From Gossypium raimondii (Eukaryota; Streptophyta; Magnoliopsida; Malvales; Malvaceae): 64,000 nt of DNA. The stretch spans positions 59,835,371 through 59,899,370 of the forward strand of contig NC_068567.1 in the NCBI RefSeq assembly GCF_025698545.1, in the 5' to 3' direction. The position numbers were made by a program, and so were the translations under genes. Below, piece by piece: positions 1-64,000 of this stretch. Positions within the stretch are counted from its first letter, which is position 1; the number at the start of each line of letters is the position of its first letter. The notes under the pieces were generated by a model. That model was not told the DNA's origin. It worked only from the letters and a program-made list of their open reading frames with translations, and made no database searches.

Positions 1-162
1 CAGCAACAGGTTGAGAAGGAACATAATAAGACTAAAATACCTCAATTTAGGTGTGCTATATGTAACATAACCTGCGGTCGATCAGAGGATCTGAATTCTC
101 ATCTATGGGGAAGGAAGCACTTAGCTAAACTGAATAGTCTTGGAAGGGGTCAGCTTGCTTGA
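1..162 (+). CDS. C2H2 zinc-finger protein, C-terminal exon (partial)
   Basis: An open frame runs from the first base to a TGA at 160-162 and encodes 53 residues. It contains a clear C2H2 finger of the U1/matrin or jaz type: Cys-x2-Cys (CAIC), then 12 residues to the first His, then five residues to the second His (residues about 18-40). The linker and the basic tail (GRKHLAKLNSLGRG) resemble double-stranded-RNA- or RNP-associated zinc fingers of plants. The gene starts to the left of the window, so domain number and full length are unknown. No splice acceptor need be assumed, because the frame is open at the edge. The zinc finger is certain; the identity of the gene is not. Confidence 0.8.
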   Translation, partial: QQQVEKEHNKTKIPQFRCAICNITCGRSEDLNSHLWGRKHLAKLNSLGRGQLA

Positions 163-1522
163 GTTAGTGTGTCTAATCGATCTTGAACTATTTTACTGCT
201 GTAAAGTTCAAAAACAGAGATGGTTCCGAAGATTGTTTGTCTCTTAGTTTACAGCAGCATGTAATATAGCGGGCTATATAGTACATAGTTTGTGAGGTTT
301 CTTGTTATCCAATATCATCGTTCCATCCATCAGAGTTTGCGAATGATGAATACAAATTCTTAGAAACATTAAAACTGTAAAATGATTTCGGGATCATTAT
401 TTGAGTATTACTATTCAAGTTGGAATTTGAATTAAATACTATTATCCATTAAATATTTGAATTTATAAGAAAAATCAATTTCAAAGTTTACAAACATTTT
501 GCAAAAATCCAAATTCAAATCTACCAATTTTAGATATAAAAAATAAAAATTATAAACTTTATGTGACCATTAGATATGAATATCTAAATTTGAATAAGTA
601 GTATGAATTTGGATAATGGACATCCAAAGTATCTAATTGCATTTGTTCCAAACCTACAACAAATAATAAATTTAATATTCAAATTCAAATTTTATTCAAA
701 TAAGCAATCCAAATTGTCATCACTGGAAAGACTCATCGTGTTTGATAGAATACATCAAAGCTTTTAGAACCAGACCGACGATTGAATCAATCAAACCATT
801 AGTTTACCAATTTGATTGGTTCTTCGATTGACTCAATTAAAAAATCATAAAAAATTTAAAAATATATATTAAAAAATAAAAAGAAACCTGATTTGACATG
901 TTCAACTGATCTTAACCAATTTTCGATCAAATCAGTTCAATACTAGAAAGGTACCTTAATCAGTTTCCAAACCAATCAATCTTACTAACCAGTCCAGTTC
1001 GAACCTCTTTGGATTACGTTTCATACTAAATGATAAAACACGATACGTCTTTGGGACGTTGGAAATGGAAGAAAGCGAAGCATAAACCGATTGAGCAGTA
1101 GAGGCTTTCGGTGGAGCATCAATGGTTAACCAATTAAACAAACAAAAAATTAAATCCAAAACAAAGAATCCGGGTAAGGAAGCATAAGGCCCCTGCAAAA
1201 AATTTATTCGCAGGGCGATATGCTCTTGGAGAATCTAGTCTACCACCGGTATTGAATTTTTCCAAAAGAGATGGATTTAACAACCGATATTTACCACAAT
1301 TGCCAGTAATAGCATGCATTACATCCGCAACCACTATAAATGTGACCGCGAACAAAAATGTGTCCACAACCATAGTTAAATAACATTAAGGACAATCTTA
1401 TTTCCCGTTTTCCCGTCTTATAAACTAGCAGTATAGGGAATCAGTTGAAAGGTGGTTAAGTGAAGATCTTGACATTGGTACATGGCAGACCTACAACTCC
1501 TGAAAGAACAATCCGATCATGG
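163..1522. other. Intergenic: 3' flanks of the zinc-finger gene and of ALDH6 copy A
   Basis: This holds the 3' flank of the zinc-finger gene (+) and, at its right end, the 3' flank of ALDH6 copy A (-). It is very AT-rich from about 350 to 720. The stretch 744-950 has repeated pieces built on an ATTGAATCAATCAAACC-like theme, resembling the core of the fold-back element at 25441-26770. A 79-codon minus ORF (1134-1373) lies just downstream of copy A; I see no family match for it and do not call it a gene. Confidence 0.5.
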
Positions 1523-4500
1523 TTATAACTTCTGCGATGTTGGCATTGCTAGGGAAACTCCGCTGCCGCTAGGTAAATCCTTCCATTGTTGAGTAACTGT
1601 TTTAATCTGGGTGAAAAAGTTAACTCCAGCCTTGCCTGCAATTAAGAACGAGCTTCTGAGTCAAACGATTGGTTGAAAAGTGGGGGTTATCAGCAGATGG
1701 CAAGTTGAAGAACTATGTTAGTTATTATGTATATATTACCGTAAAAGTTAAGGTCGCCCGCGAAAGATGCTTTATTGCCAGTAAATGAGAAAAATGGCAA
1801 GGGAACTGGTATGGGGACATTGATGCCAACCTAAATACAATCAAAACATATTAATGATTTGAACTTTCAAAGCAACAAAGAAATGACCTTTCAGTTAATC
1901 CTATCATGTTTCGTAAGTGGTACTTGTATGAGTTATGTAATTGCAGCTCTGAGCAATTTTCAATATACCCTACTATATTTGATCCACAGTTTTACCTGCC
2001 CGGCCTCAACCTCTGTCTGGAATTTCCTCGCTACAGCACCGGATGTAGTAAATATAGAAGCACCATTACCATATCTGAAACAGAGCGCAACTCACAAGTG
2101 AGACAAACATTGATGCATAACTTAGGATGACCAAAAGAGAGTCAGATTCGGGATGTACTTGTTTCTGTTAACAATGTTTAAAGCGTCTTCCAAGCTGTCA
2201 GCCTGAACATGTGGCATGAAAAGAAGAAACAGTCAGCAATGCTAATCAATTAAAAGTTTGATTAGCTAAGAAACAGAGAGGGAAGTAACTCACCTTCATG
2301 CAAACAAGAACTGGGCCGAAGATTTCCTCCTGCACAGGCCAAAATATAGTCAAGGTATCTTCTATGAATGTTCAAGAGTCATTCTTACCCACTCCTGGTA
2401 TTTTCATGACCACAATTTAAACAATGCGTTACAAGTCATAAACAGAAATGAATACCTTATAGCATTTCATGTCAGCTGTGACACCAGTTAAAATTGTCGG
2501 ACCAATAAAATTTCCTTGCTCATATCCCGGAACCTATTTTGTCACTCATAGATAGTTAGTAACAGGTTTTTGTTGAGAAGTTCAAAAATCTAGTTAGCAG
2601 CAAGGAAACAAAGACCTAACAAGGACCATACCAACCCACTTCAGAAAGATATCAATAAACCAATCAGGGAAGAAGAGATGGAGGAGGTGGAGGAAAGATC
2701 TTAGCTTAGGTACACCAAACCATTAGGATTTTGTAATAACTCATTCTCTCTGGATCTTATTATATTCTATAAATATTCTTCAATCTCTGCTGCCAATAAG
2801 GGCCCAAGACAAATCCAGTTTTAAGTGGTTCCAAAATATTCAATGATTTTATGCGCTTTATCAGGATTTTTCAATCTTGAAGATGGAATATACTATCTAT
2901 ATGATGCCACAAGTAAAAAGTTAATTGAATAGGGAAGAAATATTAAATACCACGACATTTCTCCCATCAAGCAGTAGTTTTGCACCACGCTCAACTCCAG
3001 ATTGAACTAACCTGCATATTCGTTCTTTAGCCTGTAAAAGCAAAAGAATTCCAATGAACAAATGAAAACATCAAGGATCCAAACAAATGAGAAGAATGAA
3101 AAGAAAGCATTAAAAGGGACATCAGAAATGGTAGATTGAGGTCATTAGTCCCCATCCCCCTAGATGGAGTCAAGTTGGCTCAAGCTACAACCTTTTTGCT
3201 GGAATTCCCAGCTTCAAGGCCAATGTTTTTGATTATCCGAATAATATGTTATATCAGTCGCCTTCTGGAAAGAACCTTATAAGTATAAACCTATTCACTC
3301 AAATAACCTGATCATAATGAGTGATTGGGCTCATCCCTGCATCACCTCGTGTAGTTTATCAGATATTTCTGGATTATTCTGTCTTTTTTTTAATAAAAGA
3401 AGAGTCTGGGACGAAAGAGAAGAAAAAAGGGAAGAAAGATATGCTCTACGAAATTATACAACCCTGTGATGGACCTGATACCTTGATACAGGTAGGCCCA
3501 GACCTAGGCCTAGGATAAATAATAGATTTCACGTCGTCCTCCCAGAGAATTAGGGCTTTTCAAATTGTCAGAAAAAAAAAAGAAAAGCTTCGGCATGATT
3601 TCTACTATATTTAGTGAGAATTAGAGGCATGTTAGCAGTTGTCCAGAAAAGGTGGGAAATATCTTGAACATGCAATACCTGTTTGCTAATCACTGGACCA
3701 AGGTCTGCATTGGGTTCAATTCCAGCATTAACTTTAAGACCTTTGGCACGTTCAACCAGGTCATTCAACCTGGAAAGTTCAGGAACCCCCTTAATCATAG
3801 CTTCCCAAAATTACAAGAAGACAGAGGAAAAACACAATACCATGATTCAGAGTCACCAACAAAGACTATTGTGCTAAGTGCCATGCACCTTTGTCCCGCA
3901 GCACCAAAACCAGCAGCAAGTAGAGCATTTAGTGTAGCATCCTTGTTTGCATCAGGCATGACAATGCCATGATTTTTGGCCCCCATATTGGACTGAGAAA
4001 AATATTTAATTGAGAAGGAAACTTAGTTCAACTTTAGAAAGTCATATAAGTTGTTAAGCATCCAAACTATTACTAATCAGCAAGTTGGAGAGGCCAAACC
4101 TGAGTATAAGGAAATAGCAAATTGTAAACTTAACTGATGTGGATATGGTAGCTTAACAGAAGTGATCATCTCACTAGGAGATAAATCATGTATTGCTTAT
4201 AATGTAAGTTAAATGATACCTGCACACGTTTTCCTTTAGCAGAAGCTCTTCCATATATGTGCATGCCAGCCTTCAAAAAATTAAAAAGAAAACATCAAGA
4301 AGAATATAACCAAAATACTGAACTGCTTTGTGAAACATAAATGCCTTTTCATGAATCGCAAAAAGAAGTTTAGGACAATAACAGTCATATCACAACAGAA
4401 ATAGCCATGGCAATTTACCCATGAAGTACCAAAAGATACTATATAGGCAAAGGAAGATGTCTAAGGTGCCGGAGAAAATTAAACATGAAGGAGACGATGC

Positions 4501-7190
4501 ACATGATAAAATAGTTTACATCTTGAAAACAACTAGGGACATCAAAGTGAGGGGAAGTCAAAATTTAAGACTTCATAGTGTTAGACGTGAAGAGTTGATC
4601 CTAGGAGAAACAAATGGCAAGACCTACTTCATTGAAGACATTAAAAAATGTTATGAAAGAAGCGAAGAATGAATTTCTCATATTTGGTCCTGCATTGGTC
4701 AAAGAATCTTTGGTACTTCACAAAGTTGTTACATCAGGTTATCACAAGCAATTTTAGGAGCAAAAACCAAAACAATTAAAGAAGAGAACTATTTAGAACT
4801 CAAATTTCTGAAAGGTCGCAATGATAGTCATCTGTGTGCTTTGGACACAAAAGGCATACTTACAGTATTAGAACCAACAAATGATATAGCTCTGATATCA
4901 TCATCATCACAAATAGCATTAACAATGTCCTGCCACAGAAAAAGACATTAGAATTTTTATGGTAGAATCAATTAAATGAAACATTATACATTTATGCTAC
5001 TTATACAACATTGAAGATAAATAAAGATAAATAAAAATATGTGTTTTTGGCCTGCAGATGGTAATCAAACTGTACATTTACTGAAAAATTATTACTTCGA
5101 TATTCAAAGTGACATTTAAAGAATAGCAACTATGCAAATAGATGTATATATTAGAAATAAAGATAAATAAAACTGTGGACTTCATAAAATCATGTTAATG
5201 AGGAACCTACATTGGTGCCATGAACTATATTTAAGACACCCGGGGGCAGACCAGCTTCAATTGCTAACTCAGCCAGCATTATGGATGCCCCTGGAAAGTA
5301 AAAAAAAATGGCATTTTAAGAAAAGAGTTGGAGAGTAAAGTGAAGTCATGTAAGAACAAAGGAACGACAACCAAGTTGTCCTTTTCTTATGTAACTGAAA
5401 AAATTAAGGTAGTAACAATAGTAATTACAAGGAAAACTCAAATGATAATGTCCCACCCATGTATGGCACATCAACATCCAAATAAGATCTTTAACGACCA
5501 GCCACAATAAAACAAGCTATAGCAACATTTTGTCCTCCAAGGATGGACACATGACAACATAATGAGTGAAAACAATGCCCCAGATACTACATCATACAAT
5601 TATTAGGTTGAACTCACCAGGATCCTTTTCCGATGGCTTTAAAACAAAAGTATTACCACATGTAACTGCGACAGGGAACATCTGCAGTAAAATAAAAAAA
5701 AAACCATATGTTAACTTCTCTCTTGTATGGATTTGATAAAAACGGCCTTTCTGGAAGTAGGCAACAACTTACTACCAAAACTAGGAAGAAGCAATAAAGT
5801 TTATACTTTACCATCTATACAATCAATATTAGTGAAGAACCAAACTGCTTGGTATGAGTTCCTAAGTTTATGAAGAAAAATAATTGCACTAAAATGCTGA
5901 TTAATGAGAAATGAGAATCCATTAAAGTTCATAAGCCCGAAATTTAATAGGGGGACAAAAAAGTATAAATTAGAAATAGATAGCCAACAATTGCTATGCT
6001 GTGAAAATTGAAACTACTATGTATAAAATGAAGACTTACCCATAAGGGAATCATTGCTGGAAAGTTGAAGGGACAAATCCCAGCACAAACACCTAGTGGT
6101 TCTCTAACACTATATGTATCGATTCCACTAGCTACATTGGGGACATACTCTCCCATTTGCAGGGTTGCCATTCCACAACTATGTTCCACCACCTCTATAT
6201 GAAAAAAGTCCAGAAAATAAAACAAAAAAGGAAAAGGAAAAAAATATTAATCTTTAACACTGTTAAGGTTGACGATTTCTGCTACCAACTCAAACAGTAC
6301 ATTGAAGGATATAGATACCAACCAAGTCCCCGAAAGACATCTCCATGAGCATCCTTCAATGTCTTGCCCTGTTCAGTTGTAATATTCTTGGCCAGTTTAT
6401 CCTAAAAGCAAAATAAAGATTGAATAGATTCATTAGCTAAAAAAGCATCTATACAAAAAACTTACTACACAAAGAAAAACCTGAACTGAGCTCATGCTTT
6501 ACCATATCCCTACGAATAAGCTCTTGGAGTTTGAACATAATACGCTGACGAGTTGTAATTGGGGTATTTCGCCATGACGGGAAAGCTTGCTTTGCTGCAG
6601 CCACTGCAGCTTTGAACTCTTCATTTGTAGTTAAAGGAATTTGTGAAACAACTTCTTGCGTCGCCTATTTAATTTTCCAAACTAACATATATTACAATTA
6701 ATTCCAAGAGCTGAATATTCTTATCTATAAAAAAGATTAGGATGAGACACTCACAGGGTTTATAACATCAATGGTTGATGTTGATTTCGAATCAACAAAA
6801 GCACCTCCTATAAGATTAGGAACCCTCTGTATAAAACCCAATCCGATCAATACATAAAAAAGAATTGAATAAATACCATTTTGCATTAAAAAAAAGGGAT
6901 CTCGATAGAACGAAAAATACACGTATCATTGGAAGAACGATAAATAGAAGCAAAAGCGTTATACCGAAGGATTACGGTGATTAAAAGAAGATTCAGTAGC
7001 AGTAGAGAAACGAGGACTCGCAGAAGCCAAAACCTGAGGCCTTAAAGCCGGTAAATTCTTCACTGCAACAAAAGGGAACAGCAAAATAATCAAAAATTAA
7101 ACAAATAAATGAAATTCGTCCTTTTTTTTCTTTTAATTGATTTTGGTTTTTAAGTTTTTGTTTACCTTTTTGAAGTGAAAATCGCATCAT
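1523..7190 (-). CDS. ALDH6B2: Methylmalonate-semialdehyde dehydrogenase, ALDH6 family, copy A (19 exons)
   Basis: This mitochondrial CoA-acylating aldehyde dehydrogenase converts malonate and methylmalonate semialdehyde to acetyl- or propionyl-CoA in valine and pyrimidine breakdown. Coding exons (minus, 5' to 3'): 7190-7166, 7062-6965, 6826-6755, 6664-6503, 6401-6323, 6194-6040, 5681-5618, 5290-5211, 4929-4864, 4270-4220, 3992-3841, 3769-3679, 3031-2951, 2533-2456, 2329-2294, 2202-2159, 2074-1996, 1830-1740, 1635-1523. All borders are GT..AG and phases agree. The sum is 1617 nt (538 residues), the usual plant length. The start MMRFSLQK plus a basic, Ser-rich stretch looks like a mitochondrial presequence. 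Catalytic features are present: oxyanion-hole Asn189 in CPFNFP, Lys212 in LKPSEKD, nucleophile Cys320 in GQRCMALS, and EEIFGPV at 419-425. It is the downstream partner of a tandem pair, and I see no defect. The symbol rests on the Arabidopsis orthologue name. Confidence 0.95.
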
Positions 7191-8517
7191 CTTTTTCCTC
7201 TGTGAATAAGCTCGCTGTATGTTAAGATCATCAAGAGAGTGAAAGCAATATTTTCTTGATATAGTGAACTGCTTGTTCCAGTATTTTTATCAGTACAAGA
7301 CAATACCAAAATAAATAAATAAATAATTGCGATCTTCTTTGATGGTAAATATTATTAATTATAATTAATTATTAGTAAGAAACGTAATCCGAAGGAATCT
7401 TATTTGGCAGTGCCAATCCAGACAGTTGCCCGCGTTGGCTTATTTGCCATTACCAAATCATGCGAGTGCGCTTACTCATCCATCCACCCCTTATTCTTAT
7501 CTACTATTTTAAAAAAATAAATAAATTATAAGATTACTAAAGACCAAAGCTTATCATGGTCAAGTCAGATAAAAATCGAATAATGAGCATTTGCTTTGAT
7601 GCAAACTGGAAAATCGAAAATTTCATTGTGTGTTTTCACCAAAAAGAAAAATAAAAAAATCATTGTGTGTATAAGATATACTAACATTGTATAATATTAC
7701 AATTAAATTTAAATAAATATATTATACTTTTAGTTAAATAATATATTAAACAAATCAAGTTAGTAAGGCTTTGACTTAATGAAAGTTTGAAATCTTAACT
7801 TTCAATCGGTTTAAGTATTACTAATACTTTATAATTTATAATAATTAATTTTGATTATAATTATCTATATATTAATAAATAATTAGAATTGTGATTATAC
7901 CTTAAATTTCATATAAATATATATTAAATCCAATTCTACATTTCATTAGTCAAATCGACTAAATTCGAACGACGTTGTTATTATTACATTAACAAATTTA
8001 ATTAGAGGGCTGCGAATAATTTAAAAAGTATACCCGAAAAAAATAAATAAATTTCATTGGTCAAACCTCAATTCTAGGCATAGTGATCAACCAAAGGGGT
8101 CTTAGATAACCTATAAAATCGGATAAAAAGCCCACCAACCATTAGAAAATAAAATACACAAACACAAGAAGAATACAAGCATAATGAAGATTAAACCAAA
8201 CATTAATTTTCTATTTTTTTTTAGTCTTGATTTGGAAAATTTCAATTGCATACAGCCAGTTAATCTATACTGATAATTCATGGTATCCCATTACGTTACG
8301 CAAAAGGACATCCAAAAAAAAGGAGAAAAGGCTACAATTTTAATAGATATATATATATAGAAATTGCGATCTTATTTCTTCATTATTAATCGAAGAAAAG
8401 GAAAATAGGGAGGAAAAGGGTTAAAAATGAGATATGCTGGTTAGTCTTTTATATCAAAATTATGAACTCAACTACGAATCAGACGCATGCAAATTTTGCT
8501 ATTATTATTATTGTTAT
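7191..8517. other. Intergenic spacer between the tandem ALDH6 copies
   Basis: This 1.3-kb AT-rich spacer should hold the promoter and leader of copy A and the 3' UTR of copy B, both transcribed leftward. I see no coding capacity, only short homopolymer and AT runs. I could not pick a TATA box or poly(A) signal with confidence. The short spacing fits a tandem duplication. Confidence 0.6.
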
Positions 8518-11500
8518 TTATACATCACTGCTAGTGCCTGCTGCTACATCCTTCCATTGTTGAGAAACTGTTTTAATCTGGGTGTAGAATTGAATTCCTG
8601 CCTTGCCTGTGTGAGTGAGCCAGTCCCACATGAATACACAAATAGTTTATTAAAAAAAAGAACAATAATATTTCATTATCTCATCTTGATCAAGGGAGAA
8701 ATGAAATATAACAAGCTTCCTAAGGATGTAAAATATACCATCGAAATTGATATCACCGGCGAACAATGGCTTTAAGCTTGTAAAACAAGAAAAAGGGAAT
8801 GGGGCTGAAATTGGAATATTGATGCCAACCTGTGTCAAATACACCCATTAAAAGAAGATCAACCATTTTTTATAACATATAGCCAACTCATGGGGACAAT
8901 GGCTGCTGCATTACCTGCCCAACCTCAATCTCGGTTTGAAATTTCCTTGCTGTTACACCTGATGTAGTAAATATTGAAGCTCCATTGCCATATCTGTAAG
9001 AGGAACGTATAAGGTAAATAAAAAGCTGCAAAAGTTTTGTATGATGAGGGAATCTAGGGATGTTGGAATTGGAACATTACTTATTCCTGTTAACAATGTC
9101 TATAGCCTCTTCTATGTTGTCTGCCTGTGCAACGATAAGAAAAAAAATACATATATCAGCATGTCTTACATACACAACAAACTTTCCCAATTGGAGCGTC
9201 ATACAAACTGAAACAGCAATAAGTAGCAAACCTCCATGCACAGGAGAACCGGGCCACAAGTTTCCTCCTGTATCAGCTAAGAAATTCTCATTAAGTATTT
9301 TGATTGAATATAGACTTCAAGTCTCTACTTATATGAGAAATCGTATCTTTGCAAGGAATGTTTATACCTTGTAACATTCCATGCTGACCTTGACATTGGA
9401 TAAGATTGTTGGGCCAATGAAGTTACCATGCTCATACCCTGGAACCTACATTATTCATAAGGTAACCATTTGAACAAGGCCCATTTGACTTTTCTCAAAT
9501 TTCGAAGTAAAACTGCATTTCTGGACATGCATCCTAAAATTTTCTACAGTATAATACCAAAGATCACCATAACCACTACCAACTTAAGCATGTCACCATG
9601 GTCCATATGCATCACTGGATTCCAAGTTACATGGAGAATCTTGGACATTCTTTTGTAGCATAACTTCAGAAGCTTGAAAGGTAAAACATTCTAAGAAATA
9701 AACTGGACTAGAAGATGACCATTTTTATGAGTTAACATTTCACCTTCTGATGTTCAGTATTTTTTTAGTTTCACTGTAATTTCGGTGGATTATAGATTGC
9801 AAAGACTTGAGCTTCAGCATGGGGAGGTCAAGAACTAGTATTCACAACTAATTTGAGATAGAAGCATGCAAGGTCCTAACAATTTTTTCCCCAATGGCAT
9901 TGCCAGAGTCTTAAGTCGTGAATGAATGTGGTGAATAATTAAATTTGCCTTCATGTAAGAAGTGGGGCAGGGAGAGGGGGTTCGTGGCAGAGGAAAATGC
10001 TGCCTCCGCTTGAGTGGGCTGAGGTACAAAAAAGAAGAGATCAAACTTCCGCAACTATATTCTGATAACCCCAATGACATCTATCACAATAATCCCTTTA
10101 TAACCAGAGTCCAAACTCCAAACAAGCAGAGCATCTGCCCTTGCTTGAAATTTGCGTCAATATCAGCTCATAAATACAAGAAAGCACCAGAAAATCTTAA
10201 AACCTATGAGATCATAGATATTCAAGGAAAAAGTATCATTTCTCTTTTCAATTAAAGCTACTGAGGCCAAGAAAAAAAAATCCATAATACATAATTCAAG
10301 CAGATCATAGATCAAACTGATAAAACTCAAAACAAAATGAAATACCAGAATATTTCTCCCATCAACTACTAGTTTTGCACCACTGTCAACACTTGATTGG
10401 ATCAATCTGCATATGAGTTCCTTTGCCTGTCAACCACCACGACCATTTAAGAATGTGGTTTCATAATTGAGCAGGACATGCAAAAATACATGGTGTTCAA
10501 CAAGCAACTCACACATGCTCCAAACCAAAATTTTATAAATTGTTTCACCTCAAGCAGCACAAAATATCTCAAAGGAATTCACTTCCAAATCACCATATCG
10601 GCTTCATATAATTAATGAAAATTTAGTTAACCATAAATTAGATTGTACCTGCTTGCTAATCACCGGACCAATGTCTGTATCGGGTTCTGTTCCGGGTTGT
10701 ACTCTAAGTGCTTTCGCACGCTCCACCAGTTTATCTTCCCTAGGAAAAGTTCATGCAAACATCTTTTATACCAATGCATCTCAAATCAATCACATAACTT
10801 CAACCTAACATTAGAAAAGGAAGAAGAGAGAACAACAAGAGAAGGGAGAAAGGTTGGCGGTTCTAAATATGAAATAAAAATAAAAATAACATCGACAGAA
10901 AACCTAGATGCCTCTATTCTTGGTAAGTCTATACTTGTTTTTCCCATTAAAATGCTCTTGCTATTTAGGAGTCTTGGCTGCAGATACCAGAAAAATAACT
11001 TTGTGATGGTGTAGGCTATTTTCCCCTTTTTTAGAAAACAGCCAAACTCAGTTTTACAATGAGTTTTACTATTGAAAATAATTTAAATTAAAATAAATAT
11101 GTCCACACCATTATTTGGTGTAGGCCAAAGCTGGGACTGACTCTTTTCAGCCCAAAGCCTTAACTTTATATGAGGGAACAAGGGAAAATCCTCACATATG
11201 TGAGCATATATTTCCTCATCAATCCAAATGAAAAATAAATGAAATAAACAGAAGATTGGAAGATTGAAAACCTCTCCTTGATATATTAATAAGTAAAATT
11301 AAAATGTAAAAGAAAATAAGGCCACTGATAAGGTGACTTACAGCAATCAGATAACATATAGAGAGAGATGTATTAAGAATAGTTAAGAGAAAGAATGATC
11401 ATAAATCAATGGTTGTTAGAAAATGAAGCTTAAGACCTCAGAAAATATAGCTCACAAAAATATAAGCAAGAAAACAGCTACCATGGAGTCAAGCCTCCAA

Positions 11501-14500
11501 CAAAGACAACTGTACTTAGTGACATGCGCTTCTGCCCTGCCCCACCAAAGCCAGCTGTAACTAGAGCATTTAGTGTAGTATCCATGCTTGCGTCAGGCAT
11601 TACAACTGCATGATTTTTTGCTCCAAAATTGCACTAAAACCAACAATAGACAAGCAAAATTAACAACCTTTCAGAAAAAGATAAAACAGAAAAATTAACA
11701 TCAAACTCAGATAATTTGCCAGGGCAAGACAGCTACTAGAATGTTTGTAGAAAAATAACAGATTGGTTTCCCAAAAAGTACCTGAACACGCTTTCCTTTA
11801 GCAGAAGCTCTAGAATACACATAAGAACCAGCCTAGTAAAAGTTAAAAACATGCAAAACAGTAATTAGTAAGAAGTACATACTAATACATGGTCAAAAGC
11901 TCTATGAGAGATCAATAACCAGCAAAGATTTCAAAATTCAAATGACCTATGGGAGAGAACAACAAGAATACTTCCATGATTTTGGACACAAATTGAACCA
12001 CAAACCTTTGATCACCAATTATTGATACATAAGTTGCATCTATTTACAGTTTCAAGGAGTTCAACAGAGCAGGGCAAGAAAACTATATGGATTTTGCTAT
12101 GTTTGCCAAATCTATAAATTCATTCTAATATTATCCATTGTTCTAAACAGAAGAACCTCCTCTTTCTATCATTAAGTATTCTCACATTCTCAAGAAACCT
12201 TTAGGTTGCCACTGTTCACATTTCCTAGAAGAAGAAAAAAAACTTATCAAAATACAGACCTGTCTTAAGGATTAGATGTCATGACTGTACTTTTAGTAGT
12301 TGTCAACCCTTCAGAACTCTTAACACATAAATCCATAATCAACCATGTTAAACCTAACTTAAGAAAGACAATTTTTATACGGATAAAACATACACAGACA
12401 AGGCAACATGCCAGTTCCTAGCAAATGAGAATATAGGTCGCCGGACATGGCAATAGAGATTTTTTAATTTTTTTTATATAGAAGTATTCAATGAGAACAT
12501 AAATATTGGTACTTTTCATTAATATATAATCAAATCGTTTGTGAACTTAAAAATTCTTAATTGGACTTGATCTAAATTTTTAATATATAATTAATTATTT
12601 TACAAACTAAAAGTTGGAATTAAACCAGATTATAGGATCGAAACAAATTGAATTGTGCTATTTTGCCGAAATGAGTCAAGATTGGATTATCTTGTTTCCT
12701 TCTCCCAAAAAGTGTGTTTCATGTCTAGACAAAAATTAGAACTCCCCCTCGTTCTCCCTTATTCTTCTGTCTATATCCGATCGTATTCTCTCTGCCTCTG
12801 TTCTACAGATTTTGGCAACTATTCATCATTAAAGGCATCATTTTTCCCTTCCTCTTCTTCTCTATCTATTCTTTCTCATTCCCTATCTAAGCTCTTATTC
12901 TTTCAAGAACACCAGACTTCATTCTGCCTCTCTGCTCCAGGTATCAGAAACTAGCTCATCATTGTCACCCATAACACTAATGTGAACCTCAGTGTTTGAG
13001 CTCTTTTAACCCCCAAAATTTTTATTTCCCTCATCTCAATTTTTCATCCTTTGTCCACACATCTGTAGACTGTGTTGGACCATGTGCACTTCAATTCTTT
13101 TCAATGTGTGGAATTGTTGCCAACGTGTTTTGCTGTGTTTCCGAATTTCATCACAGACAATGGTACAAGACCAGAAAGAGGGGATTTCCCGTGTCCATGC
13201 TTAACTTGCCACGATGATCATAAAAGTAAACAGGAAAAAAAAACATAATGTGAAGGTAATAGTAAGTAATGACTGAATAACTTACAGTACTTGGACCAAC
13301 AAAAGATACAGCTTTGATGTCATCATCATCACATATGGTACTAATGATTTCCTAAACAAAATCAAAGGGAAGCACAATAGAACCCAGTAATAAGTAAGTG
13401 AAAATAGAGATATTGCATATAGTACAACGCCAAATAATCAAAAGGTTAAAATATACTCCAAGTTCCTGTACTCTGCATATTTGGAATTAGTCCCTCTACT
13501 TTTATTTCTAGGAATTTTAGCCCCTCTACTTTCTGGATTTAAAAATTTAGGTCCAATTGTTAACACTATTAAAATTATTCTATTAAATTTGCTGGCATGA
13601 CAATTTGAAATTAAAAAAATACCCACTTGATAACCATGTAACCGAAAAAGTGACATAATAAACATGAATTTAATAGAAGAATTTGAACAATGTTAACAAT
13701 TGGACTTGCATTTTTACATCGAAAAGGTAGAGGGACTAAATTCCAAATGTTTGAAGAATATAGGGACTTGGAGCATATTTTAACCTAATCAAAATACAGA
13801 CTGGATCATGGAAACGACTAATATGATGGACAAATCAATGTCATAAACCCAACAGAACAGCTTCACTCAATATATTGTTGAAAAAAAAACATTGTTGATA
13901 ATAAAAGAAGGTTGCATGCTTATCCTCTGAAGCATTTCAAGGGATGCTATTAATAAAGGATATGAACCAATAAACAACTGTAAGTCCAAACTCAAAAACT
14001 TACATTGGAGCCATGAACAATATTTAAGACACCATTAGGCAGGCCAGCCTCCACTGCTAGCTCAGCAAGCATCACAGCAGCCCCTGAAAGAACATGAGAA
14101 CATATCAGTTATACACTTTGAGAATAACAGCCTTATGTAGGAACAATGAATCATCAAATAAGATTTGCTTAAAATAGGAGCTTTATCTTCTCATTTGTAA
14201 ATATTTAGCTAAAGCTGTAGAATGCTTCAAATGTTTGAGTTCAGATTGAGAAACAATAATAAGTCATGCCAAAGCTCACTCAAATTTGCAACCATGCTCC
14301 ATATGCATTTCAAAGCTCTTATCATTTTAACCTTCTAAGTATGAAGTGGCTTCAACACTTTTCAAGTTCTTAGCAACAACTGACGTTTTTTTCCCTATAC
14401 AGTAATGAGTCAAATCTCCATTAAAGAATGCATCCAAATGTAAAAGGAAATTATCTCAATGCAATCCTACCACGTGAGACTCGAGGATTTCACCAGTGCT

Positions 14501-16840
14501 TAAAAGAAATGGCTCTTGTTATATACATGACAGGTCTGCACATAATAGTGTACATGTTCAATGCCTTACCTGGAAAGCAAGTTTCACATATCTGGAATAG
14601 GATTTTTAACATCATTAAGAACAAAGATAAAGTTACTACAATTTCATGTAGGCAAATGGTACAAAATAGCTATCACCTGGATCCTTCTCTGACGGCTTTA
14701 GTATAACAGTATTACCACAAGTAACTGCAGTGGAAAACATCTGCAGGTAAAAAAATCAAAAGGAAAGTGAATGAGGGTAAACTAAAACAACTAAATTAAA
14801 ATGTTTCTATCAGTTATCATTGATCAGAATGTGAAACCCAGGAGGCTAGTCTGCTACTGTTCTTGTAACCGATTAACAAAAGTAAACATCAAAACAAAAG
14901 AACCTCTTGCATTATGAAGTTACGTCAAACTCTGAAATCAGTTTCATTCTTTTAGTAGAGGATTATAAGTTTATAACTACTAAGTAATCCTATTGCTCAT
15001 AACTACCAAATAATCCTATTGCTCATAACAACTAAGTAATCCTATTACTCATCAAGCTAAGTAAACAGATTGATATTAGACAACCATACTATGAACTTGG
15101 ACTAAAAGCAAACTAAGCTTACCCATAAAGGGATCATAGCTGGAAATTCGAAAGGACAAATACCAGCACAAACACCAAGAGGCTCTCTAATGCTATAAGA
15201 ATCAACTCCATTAGATATATTGGAAACAAATTCACCAATTTGCAAATTCGCCAATCCACAAGCATGTTCAACCACCTCTACCAAGGAAAATCAAAAACTA
15301 TAAAGCAAACCATTACTAGAAGGTTTATTCAAAAAACATACTAAATGAGAAAGAAAATTATAAGACATTAAAATAGAAAAGAGATACTGACCTAACCCAC
15401 ACAAGACATCATCGTACGCATCCTTCAATGCCTTCCCGTGTTCATTGGTAATGTTCATAGCAAGCTTATCCTGGGGCCATAATGATATTTCCCATCAATA
15501 AAAGATAAATGCCAATCAAGAACAGAACATATGGAATTCTAAGTATTTACAATGTCTCTCCTAATGAGCTCTTGAAACTTGAACATTATACGCTGTCGGA
15601 TGGTACTTGGAGTGTTACGCCATGATGGGAAAGCCCGCTTTGCTGCAAAAACTGCTGCTCTGAACTCCTCATTTGTAGTCAGAGGAACTTGAGAAACCAC
15701 TTCCTGTGTTGCCTATGAAGAATTATAAATGAAATGATTATGAAAAGGAAACCCAATCATCTATTTATAACTTGACAGTCATGAGTAACTAAAATGGAAA
15801 CTTTTACGGGTACTCACAGGGTTTATAACATCAATTGAAGCAAATGACTGTGAATCAACAAATCTGCCCCCGATGAGATTGGGAACCCTCTGACATGCAG
15901 CACCAAGATAGTTTAATTCCAATGAAATTTCAGAGAAAAATCCAATAAGGAGGGAGGGAGATTATAGAGTGAAGACAGAAGAGAATAATTCATTTAAGCA
16001 CTAAAGCTCTCCCTCATTCCAAGTAGGTGGGCTACAACTTTGTGACCTAAGTGGTGTTGAACAAAAACTAAAGCTTACCTGAGGGTTATGTTGCCTCCAA
16101 GATGGCTCCATAACTGATAGGTAATTGTTTCTTACAGCAGATTTCTGAGGTTTCAATGACTTGTAATTTCTCACTGCAATGCAAGCATGCCATCACTTAA
16201 AATAACAATATACTCCAACGAAACTGGAAAAAGTGAAAACATGAAAAAAGAACCAGAGAGTGCTTTTCATGATGTGAAAAAAAATACCTGACATATTTCC
16301 TTGCCGAAGCTTGGCCTTGACATTATAAACATGCTTTGGTGTTGATAGAAGATCAGGGTTGCTTTGTCTCAGTCTCTTTAGAATTTGCCGAGGTTTTAAT
16401 CCAGCTTCTGTCATTTCTTTTATTAACAAGACTTCTTTCTCAGAAAAACGACGAGCGGATGGATGTTCTGCAATGTCCTTCAAGGGTTCGTGGTTGTGTG
16501 TACCATTTTTAACAGTAAGTACCCACAACCCATCATCCTTTTTACCAACAACTTCAAAGGGACAGTTTGTAAGTCGAGAACCAGTTCTCCTTCTGCGAAT
16601 ACATTCAGCAGCAGACTCATCAATAGGTTTCCTCCTGTTACGATAGACACCTCCTCTGTCACAGCCAAGGACTACCACTTTGTCCCTCTTAGATTGCTTA
16701 ATAGTAACCACATACCCTTGCGATACAGCAAATTCACCAACATGCTGGATAAGTTCTTCACGATCTATAAAGGTCCCAGGTGGAGGAGGAAGCATCTGAG
16801 GCTGTTCATTCAACTCTGAGCTACATTCTATATTCATCAT
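8518..16840 (-). CDS. FAR1-type DNA-binding domain fused to a catalytically dead ALDH6 (copy B, 19 exons)
   Basis: Coding exons (minus): 16840-16288, 16173-16079, 15889-15818, 15712-15551, 15470-15392, 15277-15123, 14740-14677, 14083-14004, 13351-13286, 11832-11782, 11633-11482, 10739-10649, 10426-10346, 9445-9368, 9267-9232, 9124-9081, 8993-8915, 8829-8739, 8606-8518. The sum is 2118 nt (705 residues) with no stop and all borders GT..AG. Exon 1 (184 codons + 1 nt) encodes a FAR1/WRKY-GCM1-like domain: Cys60, Cys93, His115, His117, a basic RRRR patch at 82-85, then a helical region to about 184. It joins at phase 1, exactly where the presequence exon of copy A joins. Exons 3-18 match copy A in length. 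Against copy A, the nucleophile Cys is Arg495 (GQKRMSLS), the oxyanion Asn is Glu364 (CPFEFP), Ser265 is Pro440 and Phe422 is Cys597. Dehydrogenase activity is therefore unlikely; I infer a nuclear or regulatory pseudoenzyme. Alternatively, exon 1 could be a separate gene. Confidence 0.85.
13444..13785. mobile_element. MULE-type MITE in an intron of ALDH6 copy B
   Basis: A 342-bp non-coding element with terminal inverted repeats of roughly 60 bp (GGTTAAAATATACTCCAAGT at the left, its near complement at the right). It is flanked by a perfect 9-bp target duplication TAATCAAAA (13435-13443 and 13786-13794). The 9-bp duplication points to Mutator-type mobilisation. It sits in the intron between exons 8 and 9 of copy B, clear of the splice sites. 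Confidence 0.85.
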
Positions 16841-16908
16841 TAATAGATGAAACGTATTACCTAGAGTAAAGCATAATATGCATCACACTTTAAAAATCCT
16901 TCTAACAG

Positions 16909-16956
16909 TCAACACCAATATACTCGATCCTCCTCCTCTAGGACTTCACTGTCCAT
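16909..16956 (-). promoter_or_regulatory. Short upstream ORF in the putative leader of ALDH6 copy B
   Basis: An ATG at 16956-16954 opens 15 acidic codons (MDSEVLEEED..) ending in TGA at 16911-16909, 68 bp before the main start at 16840. A possible leader intron ends with TTGCAG just upstream, near 17002. If both lie in the transcript, the uORF could dampen translation of the fusion protein. The transcription start is unknown, so this is only a candidate. Confidence 0.35.
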
Positions 16957-17710
16957 TGAAACAAAATGGATTACAGATTTACATCACCTACATTCCCCCT
17001 GCAAGAAAAACGGAACAACATTAAGAGCAAGAAACTTCATAATTACATAGCAATACACTAACGTCGATGCATGAAACATAGACATAGACATTTACAAAAC
17101 TATATGTTCCATCCAAAATGTTATAAATTGATGAAATTATTAAAATAGCTCACAATCAATTTTTCTAGTTTCTCAGAAATTAAGCTTTCATATATGATTC
17201 ATTCAAATGAACACTGAAATTGGAATGTCACTATCAAAATGCCAAGATAGCAATACGCTTGAACTAATGCAGCAGAATTCTGAATTGCCTCTGTTTATAA
17301 ATATAAAAGGAGAAAAACCTAACCAAATTCTCAAGATTATCCTGTGGCAACGAATTCTCCACTAAATTAGACTCGGCCTGTCAATCACTTCTCATTCTCT
17401 CAGGAACCAAACGGAAAATTTAATTTTGGTCGTATGATGAACAAAAGTTGGAGAAAAGTTCAGGAAAGTTACCGGAAAGTTACGATCGGGCTCGAATCGG
17501 CGGCGCTGGGCGTCCAGTGTATTGAATAATTTTTACTTTTTGAGTGGAAGGGGTTTAATATGCTCTTTCTCGCAGTGGAAATCTTGCGTAGAGAGAGTCG
17601 ACGGTCTTTCTTGATGGGTCCGAAACAAGAAAACGAGGTACGTGTTTGGCTTAGTCGTAATGGCGTTGGGTTGGTGGCGTTGTTTAAATGCGTGAAAATG
17701 ATTTACAAAA
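16957..17710. other. 5' flank of ALDH6 copy B
   Basis: This is the expected promoter and leader region of copy B (transcribed leftward). It is less AT-rich near 17440-17520, with a GC-rich patch on the minus strand (CGCCGCCGATTCGAGCCCG) typical of plant leaders. A minus-strand donor (TTTG|GTTAGG near 17331) and acceptor (near 17002) could form a leader intron. I see no coding gene on either strand. Confidence 0.4.
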
Positions 17711-18127
17711 TTTTAGGTCTGTTTTGTCCAAGCTCACCCTAAAAAAAATTTGATTAAAAAATAGACGCGTGGTCCAGTCCGAAATAAGGGCTAAAAGTTT
17801 ATCCAAGCTCACCATAAAAAAAATTGTTAAGCCTGGTCTGGCCCAACCCATATTAAATTTTACAACATAAAAAAAGTATATATTTAATATATATTTGATT
17901 AAAAAGTATAATTGATTAAAAGTAAAATATATATATTTAATATATAATTCGGGGCGGGCTGAGCCTAGGCCAAAAAAATTTTTACTCGAGGCCCAGCTTG
18001 TTTTCTAAACGGGCCTCGTTTTTTTGCCCAAACCCATATTTCGGGCCTATATTTTTACCCGAACCCCCCCATTTTTCAGGCGGACCGTCGGGCCGGGCCA
18101 AGTAGCCTAACCCATGATCACCTCTAG
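17711..18127. repeat. Unclassified dispersed-type repeat rich in GGGCC motifs
   Basis: This stretch alternates AT-rich spacers with CCAAGCTCACC- and CGGGCCGGGCC-type motifs and ends CCCATGATCACCTCTAGTC. The composition is unlike the neighbouring gene flank, and the look is that of a common dispersed plant repeat. I see no coding capacity, clear terminal repeats or target duplication, so I cannot assign a class. Confidence 0.4.
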
Positions 18128-18422
18128 TCTGCTCTCGGTGAAAGTAATTTTTCTTTTTTTTCGCCTTTTACAAATTTAATTTTATTACCTAGCAAGAAAA
18201 AAGAGCGAGTAAATAATATAAAAAAATATTTTATATGAAGAACCTTAAATTTAAAAATGATTATAGGCTTAAATTTAAAAATGATTATAAGTGGACCAAC
18301 AAGTGGTCAGTGCAATGGTAAGATAGATTGTATTCTTAAGAGGAGAGCGTAAGTTTGAGCCTTAGAGATAATATTGTTGAGAGGGGTAGTTACGAGCTCC
18401 GAACATAAACTGTAAAACAAAC

Positions 18423-18474
18423 ATGTATAATGTTAAAAAAATGATTATAGGTGGATTGTAAACAACTTATGTAT
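18423..18474 (+). repeat. Left copy of a ~52-bp direct repeat flanking the MULE
   Basis: This 52-bp unit, from ATGTATAATG to CAACTTATGTAT, recurs nearly unchanged at 25260-25312 on the other side of the element (one extra base). Its last nine bases, CTTATGTAT (18466-18474), are the left target duplication. The simplest reading is a pre-existing tandem duplication into whose junction the MULE inserted. Confidence 0.85.
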
Positions 18475-18685
18475 GGGTAAATTACATATAAAAGTCTGTT
18501 TTTAAAAAAATTTACCGAAATGGGCCCGGTAAATAATTATTTACTAGAATGGCCCTATTTCTCCGAAAGTGCGTCCACGTCAGCGCGATGTCAGGGGACG
18601 TGACAGAAAAATGCATCATTGAGGAAGCGTTTTGCCTATGTGGACAGAAATCACTCCCTTAAGGGCGTGCTTTATGTCCAAGTAG
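18475..18685 (+). repeat. Left terminal inverted repeat of the MULE
   Basis: This matches the reverse complement of about 25055-25256 over ~200 bp, with scattered mismatches. The core AAGTGCGTCCACGTCAGCG and the following GATGTCAGGGGACGTG are nearly identical at both ends. Boundaries toward the inside are approximate. Confidence 0.85.
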
Positions 18686-18719
18686 GCAAAATGCTTCCTC
18701 AGGACGCGTTTTACGCTTG

Positions 18720-19130
18720 TATCCTGATTAGGGTTTTGGGTTATTAGTTTAGGGTTAGGGTTTTTGTGCTTTTAAGTTTAGAGTTTTAGAGAAAAAATTA
18801 AATAAATAAGAGATTAGGGTTTGTCAATTAAATTAATTATAAATTTTTCAAATTTGGATTAGGTTTCGTGTTTATTATTTTTAACAAAAATCAATTAAAT
18901 TAGGGTTTAAGGTTACTTGAGTAATTTAATTAAAAATAGTTAAAAATCGATAATGGTTTAGAGTTAAGGGTTTTAAGGAAAAATCAAATAAATTGGGGTT
19001 CAGGGTTACTTGAGTAAATTAATTATATATTTTTATAAAATTAGATTAGGGTTTAGTGTTTAGGGTTTTTAAGTAAAAACTCAAATAAATAAGGATTTGG
19101 GGTTTAGGGTTACTTAATTAAATTATTTGT
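18720..19130. repeat. MULE subterminal region with telomere-like GGGTTTAGGG motifs
   Basis: Non-coding DNA between the left inverted repeat and the transposase. It holds many degenerate copies of TTTAGGG/TTAGGGT (for example near 18725-18780, 18960-18975 and 19045-19110) separated by AT-rich runs. Just downstream, two copies of a GACGCGCTTTTGCTACAGTAGC-like motif (about 19155 and 19280) occur as subterminal direct repeats. Confidence 0.6.
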
Positions 19131-19402
19131 TAATTTAAAGAAGCTCCCACGTGGACGCGCTTTTGCTACAGTAGCTCCTGAAAAATAATTTCGAGTAGAC
19201 GTTTCTGAGCAAATAGTGTCAAAAACGCTTTAAGCAGGATGCTTTGTCAGCAGAAGTACTCAAAGAAGCTCCTACGTAGACGCGCTTTTGCTACAGTAGC
19301 GCATGTTTGGCCTGAGGCTATAAATGATGCAAAATTTTTTCTCAGATTGCATAAGTTACAGCAAAAAAAATTTAGAGAGGCTAAGAAGGATAGAAATTGA
19401 AG

Positions 19403-22275
19403 ATGAGTGAACGTATTAATGTTGTTATTTACTATGATGGTGAGGTTTGCCACACCGAGAACAGTGTTATTTTTTTATCGGAGAATACAGTGCGACTAGT
19501 TTTTAACCAGAACATAGATTTGACAGAACTTCGTAAAAGAATTAGGCGTAAATTAGTCGGAACGACGCCAATGAAAGTTCTGTCTATTACGTATCGATTT
19601 TTTTCTTCTGTTGATCCGGTGACATATGACTCGTTCGACATAAAAGGTGCTCGTAGTTTGGAGGCAATGATGCAGACTCATCTCGTTAGTGGAGCACCCT
19701 ATATTGAGTTATATGTACAATTTACATCGCCAAATGATGCACTTGTGACTAGTGTTCGAGAGGTATATGTGACCCCTGCCAGACACTTGGTTAGTGGGTT
19801 ACAAAACATGGAACAGCCCATGTTTGGTAGCGGTGTGGAATACACAACCCCTGCACAACACTCTATCGGTGGATGGGACATACACCTCGGTGGGTTGATG
19901 TTTGATGCTGGAAATACATACTGGGGAACGGCATCAACTTCTAGTGGTTGACAATCTACATCCAATTGGGGATGTTATGAAACGCCCAGAATAAGGGATG
20001 ATGTACTCCCTACGACGTCCACCGGTGAGGGGACCTCGTACATTGTAGATGATGGTGAGTTAGAAGATGACTCCGATGTAGATCTACCTCGAGAGCCCGG
20101 GCCCGATGGTACAGAAGTTGTATTATTCTCTGAACCAGTGCCTATTCCAATCAAACCTGAAGATGTTGAAAGAGGTTCAGATGAAGAAGAAGATCCACGA
20201 TTCAATGCATACTCACCTCCAACCCACATGCATAATGTCGATCTGTCTGCAGATGATGAGTTGGAGTTTCTAGATCTACCACACCAGTTGCGTGATCGTA
20301 CAAGTTCGGTACTAGATTTGGGTGAATTTGAAGTTGGTAATCAATTTTCCAACAAGGATAGTTTTATTGGTGCTTTGAAACAACATAACATCAATAACGG
20401 CGTTAACTACCACGTCGTTAAGTCCAAAGCTGATAAGTTTGAAGTGAAGTGTGCAGTGTAAGACGGTACATGTTCATGGAAAATCTACGCCTCGTTGAGG
20501 AAAATAACAGGGTTGTGGGAGATTAAAAAGTACAAAGGTCCACATATATGTGCTGCAGGTACAGTATTTAGGGTTTCTGAATAATATTGTTATTATGTAA
20601 TATTGCATTATTTAATGTACTTCGTTTATAGGTATTTCACAAGATCATCCCAAGATGGATTCAGCTATATTAGCTAGCTTGATACTACCCACAGTGAAGG
20701 CAGATCCGAAGACTTCAGTACTGGTATTAATTGCCAATATTCGTAGCCAAATGGGGTACACGCCCTCTTACCGCAAGGCTTGGATAGCTAAGCAAAAGGT
20801 GTTGGAGAATATGTATAGTGGGTGAGATGCTTCATATAATGAAATATGGCAGTAGTGTCAAGTGTTAGAGAGATACGTCTCAGGTTGCATAACAGACCTT
20901 CAAACGGAACATGCGTACTACAACGACCGATTGCTACGTGGATGCCAAGTGTTCAAATGCCTGTTTTGGACCTTTAAGCAATGCCGAGACGTATTTCTAT
21001 ACTGCAAGCCATTGGTACAAATTGACGGTACCTTTATGTTTGGTAGATATACCCATCGGCTATTGGTAGCAGTGGTATAGGATGACAGTGGGAGAATTCT
21101 TCCACTTGTGTTTGTAATAACACCGGAGGAGTCAGCTGATGACTGAGATTTCTTTCTATCTAGGTTAAGGAGGCATGTGTGCCCTCAACCTGATATCTGT
21201 GTTATTTTAGATCGGGGCACCGGCATACTAGCTACAATTAATCGATTGGGAAGCTTATGGCAGCGCACACACCATCGGTATTGCCTAAGGCACATTGCTT
21301 CCAACTACTACAGGCAATATCCATCCAAGAGTGAACGACGACAAGTGATCAACATGGGTATTTAGTCTCTATTAATATAATTTCATTTGTCATTTTAGAT
21401 TTATTCTAATTGAAAGAGTTGTATGTAATATTCGCTATGAACTTATATTGGCAGGGTATGAAATAAATAAAGATTGTTTTCATGAGATGTTGGTAGTTTT
21501 ACGTTCAATTAACGGCGAAGGCACGGACTAGCTTTGTAACATACCTTTCGAACAGTGGGCACAAGCATACGACGGTGGCTTACGATATGGTCATATGACC
21601 TCAAACCTGGCTGAATGCATAAATTCTGTTCTAAAAGGAATGCGCCATCTACCGATAACATCGGTTGTGCGAGAGACATATTTTCGTTTGGCGGCACTAT
21701 TTCCAAAGAGAGGAACGAGTTATGCAGGCCAGATACAGGGAGACCATGTATGGTGCAGTAAGGTAGTGCAAGAAATTAACAAGCCCAAGGCGCGGGTGAA
21801 CACTATGCACACAGTGTGTCATGATCGAGACAACTTATGGTTTCACGTGACAAAGTTTGACAGACAGTACCAAGGTGTTATTGGCGGGCAATATCGTGTA
21901 CACTTGCGAAATAGGACTTGCGATTGTGGGATGTTTGACGCAATTCGTTATCCATACGCTCATGTGATTGCAGCTTGTCAGAATTTTCGTCTAGATCCAA
22001 TGAGCTATGTCGACGAAGTGTACAAATTAGAAAACATGCACAACGTCTGGAGACACGTATTCCCACCAGATGAACGTAAGTGGCCGTCTGTATCGCTTGC
22101 TCCCTTTAAGCTATTACCAGATAGAGAATTGCGTCGCAAACCAAAGGGTCGACCTTGCTCGACTAGAATACATAACAATATGGATATCCGAGAAACAGCC
22201 AGTCAACAGAAGTTGTGCGGATGGTGTAGGAACCTAGGTCATACAAGCCAATCATGCCCAAATCACAATAGTTAA
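19403..22275 (+). pseudogene. MURA transposase of the MULE (decayed)
   Basis: Translation in pieces gives a MuDR-type transposase: an N-terminal acidic module from the ATG at 19403; a FAR1-like MuDR DNA-binding region (about 20340-20560); and the catalytic core with Asp in IDGTF (about 21020), Asp in LDRG (about 21210) and Glu in NLAECIN (about 21610). A SWIM zinc finger follows (CDCG..YAH, about 21920-21970), then a C-terminal CCHC knuckle (CGWCRNLGHTSQSCPN, about 22215-22260). Two introns are suggested, near 20560-20630 and 21360-21455. In-frame stops interrupt it at about 19949, 20459, 20823, 21078, 21142 and 21528, so no functional enzyme is expected. The longest intact part is the C-terminal 226 codons (21595-22275). 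Confidence 0.9.
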
Positions 22276-22601
22276 ACGTTTTTGTAAAAAACTTTGTATT
22301 ATTTATATATTTTAAATTGAAAATCGGTACAAATATTCAGAATATTAACTTATTTAAAAGAAAATATATTTTATTAAAAATATTAAAGTAAATTATAATT
22401 ACTTTATTCAAAATAACGTTTTATTTTATTAAATGAAATAATATAGAAATATTCAACATATTGCAATACGTAAAAGAATTTCTATTATATTAAAAATGTA
22501 TAAGTAAATTTCTATTTTAGTACATGAAATAATATAGAAGAATTTATATTTCATTACATCAAATAATATCAAAATATTCAAAATGTTTGTACAAATAAAA
22601 A

Positions 22602-24755
22602 TCAATCTCTGTACCCGTCGGATTTAGTGCCACATGGCGATCGTCGACGGTTACGCGCTGGATTCATCCTTTGTCCAGCTTTTGACGGGGGTTGTGGTTG
22701 CTCCGGTGAGGATTCTGGTTCATCCGGTAGGGGATTTGGCTGTCGGTGTTGGGACGATAAGCCACATTGATAGAATAGATAATGTGGAGGTGTTTGCATC
22801 ACCAACGGCGAAGCTGTTTGAAACCCATACGGTGATGGGGTTTGGTAAAAAGAAGAGCTCCCCGACAGCCTCTCTTGCGATCCCTCGTGCGACGCTGGCT
22901 TATACATCGGCGGTCTACTCGGCGTAATCAAAAATAGAGATGAACCGGGCCATTGACTCCAACCTGCCATAAGACTAGAAAAAGGAAACATATAAGAGTT
23001 AGGATACATAAAAGGGCTAGGATACGCACCTGGCATTATCTGAAAAGGCTGTGCCATGGGTATCGTCGGTTAAACTGCTAGGTCGGGCGACTGTGTCGAT
23101 GCTGTTGTTGGGCTTGGTAATTGTATGGGCGTTGATGATGGGCCGGGTGAATGTCTGGGCCTCGTTGATTGGCTTGCGTCGTCGTCCCTTCTTCTTGGAT
23201 TTAAAGGGCTACGTCGTTCCCTTTGGACACGCAATTACTGCTGCCTCTCCTCTGCCGACAGTAAATACGGCTTGCCATGGATCCTAAACCATGGCATGTA
23301 TTCTGGCACGCACGCTAACTCTGGAATGATGATCGGTTCCCGAGTTAGTATATAATCATACCGATCTTCCCACATTTGGATGTAGTATGACCAGAATCTC
23401 GGCCAATCCGTATGCAATTGTCGTAGGTCGATTTTGTGATGGTCATCCAACACCTCAGGTGCCACGGGAATCGATTGTCGGAATCCAAATTGCCCTAATA
23501 CTCTGTCCGACTGGTGCATCTCCACAGTCGCAAAGTTAACCAATGTGACTTTCACATGCCAAGCGTTTGGATTTTGGAAGTACTCATTTGGAATTACTGC
23601 CCGAATTGTCGGATCCTCGTATGGTGTCTGTCGAAACTATATGACCATGATGGAAATATTAGTTATATACTAAATACTAAATACTAATTGACTATCTCAT
23701 GATGGAAATATCTATTTTATTTAATACTTACTTGTGCTTCCGACTGTTGGTCTAATAGAAGCCGTATATCTTCAAGACAGGTAGGTAATCGAGCATAACT
23801 TATCGATGGTTCCACCTAATTAAATAAATTTTTAGCATTCGATTATATTTTAAATCTACGTAATAATTGTAAAATCTAATATAAAATTTACCTCGTTATG
23901 AGTGGGAATATATACGGGTGGTCCACTTGAGGATGTAAAAATAGAAAGCAAAACCGTGCCTATGACTGCAGTAGTAACAGGAAACCTTCAATTTTCGCTT
24001 TATTCGATCGCGTCGCCCAGCACATCTCCCGGTACAATGTCGCCAACACGGCAGACCCCCAACTAAATTTACCAGCTGCTCGAAAATCAACGATTTTCAG
24101 CAACCATCTTAGATGTACGAGGTTCCGTGACAAGTTCGACATCAGATAACCTCCAATTATCTGAAGAATGTATGCCCGAGCATATCGAATTCTTTCTAGT
24201 TCGGTTGACTCATCATCCGGAATCGAAAATGTGTCTCGTAACCAGCCCATCTTGATCCGACCTCCGTTAATATTCTCCAAAATAGAGCCCAAAAGCTTGT
24301 AGCATACCGCTCCCCAGTCACCAGATTGAACAGACCCGGTGACTACATACCCGTCGACCGGTAATCCCAATTGCAAATTGACATCTTCCAAAGTGATAGT
24401 GCACTCTCCACATGGAATATGGAATGTGTGTGTCTCAAGTCTCCACCTCTCAATCAACGCACTGATGAGTTTCGGGTCCAATTTGCATCCCCGGCCTACC
24501 GTCGCCACGTGCCAAAAACCCGCATCCCACAAGTAATTCTCTACCAACGGAGATGGAGGACCATGCATATTACGGATATAGCATTGCAATATCCGATCTA
24601 CAAACTTTTATTACAAATAATAAAATAATAATTATTTAAAATTGCATAAATAAAAAAATCTTAAATAATATTTCAAAAGTAAATTTAACACTTACCGTTT
24701 TCATTTGTTTGACGGATATATGCTTGTTATCATGACGAATCAATTCTCCGGCCAT
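22602..24755 (-). pseudogene. Plant mobile domain (MAIN-like) gene carried by the MULE, decayed
   Basis: The minus-strand gene starts at ATG 24755 with a short exon (24755-24696). A large exon (24597-23892) then encodes a plant mobile domain: LWDAGFWHVATVGRGCKLD, CGECTITLEDV..LGLPVDG and GGYLMSNLSRN..VHLRWL are typical family blocks. Two smaller exons follow (23815-23732, and from 23636), then a Pro/Ser/Gln-rich tail ending at 22602. Relatives are MAINTENANCE OF MERISTEMS-like proteins, often mis-named 'serine/threonine phosphatase 7 long form'. Defects: the first intron as marked shifts the frame by one base, a TAG at 23962-23960 replaces an expected Trp codon, and a TAA lies at 23237-23235. 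The family is known to travel in MULEs and gypsy elements. The copy is probably inert. Confidence 0.85.
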
Positions 24756-25054
24756 TGCTAAATTGGTACAAATTTTTACGATTTAAAAAAATTCAAAAAA
24801 ATAAAATTTAAAACTTATTTAAAAAAATAATTAAAAAATTAAAACTCTTTTAAATAGAAATTTGAGTGGAAATTGAGAGGAAATTTGAGAGAATATTAGA
24901 GAGAAATTGAGAGAAAGGATTTAGTTGTGAAAAAAAATGAAAGGGGGGTTTTATAGCTTTTTTTTACCGTTGGGGGGTCACCAACGGTCAAAAAAGTAGC
25001 CGTTGCTACTGTTCACGTGTGGGCAAAACGCGTCCCCAAAGGAGCGCTTACGTG

Positions 25055-25256
25055 GCAGGAAAACGCGTCCTTGAGGGAGCGAATTCTGTCCACGTAGGCA
25101 AAACGCTTTCCAGGGACGCATTTTTCTGCCACGTCCCCTGACATCGCGCTGACGTGGACGCACTTTCGGAGAATAGGGTCATTCCGGTAAATAATTATAT
25201 TCCGGGCCCATTTCAGTAAATTTTTTAAAAAATGGGCTTTTATATGTAATTTGCCC
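25055..25256 (-). repeat. Right terminal inverted repeat of the MULE
   Basis: Reverse complement of the left end (18475-18685), ending GTAATTTGCCC just before the right target duplication CTTATGTAT (25257-25265). Its inner part carries extra GTGGGCAAAACGCGTCCCC-type repeats that extend the similarity to the left subterminal region. Confidence 0.85.
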
Positions 25257-25259
25257 CTT

Positions 25260-25312
25260 ATGTATAATGTTAAAGAAAATGATTATAGGTGGATTGTAAA
25301 CAACTTATGTAT
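25260..25312 (+). repeat. Right copy of the ~52-bp direct repeat flanking the MULE
   Basis: Near-identical to 18423-18474 with one inserted base. It shares its first bases with the right target duplication of the MULE, so the element lies exactly between two tandem units. Confidence 0.85.
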
Positions 25313-25440
25313 AGATCTAGATTCGCCTATACGTGTTTGATCTTTAAATATGTGATTTTTAGTTTTTTAATTTATAAATCATATAAAAATATGAAAATGA
25401 AAAAGCATTATTCTAATCATATTAGTTATCATTTAAAATG

Positions 25441-26770
25441 GGCTTATATGTAAAAAAAACCTTAAGAAAATGCAAAAAAATCAATTAAACTCTTGTATTA
25501 AATTCACACTTAATTAAGCTCCTCCATTATCAGTTTTCATCATTGATAATGTTAATGTTAAAATAAATTAATAGACCAATCGGATAGTGACACGTGATGC
25601 TTTTGGTTTAATCTAATATTTTTCCTATAATTTTTTAAAAATAAAAAATTATCAAAAATATAAAAATTATTAATTATTAAAATTGAAATTTGATGTAAAC
25701 TTATAAAACTATAAAAAAAGTTATAAAATATTATAAAAATATATAACTTCTACTAAATTATAAAAAAATAAGAATAATAAAAACATATTTAAAAATTTAT
25801 AAAAACATATTAAAATTCTATAAAAATCATAAAAAGTATTAAAAGGGATATAAACTTATAAAAATTATTTTAAAAAAATCATAAAACTTGAACCAAATCG
25901 GATCATTCGGTTGGACCGATTAAGTCGAAATCAACAAGGGTATCGGTTCGAAGTAAGCCATTAGACTAGTTGTCTAGGAACCAAATGGTTGAATCGATTT
26001 TGTTAATATTTTATTTTTAATGTTTTATTTAATTAAACTGGACAAATCGGTTGAACTGGAAAACTAGTGGCCTGATTAATTCGACCACCAATTCAGTTCT
26101 GAAAATCTTGGTTGGAATATTTCATTCGAACATATGCTAATAGTTAGATAATAAAATTTTGGTTTGATAAAAATATTAAAAGAATAAAAAAATCAATTCA
26201 ACCGCCCGGTTCCCAGGTCAATAGGTCTAATGGCTTTCCCCGGACCAATACCCTTTTCGATTTTGGGCTACCCAATCCAGTTCAAGTTTTTATGATTTTT
26301 TAGTATTTTTATAAGTTTATATCAATTTTAATATTTTTATAATTTTTTATAGTTTTTATTATTTTTAAAGAATTCTAATAAATTTTTTAATATTTAATAT
26401 TTTAAATAAATTTTATTAATTTTATAGCTTTTATTATTTATTAGAATTTTATATTTTAATATTTTATAATATTTATAAGTTTTATATTATTTTATAATTT
26501 TAATAAGTTTATATTAATTTTAATATTTTTATTTTTATAATATTTTTTGAATTTTTAATCATTTTATGTGAAAATATTAGATTAAACTTGAAATTACCAC
26601 GTGTCACCATCCGATTGGTCCATCAATTTATTTTGACAACCAACATGGTCAATGATGGAAATTGTTAAAATTATTTTAGTTAACAACAAGAACTTAATTA
26701 GGTGCGAATTTAATACAAAGACTTAATTGATTCTTTTGCATTTCCTTAAGGCTTTTTTGACATATAAGCT
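25441..26770. mobile_element. Fold-back / non-autonomous MULE-like element
   Basis: A 1.33-kb non-coding element. Its first ~230 bp (GGCTTATATGTAAAAAAAAC...) are the imperfect reverse complement of its last ~230 bp, including shared blocks such as CCAATCGGATGGTGACACGTG. The inner arms also pair loosely around an AT-rich centre. Flanks TTTAAAATG (25432-25440) and TTTAAAATA (26771-26779) match at 8 of 9 positions, which fits a Mutator-type 9-bp duplication with one later change. No ORF is visible. Confidence 0.75.
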
Positions 26771-26779
26771 TTTAAAATA

Positions 26780-28423
26780 GATAATATATTAGTCTTTCCA
26801 CAATTAAAATAAATAATATTAGTTATCATTTAAAATAAATAATATTAGTCATCATTCTAATAATATTAGTTAATCATGAAGTCATTCCACTAGACTACAA
26901 TGATTGAACTCTTATTTATTATATAACATTACGAAAGTAACTTTATAGGTTTTGTCCAATAACCTTGTCATAAGTGTGTTACCCTCACAAGATATTCTTT
27001 GTCTATTTGGGTTAAATCTGTTCACCCAATATGATGACTCATGGTCACGTTACTTTTCCATCTATCATGTAATGCCAATGAGAGAATGACATTAACCCTT
27101 TATTGAGCTATGAATTATACTATTGTAAACAACATTATGTCAAGTAAAAGTCACATACCCAATGTAACAACTTTTAGTTCTTTAATTATTTGAATTCAGG
27201 CTTTTAATACATCAAGTATATAAGTTACACACATATTGTCAATCACTTACTTAAGATTAAAATAAATTATACTATTAATGTTACAAGTGAATTAATCCAT
27301 AAATGGATCTAAGATTAATTCAGCTTGGGCCCTATTTGGTGCATTGTTAATTTAGACAATCACATTTATATTTTTATCTTCTAAGACAATGTATCTCCCT
27401 AATTAAACTTAATAGACAACATAAAAGCAATTAGTGTTAGATAAATTATACGAGTTGGTTAAATATCCAGATAACACATATAATTGTATCCAATACCAGA
27501 GACAGACTCAATAGGCACATCTAGTATACCACCTCCATGGAATCTATCGTTGCAACCCACTACTCCCAATCTACACTGGCCTCTATGACCTGTTCATTTG
27601 CCCCATTGAATCAAGTGGTATCGAGGAAGATGAATCACAATGATTAGGTAAAACCATTTTCCCCTCCTAGCCTTGCTACTTAAATCCCCTCTGTTAGGAT
27701 TGATATTCTCTTCCATTTCAACTACCAAATGATTTTCTTTATTTGAGGTTGACTTTATCCTAATTGAATTTGAATTAATGAGCCAAGAGTTGTCACGCTA
27801 TGAATTTTAATTAAAAGTTTGTAAAATTATGATAATATTGAGTTATTAGCTTAATGATTAAGAGAAAATAAGGAGACAGTATAATTGGCTTAAAGACCTG
27901 CATTTGATTCCCTATACTCACAATTCTTCTTTTAAGATTTTCTTTAAATTATAAAAAAAAGGTTATCAGTTTTTTAAAATATAATCAAACAAACAAAATC
28001 GAATTTCCTTTAATTTTTTTCTCTATCTTATTTTCTCTTCTTCCTTAACCGTCCCACTCCCTCTCTTCTTTCTCTCATATTTTTCCTTCTTTCTCCTCCT
28101 TGTGTCGCCCAAACTCTAGGTTTTTTTTTCCCAAGTGTGTCACCCTCTCCTCCTCCTTGTTTGGTGCCGTTTTGCTTCTCTTTCTCCTCTCCTTTTGTTG
28201 CTGATTTTGTTGCTGTTTTTACAGTCAATTCATTGTTATTTGCAGCCTCCAAAATCATTCTTTTTGTTTCCAAAAGTTCCTCTTTTGTTTTGCCCTAATC
28301 AGATCTCTTTTGTCATCGCCTATGGTGGTGTGCTGCCCTTTGATCACCACTTTTGGGGCTGCCATTTTTCCTTCTTTTACTGCACTATCTGATACCTTAT
28401 TCCATCACTTATTCCTTGTTTAT
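26780..28423. other. Gene-poor AT-rich region with a CT-rich tract
   Basis: I see no gene on either strand. Positions 28010-28240 form a pyrimidine-rich tract on the plus strand (CTCTCTTCTTTCTCTC-like) that resembles a plant 5' leader, but no convincing coding exon follows. A tRNA-like SINE head may be present near 27840-27920 but lacks clear ends. Confidence 0.4.
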
Positions 28424-30015
28424 AACATCCCCAAAATTTTTCAATTGAGTGTGCATTCGATCTCTTTTAGGTCGTTGATTCAAATCTAGGAAACGAAAAG
28501 TCTAAATGCAAATTATTCCGTTTAAAATTTGTTGTTTTGGGTCGATTGTTCTAGGGCCTTGGATTGGTTTTTACATACTGATTTTTAATAATATTTTGGT
28601 ATTGGGTTTTGATTTTAACACCCCGGTTCAGCAGTGAAGTCAGATCTTATCCGCACTATCGTTTTGGGTTAAAACAATGTAAGTTCACTAATTATTGTTT
28701 CGGATCTGAAAATTCGATGATATGGCACTGCCTTGGCCGAACCCTTGGGGTGTTTCAAGGTTGGATTTTATCGATAATTTAACGTATTAGGTGCTATTTT
28801 TTTTGTATTTAGGCTTGTTTAAGGCTTAAGTGCGAAAGTGCAAATTTTTACGAGTTAGGAATGCAAATTGCAAATTAAGGTGTAGATCCTAACTTTGCAT
28901 AATTGGTTGTAAATTCTTAATATAAATTATAATTTGATATAAAATACTTGTTGGTTGGGCATGGTTGAATGGCCTAATAAACAAATTAAAAGTTTTCGAG
29001 CAAGGTATATGACTTAAAAATTATTAACTAGGTGATTAAGCCCCTTGCCGGGATTGTTTGTACGCGAAATTGTTATATTTGATTGTCTAATTAATTGCCA
29101 ATGTTATGGATTGTTGTATGTTGGTTGTGACATGCTTTGAAATTATGTTATATCGTGTTTATTGATTATTGGGTGCATGTGTAATGTTCGACATACTATG
29201 CCACTGTTTAAATTGCATACTAAGTATGACTAGATTGTATCGTATGTTACATACCAGTGAAACTATTGATTTGATTGACTGGATATATGCAAGTATGCAA
29301 GGCATACATCAACTCTAATTATTGATACGCATGTTAAGCATGTCATTGTACCGAGATTGATTTTGGCAGCATGAATTGCTCATTGATTGAATGTCATTTT
29401 TCATTCGCACGAGGTGGATATTTGTGGTTGACGGAGTTCCGTGGAAATCCGACAACATTAAAGTCCGCAATACTATTGTCAGTGCACTGCACTAGAGACT
29501 TGAGGAGATTGGGCGATTTATCGCATATTTATTGGAAGCTTCTCTGCATTTTTATCAGTAGCTTTATTTACATACTGCTATTGGTGGTTTTAACCACAAC
29601 GGACTTAAACCCTTACTATTTGGAGTTCGGTAGACGGGTTCTAGGGAACTTGTGGTGTATAGCGGATGGTTGGGTAGGAACCTTTTGCAATGCATCATTT
29701 GCATCATACATGTTAAATGTTATGGTTTAATATGAACTCTTATTGATATGAACTCCATAAGATGGCTTTATGGTCTTTTGGTTAATGTATATATGCATTG
29801 ATTGATAAATTACTCTATTTATTATAATCGTTGTGTTGATCTCCTTATGTCTTTCTGTATTGTTATATGTTTATTTAAATAGCTCTTAGACTCACACTGA
29901 GCTTTCATAACCCCTTACAGTGTTTAAATTTTCAGGTAAACCTCAAAACTAGGACCGAACCCGGCATACGGAGTATCACCTCAGACACCGGATTATTTTT
30001 AAATAAGTATTTTTA
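28424..30015 (+). repeat. LTR-like non-coding repeat debris
   Basis: Long non-coding sequence beginning TATAACATCCCC, with a second LTR-like start AACACCCCGGTTCAGCAG near 28617. It ends in a stretch (about 29880-29990, CTCACACTGAGCTTTCATAA ... CAGGTAAACC) that resembles the 3' part of the solo LTR at 56651-59538, where a similar ACTAAGCT/AAGCTTAC motif precedes a splice-like CAGGTA. No target duplication or internal coding region was found, so this is classed as decayed LTR sequence. A 119-codon plus ORF at 29371-29730 has no recognisable domain. Confidence 0.4.
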
Positions 30016-30589
30016 ATAAGTTTTTTTTATTGGTTTTGGATTGTAATTTTAAGTTTCTAATTTGTGGTTTGATTATTTTGTTTTGGAACTTCTATGCATG
30101 AATTATTCATTCGAATGGTTCGGATTTAATAACCAGTAATTGTATGTTATTCGACCTAAGTAAAATCTGACTCAATCAATGATTTTCTGTTGCATTAGAT
30201 TACATCGAGTTTTTGCAAAGTAAAGCGACAAACCAAATGATTTTCTAAAAACGTCACTAATAACAATAAAATGAAGCCTAAGGTACACATGATCTAATAA
30301 ATGAATGTTTAACCTAACTCAAAGTAACAAAACAATATTCCTAAAATAAGTCAGTTTAGGATTGTTAAAAGTATTAGTAGGTTAGCTTAGCCATTATAAC
30401 GTCTAGGCCGAGTTAGGGAGGTTATATAAATGCTAGGTAATCAATGAGTCAATATTTATTTACATTTTTCTTTGTGTGCAAAGATCGTTGAGGATAAATA
30501 CAAACAATATTAATGTGAATAATGAAATTTTGTTAAATAAATCTGTTCAAGAAATTACAAATAAAATAACAAATAAACTAACCTTAGGG
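30016..30589. other. Gene-free interval
   Basis: AT-rich sequence between LTR-like debris and the LINE remnant. I see no coding potential, RNA gene or clear repeat in it. Confidence 0.4.
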
Positions 30590-31450
30590 CACTAGATCCT
30601 AACATGAACATCATTCCCAATCTTAATCTTCGAGATTAATGGTAACCGTAAATAAACATAGACAACCATCCTTGCAAACTTGCCTCTTGTTCCATTATCT
30701 ATGTTATAATCAATCTTAATAACTTAGCAAATAGTACTACCAATTACATTGAGCAAACTCTTCTTGTACATTGCACTCAATAAACTTGGTAGTCTAATCC
30801 AAACAACCAGATTATATAGATGATCATGAAGTGTAGAAAAGGATGGTGTCCATGGTTGCACCATTAGAAACTAGTAAAAACCATCCTAAGTCCCTCGACC
30901 ATCAATTTTGAATAGTCATCATCATCTTGGAACTTCACTAAATAGTAGTCATTTTCCAATTCCATCAATTGAATCGAACTTTATAGCTACCATAACGCAT
31001 TAATCTTGTTCAACAGGACATTGAATCCTATTTGCCTACCTAAGAGCTTGATCACTATAGTCTTGTTCATGCTCTTATGTATCAACGCATGCACTCTTTC
31101 TAAAAATTGGATCAAGGGTAAGCCATCAACTACTTCAGTAAGCACATCTCCATTTAAGAGATTAATATCTTCCTCTTCCACCATCGACTGAGTCAACCTC
31201 AACCCATTACCTTTACTCGTCCACATGTATTCCCTTTACCCAATAGTTTATCTCTAAACGATATCTTACCTTAGAACTCAATTTCCAACATCATAACATC
31301 TTCAACCCTCAGCCCAACAACATTTTTACCGTTATTGTCCCTCTTAACTTTTTTTGTCACCCTTCCAATACCAATATTGGAGGTGCAAGAATCATCATTA
31401 CCTTAGGGTTATCATTCATGGCCCTTTTATTATCAACCTCTTGAGTTTTT
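30590..31450 (-). pseudogene. LINE (L1-type) ORF1 remnant with a DUF4283-like region
   Basis: Read on the minus strand in shifting frames, this gives the typical plant LINE ORF1 blocks: KTIVIKLLGRQIGFNVLLNKI, a WSRDLGWFLL-like block, VVWIRLPSL and GTRGKFARMVVYVYL. These match in order the DUF4283 domain of plant L1 elements. Several stops and frameshifts separate them. The longest open piece is 31226-30987. No CCHC knuckle, endonuclease or reverse transcriptase is attached, so it is a fragment. Confidence 0.75.
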
Positions 31451-31670
31451 TTCAATTTGGTTTAATTTTTGTCAAAAAGGTTCAAATAATCAAATATAAT
31501 ACTGTTTAATAATTTGTCATCTTTTGAAGAAGTAAAGTTAATATTAATTTTATAAAATATTTAAAAAATGATACATATAAAAATAAAATATTATTTTGAA
31601 TACTTATAACAAAAACATTTACTAAGTTGATTACATTTTAAAAGTGATCAAATACATAACAATATATCAA

Positions 31671-31674
<4 letters not shown>

Positions 31675-31704
<30 letters not shown>
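31675..31704. repeat. (AT)15 microsatellite
   Basis: An uninterrupted run of 15 AT dinucleotides in an AT-rich spacer. Likely length-polymorphic. Confidence 0.95.
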
Positions 31705-31709
<5 letters not shown>

Positions 31710-32636
31710 CTTCCTTTCTTTCATTTTGAATTGGATTTTATGAAATTTTATATAAATAAGAGAACCAAATAGATTGAGTTCACCAATTAAGTTTTACATA
31801 AAGGATTTTTTTTAGATTAAAGCTTTACTTAGTCAATTTAAATTATATGTCCAAACCTTTAGGAAATTAAATTTTAGATTTGTTGTGTTATAAGAAATGA
31901 AGAGAACAATAACAATTTTGATTTTGAATTAGAATGTAAACAAAAATTTCGAGTTGACATAAGCCCTGAAAAACTAGAGCAAATTAAAGAATTTTAATCA
32001 TAAAATTAAGTTACAATCACTAACTAAATCCTTTGGTTCTTTTTCTTCCACAAAGCTTTTATTTAAGGCTTAAATAAAAAGTGGCTTGGAGAGGAATAAT
32101 GAAAACAATAAAACTAACAATGGAGATAGGAGGTTTAATTTTATACTCAATTGTTGGCAACCCTTACTATAAAAACAAGATAAAAATGTTTAGTTTAGAG
32201 AACTATTAGATTTTATATTTGAAAAATCGTTAAAATCATATGTGCTATGTTGGTTGGTTGGAGACATTAGTTCAAATGAGAATTTAAATTAAGTGTGCAA
32301 ACATCCGATTTTCTTGCATGGATATGTGGGTTACATCATTTATGATATTTTAAGGAAAAAGGTTTGGTTTTTAATTCTTTAAAGACAACTCAATATGCTT
32401 TATTTGGAAATTTATACCATTCATGAAAGGTTTATTTAAAGGCAATTGAAAAACTCATGGTTCATCAAAATAACCCAAAGCTTTAGCCAACAAAAGTTGG
32501 CAACTTCAAGCACTAGCTATTTTTGGGTTTTGCCATATTTTGTGTTGTTTAAGTTTTAAAAACCTAGAGCCTACCAAGCTAATTGGATTACAAAAACTAT
32601 CCCTTTAAAAAAGCTTTACATAGTGAGAAAATAACA
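31705..32636. other. 5' flank of the pectate lyase gene
   Basis: Non-coding, AT-rich sequence upstream of the pectate lyase start. It should contain the promoter, but I could not assign a TATA box or transcription start with confidence. An in-frame ATG at 32583 would add 18 residues before the hydrophobic leader and is less likely to be the start. Confidence 0.4.
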
Positions 32637-34623
32637 ATGGAGATAACTAAGCTAAGGCTTGTTTTTCTCTTTTCTTTTTTTACCACAATTCCAAGGCTAT
32701 GGGCAAATATTGTTGAATTTGATGACTTTTGGAAGCAACGTGAAGAAGAAGCTTGGAAGATTGCCCTAGCATCTTATGAACCGAACCCAGAAAATGTTAC
32801 TAATCACCTGAACTACAAAGTTAACAAGTAAATCTTGTTATAATTTTCTCCTTTATCTCTTTTTTTTTCTTATGTATATTTTAAAAGTTCCATATATTAG
32901 GTATAAGTAAATAAATTACAAATATTAAAATCTAAATCATAGACCTATTGCATGTAACTAATTGAAAATATTCACATGAATTAATTTAGCAAAATGTTTG
33001 GTTTCTCTCATCTACATTATTGTCCATGTGAATTAAAATTTTTCATATTTGTATTCTATTACATTATCACCCGTAATATTTATAAGCTACAATAACCATA
33101 GATAATTAATTTAACGATCAAGTTCTCATAACTCACGTGGATGAGGGCCAAAGGTTCCAAATTAAATTCCCTTAACCATTTACATGATCCTAAATTTTTC
33201 TTGACTTTTATGTTAAAGTGGAGATTAAGTATACCATCTTGGACTATTTGTTGTAGGGCTCTTAATAAAAGAAGTTCTAACAAAATCATTGAATTTAAGG
33301 GTGTTATTACTAATGACACAATAAGATACTTGAGGGGTAAACACAAGAAGTACACTGGTCCATGTATGGCGACTAATCCGATTGATAGGTGTTGGCGATG
33401 TAGAGAGAACTGGGCTGAGAATCGCAAAAGATTGGCGCTATGTGGGCTTGGTTTTGGTCGTAAAGCTACTGGTGGAGATGAAGGAGATTACTATTTAGTG
33501 ACAGATAATTCTGATGATGATGTTTTAGAACCTAAACCAGGAACTTTACGTCATGCTGTGATCCAGAATAAGCCGTTGTGGATCATTTTTGCTAAGGATA
33601 TGCACATCAAATTATCAAAGGAGCTAATTGTTCAAAGCAATAAGACCATTGATGGCCGTGGAGCAAATGTTCATATAGCACATGGATGTGGAATTACACT
33701 TCAATTTGTGCACAATGTCATCATTCATAACATTCATATTCATCATGTTATTGAAAGTCAAGGTGGCCTAATTAGGGACTCTGAAGATCACTACGGTTAT
33801 CGAACAATCGGTGATGGAGATGGGATTTCTATCTTTGGATCATCAAATATTTGGCTTGATCATATTTCCATGTCTGAGTGCCAAGATGGACTTATTGATG
33901 TAATACAAGGTTCCACTGCCATCACCATTTCAAATTGCCATTTCACACATCATGATCATGTAAGCTTTACCTTAAAATGCTCAACTAGCTACACATTTTG
34001 TCATCTAGTTTCAGTAACATACTCTCAAATTATATTTTTCAGGTGATCTTGTTAGGAGCAAGTGACACTTATTCTAATGATCAATACATGCAAGTCACAA
34101 TTGCGTTCAACCATTTTGGAAAAGAATTGATACAAAGAATGCCTAGATGTCGATGGGGATTCTTTCATGTTGTTAACAATGACTACACTCATTGGAAAAT
34201 GTATGCCATTGGTGGTAGCACGCATCCTACTATTATTAGCGAAGGTAACAGGTATATTGCCCCAGATGACCCCAATACCAAAGAGGTAAATGGAAATAGC
34301 TTTATTTAATTTTCTTACCACAATACACATGATGCAATCAAAAATGTATTTATGGTTGTACCACTAATTTATTTTTGTTCATTGCAATTCTGCAGATAAC
34401 TAATAGGAACTATGCACCAGAATCAGAATGGAAGAATTGGGTATGGAGATCAGAAGGAGACTTGTACATGAATGGAGCCTTCTTCAGAACTTCTGGGCCA
34501 CCCTCACCTCCTAATTTGAACTTTAGCGAGAAAGATGTGATCAAAGCCAAGCCTGCAACATTTGTTAGAAGACTCACACGTTTTGCAGGGACTCTTGATT
34601 GCAAGGAATATGTCAAGTGCTAG
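32637..34623 (+). CDS. Pectate lyase, polysaccharide lyase family 1 (four exons)
   Basis: A secreted enzyme that cleaves de-esterified homogalacturonan in cell walls by calcium-dependent beta-elimination. Exons: 32637-32827, 33257-33959, 34043-34285, 34396-34623; all GT..AG, phases agree, 1365 nt, 454 residues, the usual plant length. The chosen ATG (32637) opens a signal peptide (hydrophobic core [11 protein letters not shown], ending about WA, residue 23). Then come the N-terminal pectate-lyase region, the Cys-rich NPIDRCWRC block (about residue 100), [29 protein letters not shown] and DGLIDV, and the catalytic [20 protein letters not shown] block in exon 3. It most resembles the pollen-type LAT59/LAT56 branch, so a role in pollen or tissue softening is plausible but inferred. 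No defect is seen. Confidence 0.92.
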
Positions 34624-36075
34624 AAATAACTCTCAATCTAGCCAAAATCTAAAATAATAATAATAATAATTTTCCTTGACATAAAAGAAAAAGAACATAT
34701 CATGAGGAAAATGTTAATATAGAACTAGCTAACATAATACATATAAATGAACGCAATGTATTTTTTTATTTTTTTATTTTTTGAACCTCAGATTATTTTA
34801 TTTTTAAATTTTAAAAAATGCATTAAACATAAAAAATAAAAGGCTTAAATAGTAATTTAGCCCTTGAATTTGACACATTCTCCCAATTTGGTACTTATGC
34901 TTTTTTTGTCCCAACTTGGTACTTGAATTTTTTTGTCTACCATTCTGGTACTTTTTTTGTAACACCGTTAAGTTTGGACATATGTCACTCTACAATTGCA
35001 ACACATGTCACTAACAACATCATCATCTAATAAATCTTTAAAAAATCCATAAAATTAATAAATTAATAAAATAAAAAATTAAATTGAAAACACGATTTCT
35101 AAGATTAAATTTCTACAATTATTCTAAATCAATTTTTTATGATTCCATTTGGGTTTCATTGATTGATTTTTCATTTTCATTTTAATTTCTCTAAATTTTT
35201 TCACAATTTTTTCCTTACTTATTTTCAAAAATCAATTCCTAAAACAAATTTTTAGTAAAGACATTTTAAAGAAGTAAAATATATTTTTGAACCTTTGGTG
35301 ATTTTAAAATCCCTTTCCCAATCTACCTTTCAAACTAAGTTTTAAAGGACTAATCCAAAAATTTTCAAAGCCTTAAACCCCAAAATCAAAACTTAAAAAA
35401 TTATTATTTTTACATGAGAAAACCATCAAATTGTTTTCGGTGTTTGTAATGTTGTTTGGGGTTTATAAAGAAGAGTGACTTTTTTACACCCTTTTGATCC
35501 ACTATTTTAATTTCTTTCTCACCCCAATAGGAAATAAAAACTATAATAAAGATAAACTAATCAATACCCATAAATATTTTAACCCAAGAAGGACAATTTT
35601 AAAGAAAAAGGGTCAAACCTAGAACCCTAATTAAAAACCCTAACCCTACATCACCAACAAAATCAAGACACTGATTAGGATCATCTAAGGCACCGATGGC
35701 TCCGAGAAGAGAGTGGATTTCGATATTCATATGGGTGGGCTTAGCTTCTTTTTATATGAAGAAAAAAAGTTGTTTCTTATCCATTATTGTAGCAGAAATT
35801 GCTTTCAAAGCTAAGGCCATTGGATCTTGTTGAAAAACCAAAGCAAAACCAGGGGGTTTTTAAAGAACCAAAATAGAATCGAAGCAAAATCAAGGGATTT
35901 TCAAAACTAATGCTATTCACAAATTTTTATGTTTTACGGTTCCATTGGCTTGATTTTCAAATACCCTTTTGAATTTTTAGAGTTATTTTAAAACTTATGT
36001 TATCTATGTTTAATTTATATTATTTTATTATTTTGATTTTTTAAATATTTTTTATAATGATGTCATTAACACGTA

Positions 36076-38942
36076 TAACGACTCAATCTCCAATAGTATC
36101 AAAATTACGATTTTGGGATCTCATTTCTGTAAACCGAGTTCATAAATATTAAATATGAATATTTACAGAGCTAATATACAAAAACATTAAAGATTGGTCA
36201 AGTAATTTTGTTGAATTAATAGTTAATTAAGGCTTAAGGACTAAATTGTAATGCCTAATCGCTAAAAAGTTTTAATTAACAAAAGACTTGGGAACCTAAA
36301 TAACAATTAGCCAAAGTTCCAAAATGGTAAATAAATCATTTTATGTCATAGGTTAGTGGCTAATGATGTTCATTAAGTTAAAGTAATAGTTAAATTAATA
36401 CAATTAAACCAAATTAAGTTAGATTAATTAGTCCCAAATTAGACTATATATATAAAGCTAGTTGAGAAAAGATGTTATTTTCTTCATTCCACCATTTTCA
36501 TCCAAAGAAGAAGAAAAATAGGGAAAGAAAGCTTTTAAACCCTTAAAACTTTTTGCTGTCAATTAGGTATGGAGATTTAATCATTTTCTTGTATTTTTTA
36601 TAGATTTGAGGTCATGGAAGCTTGGTTTAGCTAGCCCATATACCAATTTGATAAATTTTTAAAGTTTTAGAAATTTTCCATTGTTGAGAATTGGATGTGT
36701 TAGGTGTAAAATTGATAAAAAATTAAGCTTATATTGTAAAAATGACTACATAGTAAAGCTTAACAAGCTTGATTGTTAGCTTTGTTATATTAGGGACCAA
36801 ATTGGATAAAACGAAAACCTATTATGAATTTGTGGTAAGAATAGAAAGTAGAAGGCCCCTAATGAGTAAATGTGAAATCAGATTTTAATTTGAAGCTTTA
36901 TACCAAAAGTTATACTTGTCTTGGGTTTAGGAACTAAATTGAATAAATTGCAAATATGTTTGGTTTTGTATTTGAATGTGAATTAGATGGGATTTGGTAT
37001 TGTGTAATTTTTGAATCATTATTCGTAGCTAAATATGACTTGGGGTTGTTTAGAGGGAAAGGAAAGACGAGAGCTGACGATGAGTGACGTGAGCTTTCGG
37101 TTTGTATTTCTATAATTCAAAATCAATCTAATTATTGCATATTCATGTTAAATTGCATGATTTAGAAATGAGAACTAAATTATATATGATGGTTGTATGA
37201 ATTAAATTATGGTGATTGATATGATATATCGAGATAGAGGACAAAGTTGAATAAAATAGAAAGTAGTATGATTTAATTTATATGTGATATCTAGTATGAA
37301 ATTGAGTTGAAACATGTTACATGATATGTCGAAATGGTGAAATGATGATGAATTGAGAATGATGGAATGTGAATTGAACTATATGATGAAATTGAAAATT
37401 TTGTTACCTTATTAACTATTCGGGCAGAATCAACTATAGTTGGCATACCATAGGATTAGATTTTGAACGGTTTTATAATTTGGTTTAGCCTATGATGCAC
37501 TTATGTGCCAGTATATTTGCTTCGGTTCGTCCGATAAAGCACCTCGTGTGCTAGTATAATTGCTTCGCCTTGTTTGGTGATGCATTATGTGTGCTAATAT
37601 ATTTCCTTCGATTTATCTGATTATGCACTGCGGTGCCAGATTGATGTGTTGGTTGGTTAATCCATGTATCCATCTTGAGTCCAAGTTCAGTTAATAGGGA
37701 ATATAAAATATGATTCAGATGAAGGATATTGGAATTTAATTGATAATACAAACTGATATTATAAAAGAAAAATGGATTGGCTATGTGGTAATTGATATGA
37801 AATGTGATTGGATTTGGTATATTTGATTAAATATGAAATGTGATATACGAAAACACGTGAAATACCGTGCGAATCGATTTTTACAAGCCCAAAGGCCAAA
37901 TCGAACTTGAATGAGTTAGTAGACTCGAGAAAGAAAATTTAATTATAAACTAAATGATTAAATAACATCGAATGAAATAAGATTGAATATCATAATGATG
38001 CATTCATGAGTATATGAATTTGAAATGGAAATTACTATATCTTTGTTAATAGAATGTATGGTATAGTATGTTTAGTTTGATTATTAGCTGAAATGGTGTA
38101 TAAGTATGGAATTTGATTATTGATTATGAAAATTGACATGCTTGAATTGTGGCATATTTGGATTGTATGTTTATATTGAATATGTCCATTTTGTGATTTC
38201 AATAATGGAAATACCGCTGAGCTTTATCGTTCAGGGTATGATTTGTTTTCTCTGAGCGTAGGTTTAAGTAAATCCAAAAGTTTTGTGGAGTGATCTAGCA
38301 TCTAGCTTGTGGTCCCCTACTCAATAATGTTTGTATAGTCTTTTTTTGTTCATTATATGACATGTACCTAGGTTAGGTCGATTTTTACATATTGTATGAA
38401 CTTGTTAACTTTAGAAGCTAGAATTGGTAATTTGGTAATGGCAAAAGGAATAGTTGAATAGATGAGTTTGGTATAGTTGAAATGCATGAGATGATGCAAA
38501 AATCATGATCATATGTACATGAAAGTATGTCAAAAAGGGTTAAATAGATTACGACATAATATTTACTTATGTATCTGAAAGAAATGGCGAAATGACAGTA
38601 ATATATATGTATAAGTTGTGTTAGATGCTTAGGAAAGGATATTAAATTGTGATATTTTGGCTTGATCGAAACTATAGAAAGGTTGCCTTGTATGAATGAG
38701 TGACTGGAATATGTACCAATTTGGACCATTTGCAAATAGACGGCCACGTCACGACGTTAAGTTAGCAATAGAGTTTTCATAAGTTTGTTTAAGACCCGAA
38801 AATTATTGTTATAGTATCGTATGCTTATATCACTCGTGATTAAATGTTTAATGGTATAAATTGAATGTAATTGATTGTATTTGCCCCAAAAAATAATATG
38901 GTATCCTATAGTTCGAACCTGATGATCGGGTTGGGTATGGTG
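36076..38942 (+). mobile_element. LTR-like sequence (probable solo LTR) nested in the inverted-repeat element
   Basis: Begins near ATAACGACTCAATCTCC and ends near GATCGGGTTGGGTATGG, termini I associate with long gypsy LTRs of cotton. It is about 2.9 kb and has no coding capacity. It contains the polypurine/AT composition and a four-unit tandem array (37497-37640) similar in layout to the solo LTR at 56651-59538. Exact ends and target duplication are not resolved. Confidence 0.5.
37497..37640 (+). repeat. Four-unit tandem array (~42 bp) in an LTR
   Basis: Diverged units centred on GCAC..TGTGCC with TTGCTTCG linkers start at 37497, 37539, 37582 and 37624 (spacing 42, 43, 42). The array matches in layout the 40-41-bp array at 58484-58620 of the other solo LTR. 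Confidence 0.7.
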
Positions 38943-39337
38943 GACAAAAAAAAATCAAATACCAAGTTAGGGAAAAAAAACATAAGTACCAAGTTGGGAA
39001 AATGTGTCAAATTCAGAGGCTAAATGAGTATTTAAGCCAAAATAAAAAATTGATTTTAGAAAATCATAATTTGCATTTATATGGTTTTAATTGTTTGGAT
39101 TATTTATTTTCAGATTGACTTTGAGCTCCTTATTGTCCCTAAGACTTTTATACCCTTAATGTCTAATCCAACAAGACTTGAACTTAGAATCTTGTCTCTT
39201 TTTTTTTCTTCTTATATGGTGCTTCTATTCTTATTGTCGTAACTATCACCTAGGGTATGAGGACCTAAGCAAACACCAGACACAAGGCAAAAATCCTAGA
39301 ATCAAATTTAGTAGAGTCACCACTAACCAATTAGAGC

Positions 39338-40480
39338 TGTAATAACCCAAATTTCCTAGGCCCAAATTAGAAATAAATAAACAAAAATAAACCAAATGAA
39401 ATAAACCCAAAATTTTAAATGTCCACAGTCCATTACAGCAGGCCTAACGGCATAAATCTACTACCCAAAAAACAACTTTAACCCAAATCCACTATCCTAA
39501 ACAGCTTTAACCCAAACCCAACTAGCCTAAACCCAAAACCAAGCCCAAATGCCCGCAGCCCAAAATAGGGAAAATTAACACCTAAGCCCTAAAGACTAAA
39601 ATATGAAAACCTTAGCCTTCAGCAGTTTTGGCTCTCAACCATGGCATGGCAAAGCCTTCCCAGCGCGTCTTTGTGCCACCACGCTGTCGTCTCCTAGTCG
39701 GCCTCCGTTGCACGCCCGTCACGATTGCACCTGCAAACAAAATGAAGACAACACAGCAAAGAGGAACGAATGGGGAGGGTTTTCCATTTTATTTTTTTAA
39801 TTTTTTGATTGTATTCGATGTTTTTCGGTTAAAAAAAAAAGGATATAAGAACCAAAAAGGAGGATTGTACTACTTACTTACGCAAAAAAAAAAAAACAGA
39901 GAAATCAAATTGAAAATGTGATTTTCTGGGTTCGAATTCTATTTTACTTTTACGAGTTATTCGATTCTCTTCTGGGTTTTTCTGCTTTCTAATTTGCATG
40001 ACCATCGATAGTTCTTTAAGAGAGAAATGTTAGAAGGAGTAAGGGACGTACTTGATAGAATGGTCTTGGCCCTCTCTCCGTCGTCATTGGAATACGGGCT
40101 AGGATCGGCGAAGGTTCGGATACTCAACCAGCAGAGCGGCAAAAATTTTCTTTTTCTGTTTTAGCCTAGGTCGGTTTTAGAAAAGCTGATAGGAGTTTAG
40201 GGTTTATTTTGGTTTAAAAGGGGGGCCATTAAAATGCCGTCATTTAGAGTCAATCTAATGACTCCTAAACGGCACCGTTCTGAATACCCAACCAACCGGT
40301 GACCTGATCCGGGAAGGATCCGCGCGATTATGAGGCATTTGGTTTATTTGTTCAATGGGTCCCTCTGCATTTACTGCATTTGTAATTTGATTTCTTTATT
40401 TATTTTTAATTTGTACCATATATTTGCTTCCGTGTTCATTTAGGTCTGGATTTGAATGGCACCGTTTTGTAGATGATTGT
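39338..40480 (+). repeat. 5' LTR, truncated
   Basis: Matches 52132-53275 of the 3' LTR nearly collinearly, then stops at ATGATTG. The remaining ~1.65 kb present in the 3' LTR is missing, so the LTR end and the primer-binding site are gone. The element cannot complete reverse transcription. Confidence 0.88.
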
Positions 40481-40554
40481 ACAATTCTCTCGAGAATTAT
40501 TTAACACCAAGCCCCTTTTTATTTTAAAATGAAATAATTACAACATTCTAATGG
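40481..40554 (-). repeat. Inverted 74-bp LTR fragment at the 5' LTR break
   Basis: The exact-looking reverse complement of 54215-54288 in the 3' LTR. It joins the broken 5' LTR directly to the start of ORF1, and the ATG of the current ORF1 frame (40551) falls in its last four bases. Confidence 0.88.
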
Positions 40555-42515
40555 AAACTGTGATGCAAAATAGCCTTCAGGAGTTGAGTGAGATTTGGGA
40601 TTGGTGAGATGATGAAACCAAGCAGTTGTTCTACTCCAATTACGGGGACTTGCTGTATTTACTTAGCATCAAGGTGGATGAACGATTGTTTCGCGCTATT
40701 GCACAATATTGGAATCCTGCATACAGCTGTTTTACTTTTGGGAATGTAGATTTGGTGCCTACAGTAGAGGAATATACGGCTTTACTGCATTGCCCTAGGC
40801 TTCAGGTTGATAAAGCATATTCCAAAGCCGCATATGCCCCAGCATTTTGGAAGAAATTAATGAGTATTACGGGAATGAGTGAACAATGGATCAAGGCCAG
40901 GATTAAACAGAAGGGCGAGTGTAAATGTATGCCATGGAGGAATTTGCGAGATTTGATCCTAGCACATCCTGATGAAAAAAAGAAGGTTGATGTGTTTGCT
41001 TTGAGTATCTACGGATTAGTGATTTTCCCAAGGGCACTAGGGCATGTTGACGAAGCTGTTTCAGATCTTGTTGATCGGTTGGGCAAAGGGGTCACACCTG
41101 TTCCTGCGATTTTGGCTGAAACGTTTAGATCTTTGAATGCGTGTAAGCGAGCTGGTGAAGGCAAATTTATAGGTTGTGCGCAATTGTTGATAGCTTGGTT
41201 CCATAGTCATTTCTGGAAGGTGAAAAAAGTTTCGTATCGGGTTTTCTCTCAACATTATTCCCCGTTAAAGGAAATAGTGGCTACCTCCAGAAGGGACGAT
41301 ATATCAGAAGAAAATTGGATAGCAATTCTGCAAAATCTTCAAGAGGATGATGTGGAATAGAGAGCTCATTGGTTGATTCTTGATGGAATTCTCTACCGCT
41401 GTGGAAGCTTTGATTGGGTTCCGTTGCTTGGGATTTAGGGAGCCGTTGGATAGGCACCTTTGCTGGTCCTAAGGTAATACAATTCGAGACAGTTTGTGCC
41501 GGCAACATATGGTTTAGCTCAATGTGAGTTCTCGTACCGAGGAGACAATTACAAGAAAAAGGTGAAGGAAATATCTCAGGCTTGGAATCAGGTTCACAGG
41601 ATGAAAATGCTAGTTGTGGGTTCGATGACAACTCTAGAGTATGATGAGTGGCGACGCAAAAGGATTAATGATAACATCCCGGAGTTAAACTTGGAAAGTG
41701 CTCGACTAATGGAAGAGTATCTACAAGTGATCCCATCAGAGTTGGAGATTATAAAACAAGATTTTAAAAAGAGGAATTCAGAGCTTGAAAATAAAATAGA
41801 ACAGTTGGAAGAAGAGAAGATGCACTTGAGGCTAGACGTCGACGTCCAAAAATTAGAAGCTGAAAAGTTAAAGAAGGGGAAAAATAAAGTAGAGGTAGAT
41901 CTCGATAGCTTAAAGACGGACTACAAGAGGTTACGAGTATCAATGAGAATTGCCGAACTGGGAAAGACTTCAGAGCAATGGCGACAGGAAATCCAGGAAG
42001 AAAGAAACAAAGCCGATCAGTGGGAAAGAAAGTCCCGGGAGACTCAAGTTCAGAAAGAGGCCTTAGAGCGGCAGTTTTTAGAAACTCAAAATTATCAAGC
42101 GGACCTGAAAGCTAGAATAACGGAACTCGAGAAATCACTTGCTGCATATAGAAGTCGTAATTCTGTAGTGGAACTAAGGACAAGTCTTTGCAAGATTGAA
42201 GGATTGAAAAAGAGGATAGAAGAATTGGAGTACACATTACAAGGCTGTAGGCAACGGATCGAATCTTTGGAAGGAAACGAAGAGCGTTGGAGGGAGCAAC
42301 TTCATCATTCGCAGAATCAAATTCAGAACATGGATTACATTATGGGCAGAGCTATTGCTCAGGTTCAGGAAGTAGCTGATCATTTGCAAATAATGGCGGT
42401 TCAGGCTAATGTTTTAAGTGTAAAGTACGAACTAGAATCGGATCGGGGTCAGGAGTTAGCTTCATTGTTGAAAGAAGTTAGAGCTCTGAGCATTAGGGCA
42501 AAGCGATATCTGTAA
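40551..42515 (+). pseudogene. Retrotransposon ORF1: DUF7745-like domain plus coiled coil
   Basis: An additional ORF upstream of gag, characteristic of Tat/Ogre elements; its role in the life cycle is not established. The N-terminal part (to 41360) has blocks typical of the plant DUF7745 family, itself similar to plant mobile domains: YWNPAYSCFTFGNVDLVPTV, LALSIYGLVIFP-like, ILAETFRSL and GCAQLLIAWFHSHFW. The C-terminal part (41496-42515, 339 codons) is strongly charged with Glu/Lys/Leu heptads, a long coiled coil. A TGA lies at 40605-40607 and a stop at 41358, with frame changes between 41360 and 41496, so the ORF is broken in at least two places. DUF naming is from memory. Confidence 0.75.
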
Positions 42516-42743
42516 TCCATTTTATGTAAAGAATTTTCTTTATCAATAAAGTTTTCTAAAAAGAAATTGAATCAGAATTGACGCTTCTTTTTGCATTCAT
42601 TTCATGTATCTGCATCACATCATATGTATTTAAGATTATTAAAAGGGGTTTTAATTGGTTAAAATTGTTCTTCAGTTAATCTGGAAACCGGTAAAAACTC
42701 ATCAACCAAACACCGCTACGGTACCCATGCAAAATAAAAAATT

Positions 42744-44776
42744 ATGGATCAACGATTGGAAAAGTTGGAGCGACTTCAAAAGGAAATGCAAGATCAGTTA
42801 CAGATGCAAATGAAGGAACAATTGGAAAAAATTCAACATGACATGACAGAAAAGATGCTGGAGACTCAAAAGGATATGATGACTGAGCTGACGGAATTAT
42901 TAAAATGATTAAATAAGGGGAAAGGCTCTATGATCAATGAGGAATAAGTAAACAAGACTGGGCCCACCTATCCTCCAGGCTTTATGCCCCCGCATGCGCA
43001 GGTTCAGACTGAGGTGCCGCCGCGTAGATCCTCTGTTTCAATAAGACCTCAGCGTTTCCAAGCCGATATTCCAATACCAATGAACTCTCAAGTTGGATCA
43101 GGTTCCAACCCTGGTGAGAACCCAGTTAATCTCGCTGTTCCGGACTTCGATGAAGTAGCTGAGAAGGATAAAGAAAAAGAAGAATTACCAAAACAGTTCG
43201 AGGAGAAATGGAAGTGGATTGAAGAGAAGTTTAAGGCGATAGAAAACACTGAAAGTTATCATGGAATAGATGCAAAAGATCTGAGTCTGGTCCTAGATTT
43301 GGTGCTTCCTTACAAATTTAAGATGCCGGAATTTGAGAAATATAGTGGGACCAGTTGCCCTGAGGCCCATATTACAATGTTCTGTAGGAGAATGACTAGG
43401 TACATTAACAATGATCAGCTGTTAATATATTGTTTTCAGGATAGCCTCATTGGGGCAGCGTCTAAATGGTATAATCAGTTGAGCCGAGCCAAAATCAACA
43501 CTTGGAGAGATTTGGCGCAGGCCTTTATGAGACAATGCAGTCATGTATCTGAAATAATGCCTGACAGAATTACTTTGCAGAATTTGGAAAAGAAATCAAA
43601 CGAAAGTTTTAGACAGTATGCACAGAGGTGGAGAGAGATTGCAGTTCAAGTTCAGCCACCACTTTTGGAAAAAGAAACTACGATGCTTTTCATCAACACA
43701 TTGAGGGCGCCGTTCATTACACACATGCTAGGAAGTGCCTCAAAGAGTTTCGCGGATATAATCATGAATGGCGAAATGATTGAACATGCTATTAAAAGTG
43801 GAAAAATAGATGGTGGAGAGAATAGTCGAAGGCCAGCTTCAAAGAAAAGAGAAGGTGAAGTAAACAATGTGAACGCATATAGTAAATCAATTATAGTGAA
43901 TCAACCAGAGAAGATGGTTGATAATCAGCAAGGCTCATCGAAACCAGAATCGGGAACAAGGCAAAATACTGAGAAGCCTCAGTTCGCTCCCATTCCAATG
44001 AAATATAAAGAGCTGTATCAGAAGTTGTTTAATGCACATGTTGTTGCCCCTCGTTACCTGAGTCCTCTACAACCCCGTATCCAAAATGGTATGACACGAA
44101 CGCTCAGTGTGACTACCATGCGGGGATTTCAGGACACTCAATAGAAATTTGTACCGCTTTCAATAAGGTTGTAAAAGGACTTATAAAATTGGGTGTTGTT
44201 AAATTTGATAACTCACCCAACACCGAGGGTCCATTGCTCAATCATGATGATAAGGGGGTGAATATGTTGAGCGAGGGTACGGGGGAAGGAGTTAAGACTG
44301 ACGTCGCTGAAGTAAGAACTCTATTGAAACAGGTATGGAAAGAGATGGCAAAAAGAGGGTTAGTTATTTTAGGTTTGGAGGAAGGGTATGAGATGGGAAA
44401 TTATTGTGAATTCCACCGTAAAACAGGGCACAAAATTCAAGAATGTAAAGGATTCAGGGCTTTGTTTCAAAGCATGATGGATAACAAGGAGATGAGGTTC
44501 TATGAAGATGCGGAAGAAAGGAGGAGCATATGTGCGACAAAGTCAGAAACATGGACCCCAAAAATAAATCATCCTGTAGTTATCATCTCACGCCCTAAGA
44601 GTAATGAGGCTAGGGCTCAGGTAACACCAAAAATTGTAATCACGAAACCATCAAATTTCACATACAAGGATGACAAAATGGTCCCGTGGAATTATGGATG
44701 CAATGTAACAATCTCAGGAAAGGAAGTTGAAGGCAATATGGTAAAAAAACCAGGAAAGGGGTTCCTATACACGTAA
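42744..44776 (+). pseudogene. Gag of the Tat-type element
   Basis: Capsid/nucleocapsid polyprotein. It starts ATG 42744 with a coiled Gln/Glu-rich leader, has stops at 42906-42908 and 42945-42947, then a 386-codon open stretch (42984-44144). This holds the retrotransposon gag domain: AASKWYNQL, TWRDLAQAF and ESFRQYAQRWR. A frameshift near 44090-44190 leads to the last part (44189-44776). Two zinc knuckles of C-x2-H-x4-H-x4-C spacing are visible: CDYHAGISGHSIEIC (just before the shift) and CEFHRKTGHKIQEC (about 44405-44446). The Cys-x2-His start instead of Cys-x2-Cys is usual for this lineage. Confidence 0.85.
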
Positions 44777-44825
44777 TGGAAAACGTTATGACACTCGAGC
44801 AGAACTGCCAAGAGAAAGGACTCCG

Positions 44826-46052
44826 ATGGTGGAACAGAGGAAAGGGAAGGTGGTTGAATCTGAGCCATTGGTAAATGAACCAATAAAAGATAAGGAAGCA
44901 AATGAGTTTTTGAAGTTTTTAAAACACAGTGAATACAGTGTTGTGGAACAACTACACAAACAGTCGGCCCGTATTTTTGTACTAGCTTTGCTCCTAAGTT
45001 CTGAAGTACATCGAAATGCGCTGATGAAAGTACTAAACGAAACATACGTGGCCGAGGACATCTCAGTCAATAAATTAGATCGTTTGGTCAACAATATAAG
45101 TGTTGACAATTTCATCTTCTTCAACGATGACGAAACACCATCTGGAGGTAGGGGTTCTACTAAGGCTCTACACATTACTGCCCGATGTCAGGGGGACACA
45201 TTACCGGGGGTTTTTATTGATAATGGATCCGCATTGAACGTATTGCCTTTGTCCATTCTTAATCAATTACCTATGAACAGTTCACATATGAAACCCTACC
45301 AGAATATAGTAAGGGCATTTGATGGAATAGAAAGAAGACTTGTAGGAAGAATTGAAATACCGTTAAGAGTTGGCCCAATTACTTATGAGGTGGACTTTTT
45401 AGTAATGGATATTAAACCTTCCTACAATTATTTATTGGGGAGATCGTGGATACACTCGGCTGGGGCAGTGCCTTCATCGTTACATCAAAAAGTGAAGCTA
45501 ATATCAGAGGGTCGATTGGTGACAATAAGTACGAAGGAGGATATTATCGCAATGGTAACGGGTGATGCGTCTTATGTAAAGACCAATGATGAGGCAGTGG
45601 AAGGTTCTTTCCGGTCCTTGGAATTTGTGAATGCAATGTTTATCGCTGAAGGAAATAGGATCCCAGTACCAAAGATATCCAAGACTACTGAGATGGGCCT
45701 GCGGTTGATGGTTGGAAGAGGAGCTTCGCCAGGAAAAGGGTTGGGAACGTACCTTCAGGGAAGGATTGAGGCACCCATGCTGAAGGGAAAGTTTGATCGT
45801 TTTGGTTTAGGCTACAAGCCAGATATGAAACAAATGAGAAAAGAAGTAGAGAAAAGGCAGGAGAGAATAAGGGCACGACTAAGCGGAGAGGAAGTCAAGT
45901 GGGAGCCTTTGACCTTCCCTCACATATCTAAATCCTTTATGTCAGGTGGATTTATTTACCCTGAGCGAGGGGTGTCCAGAAGTGAAAGCATTGAAGAAAT
46001 GTTAGAGAAAGTTCATATCAATGCTATAGAGACAGGTGAAAGAAGGTCATAG
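44826..46052 (+). pseudogene. Aspartic protease region with a G-patch-like segment
   Basis: A 408-codon open frame. The retropepsin-type site is VFIDNGSALNVLP (about residues 130-142), with the flap/partner region SYNYLLGRSWIH. DNG in place of DT/SG is common in plant Tat elements. The C-terminal third has a glycine-rich segment GRGASPGKGLGTYLQGR and GLGY that resembles a G-patch. This is the longest intact pol segment, separated from gag and RT by stops, so it is part of a broken polyprotein. Confidence 0.8.
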
Positions 46053-46351
46053 CTGGAGATCAGCCCATACGAACCTGGGAGTGAGCTAAACAATTGGACT
46101 GTAGAGTAATGTTCAAAACATTATTGTTATTTTTAGCCTAAGAATGACAAGAAATCCTTTGTGAAGTAGGCTTAAGTCTGAATATCTTTATCCTAATAAA
46201 ATACATCTCTGCATTCATTTCGAGCAATTATTCTTTTATTCTTTCCAAGCAAGTAAATATCTTCCATTTGATTAATTGTTTTCCAAATATTTTTTTATTT
46301 ATAACCTAATTATACAAATAATTATTCATAAATTTATACTTTGCATATTCT

Positions 46352-47937
46352 TTGGTGTATCCCCATAGGTCCTCAGATATCAATGACATGAGTAATGTTG
46401 TTTCAAACACGGAGTCTCTTTTTGAGCAAGACATGTGTTTGGAAGGATCTCATGACTTTGAAAATAACGAAGACTGTGGTGTATCTTCGGACTTGTTGAG
46501 ACTTGTGGAGCAACAGGATAAGCAGATCCTACCTCATAAGGAATCATTAGAAATTGTGAGCCTAGAGGAAGGGAAAAGGTGAAAATCGGAACTGACATCA
46601 CCACAATGACGAAATATGACCTCATTGAATTACTCCGAGAGTTCAAAGATGTTTTAGCATGGTCCTACCAGGATATGCCAGGGCTAAATACTAACATTGT
46701 GGTGCATCGTTTACCTATAAAAGAGGATTGCAAACCAGTTCAGCAGAAGCTCAGAAGACTAAGACTTGATATTGTACTGAAAATAAAAGAGGATGTCAAA
46801 AAGCAGTTTGACGTTGGGTTCTTACAGGAGGTTAAGTACTCAGAATGGGTAGCAAACATCGTCCCTATTCCTAAAAAGGATGGAAAGGTACGGATGTGCG
46901 TGGATTATAGGGACCTGAATAAGGTGAGTCCAAAAGATAATTTTTTGCTGCCGCACATTGACACCTTGGTAAATAACACGACTGGCTACTAATTATTTTC
47001 TTTTATGGATAACTTTTCTGGATACAATCAACTAAAGATGCACCCGGAGGACATGAGGAAAACCACTTTCATTACCCTATGGGTAACAGTTTGTTACAAA
47101 GTAATGCCCTTTGGACTGAAAAATGCAGGAGCAACGTATCAAAGGGCAATGGTCACCCTGTTTCATGACATGATGCACAATGAAATTGAGATTTATGTTG
47201 ATGATATGATTGCAAAATCTAGAACTGAAGAGGATCATCTCTGAGTCTTGAGGAAGTTGTTCTTGAGATTGAGAAAATTCCAGCTCAAACTCAACCCAGC
47301 AAAATGCATATTTGGAGCCAGATCAGGAGAGTTGTTGGGCTTCATAGTCAGTAAGAAGGGGATTGAGATTGACCCAGATAAAGTTAAAGTAATACGAGAT
47401 CTGCCTCCTCCAAACACCCAGAAAGAGGTCCGAGGGTTCCTAGGAAGGTTGAACTACATTACTCGGTTCATTTCACAATTGACTGAGAAATGCGATCCAG
47501 TGTTTCGCCTTCTGAAGAAGCATAATCGGGGGGGAATGGAATGAGGAATGTCAGAAAGCTTTTGAAAAAATAAAAAATACTTGGCTAATGCTCCAATACT
47601 ATCACCGCCTAGTCCAGATAGGCCATTGATATTATATCTAACGGTGTTTAAAAATTCCATAGGATGCGTCTTGGGTCAACATGACGAAACAGGGAAGAAA
47701 GAGAGAGCGATATACTATCTTAGCAAGAAATTCACTGATTGTGAAATGAAGTACTCATCCATTGAAAAGTTGTGTTGTGCTTTAATTTGGACAACCCGAA
47801 GATTAAGGCAATACATGTTGTATCATACGACTTGGCTGATTTCAAAGTTAGATCATTTAAAGTACATGATGGAATCAATTGCTTTAAATGGGAGAATGGC
47901 TAGATGGCAAATTCTGCTATCTGAATTTGACTAGTAT
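46352..47937 (+). pseudogene. Reverse transcriptase and first RNase H (broken)
   Basis: RT blocks are in order: YRDLNKVSPKDNF (about 46900), FMDNFSGYNQLKM, MPFGLKNAGATYQR and the catalytic box IYVDDMIAKS (about 47190). Then come the connection domain (LLGFIVSKKGIEIDP.., GRLNYITRFI) and first RNase H (RAIYYLSKKF, KLCCALIW). Stops or frameshifts occur at about 46581, 46990, 47242, 47542 and 47935, so only pieces of 79-137 codons remain open. The catalytic Asp pair itself is intact. Confidence 0.88.
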
Positions 47938-49820
47938 ATGTAAGTCAGAAAGCTATAAAAGGAAGTGCAATAACTGATTTTCTAGCCAGCAGAGCCCTAG
48001 AAGACTATGAGCTTTTGAACTTTGATTTTCCAAATGAGGACTTATTGTACGTGGCAAAGACTGAAGAAAACCATCGAATAGACCACATCTGGAAGTTAAA
48101 TTTCGATGGAGCTTCAAATGCTACAGGTAACGGAATTGGGGCAGTCTTGGTATCCCCAAGTGGAGATCATTATCCTGTCACTAGCAAGTTGGACTTCAAT
48201 TGCACAAATAACATGGTAGAATATGAAGCATGTATTATGGGTATTCGTGCGGCCATTGAACGTAAAATCAAAGTACTTAAAGTGTATGGAGATTCTGCGT
48301 TGGTGATATACCAACTCAAAGGAGAGTGGGAAACCAGAGACCCTAAGTTGATCAGTTATAAAGAACTGGTTCTTGAATTGATGGACGAATTTGATGACAT
48401 TACTTTCTATTATCTCCCACGAGAGAAAAACCAAATGGCTAACGCATTGGCTACTCTAGCCTCGATGATTAAGGTGAACAAGTTAGAAATCATAAAGCCT
48501 ATTCAGATTAGCATATACGAAGCTCTGGCTCATTGCTGCAGTATTGAAGAAGAGGGGAAAAATGATCATCCTTGGTATCAGAGTATACTACAGTACGTGA
48601 AAAATCAAAAATACCCTGATCAGGCGACAGAAAACGATAAGAGAATGCTAAGAAGAATAGCCATTGAGTATGTCCTAGATGGGGAAGTGTTGTACAAAAG
48701 AGGGAAATATCAAGTGCTGTTAAGATGTGTAGATGCCATGGAGGCTAAAAAGATCCTAGAGGAAGTCCATGAGGGCACTTGCGGAACCCATGCAAATGGT
48801 TTTACAATGGCCAGACAGATCATGAGATTTGGGTACTATTGGTCTACTATGGAAGGGGATTGCATTAGCTATGCCAAGAAGTGCCATAAGTGTCAGATTT
48901 ATGGAGGTAAGATACATGTACCTCCATCACCTCTGCACACTATGACTGCTCCGTGACCTTTCTCCATGTGGGGCATGGATGTTATGGGGCCGATATCACC
49001 AAAGGCTTCGAATGGGCATCGTTTCATCTTTGTGGTCTTTGATTACTTTACCAAATGGGTGGAAGCTGCTTCATATGCAAATGTCACGAAATCGGCGGTT
49101 AGTAAATTCTTGAAAAAGGATATCATTTGTCGATATGGAATGCCAGAAAGAATCATATCCGACAACGCGTTGAATTTGAATAATAATACGATAGCGGAGG
49201 TTTGTAGTCAGTTCAAGATTAGTCACCATAACTCGTCCCCATATCGCCCAAAAATGAATGGTGCAGTGGAGGCGACCAATAAGAATATTAAGAGAATTGT
49301 GGGAAAAATGACTGAAACCTACAAGGATTGGCATGAAATGCTATCTTTCGCTCTCTTAGCTTACCGAACATCTGTTAGGACCTCTACTGGGGCAACCCCC
49401 TTTTCCCTAGTTTATGGGATGGAAGCTGTTTTACCCATCGAAGTAGAAATTCCATCTCTTCGGGTATTAGCCGAATTGAAATTGGATGAAGCAGAATGAG
49501 TTCAGTCCTGATACGACCAGTTGAACTTAATAGAAGGGAAAAGGTTGAAAGCCATCCAACATAGTCATATGTATCAGAAACGGATGATGCGAGCCTATAA
49601 CAAAAAGGTTCGTCCCAGAGAATTCTACGAAGGAGATCTGGTGTTGAAGAAAATTCTCCCTATACAAAAAGACTTTAGAGGAAAATGGATGTCAAATTGG
49701 GAGGGTCCTTACGTCGTAAAGAAGGCCTTTTCTGGTGGAGCTTTGATTCTAAGTGAGATGGATAGAAAAGACTTGCCAAATCCTGTAAACTCAAACTCAG
49801 TCAAGAAATACTTCACTTGA
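47938..49820 (+). pseudogene. Second RNase H and integrase (broken)
   Basis: The second RNase H, the extra domain of Tat elements, spans about 48090-48470: LNFDGASN, MVEYEAC, YGDSALV, and NQMANALA, where the last catalytic Asp is Asn. Integrase follows: the zinc-binding HEGTCGTH..CHKCQ (about 48768-48900), a stop at 48954-48956, then the core with Asp in GMDVMGP (about 48975), Asp in ISDNA (about 49160) and Glu in NGAVEATNK (about 49270). The C-terminal part (49521-49820) has the WEGPYVVKKAF block. Stops also at about 49497 and 49508. Confidence 0.85.
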
Positions 49821-51150
49821 AGGAAAGAGATCAAAGTGAAAACCCGCAAAGGGCGCTTTGATTCCTAAAAAAAAAAGAAAAATAATGATAAAAATGGAGA
49901 GGCTAAGGAGAAAACCTGCAAAGGGCACCTTAGGCCAAAGGGGATTTGAATTGAAAACCCGAAAGGGGCGGCTCAAATGTTTGGTCAGAATGGGACATGA
50001 AATGTGTAGAGCAGCTGGTATCTTGATCAGATCATGATGTGTGGCAATCTTGCTATGCCTGAATTAACAGGAAGGGATAGGCGACGTCTTGGGGCATCGG
50101 TAAAGTATTGAAGATCTCCTAAACACATGTCAAACTCAGAATGGCCTTTAGAAAGTTTGTACAGAGAAATTCAAGCTACGATATCTAGGGGACTTAATTC
50201 CCCTATTATTTTTTATATTGAATTTTGTTGATTCTTGGAATATTTTTTTTCCTCTTTTCCAAGATATACATTCCCAATCAATTTCTTTACTATTTGTGAT
50301 AACTTATTCATTTTTAGCTATGTTTAGAACCAAAGTTATTCTTATCTATTGTTACGACCTTTTTTGCAAACATGTTGCATTAGAATAATGATTAATGGAC
50401 TAATAAAACTTTCACAAAAGAAGTTTTGCATATTACTCTGAAAAGTTTCTAAATAATATAAGAGCCTAAAACAGGACTATTGTTTAGAACACACCAAATT
50501 TAAAGATTGGAAATTTGAGAAGGAGGAGTCTAAATTTGGACTTTCTCTTTGGATTTTTTTGTCAAATGCATTGATTGGCAAGATGCCATGTTGATGACGA
50601 AGCTTAAGTAAACAAGCAAGCAATGATCACCAGGCAAGAGGAATAGGTTACCTCAGGGAAATGAGCCTTCATCTACGCATAAGTCTTTGGTACGACACCT
50701 TGAAAATGGTGTAAAAAGCCAGAATGATTCAGATCCTATATCCTTGAATTGTGGGGATTGAGGAAAAGCCACATATTTTTACCCTTGGATTACAGTGGGA
50801 GAGTGGTGATACAAGTTTTTTGTGCCCCAATGGTTTAAACTTTAAGGTTCACAGTGGGGGCAATCTGACTAAGCGAGGCGTGGAAGAAGCCGGTCAAGCG
50901 AGAATGCGTTGTAGCACGTCGGTGTCAAAGCCTTAATAAACTTAAAGTAATGACCTAAGCGGGATCATTCTCGGAAAAAATAAAATTATGCGTTCATGCA
51001 AACACTATTCACACATGTCTAGTTAGGAGCATTTGGTTCATTTTGATCATGCCGTCCAAATCATTAGGCATAATTAGGTTCATTATACAGGTCATGTTCC
51101 CCAGAGAATAGATTAGTGAAGATAGCAGATCGAAAACAAAGCCTTGCCTC
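49821..51150 (+). other. Non-coding 3' region of the Tat-type element
   Basis: Follows the integrase stop. It opens with short repeats of AAAACCCGCAAAGGGCGC (about 49838, 49910, 49950) and has no coding potential. Long 3' non-coding regions of this kind are usual between pol and the 3' LTR in Tat elements. Confidence 0.7.
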
Positions 51151-51179
51151 TATCAGTTACAGTAGAGCTGGTTAAAAAT

Positions 51180-52015
51180 AGCAGATCTTACCCTCCTGCG
51201 TCAACAGTGAAGTAGATTGAAGATTACAAGTCCTATGTCCCTGACCAGCAGTGGAATAGATTGGAAATTACGAGTCTTATCTCCCTAAGCAGTAGTGGAG
51301 TAGACAGAAGAAATCAATCCTATCTCTCTGAGGTCACAGTGGGGCAGACTGAAGTTAGAAATCTTATCTCCCTGAGATTACAGCGGAGCAGATTGAAGCT
51401 TGTAATCCTATCTCCCTGAGGTTATAGTGGAGCGGATTAAAACAAAGGATCTTATCTCTCTGAAGTTACAGTAGAGTAGATCGCATCAGATTGAAGCCAG
51501 AAATCTTATCTCCCTGAGATTACAGCGGAGAAGATTGAAGCTAGTAATCCTATCTCCCTGAGATTACAGTGGAACAGATTAAAACAAAGGATCTTATCTC
51601 TCTGAAGTTACAGTAAAGTAGATCGCATCAGATTGAAGCCAGAAATCTTATCTCCCTGAGATTACAGCGGAGCAGATTGAAGCTAGTAATCCTATCTCCC
51701 TGAGATTACAGTGGAGCAGATTAAAACAAATGATCTTATCTCTCTGAAGTTACAGTAGAGTAGATCGCATCAGATTGAAGCTAGTAATCCTATCTCCTTG
51801 AGATTATAGTGGAGCGGATTAAAATAAAGGATCTTATCTCTTTGAAGTTACAGCAGAGTAGATCGCATCAGATTGAAGCTACAACAACAAATCTCATTAC
51901 CCCAACCTCACAATTAAGCAGAGTAAGGTTACGAGTTACGAATCCTATCCACCTGATGTTACAGTGGAGTGGATCAAGGCACCAATTCCCATACCTCTGA
52001 AGATACAGTAGGTCG
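51180..52015 (+). repeat. Minisatellite with 142-bp higher-order repeats
   Basis: Units of about 45-49 bp follow the theme AATCCTATCTCCCTGAGATTACAGTGGAGCAGATT. Three variants alternate and form a higher-order repeat marked by GATCGCATCAGATTGAAG at 51479, 51621, 51763 and 51861 (periods 142, 142 and 98; the last lacks one unit). Early units (51180-51470) are more diverged. It lies between pol and the 3' LTR. Confidence 0.9.
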
Positions 52016-52131
52016 GAATGAGGCAACTTGAAGAAAAAAAAGCACCAAGGGCCAACACAACCGGGCAATTTTTGGCCATTTTTAGTCTTTGCTTCATTTT
52101 CGTTACACGACAATGAGCGAAGAGGGGCAGC

Positions 52132-54933
52132 TGTAATGACCCAAATTTGTCCGGCCCAAATTAGAAATAAATAAAAAAAATAAACCAAATGAAATAAACC
52201 CAAAATTTTAAATGTCCACAGTCCATTACAGCAGGCCTAACGACCTAAATCCACTACCCAAAAACAACTTTAACCCAAATCCACTATCCTAAACAGCTTT
52301 AACCCAAACCCAACTAGCCTAAACCCAAAACCAAGCCCAAATACCCGCAGCCCAAAACAGAGAAAATTAACACCTAACCCCTAAAGACTAAAATATGAAA
52401 ACCCTAGCCTTCACCAGTTTTGGCTCCCAGCGCCGCAGCGGCCAAGCCTTCCCCCCGCGCGTGCTGTGCCACCACGCGCGTGTACGTCTCCTAGCTGGCC
52501 TTCGTACACGCCCCCGTACGATTGCACCTGCAAACAAAATGAAGACAACACAACAAAGAGGAACGAATGGAGAGGGTTTTCCATTTTATTTTTTTTATTT
52601 TTCGATTGTATTCGACGTTTTTCGGTTAAAAAAAGAGGATATAAGAACCAAAAAAGAGGATTTTACTACTTACTTACGCAAAAAAAAAAAACAAAGAAAT
52701 CAAAATTGAAAAGGTGATTTTCTGGGTTCGAATTCCATTTTATTTTTACGAGTTATTCGATTCTCTTCTGGATTTTTCTGCTTTCTAATTTGCATGACCA
52801 TCGATAGTTCTCTAAGAGAGAAATGTTAGAAGGAGTAAGGGACGTACCTGATAGAACGGTCCTGGCCCTCTCTCCGTCGTCATCGAAATACGGGCTAGGA
52901 TCGGCGAAGGTTCGGATACTCAACCAGCAGAGCGGCGCAGATTTTCTTTTTCTGTTTTAGCCTAGGTCGGTTTTAGGGAAGCTGATAGGTAGTTTAGGGT
53001 TTATTTTGGTTTAAAAGGGGGGCCATTAAAACACTATCGTTTAGAGTCAATCCAATGACTCCTAAACGGCACCGTTTTGAATACCCGACCCAGCGGTGAC
53101 CCAATCCGGGAAGGATTCGCGCGATTATGAGGCGTTTGGTTTATTTATTCAATGGGTCCCTCTGTGTTTACTGCATTTGTAATTTCATTTCTTTCTTTAT
53201 TTGTAATTTGTACCATATATTTGCTTCCGTGTTCATTTAGGTCTGGATTTGAACGGCACCGTTTTGTGGATGATTGAAACTATTTTGATGCTTGTGTTTA
53301 ATTGCCTGATTAGTCCCTTAATTTTAAAATCGATTTCAATTAAATACAAATCAAAATTTCCTTTTTTTTAACTTCAACAAATTTTTTAAAAAATAAAAAT
53401 AAAATCAGTTTAACTCTCATTTATTATAAAATTTAACACATGCTTTGATATTCAATTCTTAATAATATTTTAAATACATTGTTACCATAGTTTTAAAATT
53501 TAGTAAATTATTATTTTGATTTATCATCCTTACTTTCAAATTCATTATACACTATTAGTTGGAACTTGTTATATTTATCTATTTAATTTAGTTTTTTTAT
53601 GTTCAAATTCTATTTAAACTCTACTTTTTGATGTTTTATTATAATTATTATATCATTTTAAAATTGTTTTGCCATATTTAAATTCATCTTCAAAAATGTT
53701 TTAAGCAAATTAATTCTCGTTTTTTAACATTATTTTGATATTTAGTTTAATTTTCTTTTCAAATTTTTATTAGCACAATTTTAGAAAATAATATACAAAT
53801 CCTTCAAATTATTATTTTGAGAATGTTAAGCTCATTAAACATTATCTCAAAATTTTTATTGTATACTTTATTTTCAAATCTAGTACTATAATTGCTTCCA
53901 TAGTTTTTTTATATACATATATAATTTATATGCAAACATTTTAGTATTCATATTATATGTACGAAACGTTGTATTAACTTTGAACCTTTTTCTTCTACAT
54001 GGTTTTAAACATAATCATTTAGTTGTTTAAACATTTTATTTTATTGGATTCATTATTCGCATATTTCTTGATATTCAAGTTTATATGATTAAACTCAATG
54101 TTGGTATTTGCATAACACTTATTTAATTGTTTCTTAGTTTAAACATAGATTGAATTTCTTCTTTTACGTCATATGTATCGCTATCCAATCATGTTCTTTT
54201 GCGAGAATTGCATTCCATTAGAATGTTGTAATTATTTCATTTTAAAATAAAAAGGGGCTTGGTGTTAAATAATTCTCGAGAGAATTGTGCCCTAACTTAC
54301 TGGCTTCAACTCTTCTCGATGAGTTTATATCGTCAAGTATCTATTTCTAAGACGTACATTTGTAAAATAAAATTATTTAGATTTCAAAATGTTGGATCCT
54401 AACTTACTGGATATGACATTTTGTTATCTCGTTTTTAAATAAAAGAAATATTTGGTGTTTAGGATTTTTAAGGAAATTGAACCCTAACTTACTGGGTTTT
54501 GGTTTCTCGAATGATCTAAGTAACCAAATATCCTTCTCAAGATGTATTTTTTTAAAAAGGATGAATCTAATTTCGAAGATTGAATTGTTGCGCTCTAACT
54601 CACTGAGTGTGACGGTTTATTTCTTTAAAGTGGGTAAGTCCTATTTTAAATTCAATTATTAAAATTCTCTTTTCAAAGGATCGCACTCTAATATTTTAAA
54701 TTCTCTACATTAAGACATTAAACAATTAATACGGTACCAATTTTGGGCATCACGAGGGTGCTAACCCTTCCTCGTGCGTAAACGACTCCCGAACATGTTT
54801 TCTCGACTTCGTAGACCAAAATCATTTTTATGGTGAATCGATCACACCTTAATAAAGATCGGTGGCGACTCCCATTTTCATTTTAAAAATCGATCCCCGT
54901 TTTTTCCAAAGTAAAAAAAAATGATTTCAACAA
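52132..54933 (+). repeat. 3' LTR of the Tat-type element
   Basis: A 2.8-kb LTR, TGTAATGACCC to TTTCAACA, preceded by the purine tract AAGAGGGGCAGC. Its first ~1.14 kb matches the 5' LTR remnant. Toward its end it carries CCTAACTTACTGG-type motifs at about 54290, 54395, 54483 and 54592 (spacing about 90-110 bp), a loose internal repeat. No coding capacity. Confidence 0.9.
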
Positions 54934-54938
54934 GAGCT

Positions 54939-55624
54939 AAATGAGTTAACCATCTATCGTCTAAGGTTTTAGAACTGTTCCTATGTAAAAATCTTAAAAG
55001 CTATATTCTATTTTGTTACCATATTTTAGATTCGTGAGTACAATTACATGAAAGGTCATAGCACCTTTACAACGTTCATCTGAAAACAATCCTACACGAT
55101 TCCATGATTAGGGGGCTTTATCTTCAAATTTTGAAAGAACCCAAAACTAACCCAAAAGTGAAATGTACAATCCAAAATCAAATAAAGAAGGAATCTAAAA
55201 GTCAATGGAGCCTAAAGTTTAATATGAAAGACAAAACGAATAATAATTAGATTTAAAACCTAAAATCTAAATTAAAATTAAAAACTTGAAATCTAATAAA
55301 TTTAAATTCTAACATATTAAGGCCTCAAATCTAATTTATAAAACTTAAAAATAAATTCAAAAAATCTATAATTTTAAAATTAGGTTTAAACCTAAAGATA
55401 CACTAAAAATCTAGCATCAAAGATCTAAAAATAAAATAAAATTAAATTAAATTAAAATTTAAAATTTAAAATTTAAACTCTAAAATAAACTAAAATAGCT
55501 CTAAAGCTAGAATTTAATTTTCAACTTGATATCAAAAAATCCTAAAATACAAAATCTAATAAATCTAAATATAAATCTAATTTAACCTAATATTTAAAAT
55601 CCTAAAATCTAATGTCAAAATATG
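54939..55624. other. AT-rich interval between two gypsy elements
   Basis: Sequence between the Tat element and the minus-strand gypsy LTR. Much of it (55240-55620) is a low-complexity mix of AAATCTAAA/TTAAAATTT words. I see no gene. Confidence 0.5.
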
Positions 55625-55971
55625 TAACATGTCGAATATTTGGGAAGAAATTCAGAGAGTAAGAAGAGAGAAATTGCAGGAGAGAATGAGGAAGAAAAGA
55701 GCAACTGATTCCTCTATTTTCATAACTACCTTAGGTGTCCTTCACTCGTGATAAAAGAGGGAAGAAACAACCCTTAATAGTCTGACAACAATTAACTAAA
55801 ACGGAGCATTTTGTGATAATAATCTAAGCTAAACACATCGTTTCATTAAATGATCCTAGGCCCCCCTTAAATGCAACGTTTTGTTATTACAAATAAAATA
55901 GAATTAAAAGGAACAACTAACATAACAACATGCAAACAACACAATTAACAATAAGAAAACAGTCCATAACA
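55625..55971 (-). repeat. Probable 3' LTR of the minus-strand gypsy element
   Basis: On the minus strand it begins TGTTATGGACTG right after a purine-rich tract and ends near GACATGTTACA, about 347 bp. TG...CA ends and position downstream of the chromodomain fit a short LTR of a chromovirus-type element. The partner LTR is outside the window, so the ends are provisional. Confidence 0.55.
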
Positions 55972-55989
55972 AGTATCCCCTCTCGGAAA

Positions 55990-56645
55990 ATATCATTGTC
56001 CTCAAGGATCAAACTGAGAGTAACGATGGAGAAGATTATTACTCCAATTCTCCCAGGTTGAATCCTCCGGAAAAGTGTCTGCCCATTCCATAAGAACTTC
56101 AGTAACTACAACATTCTCTTTCTTGACTATCCGTCTATCCAAAACCCGAACTAGTTCCTTAAGGAGAGAACCATTTGCATGAGTAACTGGAAGTGGGGAC
56201 GAGACAGCAGCAGTACCAATGTGTTTCTTGAGCTAGGAGACGTAGAAAGTAGAGTGTATTCGAGTAGTGGTAGGCAAGGTTAACTCGTAAGAAATTGTGC
56301 CCACTCGAGTTTCCACAGGAAAAAGGTCCAAAATATCGAGGTTCTAGTTTTTGGTTCCTGAACTGTTTCAATGAGTGCTGACAATAAGGCTGCAACTTCA
56401 CATACACCAAGTCACCAATGGAAAATTCTCTGTCAGATCGTTTCCTATAACAATCTACTTTATTCGGTCATGTGTTCGCTTTAAATGAAATCGCAAGAGC
56501 TCATAAACTCCCTTTCTATTCAGAAGACACATATCCACCGCAACTACTCGAGATACCCCAACTAGATAGGGTGAATGGATGGGTGGTTGCTACCCATATA
56601 AGGCTTCATACGGAGCCATATGAATGGTTGTCTGATAGGTGGTGT
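55990..56645 (-). pseudogene. Gypsy integrase C-terminus and chromodomain remnant
   Basis: Minus-strand translation in more than one frame gives YVKLQPYCQHSL and RNQKLEPRYFGPF (the GPF/GPY-type integrase tail), then EVLMEWADTFPEDSTWENW, a chromodomain core with its typical Trp, Pro and TWE positions. Frames shift at least twice. The right border at about 56645 is the target site of the solo LTR. Chromodomains steer such elements to particular chromatin; here it is a relic. Confidence 0.78.
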
Positions 56646-56650
56646 TATAC

Positions 56651-59538
56651 TGTAACAACCCGGTTTTGACCCTAATCGGAATAGTGGTTTCGGGACCACA
56701 AATCCGAATAAAAAATATTTTAATATTATTTCATGTGTTTATTATATGTTAATTTACATGTGTGAAAATTTCGTGAATTAATTTTATTGTTGTGTGCTTA
56801 ATTTAATAAAAGGACTTAATCGCGTAAAATGTGAAATTTACTAATTAATGTGTAAAGTGCTAACTTGCTAATGTCTTTATAATGTGAAGTCCTTAATAGG
56901 AAATTAGGCCATTATTCAAGATAGTGGATGGCATTATGCTTATAAATTATAGTTTTTATATTATGTATAAAGGTTATAATAATATATTATATTATAAAGT
57001 TAGTATATTAAAAGACAAACAAATTAAAAGCCACACTTTTCATCTTATTTTGACCGAAACTAGAGAAAAGAAAAAGAAAGAAACCTAAGCTAGGTTCGGC
57101 CATCTTTTGAAGCTTAATTCAAGGTTAGTTTTTGTTCGGTTTTTGATAACTTTTACGTTTTTGAGATCGTTGCTTTGATTACTACCCGACCCATGCTTGA
57201 ATTTCTGATTTTAATGAATATTTTGAGTTATGCCATTGATGAATATTTGTGCTTTGTGATGTTTGATGATGAATAATGGAAGATATGTCTTAGATTAACA
57301 TGTTTTGTCTTGGGATTTTTGATGAATTTGAGTATTTAGGGCTAAATTGTGAAAATAAATTTTTGAGGGACTAAAATGTGAAATAAATGTAATGTGTGGA
57401 CTTGTATGAGAACCATGAATATTCGGCCCTTGTGTGGTATGGGCAAATTTTGTGTATTTTGTGTTTTGTGCAAAAAGACTAAATTGCAAAAGTGTAAATG
57501 TTAGGGCAAAATGGTAATTTTCCCATTTATGTATTTTGGACTTAATTGAATGTTTTGATGAATAAAAGGTTAAATTTGATTATGTTTAGATCAAGAAACG
57601 AAGAAAACGAATTTGGATCGGGAAAACGAAAGTAATCGAATAGTCGATCGTGTCCACGATATCCGAGGTAAGTCTATTAGCAATTAAAAGTTATTAAGTT
57701 AATATTTACACATGTATACTAATTGTATTTTGTGTTGAGCTATATTTAAAAGTATATTGATTGAATAAATTTTGAAGTATGGATGATATTTATATATATA
57801 GCATGTTCGAATATACAAGTATAATCTTGTATAGATTTATGGGTTGAAATAAAGGTAAGAAATGTATAAGAGTATAGTTGATATTTGAATAAGCATGTAT
57901 ATGTATATGTATATATAATGCTAGGATATATATACATATATATATAAGTTATTGAAATTAGTTAAAGTATGAATGTTGCATAGGTATAAATTCTTGATTT
58001 TAAGCAGAGGTATGTATAATACATATATATGGTACGAATATATATATAAGTGGTTCAAGGTATGTTTCAATTCTTGTGAAATGAATCTAATGTTATGAAT
58101 TAAAGATATTTATATATTGTTCGAATATATGTGTATATAAATATATAGGGTTTTTGAATTCGATTGAAGTATGGAAGTTATGAAAATATGTATATGAAGT
58201 CTCAATATATATATGTATATAATTGTATAAATTTTTGGAATTGAAATTAAGGTATGAATTATATATTATGGAATAAGTGTGGTTTGAATGGGTATAAACG
58301 TATATACAATTATTTGTATTGAGCTAAAAGTATGGATTGTAAGTACAGATATAACTGAGCTATGGTCTGCCAATTTCTTGAAAGTGTGGTTAATGCTACA
58401 TGAATTATACGTATATGTTTTAAACATGTGTAATGCCAGTATGAGAAATTATTCTCGTATTTGTGATATTCAGGTTCTGTACCTAGCAGGCTTTATGCCA
58501 GTGAATTTTTCAGACTTTAAGTCTAGCAGGCTACGTGCCGGTGATCTGAATCAGGTTATAAACCTAGCAGGCTACGTGCCGGTGATCTGAATCAGGCTAT
58601 AAGCCTAGCAGGCTAAGTGCCGTTGAATCTGTTTAAATTAAGTGATTCTATGTATTGAGTATAAATATATATAATTTTGTTTATATGAAATGGATAAGTT
58701 TATGAACATTGTATCAAGGTGGTTGATGATTATATAATCGTTCGAATCTTTGTGAATAGTAAGTATGTATATATATATATATCGGTTGTCATGAAATTGT
58801 TGGATATATATATATATATATGTGTATATATGTATGCATTCGGCATAGGTGGGTATAGGTGTAAATGTGCATTCGGCACTTATAGTGGATAAGTATAAAA
58901 TTATGCTTTTGGTAAATGTATTTGAACAATTATATTTAAATGGATCGATGAAGTGCGAACAATAAGTACTATAGAAATCAGTATATGCAGTTAATGATTA
59001 TGTTAGTAAATTGATTATATGCATATAATGTATATACATTTGTCCGCTTATGTGTATTAGATAAATACACATCCATTTAGATTTAAACAAAATGACTTAA
59101 TATAGCAATGTTTGATTAGTAATTATTATTGATAATTGTGATTTCAATAAATTTAATTAAAGAATTATATGATTCTTTTATATGTATTTTAGATATGCTA
59201 TAGACTTACTAAGCTATAAAAGCTTACTTTGACTGCTTTTGTCCATTTGTTTTTTTTATATAGATTTTGGAGACGCGTTACGAGCTCGGGATCATCAAAG
59301 ATAGTCTATCACACTATCGACTACTTTTGGTATTTTGTTAAATATTTGAACTCAATCTTATGGCATGTATAGGTTTGAGTACGATGTTGATTAGATTTTG
59401 ATTGTAAATTATAAATAGCTATGCAAAAGTAATTTAATTTTCATATTTGTGATCAGTTTGATTATAAAAATGGTTGTGTTTGTTCAGTAATACCTCGTAA
59501 CCCTAATTCGGTGACGAAGACGGGTTAGGGGTGTTACA
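56651..59538 (+). mobile_element. Solo LTR of a gypsy-type element inserted in the minus-strand gypsy integrase
   Basis: 2888 bp from TGTAACAACCCGG to GGGGTGTTACA, with the inverted tips TGTAAC/GTTACA and a perfect 5-bp target duplication TATAC (56646-56650 and 59539-59543). No internal protein-coding region, primer-binding site or second LTR is present. The most economical reading is LTR-LTR recombination leaving a solo LTR. It splits the older integrase core. It is very rich in TATATA runs (57900-58270) and holds a four-unit tandem array. Confidence 0.88.
58484..58620 (+). repeat. Four-unit tandem array (~41 bp) in the solo LTR
   Basis: TAGCAGGCTACGTGCCGGTG-type units start at 58484, 58524, 58565 and 58606 (spacing 40, 41, 41). 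The two middle units are nearly identical; the outer two are diverged. Confidence 0.9.
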
Positions 59539-59543
59539 TATAC

Positions 59544-59738
59544 CACCATTCAACCAAGGAAAGCCAAATGGCCCACTCAGAGGGTTTCTCGCCAAACATA
59601 CATCGCAAATTGCCCTTCAAGCATTTATTCAAGGCTTCAGTCTATCCATCCGTTTGAAGGTGATAGGCTGTAGAAAGGCACAACTAAGTGCCAATGTGCT
59701 AGAACAATTCCTTCCAAAAGTGACTTAAGAATACATCG
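59544..59738 (-). pseudogene. Middle fragment of the gypsy integrase core
   Basis: On the minus strand it reads DVFLSHFWKELF and then, in another frame, LNKCLKGNLRCMFGEKPSEWA, the segment around and after the catalytic Glu of gypsy integrases. It continues at 56645 across the solo LTR. Frameshifts and a stop are present. It is bounded on the right by the non-coding insertion. Confidence 0.8.
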
Positions 59739-61174
59739 TTGGTGGGCGTCGAAACCACCAAAAATAATTCCTACAAAAATAACTTTAAATAGTAGTAAAG
59801 AATGGTAGTAGGGTCGAGTCTACAGGGATTAGATGTTATAATCAACTTTTGCGTTTATCTTGTGAACAAAACGTTTGTCGTGTCAAAAGTCGTGCAAAGG
59901 TCGTGTCCATGACTTTAAAAGGACTTGCAAAAAAATAAACAAATAAATTTAGAGGTTTTGAAAATGTTTAGAAAGTAAATAATCGAATCAGGGTAAATAA
60001 ACAATTAATTAATATTAGAAATAAATTTAAATTGGGAAATAAATTCAGACTTTTGTAAACAGAGATAATAAGCCTTAGCCTTAGACTCGGTAGATTCTGA
60101 ATTAAGAATCGATCCTCGAAAATTAATCTTCTCCTCCAACGATAAACTAGTTATAGCAGTTAAGAAAGTCCTAACCATCAATTCTTCCTCTCGTAGCTGG
60201 TCCCGGTACGACCTACAAACCAACCATTACCAATTATCTAATCGAGATACACGTGTTCCCGATTCAAGATTCCTACAGCCTTGTGCTCTGAAGAACCCAA
60301 CTCGAATTAACGGCCTCAACTGCGTGAGTCTTTTAAACCCGATCACTTCTTCCTTGATTTGTTCTCGGAGATCTGAATACAGTATGGCCGACTTGTTTCT
60401 CCAACTGTCAGCAAACACGACTCCAACTCAACGTGCACTTTGACTTGAAATCTAGTTTAACTTTAAAGGATGAGTTGTCTATCCTAATACTTAGGAAAAA
60501 AAGTGAATACCGATTGGAAAATTTTTAGTACGAATATATATCTCACAATTCTCGTCCGAAAAGAACACCGGCCTTAAGCTAAGATGGAATTTAGTGAATC
60601 ATGAAATTATTCATGCTTTGTAGATTTTGAAAGGTGATTTGATGATGGCGATGAAGAATGGGAAAGAAAAGTACTTGGAAAGTAATTAGACCAAGTTTGA
60701 AAGAACAAACAAGAATTGGAAACAAGCAGTAGAATGCTTACGCCAAAATTGAAAGAAAAAGAAATTAATTCTATCTAATTCCAAATTGAAATCAGAATGT
60801 AGAATTAGATATGTCCTTCCTAAGTACATTAAGACCTTATTTATATACATGAAATTTACTAATTTTAGCCTTAACTAATTTAACATAAAATTAAACAATA
60901 AATAAATAAAAATAAAATAAGATTTTTTTCTTCTATTTTTGGCTTTTACAAAGTCAAAAAAAATCTTATGAGCCATTGGCTTTCTCCATATTTTTTATTT
61001 AGCCTCATTTCATTGATTGTGTTTCAATTTGGTCCTTTTCTGCTCGTTTTTGTCTCTTAGCGTCCCAATTTCATCCCTGACAAGATTAAAACATAAAAGC
61101 ACTAATTTAGCAGGGATCAATTCAGAAATAAACAGAATTAAACACAAAATGTCATGCAAATTAACATGTTATCA
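59739..61174. mobile_element. Unclassified non-coding insertion in the gypsy integrase
   Basis: A 1.4-kb block interrupts the integrase between the SNQDK and DVFLSHF segments of the reading. Its ends are TTGGTGGGCGTCGAAACCACC (left) and ATGTTATCA (right; minus strand TGATAACATG). No clear target duplication, inverted repeat or ORF of known family was found. Two minus ORFs of 63-72 codons (60005-60418) have no recognisable domain. It could be a non-autonomous LTR-type or other insertion; the boundaries come from the disrupted integrase and are good to a few bases. Confidence 0.65.
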
Positions 61175-64000
61175 CTTGTCCTGATTGGAAACAATCGACT
61201 TAGGAAGACCATAAAGCTTATATATTTGCTACAAATACTCACGGGCTATAAAAGCAGCAATGAAGGGATGGCTTAAGGCAATAAAATGACCATATTTGGT
61301 CAATCGATCCACCACTACCAATATAGTAGTTTTTTCCTTGGAGAGTGGTAACCCTCCACAAAGTCCACACTAATATCAGACCAAGCCTTCCCAGAAAGTG
61401 GTAAAGGTTGCAACAACCCAAGATAGGCTGAATTGTCTCTATTGTATGTATGAAAAATCCACACATTCACATGTCCATTTGCGTACATCCTTGGAAAGAC
61501 CCTTCCAATAAACAATGCTAGATAACCTGCGTCGAGTAGCCTGCACCCCCCAATGGCCCCTAATGGTACCCCTATGGAATAGATCAAATAAGGTTATGCA
61601 AAAAGTGATATTGCTACCAACTATGACTCTCCTTTTTCTTTGAAGAAGTGCACCATCCCATGTGTATTTAAGGTGAGAATGAGACTGTTTTGCAATATCC
61701 TGACAAATCTGCTGAACTTTAGAGTCCTAAGCATAAGACTCTAATATTTGAGTCCATATATCTGACCAAGTGAGGTGAGACTGATCGGTGTATTGGAACA
61801 GTTGGCCTTCTAGCATATCAGCAACTGTATTATGGACCCATTTCCTATAGGCAATGGAGAAATCATAACCCAGTATTTTAGGGACCCACTTTTGTTAATA
61901 AGGAGTAACGGCTTGTTGATCAGTAAAGAATTTAAGGCTTTGATAGTCAGTTTTAATAACAAAAAATGGAAACCAACAAGGTAGGGATGTAATTTCTTAA
62001 CTACCATAATTACAACCACCATTTTCTTGTCATATATGGACAAAACTTGATGTTTGACACCAAGGGCCTTACTAAAAAAGGTTATAGGTCTACTTTCTTG
62101 TTGCAGAATAGCTTCCACCCCTTGTTCACAAGCATCAGTTTCCACACAATTTTTTTTTTGTAAAATTAGGAAGAACAAATAAATGTGCTTGAAAAATGAC
62201 CTCCTTAAGTTGCCCGAAAGTTGAATGAACAGCATCTGTCCACTTCCAAAGAACTCTCTTCCGAATGAGTCTAGTAAAAGAAGCAGCTACAACTCTATAG
62301 CCTTTGATAAAATGCCTATAATAGCCAGATAACTAGAGGAAACCTCGTAAATCCCTTAGTGAGTGAGGAACAGGACATGTGAGTACCCCTTCAACCTTGG
62401 ACTTGTCCATACTAACAGTACCAGCAACAATAACATGACCTAAGTACTCTACATGTGTAGTAACAAAACTACACTTTAACTACTTGGCAAGTAACTAATT
62501 AGCTCGCAACAGTTGAAGAACTTTCCTTAAATGACTCAAATAGTCCTCCCAATCCTTAGAGTACACAAGTATGTCATTAACGAAGACGAGTACAAATTTC
62601 CTGAGGAACTGCTTAAAGACTTGATTCATCAAAGCTTGGAAAACAAAAGGGGCATTGATCAAGCCAAAGGGCATGACCAATAATTCATAGTATCCTTCAT
62701 GGGTTCGAAAAATAGTTTTATAAATTTCTTGCTCTCACATCTGAACTTGGTGATAGTCGGACCTTAGGTCCAATTTGGAGAAGAAATTTGCCCCTCTTAA
62801 CTCATCCAAAAGCTCTCTAATCACTGGGATAGGGAACTTATCTTTGATGGTGAGCTGGTTGAGTTGCCTATAGTCAACACACATTCTCCAGCTCCCATAT
62901 TTCTTCTAGACCATGACAATGAGAGATGCAAAAAGGCTATTGATGTCCCTAATCACACATGTATGCAACATTTCTTGAATCAGATTCTCAATTTCAGTTT
63001 TCTATATAGCAAGATATCTATAAGGTTTCACTCTTACTACTTTGCTCTCATCTTGCAAAAGTATTCGATGATCATGTAACCTATGTGGGGGAAGGCCATC
63101 AAGAGATTGAAAAACGACATTAAATTACAGTAAAAAACTGTGTATGTTTGGACTCGAGGTGGTCTGTGGTAAAGATAATGCCACTTGAGCAGGAAGTTTT
63201 TAGTGAATTCGTACCCTTGGGCCTCCCATGTGATTGATCTACATAAACCTTGAGTGAACAAGTTTCTTCCACTAGCAGTAAACACCCACAATTTATCTGT
63301 GGGTTCCAATGACAATTTCAATCATTTAGCTAGTTTAAAATCAATGAAGTTGTGTGTACTTCCTGTATCCACCAAAAGAATCACTTCGACTTGATCAATT
63401 TGAGCTTCTAATCTCATTGTTTGATGGCCTTGAGTGCCTTGCAATGTATGCAGGGAAAGAACTAGAGAAGAATGAGGTGCCTCAGAATCGTCCATATGCA
63501 ACTGTTCAGGGCAACCCAAGAATTCCTCACCATTCACTCATTGTAACAATTCTGCAGTGTCTTTCAAGAGATCAATTACCAATTGATAGAGTTGTGCTTT
63601 ATTACACCTTTGACCTGGAGTGTACTTAGCAAAACACTATAAATAGAGCCATTTTTTCCTCATATCATCCATTTTTGCCTAAAAGAGGGACTTAGATAGT
63701 AGTTTAGAGCTAACAACTAACCCCCTGTCGTTTGTAGTCCAACATTGGAACTAAGAGGTTTAGGAGCCTGGAAACTTGGTTTAATAGCCTGTGCTTGCAC
63801 CATAAAAGTTAGAAAACTTAGATTTTGTATACCCCACCCTTTTACTTAATCACTATGCTCTTTCGAGGATTGCCTTTCAAAATGGTCTCTACTTGTCATG
63901 CTACTAAATTGCCATCAACCAAATTTTGAAGCTTAAATAGCTTAAGGTACTAACTAACCTCCAGTTGCAAACTGATAAAAATACATAAAGTGTGTATTTC
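61175..64000 (-). pseudogene. Gag end, protease, RT, RNase H and integrase N-terminus of the minus-strand gypsy element
   Basis: From the right edge on the minus strand: CFAKYTPGQRC, a gag-type knuckle (about 63600); protease site VDTGSTHNFID (about 63370); an RT segment with [17 protein letters not shown] and the catalytic box [11 protein letters not shown] (about 62560-62670), where the first Asp of the usual YxDD/FxDD pair is Asn; RNase H VETDACEQGVEAIL and RPITFFSKAL (about 62040-62150); integrase LLQPLPLSGKAWSDISVDF and VVDRLTKYGHFIALSHPF (about 61240-61410). Many stops and frameshifts separate these, and the region ends at the insertion at 61174. Confidence 0.85.

Follow-up and report, generated by a model that had tools for sequence, protein, structure and literature searches.

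A likely ALDH6 pseudoenzyme joined to a predicted transposase-derived DNA-binding exon in Gossypium raimondii, and its possible role as a regulator

What keeps an aldehyde dehydrogenase gene open when the residues of its active site have been replaced? This question is raised by a window of 64,000 nucleotides from Gossypium raimondii (NC_068567.1, positions 59,835,371 to 59,899,370; the window is the whole stretch of DNA analysed), in which two copies of ALDH6 (methylmalonate-semialdehyde dehydrogenase, MMSDH) lie in tandem on the minus strand. Copy A (1523..7190; 19 exons, 538 aa) is an ordinary ALDH6 with all six key residues discussed below, and copy B (8518..16840; 19 exons) encodes a protein of 705 aa (CDS of 2118 nt with the stop codon, computed mass 77.33 kDa). 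In both models, which were rebuilt from the DNA, all 18 introns are GT-AG, exons 3-18 are identical in length and the frame runs without stop or frameshift, in agreement with an earlier sequence-only reading that had described 705 codons free of stops, frameshifts and splice defects. The last exon is 89 nt long in copy B (8518..8606) and 113 nt in copy A. Within the ALDH part, 352 of 489 residues are identical between the two copies (72%), with 137 amino-acid differences. The ALDH part of copy B scores 643.6 bits with the TIGR01722 model, above its curated MMSDH cut-off of 448.5, and a domain search of the 705 aa at E 0.001 gave nothing but Aldedh. Membership of the ALDH16 family is not indicated by the top NCBIfam model of copy B, which is MMSDH.

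The active site of copy B has been altered at several positions. The nucleophile Cys320 of copy A (TGC) is Arg495 (CGC) in exon 11 (11482..11633), where the Arg-Cys pair has become K494-R495 (codons 11531-11526), and the oxyanion-hole Asn189 (AAC) is Glu364 (GAA) in exon 6 (15123..15277; codon 15149-15147). Both replacements had been claimed from the sequence and are confirmed at the codon level; the interval then assigned to the finding, 11482-15277, does hold the segment from the Asn to the Cys but spans only part of the gene. The changes of FVGS to FVGP and EEIFGP to EETCGP, also reported before, correspond to Pro440 (Ser265 of copy A; exon 9, 13286..13351, codon 13294-13292) and Cys597 (Phe422 of copy A; exon 15, 9232..9267, codon 9258-9256). 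Two extra arginine changes were found, R143 to C318 (VFRG to VLCG; exon 5, 15392..15470, codon 15401-15399) and R319 to K494 (GQRC to GQKR), and these are presumably the arginines known from work on the MSDH of B. subtilis. All 79 bacterial MMSDHs compared (of 80 sequences, with L042 left out as unusable) have C320, N189, S265, R319, R143 and F422, and by alignment the same six residues are present in human ALDH6A1 (chain 8xxq); copy B is altered at all six and copy A at none. Of 221 columns with conservation of 99% or more, 31 differ in copy B only (mean BLOSUM62 -0.1) and 6 in copy A only (mean +2.7). Changes in copy B affect 6 of the 11 scored key residues versus 31 of 192 conserved columns overall, a difference whose hypergeometric p of 0.003 is descriptive only (the list follows ALDH2 and B. 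subtilis numbering, all six lost positions were known before the test, four of them from the sequence-only reading, and a twelfth residue, Asn286, was unconserved in bacteria and was dropped). The cofactor-side Lys, Glu and Gly residues K212, E215, G264 and E420 (copy A numbering) are kept. The predicted status of copy B as an ALDH6 pseudoenzyme, advanced as likely in the sequence-only reading, is well supported by the loss of both catalytic residues common to ALDH6 and other ALDHs, together with R143, R319 and two cofactor-side residues.

Compared with ALDH6 enzymes such as copy A and human ALDH6A1 (8xxq), copy B lacks not only the catalytic Cys and the oxyanion-hole Asn but also the usual first exon. 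Its exon 1 (16288..16840; 553 nt, with a phase-1 end) occupies the place of the 25-nt first exon of copy A and encodes a FAR1/AFT-like zinc DNA-binding module and a helical region, apparently with no mitochondrial signal; exon 2 (16079..16173), in the same position and phase as exon 2 of copy A, is the linker between this module and the ALDH part. This predicted transposase-derived DNA-binding exon, absent from the sequence-only reading, is the main pointer to the function of copy B. With 14 upstream in-frame codons added, exon 1 gives weak matches to the FAR1 and AFT zinc-domain models: the FAR1 score (PF03101) is 20.7 bits in copy B and 24.9 in a third paralogue, copy C, against a gathering score of 28.1, and the AFT score of copy B is 17.3 bits, below the cut-off of 21.6. 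Four residues, C60, C93, H115 and H117, are invariant in copy B, copy C and a MULE transposase of the genome (L114), and give copy B, as putative ligands, the C-C-H-H set of the FAR1/FRS family; by the pattern of the WRKY-GCM1 fold they would be the zinc ligands. An AlphaFold model of exon 1 alone, made without an alignment, was poor (pLDDT 49.2, pTM 0.32), a PDB search with this exon gave no match up to E 10, and a comparison with viral contigs (plant contamination) gave seven pattern matches, none of them a relative.

The module has 14 matches in the genome, 12 of which are distant relatives. At eight of the nine loci inspected among these 12, a whole or partial transposase core adjoins the module, as recognised by PF10551 at L114 (E 1.4e-24) and by comparison with L114 at the other seven; the ninth, L115, has a module match without an adjoining core. 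Homologous modules therefore lie next to MULE cores, and exon 1 is predicted to be a domesticated N-terminal zinc DNA-binding module of a MULE transposase. No transposase core of the L114 type was found by tblastn in the window, nor in L103, L104, L133 and L134, and neither a MULE transposase nor a SWIM domain was found downstream of the module in copy B. A MULE-like element at 19394-22275 was considered as the source of exon 1 and is unsupported, the window containing no second module or L114-type core (E up to 1).

Copy C, located on contig 10, allows the events to be ordered. In this paralogue the module precedes the same series of exons as in copy B and is joined to it with the same splice phase, the two modules being identical at 117 of 178 aligned residues, and B and C form a clade with support of 95.4/99. 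Copy C differs from its sister by a last exon that adds a tail of about 320 aa, and by the retention of Cys, Asn and EEIFGP, the first two in the motifs GQGC and CPSN. The loss of Cys, Asn, the Ser of FVGS, Arg143 and Phe422 is specific to copy B. Since copy C has kept the Cys and the Asn, the catalytic loss in copy B would postdate the B/C split, and the presence of the same fusion in this sister indicates that the fusion came first and the loss of catalysis in copy B later.

Is copy B still under selection? The intact frame had been taken as an argument for it, and selection is indeed borne out by dN/dS, although little follows from an open frame by itself, since a gene that had long encoded an enzyme would pass one on as well. 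Between copies A and B the ALDH part has a dN/dS of 0.13-0.18 at a dS of 0.90-1.26 (bootstrap interval of the NG86 estimate, 0.125-0.221), far from the value near 1 that the sequence-only reading had named as contrary to its proposal, and between B and C it is 0.12-0.18; these values average over the time before and after the loss of the catalytic residues. The exon-1 module of B and C has a dN/dS of 0.105-0.122. In neutral simulations at 0.37-0.6 substitutions per site, 11-15 stop codons would be expected in the ALDH part, where none is observed, and stop-free runs were 0 of 1000 at each rate. With an ALDH-part dN/dS of 0.13-0.18 at a dS of about 1, copy B is not a freely drifting relic, and both of its halves show long-term purifying selection in spite of the missing catalytic residues; the kept function would be non-catalytic. 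Local dN/dS along the ALDH part gives no clear picture. Among 70-codon windows, the highest values (0.28 and 0.29 in two windows) fall in copy A residues 252-391, a stretch that contains both the Ser and the Cys, and codons within three residues of the listed motifs have a dN/dS of 0.075 versus 0.19 elsewhere, with dS near saturation. With an amino-acid difference of 30.4% at these 79 near-motif codons, versus 27.6% elsewhere, a general release of the whole ALDH part near the active site is unsupported.

A recent decay, which would make copy B a working enzyme up to recent times and a pseudogene at an early stage today, its frame open by chance, would agree with the faster evolution of copy B than of copy A (with 79 outgroups, a mean of 56.7 versus 22.8 assignable changes, p 1.5e-4), and 40-15% of genes simulated under neutrality at 0.02-0.04 substitutions per site are still stop-free. 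Nevertheless, Asn189 cannot become Glu with fewer than two nucleotide changes, the key codons of R143, N189, S265 and F422 (four of the six) are two positions away from those of copy A, the Cys and Arg319 codons being one away, and copy C, which is similarly fast, is also constrained. Moreover, the published A and D homeologues of upland cotton, GhALDH6B2A and GhALDH6B2D, are about 16 nonsynonymous changes apart, with a whole-gene dN of 0.0100, dS of 0.0388 and ratio of 0.258 in the published tables, where the homeologue ratio of the catalytic cotton copy is 0.2314 (PMC5425181); a Fisher test on the counts reconstructed from these published rates gave p 4e-5 against such a decay, which we consider improbable. 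Equally improbable, in our judgement, is a pocket rebuilt for other chemistry or for metal or ligand binding through E364, C318 and C597. These three replacements are peculiar to copy B, at sites that do not vary otherwise, and the cofactor-side Lys, Glu and Gly are retained; positions 318 and 597 are presumably in or near the active site in other ALDHs. However, this placement comes from ALDH2 numbering and not from a model of copy B, no relative is known for comparison, and the C-terminal loop of copy B is heavily changed too, over a stretch of 26 residues in exon 18 (8739..8829).

Published tables provide candidate relatives of copy B. In upland cotton, GhALDH6B2D has 705 aa, a CDS of 2118 nt, a mass of 77.41 kDa and a predicted cytoplasmic location, its homeologue GhALDH6B2A is a different model of 825 aa predicted to be mitochondrial, and GhALDH6B1, the counterpart of copy A, is listed as predicted mitochondrial (PMC5425181). 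The location predictions for the two homeologues disagree, and in copy B the predicted DNA-binding module takes up the place of the short exon with which copy A begins. In Populus, PtALDH6B5 (713 aa, predicted mostly nuclear, Ka/Ks 0.113) is the tandem neighbour of PtALDH6B3 (542 aa) in the tables of PMC4409362. These proteins were published as ALDH6 members and are likened to copy B from the tables (PMC5425181, PMC4409362); they have its tandem place, next to an ALDH6 of 539-542 aa predicted to be mitochondrial. In grape, the exon lengths given for ALDH6 genes are near-identical except for the first and last exons (PMC3280228). Counterparts of copy C would be a GhALDH6B3-like protein and, by size only, VvALDH6B7, PtALDH6B7 and CmALDH6B1. 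The 705-aa type is not seen for melon, bean and Arabidopsis in the published tables and passages, and it may therefore be dispensable over long times.

The lengths of these relatives bear on whether exon 1 could be a small stand-alone DNA-binding protein and the ALDH exons a separate cytosolic one, as the exon-1 frame, which stays open into intron 1 (a 229-aa stop-to-stop frame, 16882-16193), and an internal ATG in exon 2 ahead of the ALDH part might suggest. We regard this as a shade less probable again, given that the phase-1 end and GT donor of exon 1 match exon 2 exactly, with the same arrangement in copy C, and that the cotton D and Populus proteins were published at full length. Finally, although the odd residues are known from one genome only, a sequencing or assembly artefact is scarcely credible for changes scattered over many exons with intact frames, normal splice sites and 137 differences from copy A, in a protein with the length and nearly the mass of its G. 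hirsutum D counterpart.

Our preferred explanation, which we consider probable, is that copy B is a MULE-DBD-ALDH6 chimeric pseudoenzyme, an oligomeric and possibly ligand-sensing DNA-binding regulator; a gene that has lost its catalytic residues, gained a transposase DNA-binding exon and is still kept by selection probably encodes a regulator rather than an enzyme. Copy B would be a tandem ALDH6 duplicate whose first exon was swapped for a single-exon zinc DNA-binding module of MULE origin, a fusion shared with C, and catalysis would then have been lost in B alone. The protein would no longer enter mitochondria and would bind DNA through exon 1, and its ALDH fold would assemble into tetramers, in which copy C may also take part, and might sense NAD(H) or an acyl-CoA, so that it would act like a transcription factor and not as a dehydrogenase. 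Neither ALDH pseudoenzymes nor MULE-derived transcription factors are new in themselves. Human ALDH16A1 is likewise an ALDH fold without catalytic residues that is kept as a protein (PMC10650815). It belongs to another ALDH family, while copy B has ALDH6-specific relatives. ALDH16A1 is not known to carry a DNA-binding module. The plant FAR1/FHY3/FRS transcription factors resemble copy B in their zinc DNA-binding module, which has relatives in MULE transposases, but they generally combine FAR1, MULE transposase and SWIM domains (PMC8599713), whereas in copy B a module with a sub-cut-off FAR1 score stands on a metabolic enzyme fold. Neither a FAR1-ALDH6 fusion nor a dead plant ALDH6 was found among the best-ranked literature matches. 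The available text of the cotton and Populus studies speaks neither of absent catalytic residues nor of a first exon for DNA binding; in it, the words 'FAR1' and 'catalytic' are absent from the cotton study (PMC5425181), and 'cysteine' and 'DNA-binding' from the Populus study (PMC4409362).

Annotation by family models would label copy B a CoA-acylating dehydrogenase. If our preferred explanation is correct, it would be a concrete case of the passage from metabolic enzyme to gene regulator by an exon swap followed by catalytic loss, and a single genome would still have the two stages side by side, in copy C (fused, residues kept) and copy B (residues lost). A bolder proposal, which is unlikely but less so than any of the alternatives above, is a small core eudicot family of nuclear MULE-DBD-ALDH6 proteins in which the catalytically competent C type would make propionyl- or acetyl-CoA at chromatin sites selected by the module and the dead B type would be a regulatory or targeting subunit of the tetramer. 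If true, this family of chimeras would couple the breakdown of branched-chain amino acids to gene expression.

Gene models rebuilt from the window DNA place two ALDH6 genes in tandem on the minus strand, copy A (7190-1523; 19 exons, 538 aa) and copy B (16840-8518; 19 exons, 705 aa), with GT-AG introns throughout and equal lengths for exons 3-18. The sequence-only reading had claimed that copy B lost the catalytic Cys and the oxyanion Asn, with further cofactor-side changes, in an intact frame, and the rebuilt model bears this out: residue 495 is Arg, residue 364 is Glu, FVGP and EETCGP are present, and no stop interrupts the 705 residues. Beyond these changes, Lys494 replaces the Arg preceding the Cys and Cys318 replaces copy A Arg143. 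The roles of the Cys and Asn in ALDHs have been described (PMC10650815), as have those of Lys192, Glu399, and Phe401 (PMC8160307); in ALDH6A1, an Asn replaces the usual Glu base, and the Cys and the other Asn are retained (PMC10650815). Two of the residues lost in copy B have become cysteines, C318 (15399-15401) and C597 (9256-9258), which may form a pair, coordinate metal, or be neutral. Published ALDH residue numbers were mapped to copy A by motif alignment. In alignments, human ALDH6A1 entry 8xxq has Ser at the FVGS Ser position and entry 9izw has Tyr, the latter presumably a patient variant.

All six key residues (C320, N189, S265, R319, R143, and F422, copy A numbering) are intact in copy A, and each is invariant in 79/79 bacterial MMSDHs, a set rich in Pseudomonas and drawn from the best 80 loci listed, one being left out because of a wrong frame. 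At the 221 columns at least 99% conserved in this set, copy B alone differs at 31 and copy A alone at 6, and the changes in copy B are harsher (mean BLOSUM62 -0.1 vs. +2.7). Copy B retains F188, K212, E215, G264, and E420. Judged from the residues it has lost, copy B very probably no longer has MMSDH activity.

Copies A and B share 352 identical residues over 489 ALDH codons, and dN/dS of this part, an average spanning the periods before and after catalysis was lost, is 0.172 (NG86; bootstrap range 0.125-0.221), 0.185 (LWL85), 0.127 (YN00), or 0.147 (ML), with dS 0.90-1.26. The ratio is not near 1, in line with the earlier suggestion of selection, and neither is that of the published A/D homeologues of the copy B counterpart (0.258; the catalytic copy has 0.2314 and the GhALDH6B3 pair 0.4422; PMC5425181, passages available). 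The published copy B rates imply roughly 16 nonsynonymous changes and 19 synonymous ones (p ~4e-5 against neutrality), counts reconstructed from the rates, with a published A model of 825 aa. Assignable changes, averaged over the 79 outgroups from the best 80 bacterial loci, number 56.7 in copy B vs. 22.8 in copy A. The local pattern is mixed: A-B dN/dS peaks in two windows over residues 252-391 (0.28 and 0.29), and it is 0.075 in codons within three residues of the listed motifs vs. 0.19 elsewhere. Recent decay of copy B is an alternative that the evidence speaks against, since these low ratios are joined by the simulation of neutral evolution, in which roughly half the A-B dS brought 11-15 stops and never none (1000 runs each), whereas copy B has no stop, and by the Asn to Glu replacement, which requires at least two base changes.

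The first exons of the pair differ in content and length (25 nt in copy A, which should begin the mitochondrial signal, vs. 553 nt in copy B), ending in the same phase. Copy B exon 1 weakly matches the FAR1 (20.7 bits, cut-off 28.1) and AFT (17.3 bits, cut-off 21.6) models. Across its own genome (750.8 Mb, the window being C3:59835371-59899370), it has at least 14 matches, namely its own locus, a contig 10 locus at 66% identity, and 12 others at 34-44%. Whole or partial MULE transposase cores adjoin the module in eight of nine distant loci examined, the ninth (L115) having no adjacent core; at one of the eight, L114, the core is PF10551 (E 1.4e-24) and the module reaches 27.9 bits, above the AFT cut-off. 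Because of these neighboring cores and the invariance of C60, C93, H115, and H117 across copy B, its paralogue copy C, and L114, exon 1 is most simply read as a putative MULE transposase DNA-binding end captured as a first exon. Retention of intron 1 would yield a stand-alone putative DNA-binding protein with its stop inside the intron (16193-16287, minus strand). Upstream of copy B, 19394-22275 (plus strand) holds a remnant of another MULE, whose DBD_Tnp_Mut match (20.2 bits) falls short of the cut-off and whose SWIM zinc finger lies in a separate frame; at the sensitivity used, the remnant showed no link to exon 1. Elsewhere in the window are frames for a plant mobile domain (PF10536, 152 bits; 23960-24607, minus strand), a partial pectate lyase domain (PF00544, profile 30-143 of 211; 33132-34046, plus strand), and DUF7745, plant mobile domain-like (40608-41360), ahead of LTR-retrotransposon-like frames (Retrotrans_gag, RVT_3/RNase H, Integrase_H2C2; 42948-49499, plus strand).

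Copy C, a third ALDH6 (G000:C10:12834142-12850085, plus strand, loci L133-L135; 19 exons, 1023 aa in the model), has the 66% match as its first exon. Its exons 4-18 match the ALDH6 series in length, and its last exon adds a tail (about 320 aa) that looks Ser/Thr-rich by eye, in a frame with no Pfam match up to E 1. Copy C resembles GhALDH6B3 (1072 and 1134 aa, predicted nuclear) in chromosome number, D-copy strand, and rough size (PMC5425181). It retains the Cys (GQGC), Asn (CPSN), Ser (VVGS), Arg143, and EEIFGP; Arg319 and Phe188 are lost. When 18 of the 79 bacterial sequences (from the best 80) are included in a tree, copies B and C group as sisters (support 95.4/99), with branch lengths of 0.058 (A), 0.271 (B), and 0.321 (C); changes at columns conserved in the 18 are 28 in B only, 31 in C only, 10 in A only, and 31 shared by B and C. 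Both chimeras are thus released from mitochondrial-enzyme constraint. Since B and C are sisters and C keeps Cys and Asn, the fusion predates their split and the Cys and Asn loss is specific to copy B. Low B-C dN/dS in the ALDH part (0.12-0.18) and module (0.105-0.122), with dS 1.2-2.1 overall, indicates that both halves are constrained, and purifying selection on the chimera is highly probable.

In the available passages of the cotton survey, GhALDH6B1D (539 aa) is followed, after 1.3 kb and on the same strand, by GhALDH6B2D, which equals copy B in protein (705 aa) and CDS (2118 nt) and nearly in span (8324 vs. 8323 bp); the mass differs slightly (77.41 vs. 77.33 kDa), so copy B is not its exact allele (PMC5425181). 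In Populus, PtALDH6B3 (542 aa), whose localisation votes are mostly mitochondrial, and PtALDH6B5 (713 aa), for which most are nuclear, form a tandem duplicate pair with Ka 0.162 and Ks 1.441 (ratio 0.113); PtALDH6B5 is also listed as a pair with PtALDH6B7 (958 aa; PMC4409362). Grape has VvALDH6B3 (539 aa) and VvALDH6B5 (571 aa) in tandem and VvALDH6B7 (1031 aa), with near-identical exon lengths except first and last (PMC3280228). The melon table passage lists CmALDH6B1 (1043 aa, nuclear) and CmALDH6B2 (537 aa), and the 705-aa type is absent from its ALDH6 entries (PMC11510909). ALDH6 is a single gene in both Arabidopsis and rice (PMC7823795), and in bean PvALDH6B1 is the only one appearing in the passage available (PMC10915231). 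The published protein sizes suggest an old eudicot family that several lineages have lost. Under salt, leaf expression of GhALDH6B2A increases continuously (PMC5425181), and PtALDH6B5 is expressed mainly in root (PMC4409362).

Both ALDH pseudoenzymes, such as ALDH16A1, and MULE-derived regulators, such as FAR1, have precedents; no description of the two joined was found in the portions of open-licence literature searched. A putative DNA-binding regulatory role for copy B stands at even chances, and the combined statement of a dead ALDH, a selected chimera, and a DNA-binding regulator is somewhat better than even, a judgment that weights the demonstrated parts. On the best reading, copy B would be a DNA-binding chimera whose ALDH part, presumably a tetramer as in its family (ALDH6A1 is listed as one; PMC10650815), may serve as a dead scaffold, perhaps a sensor.
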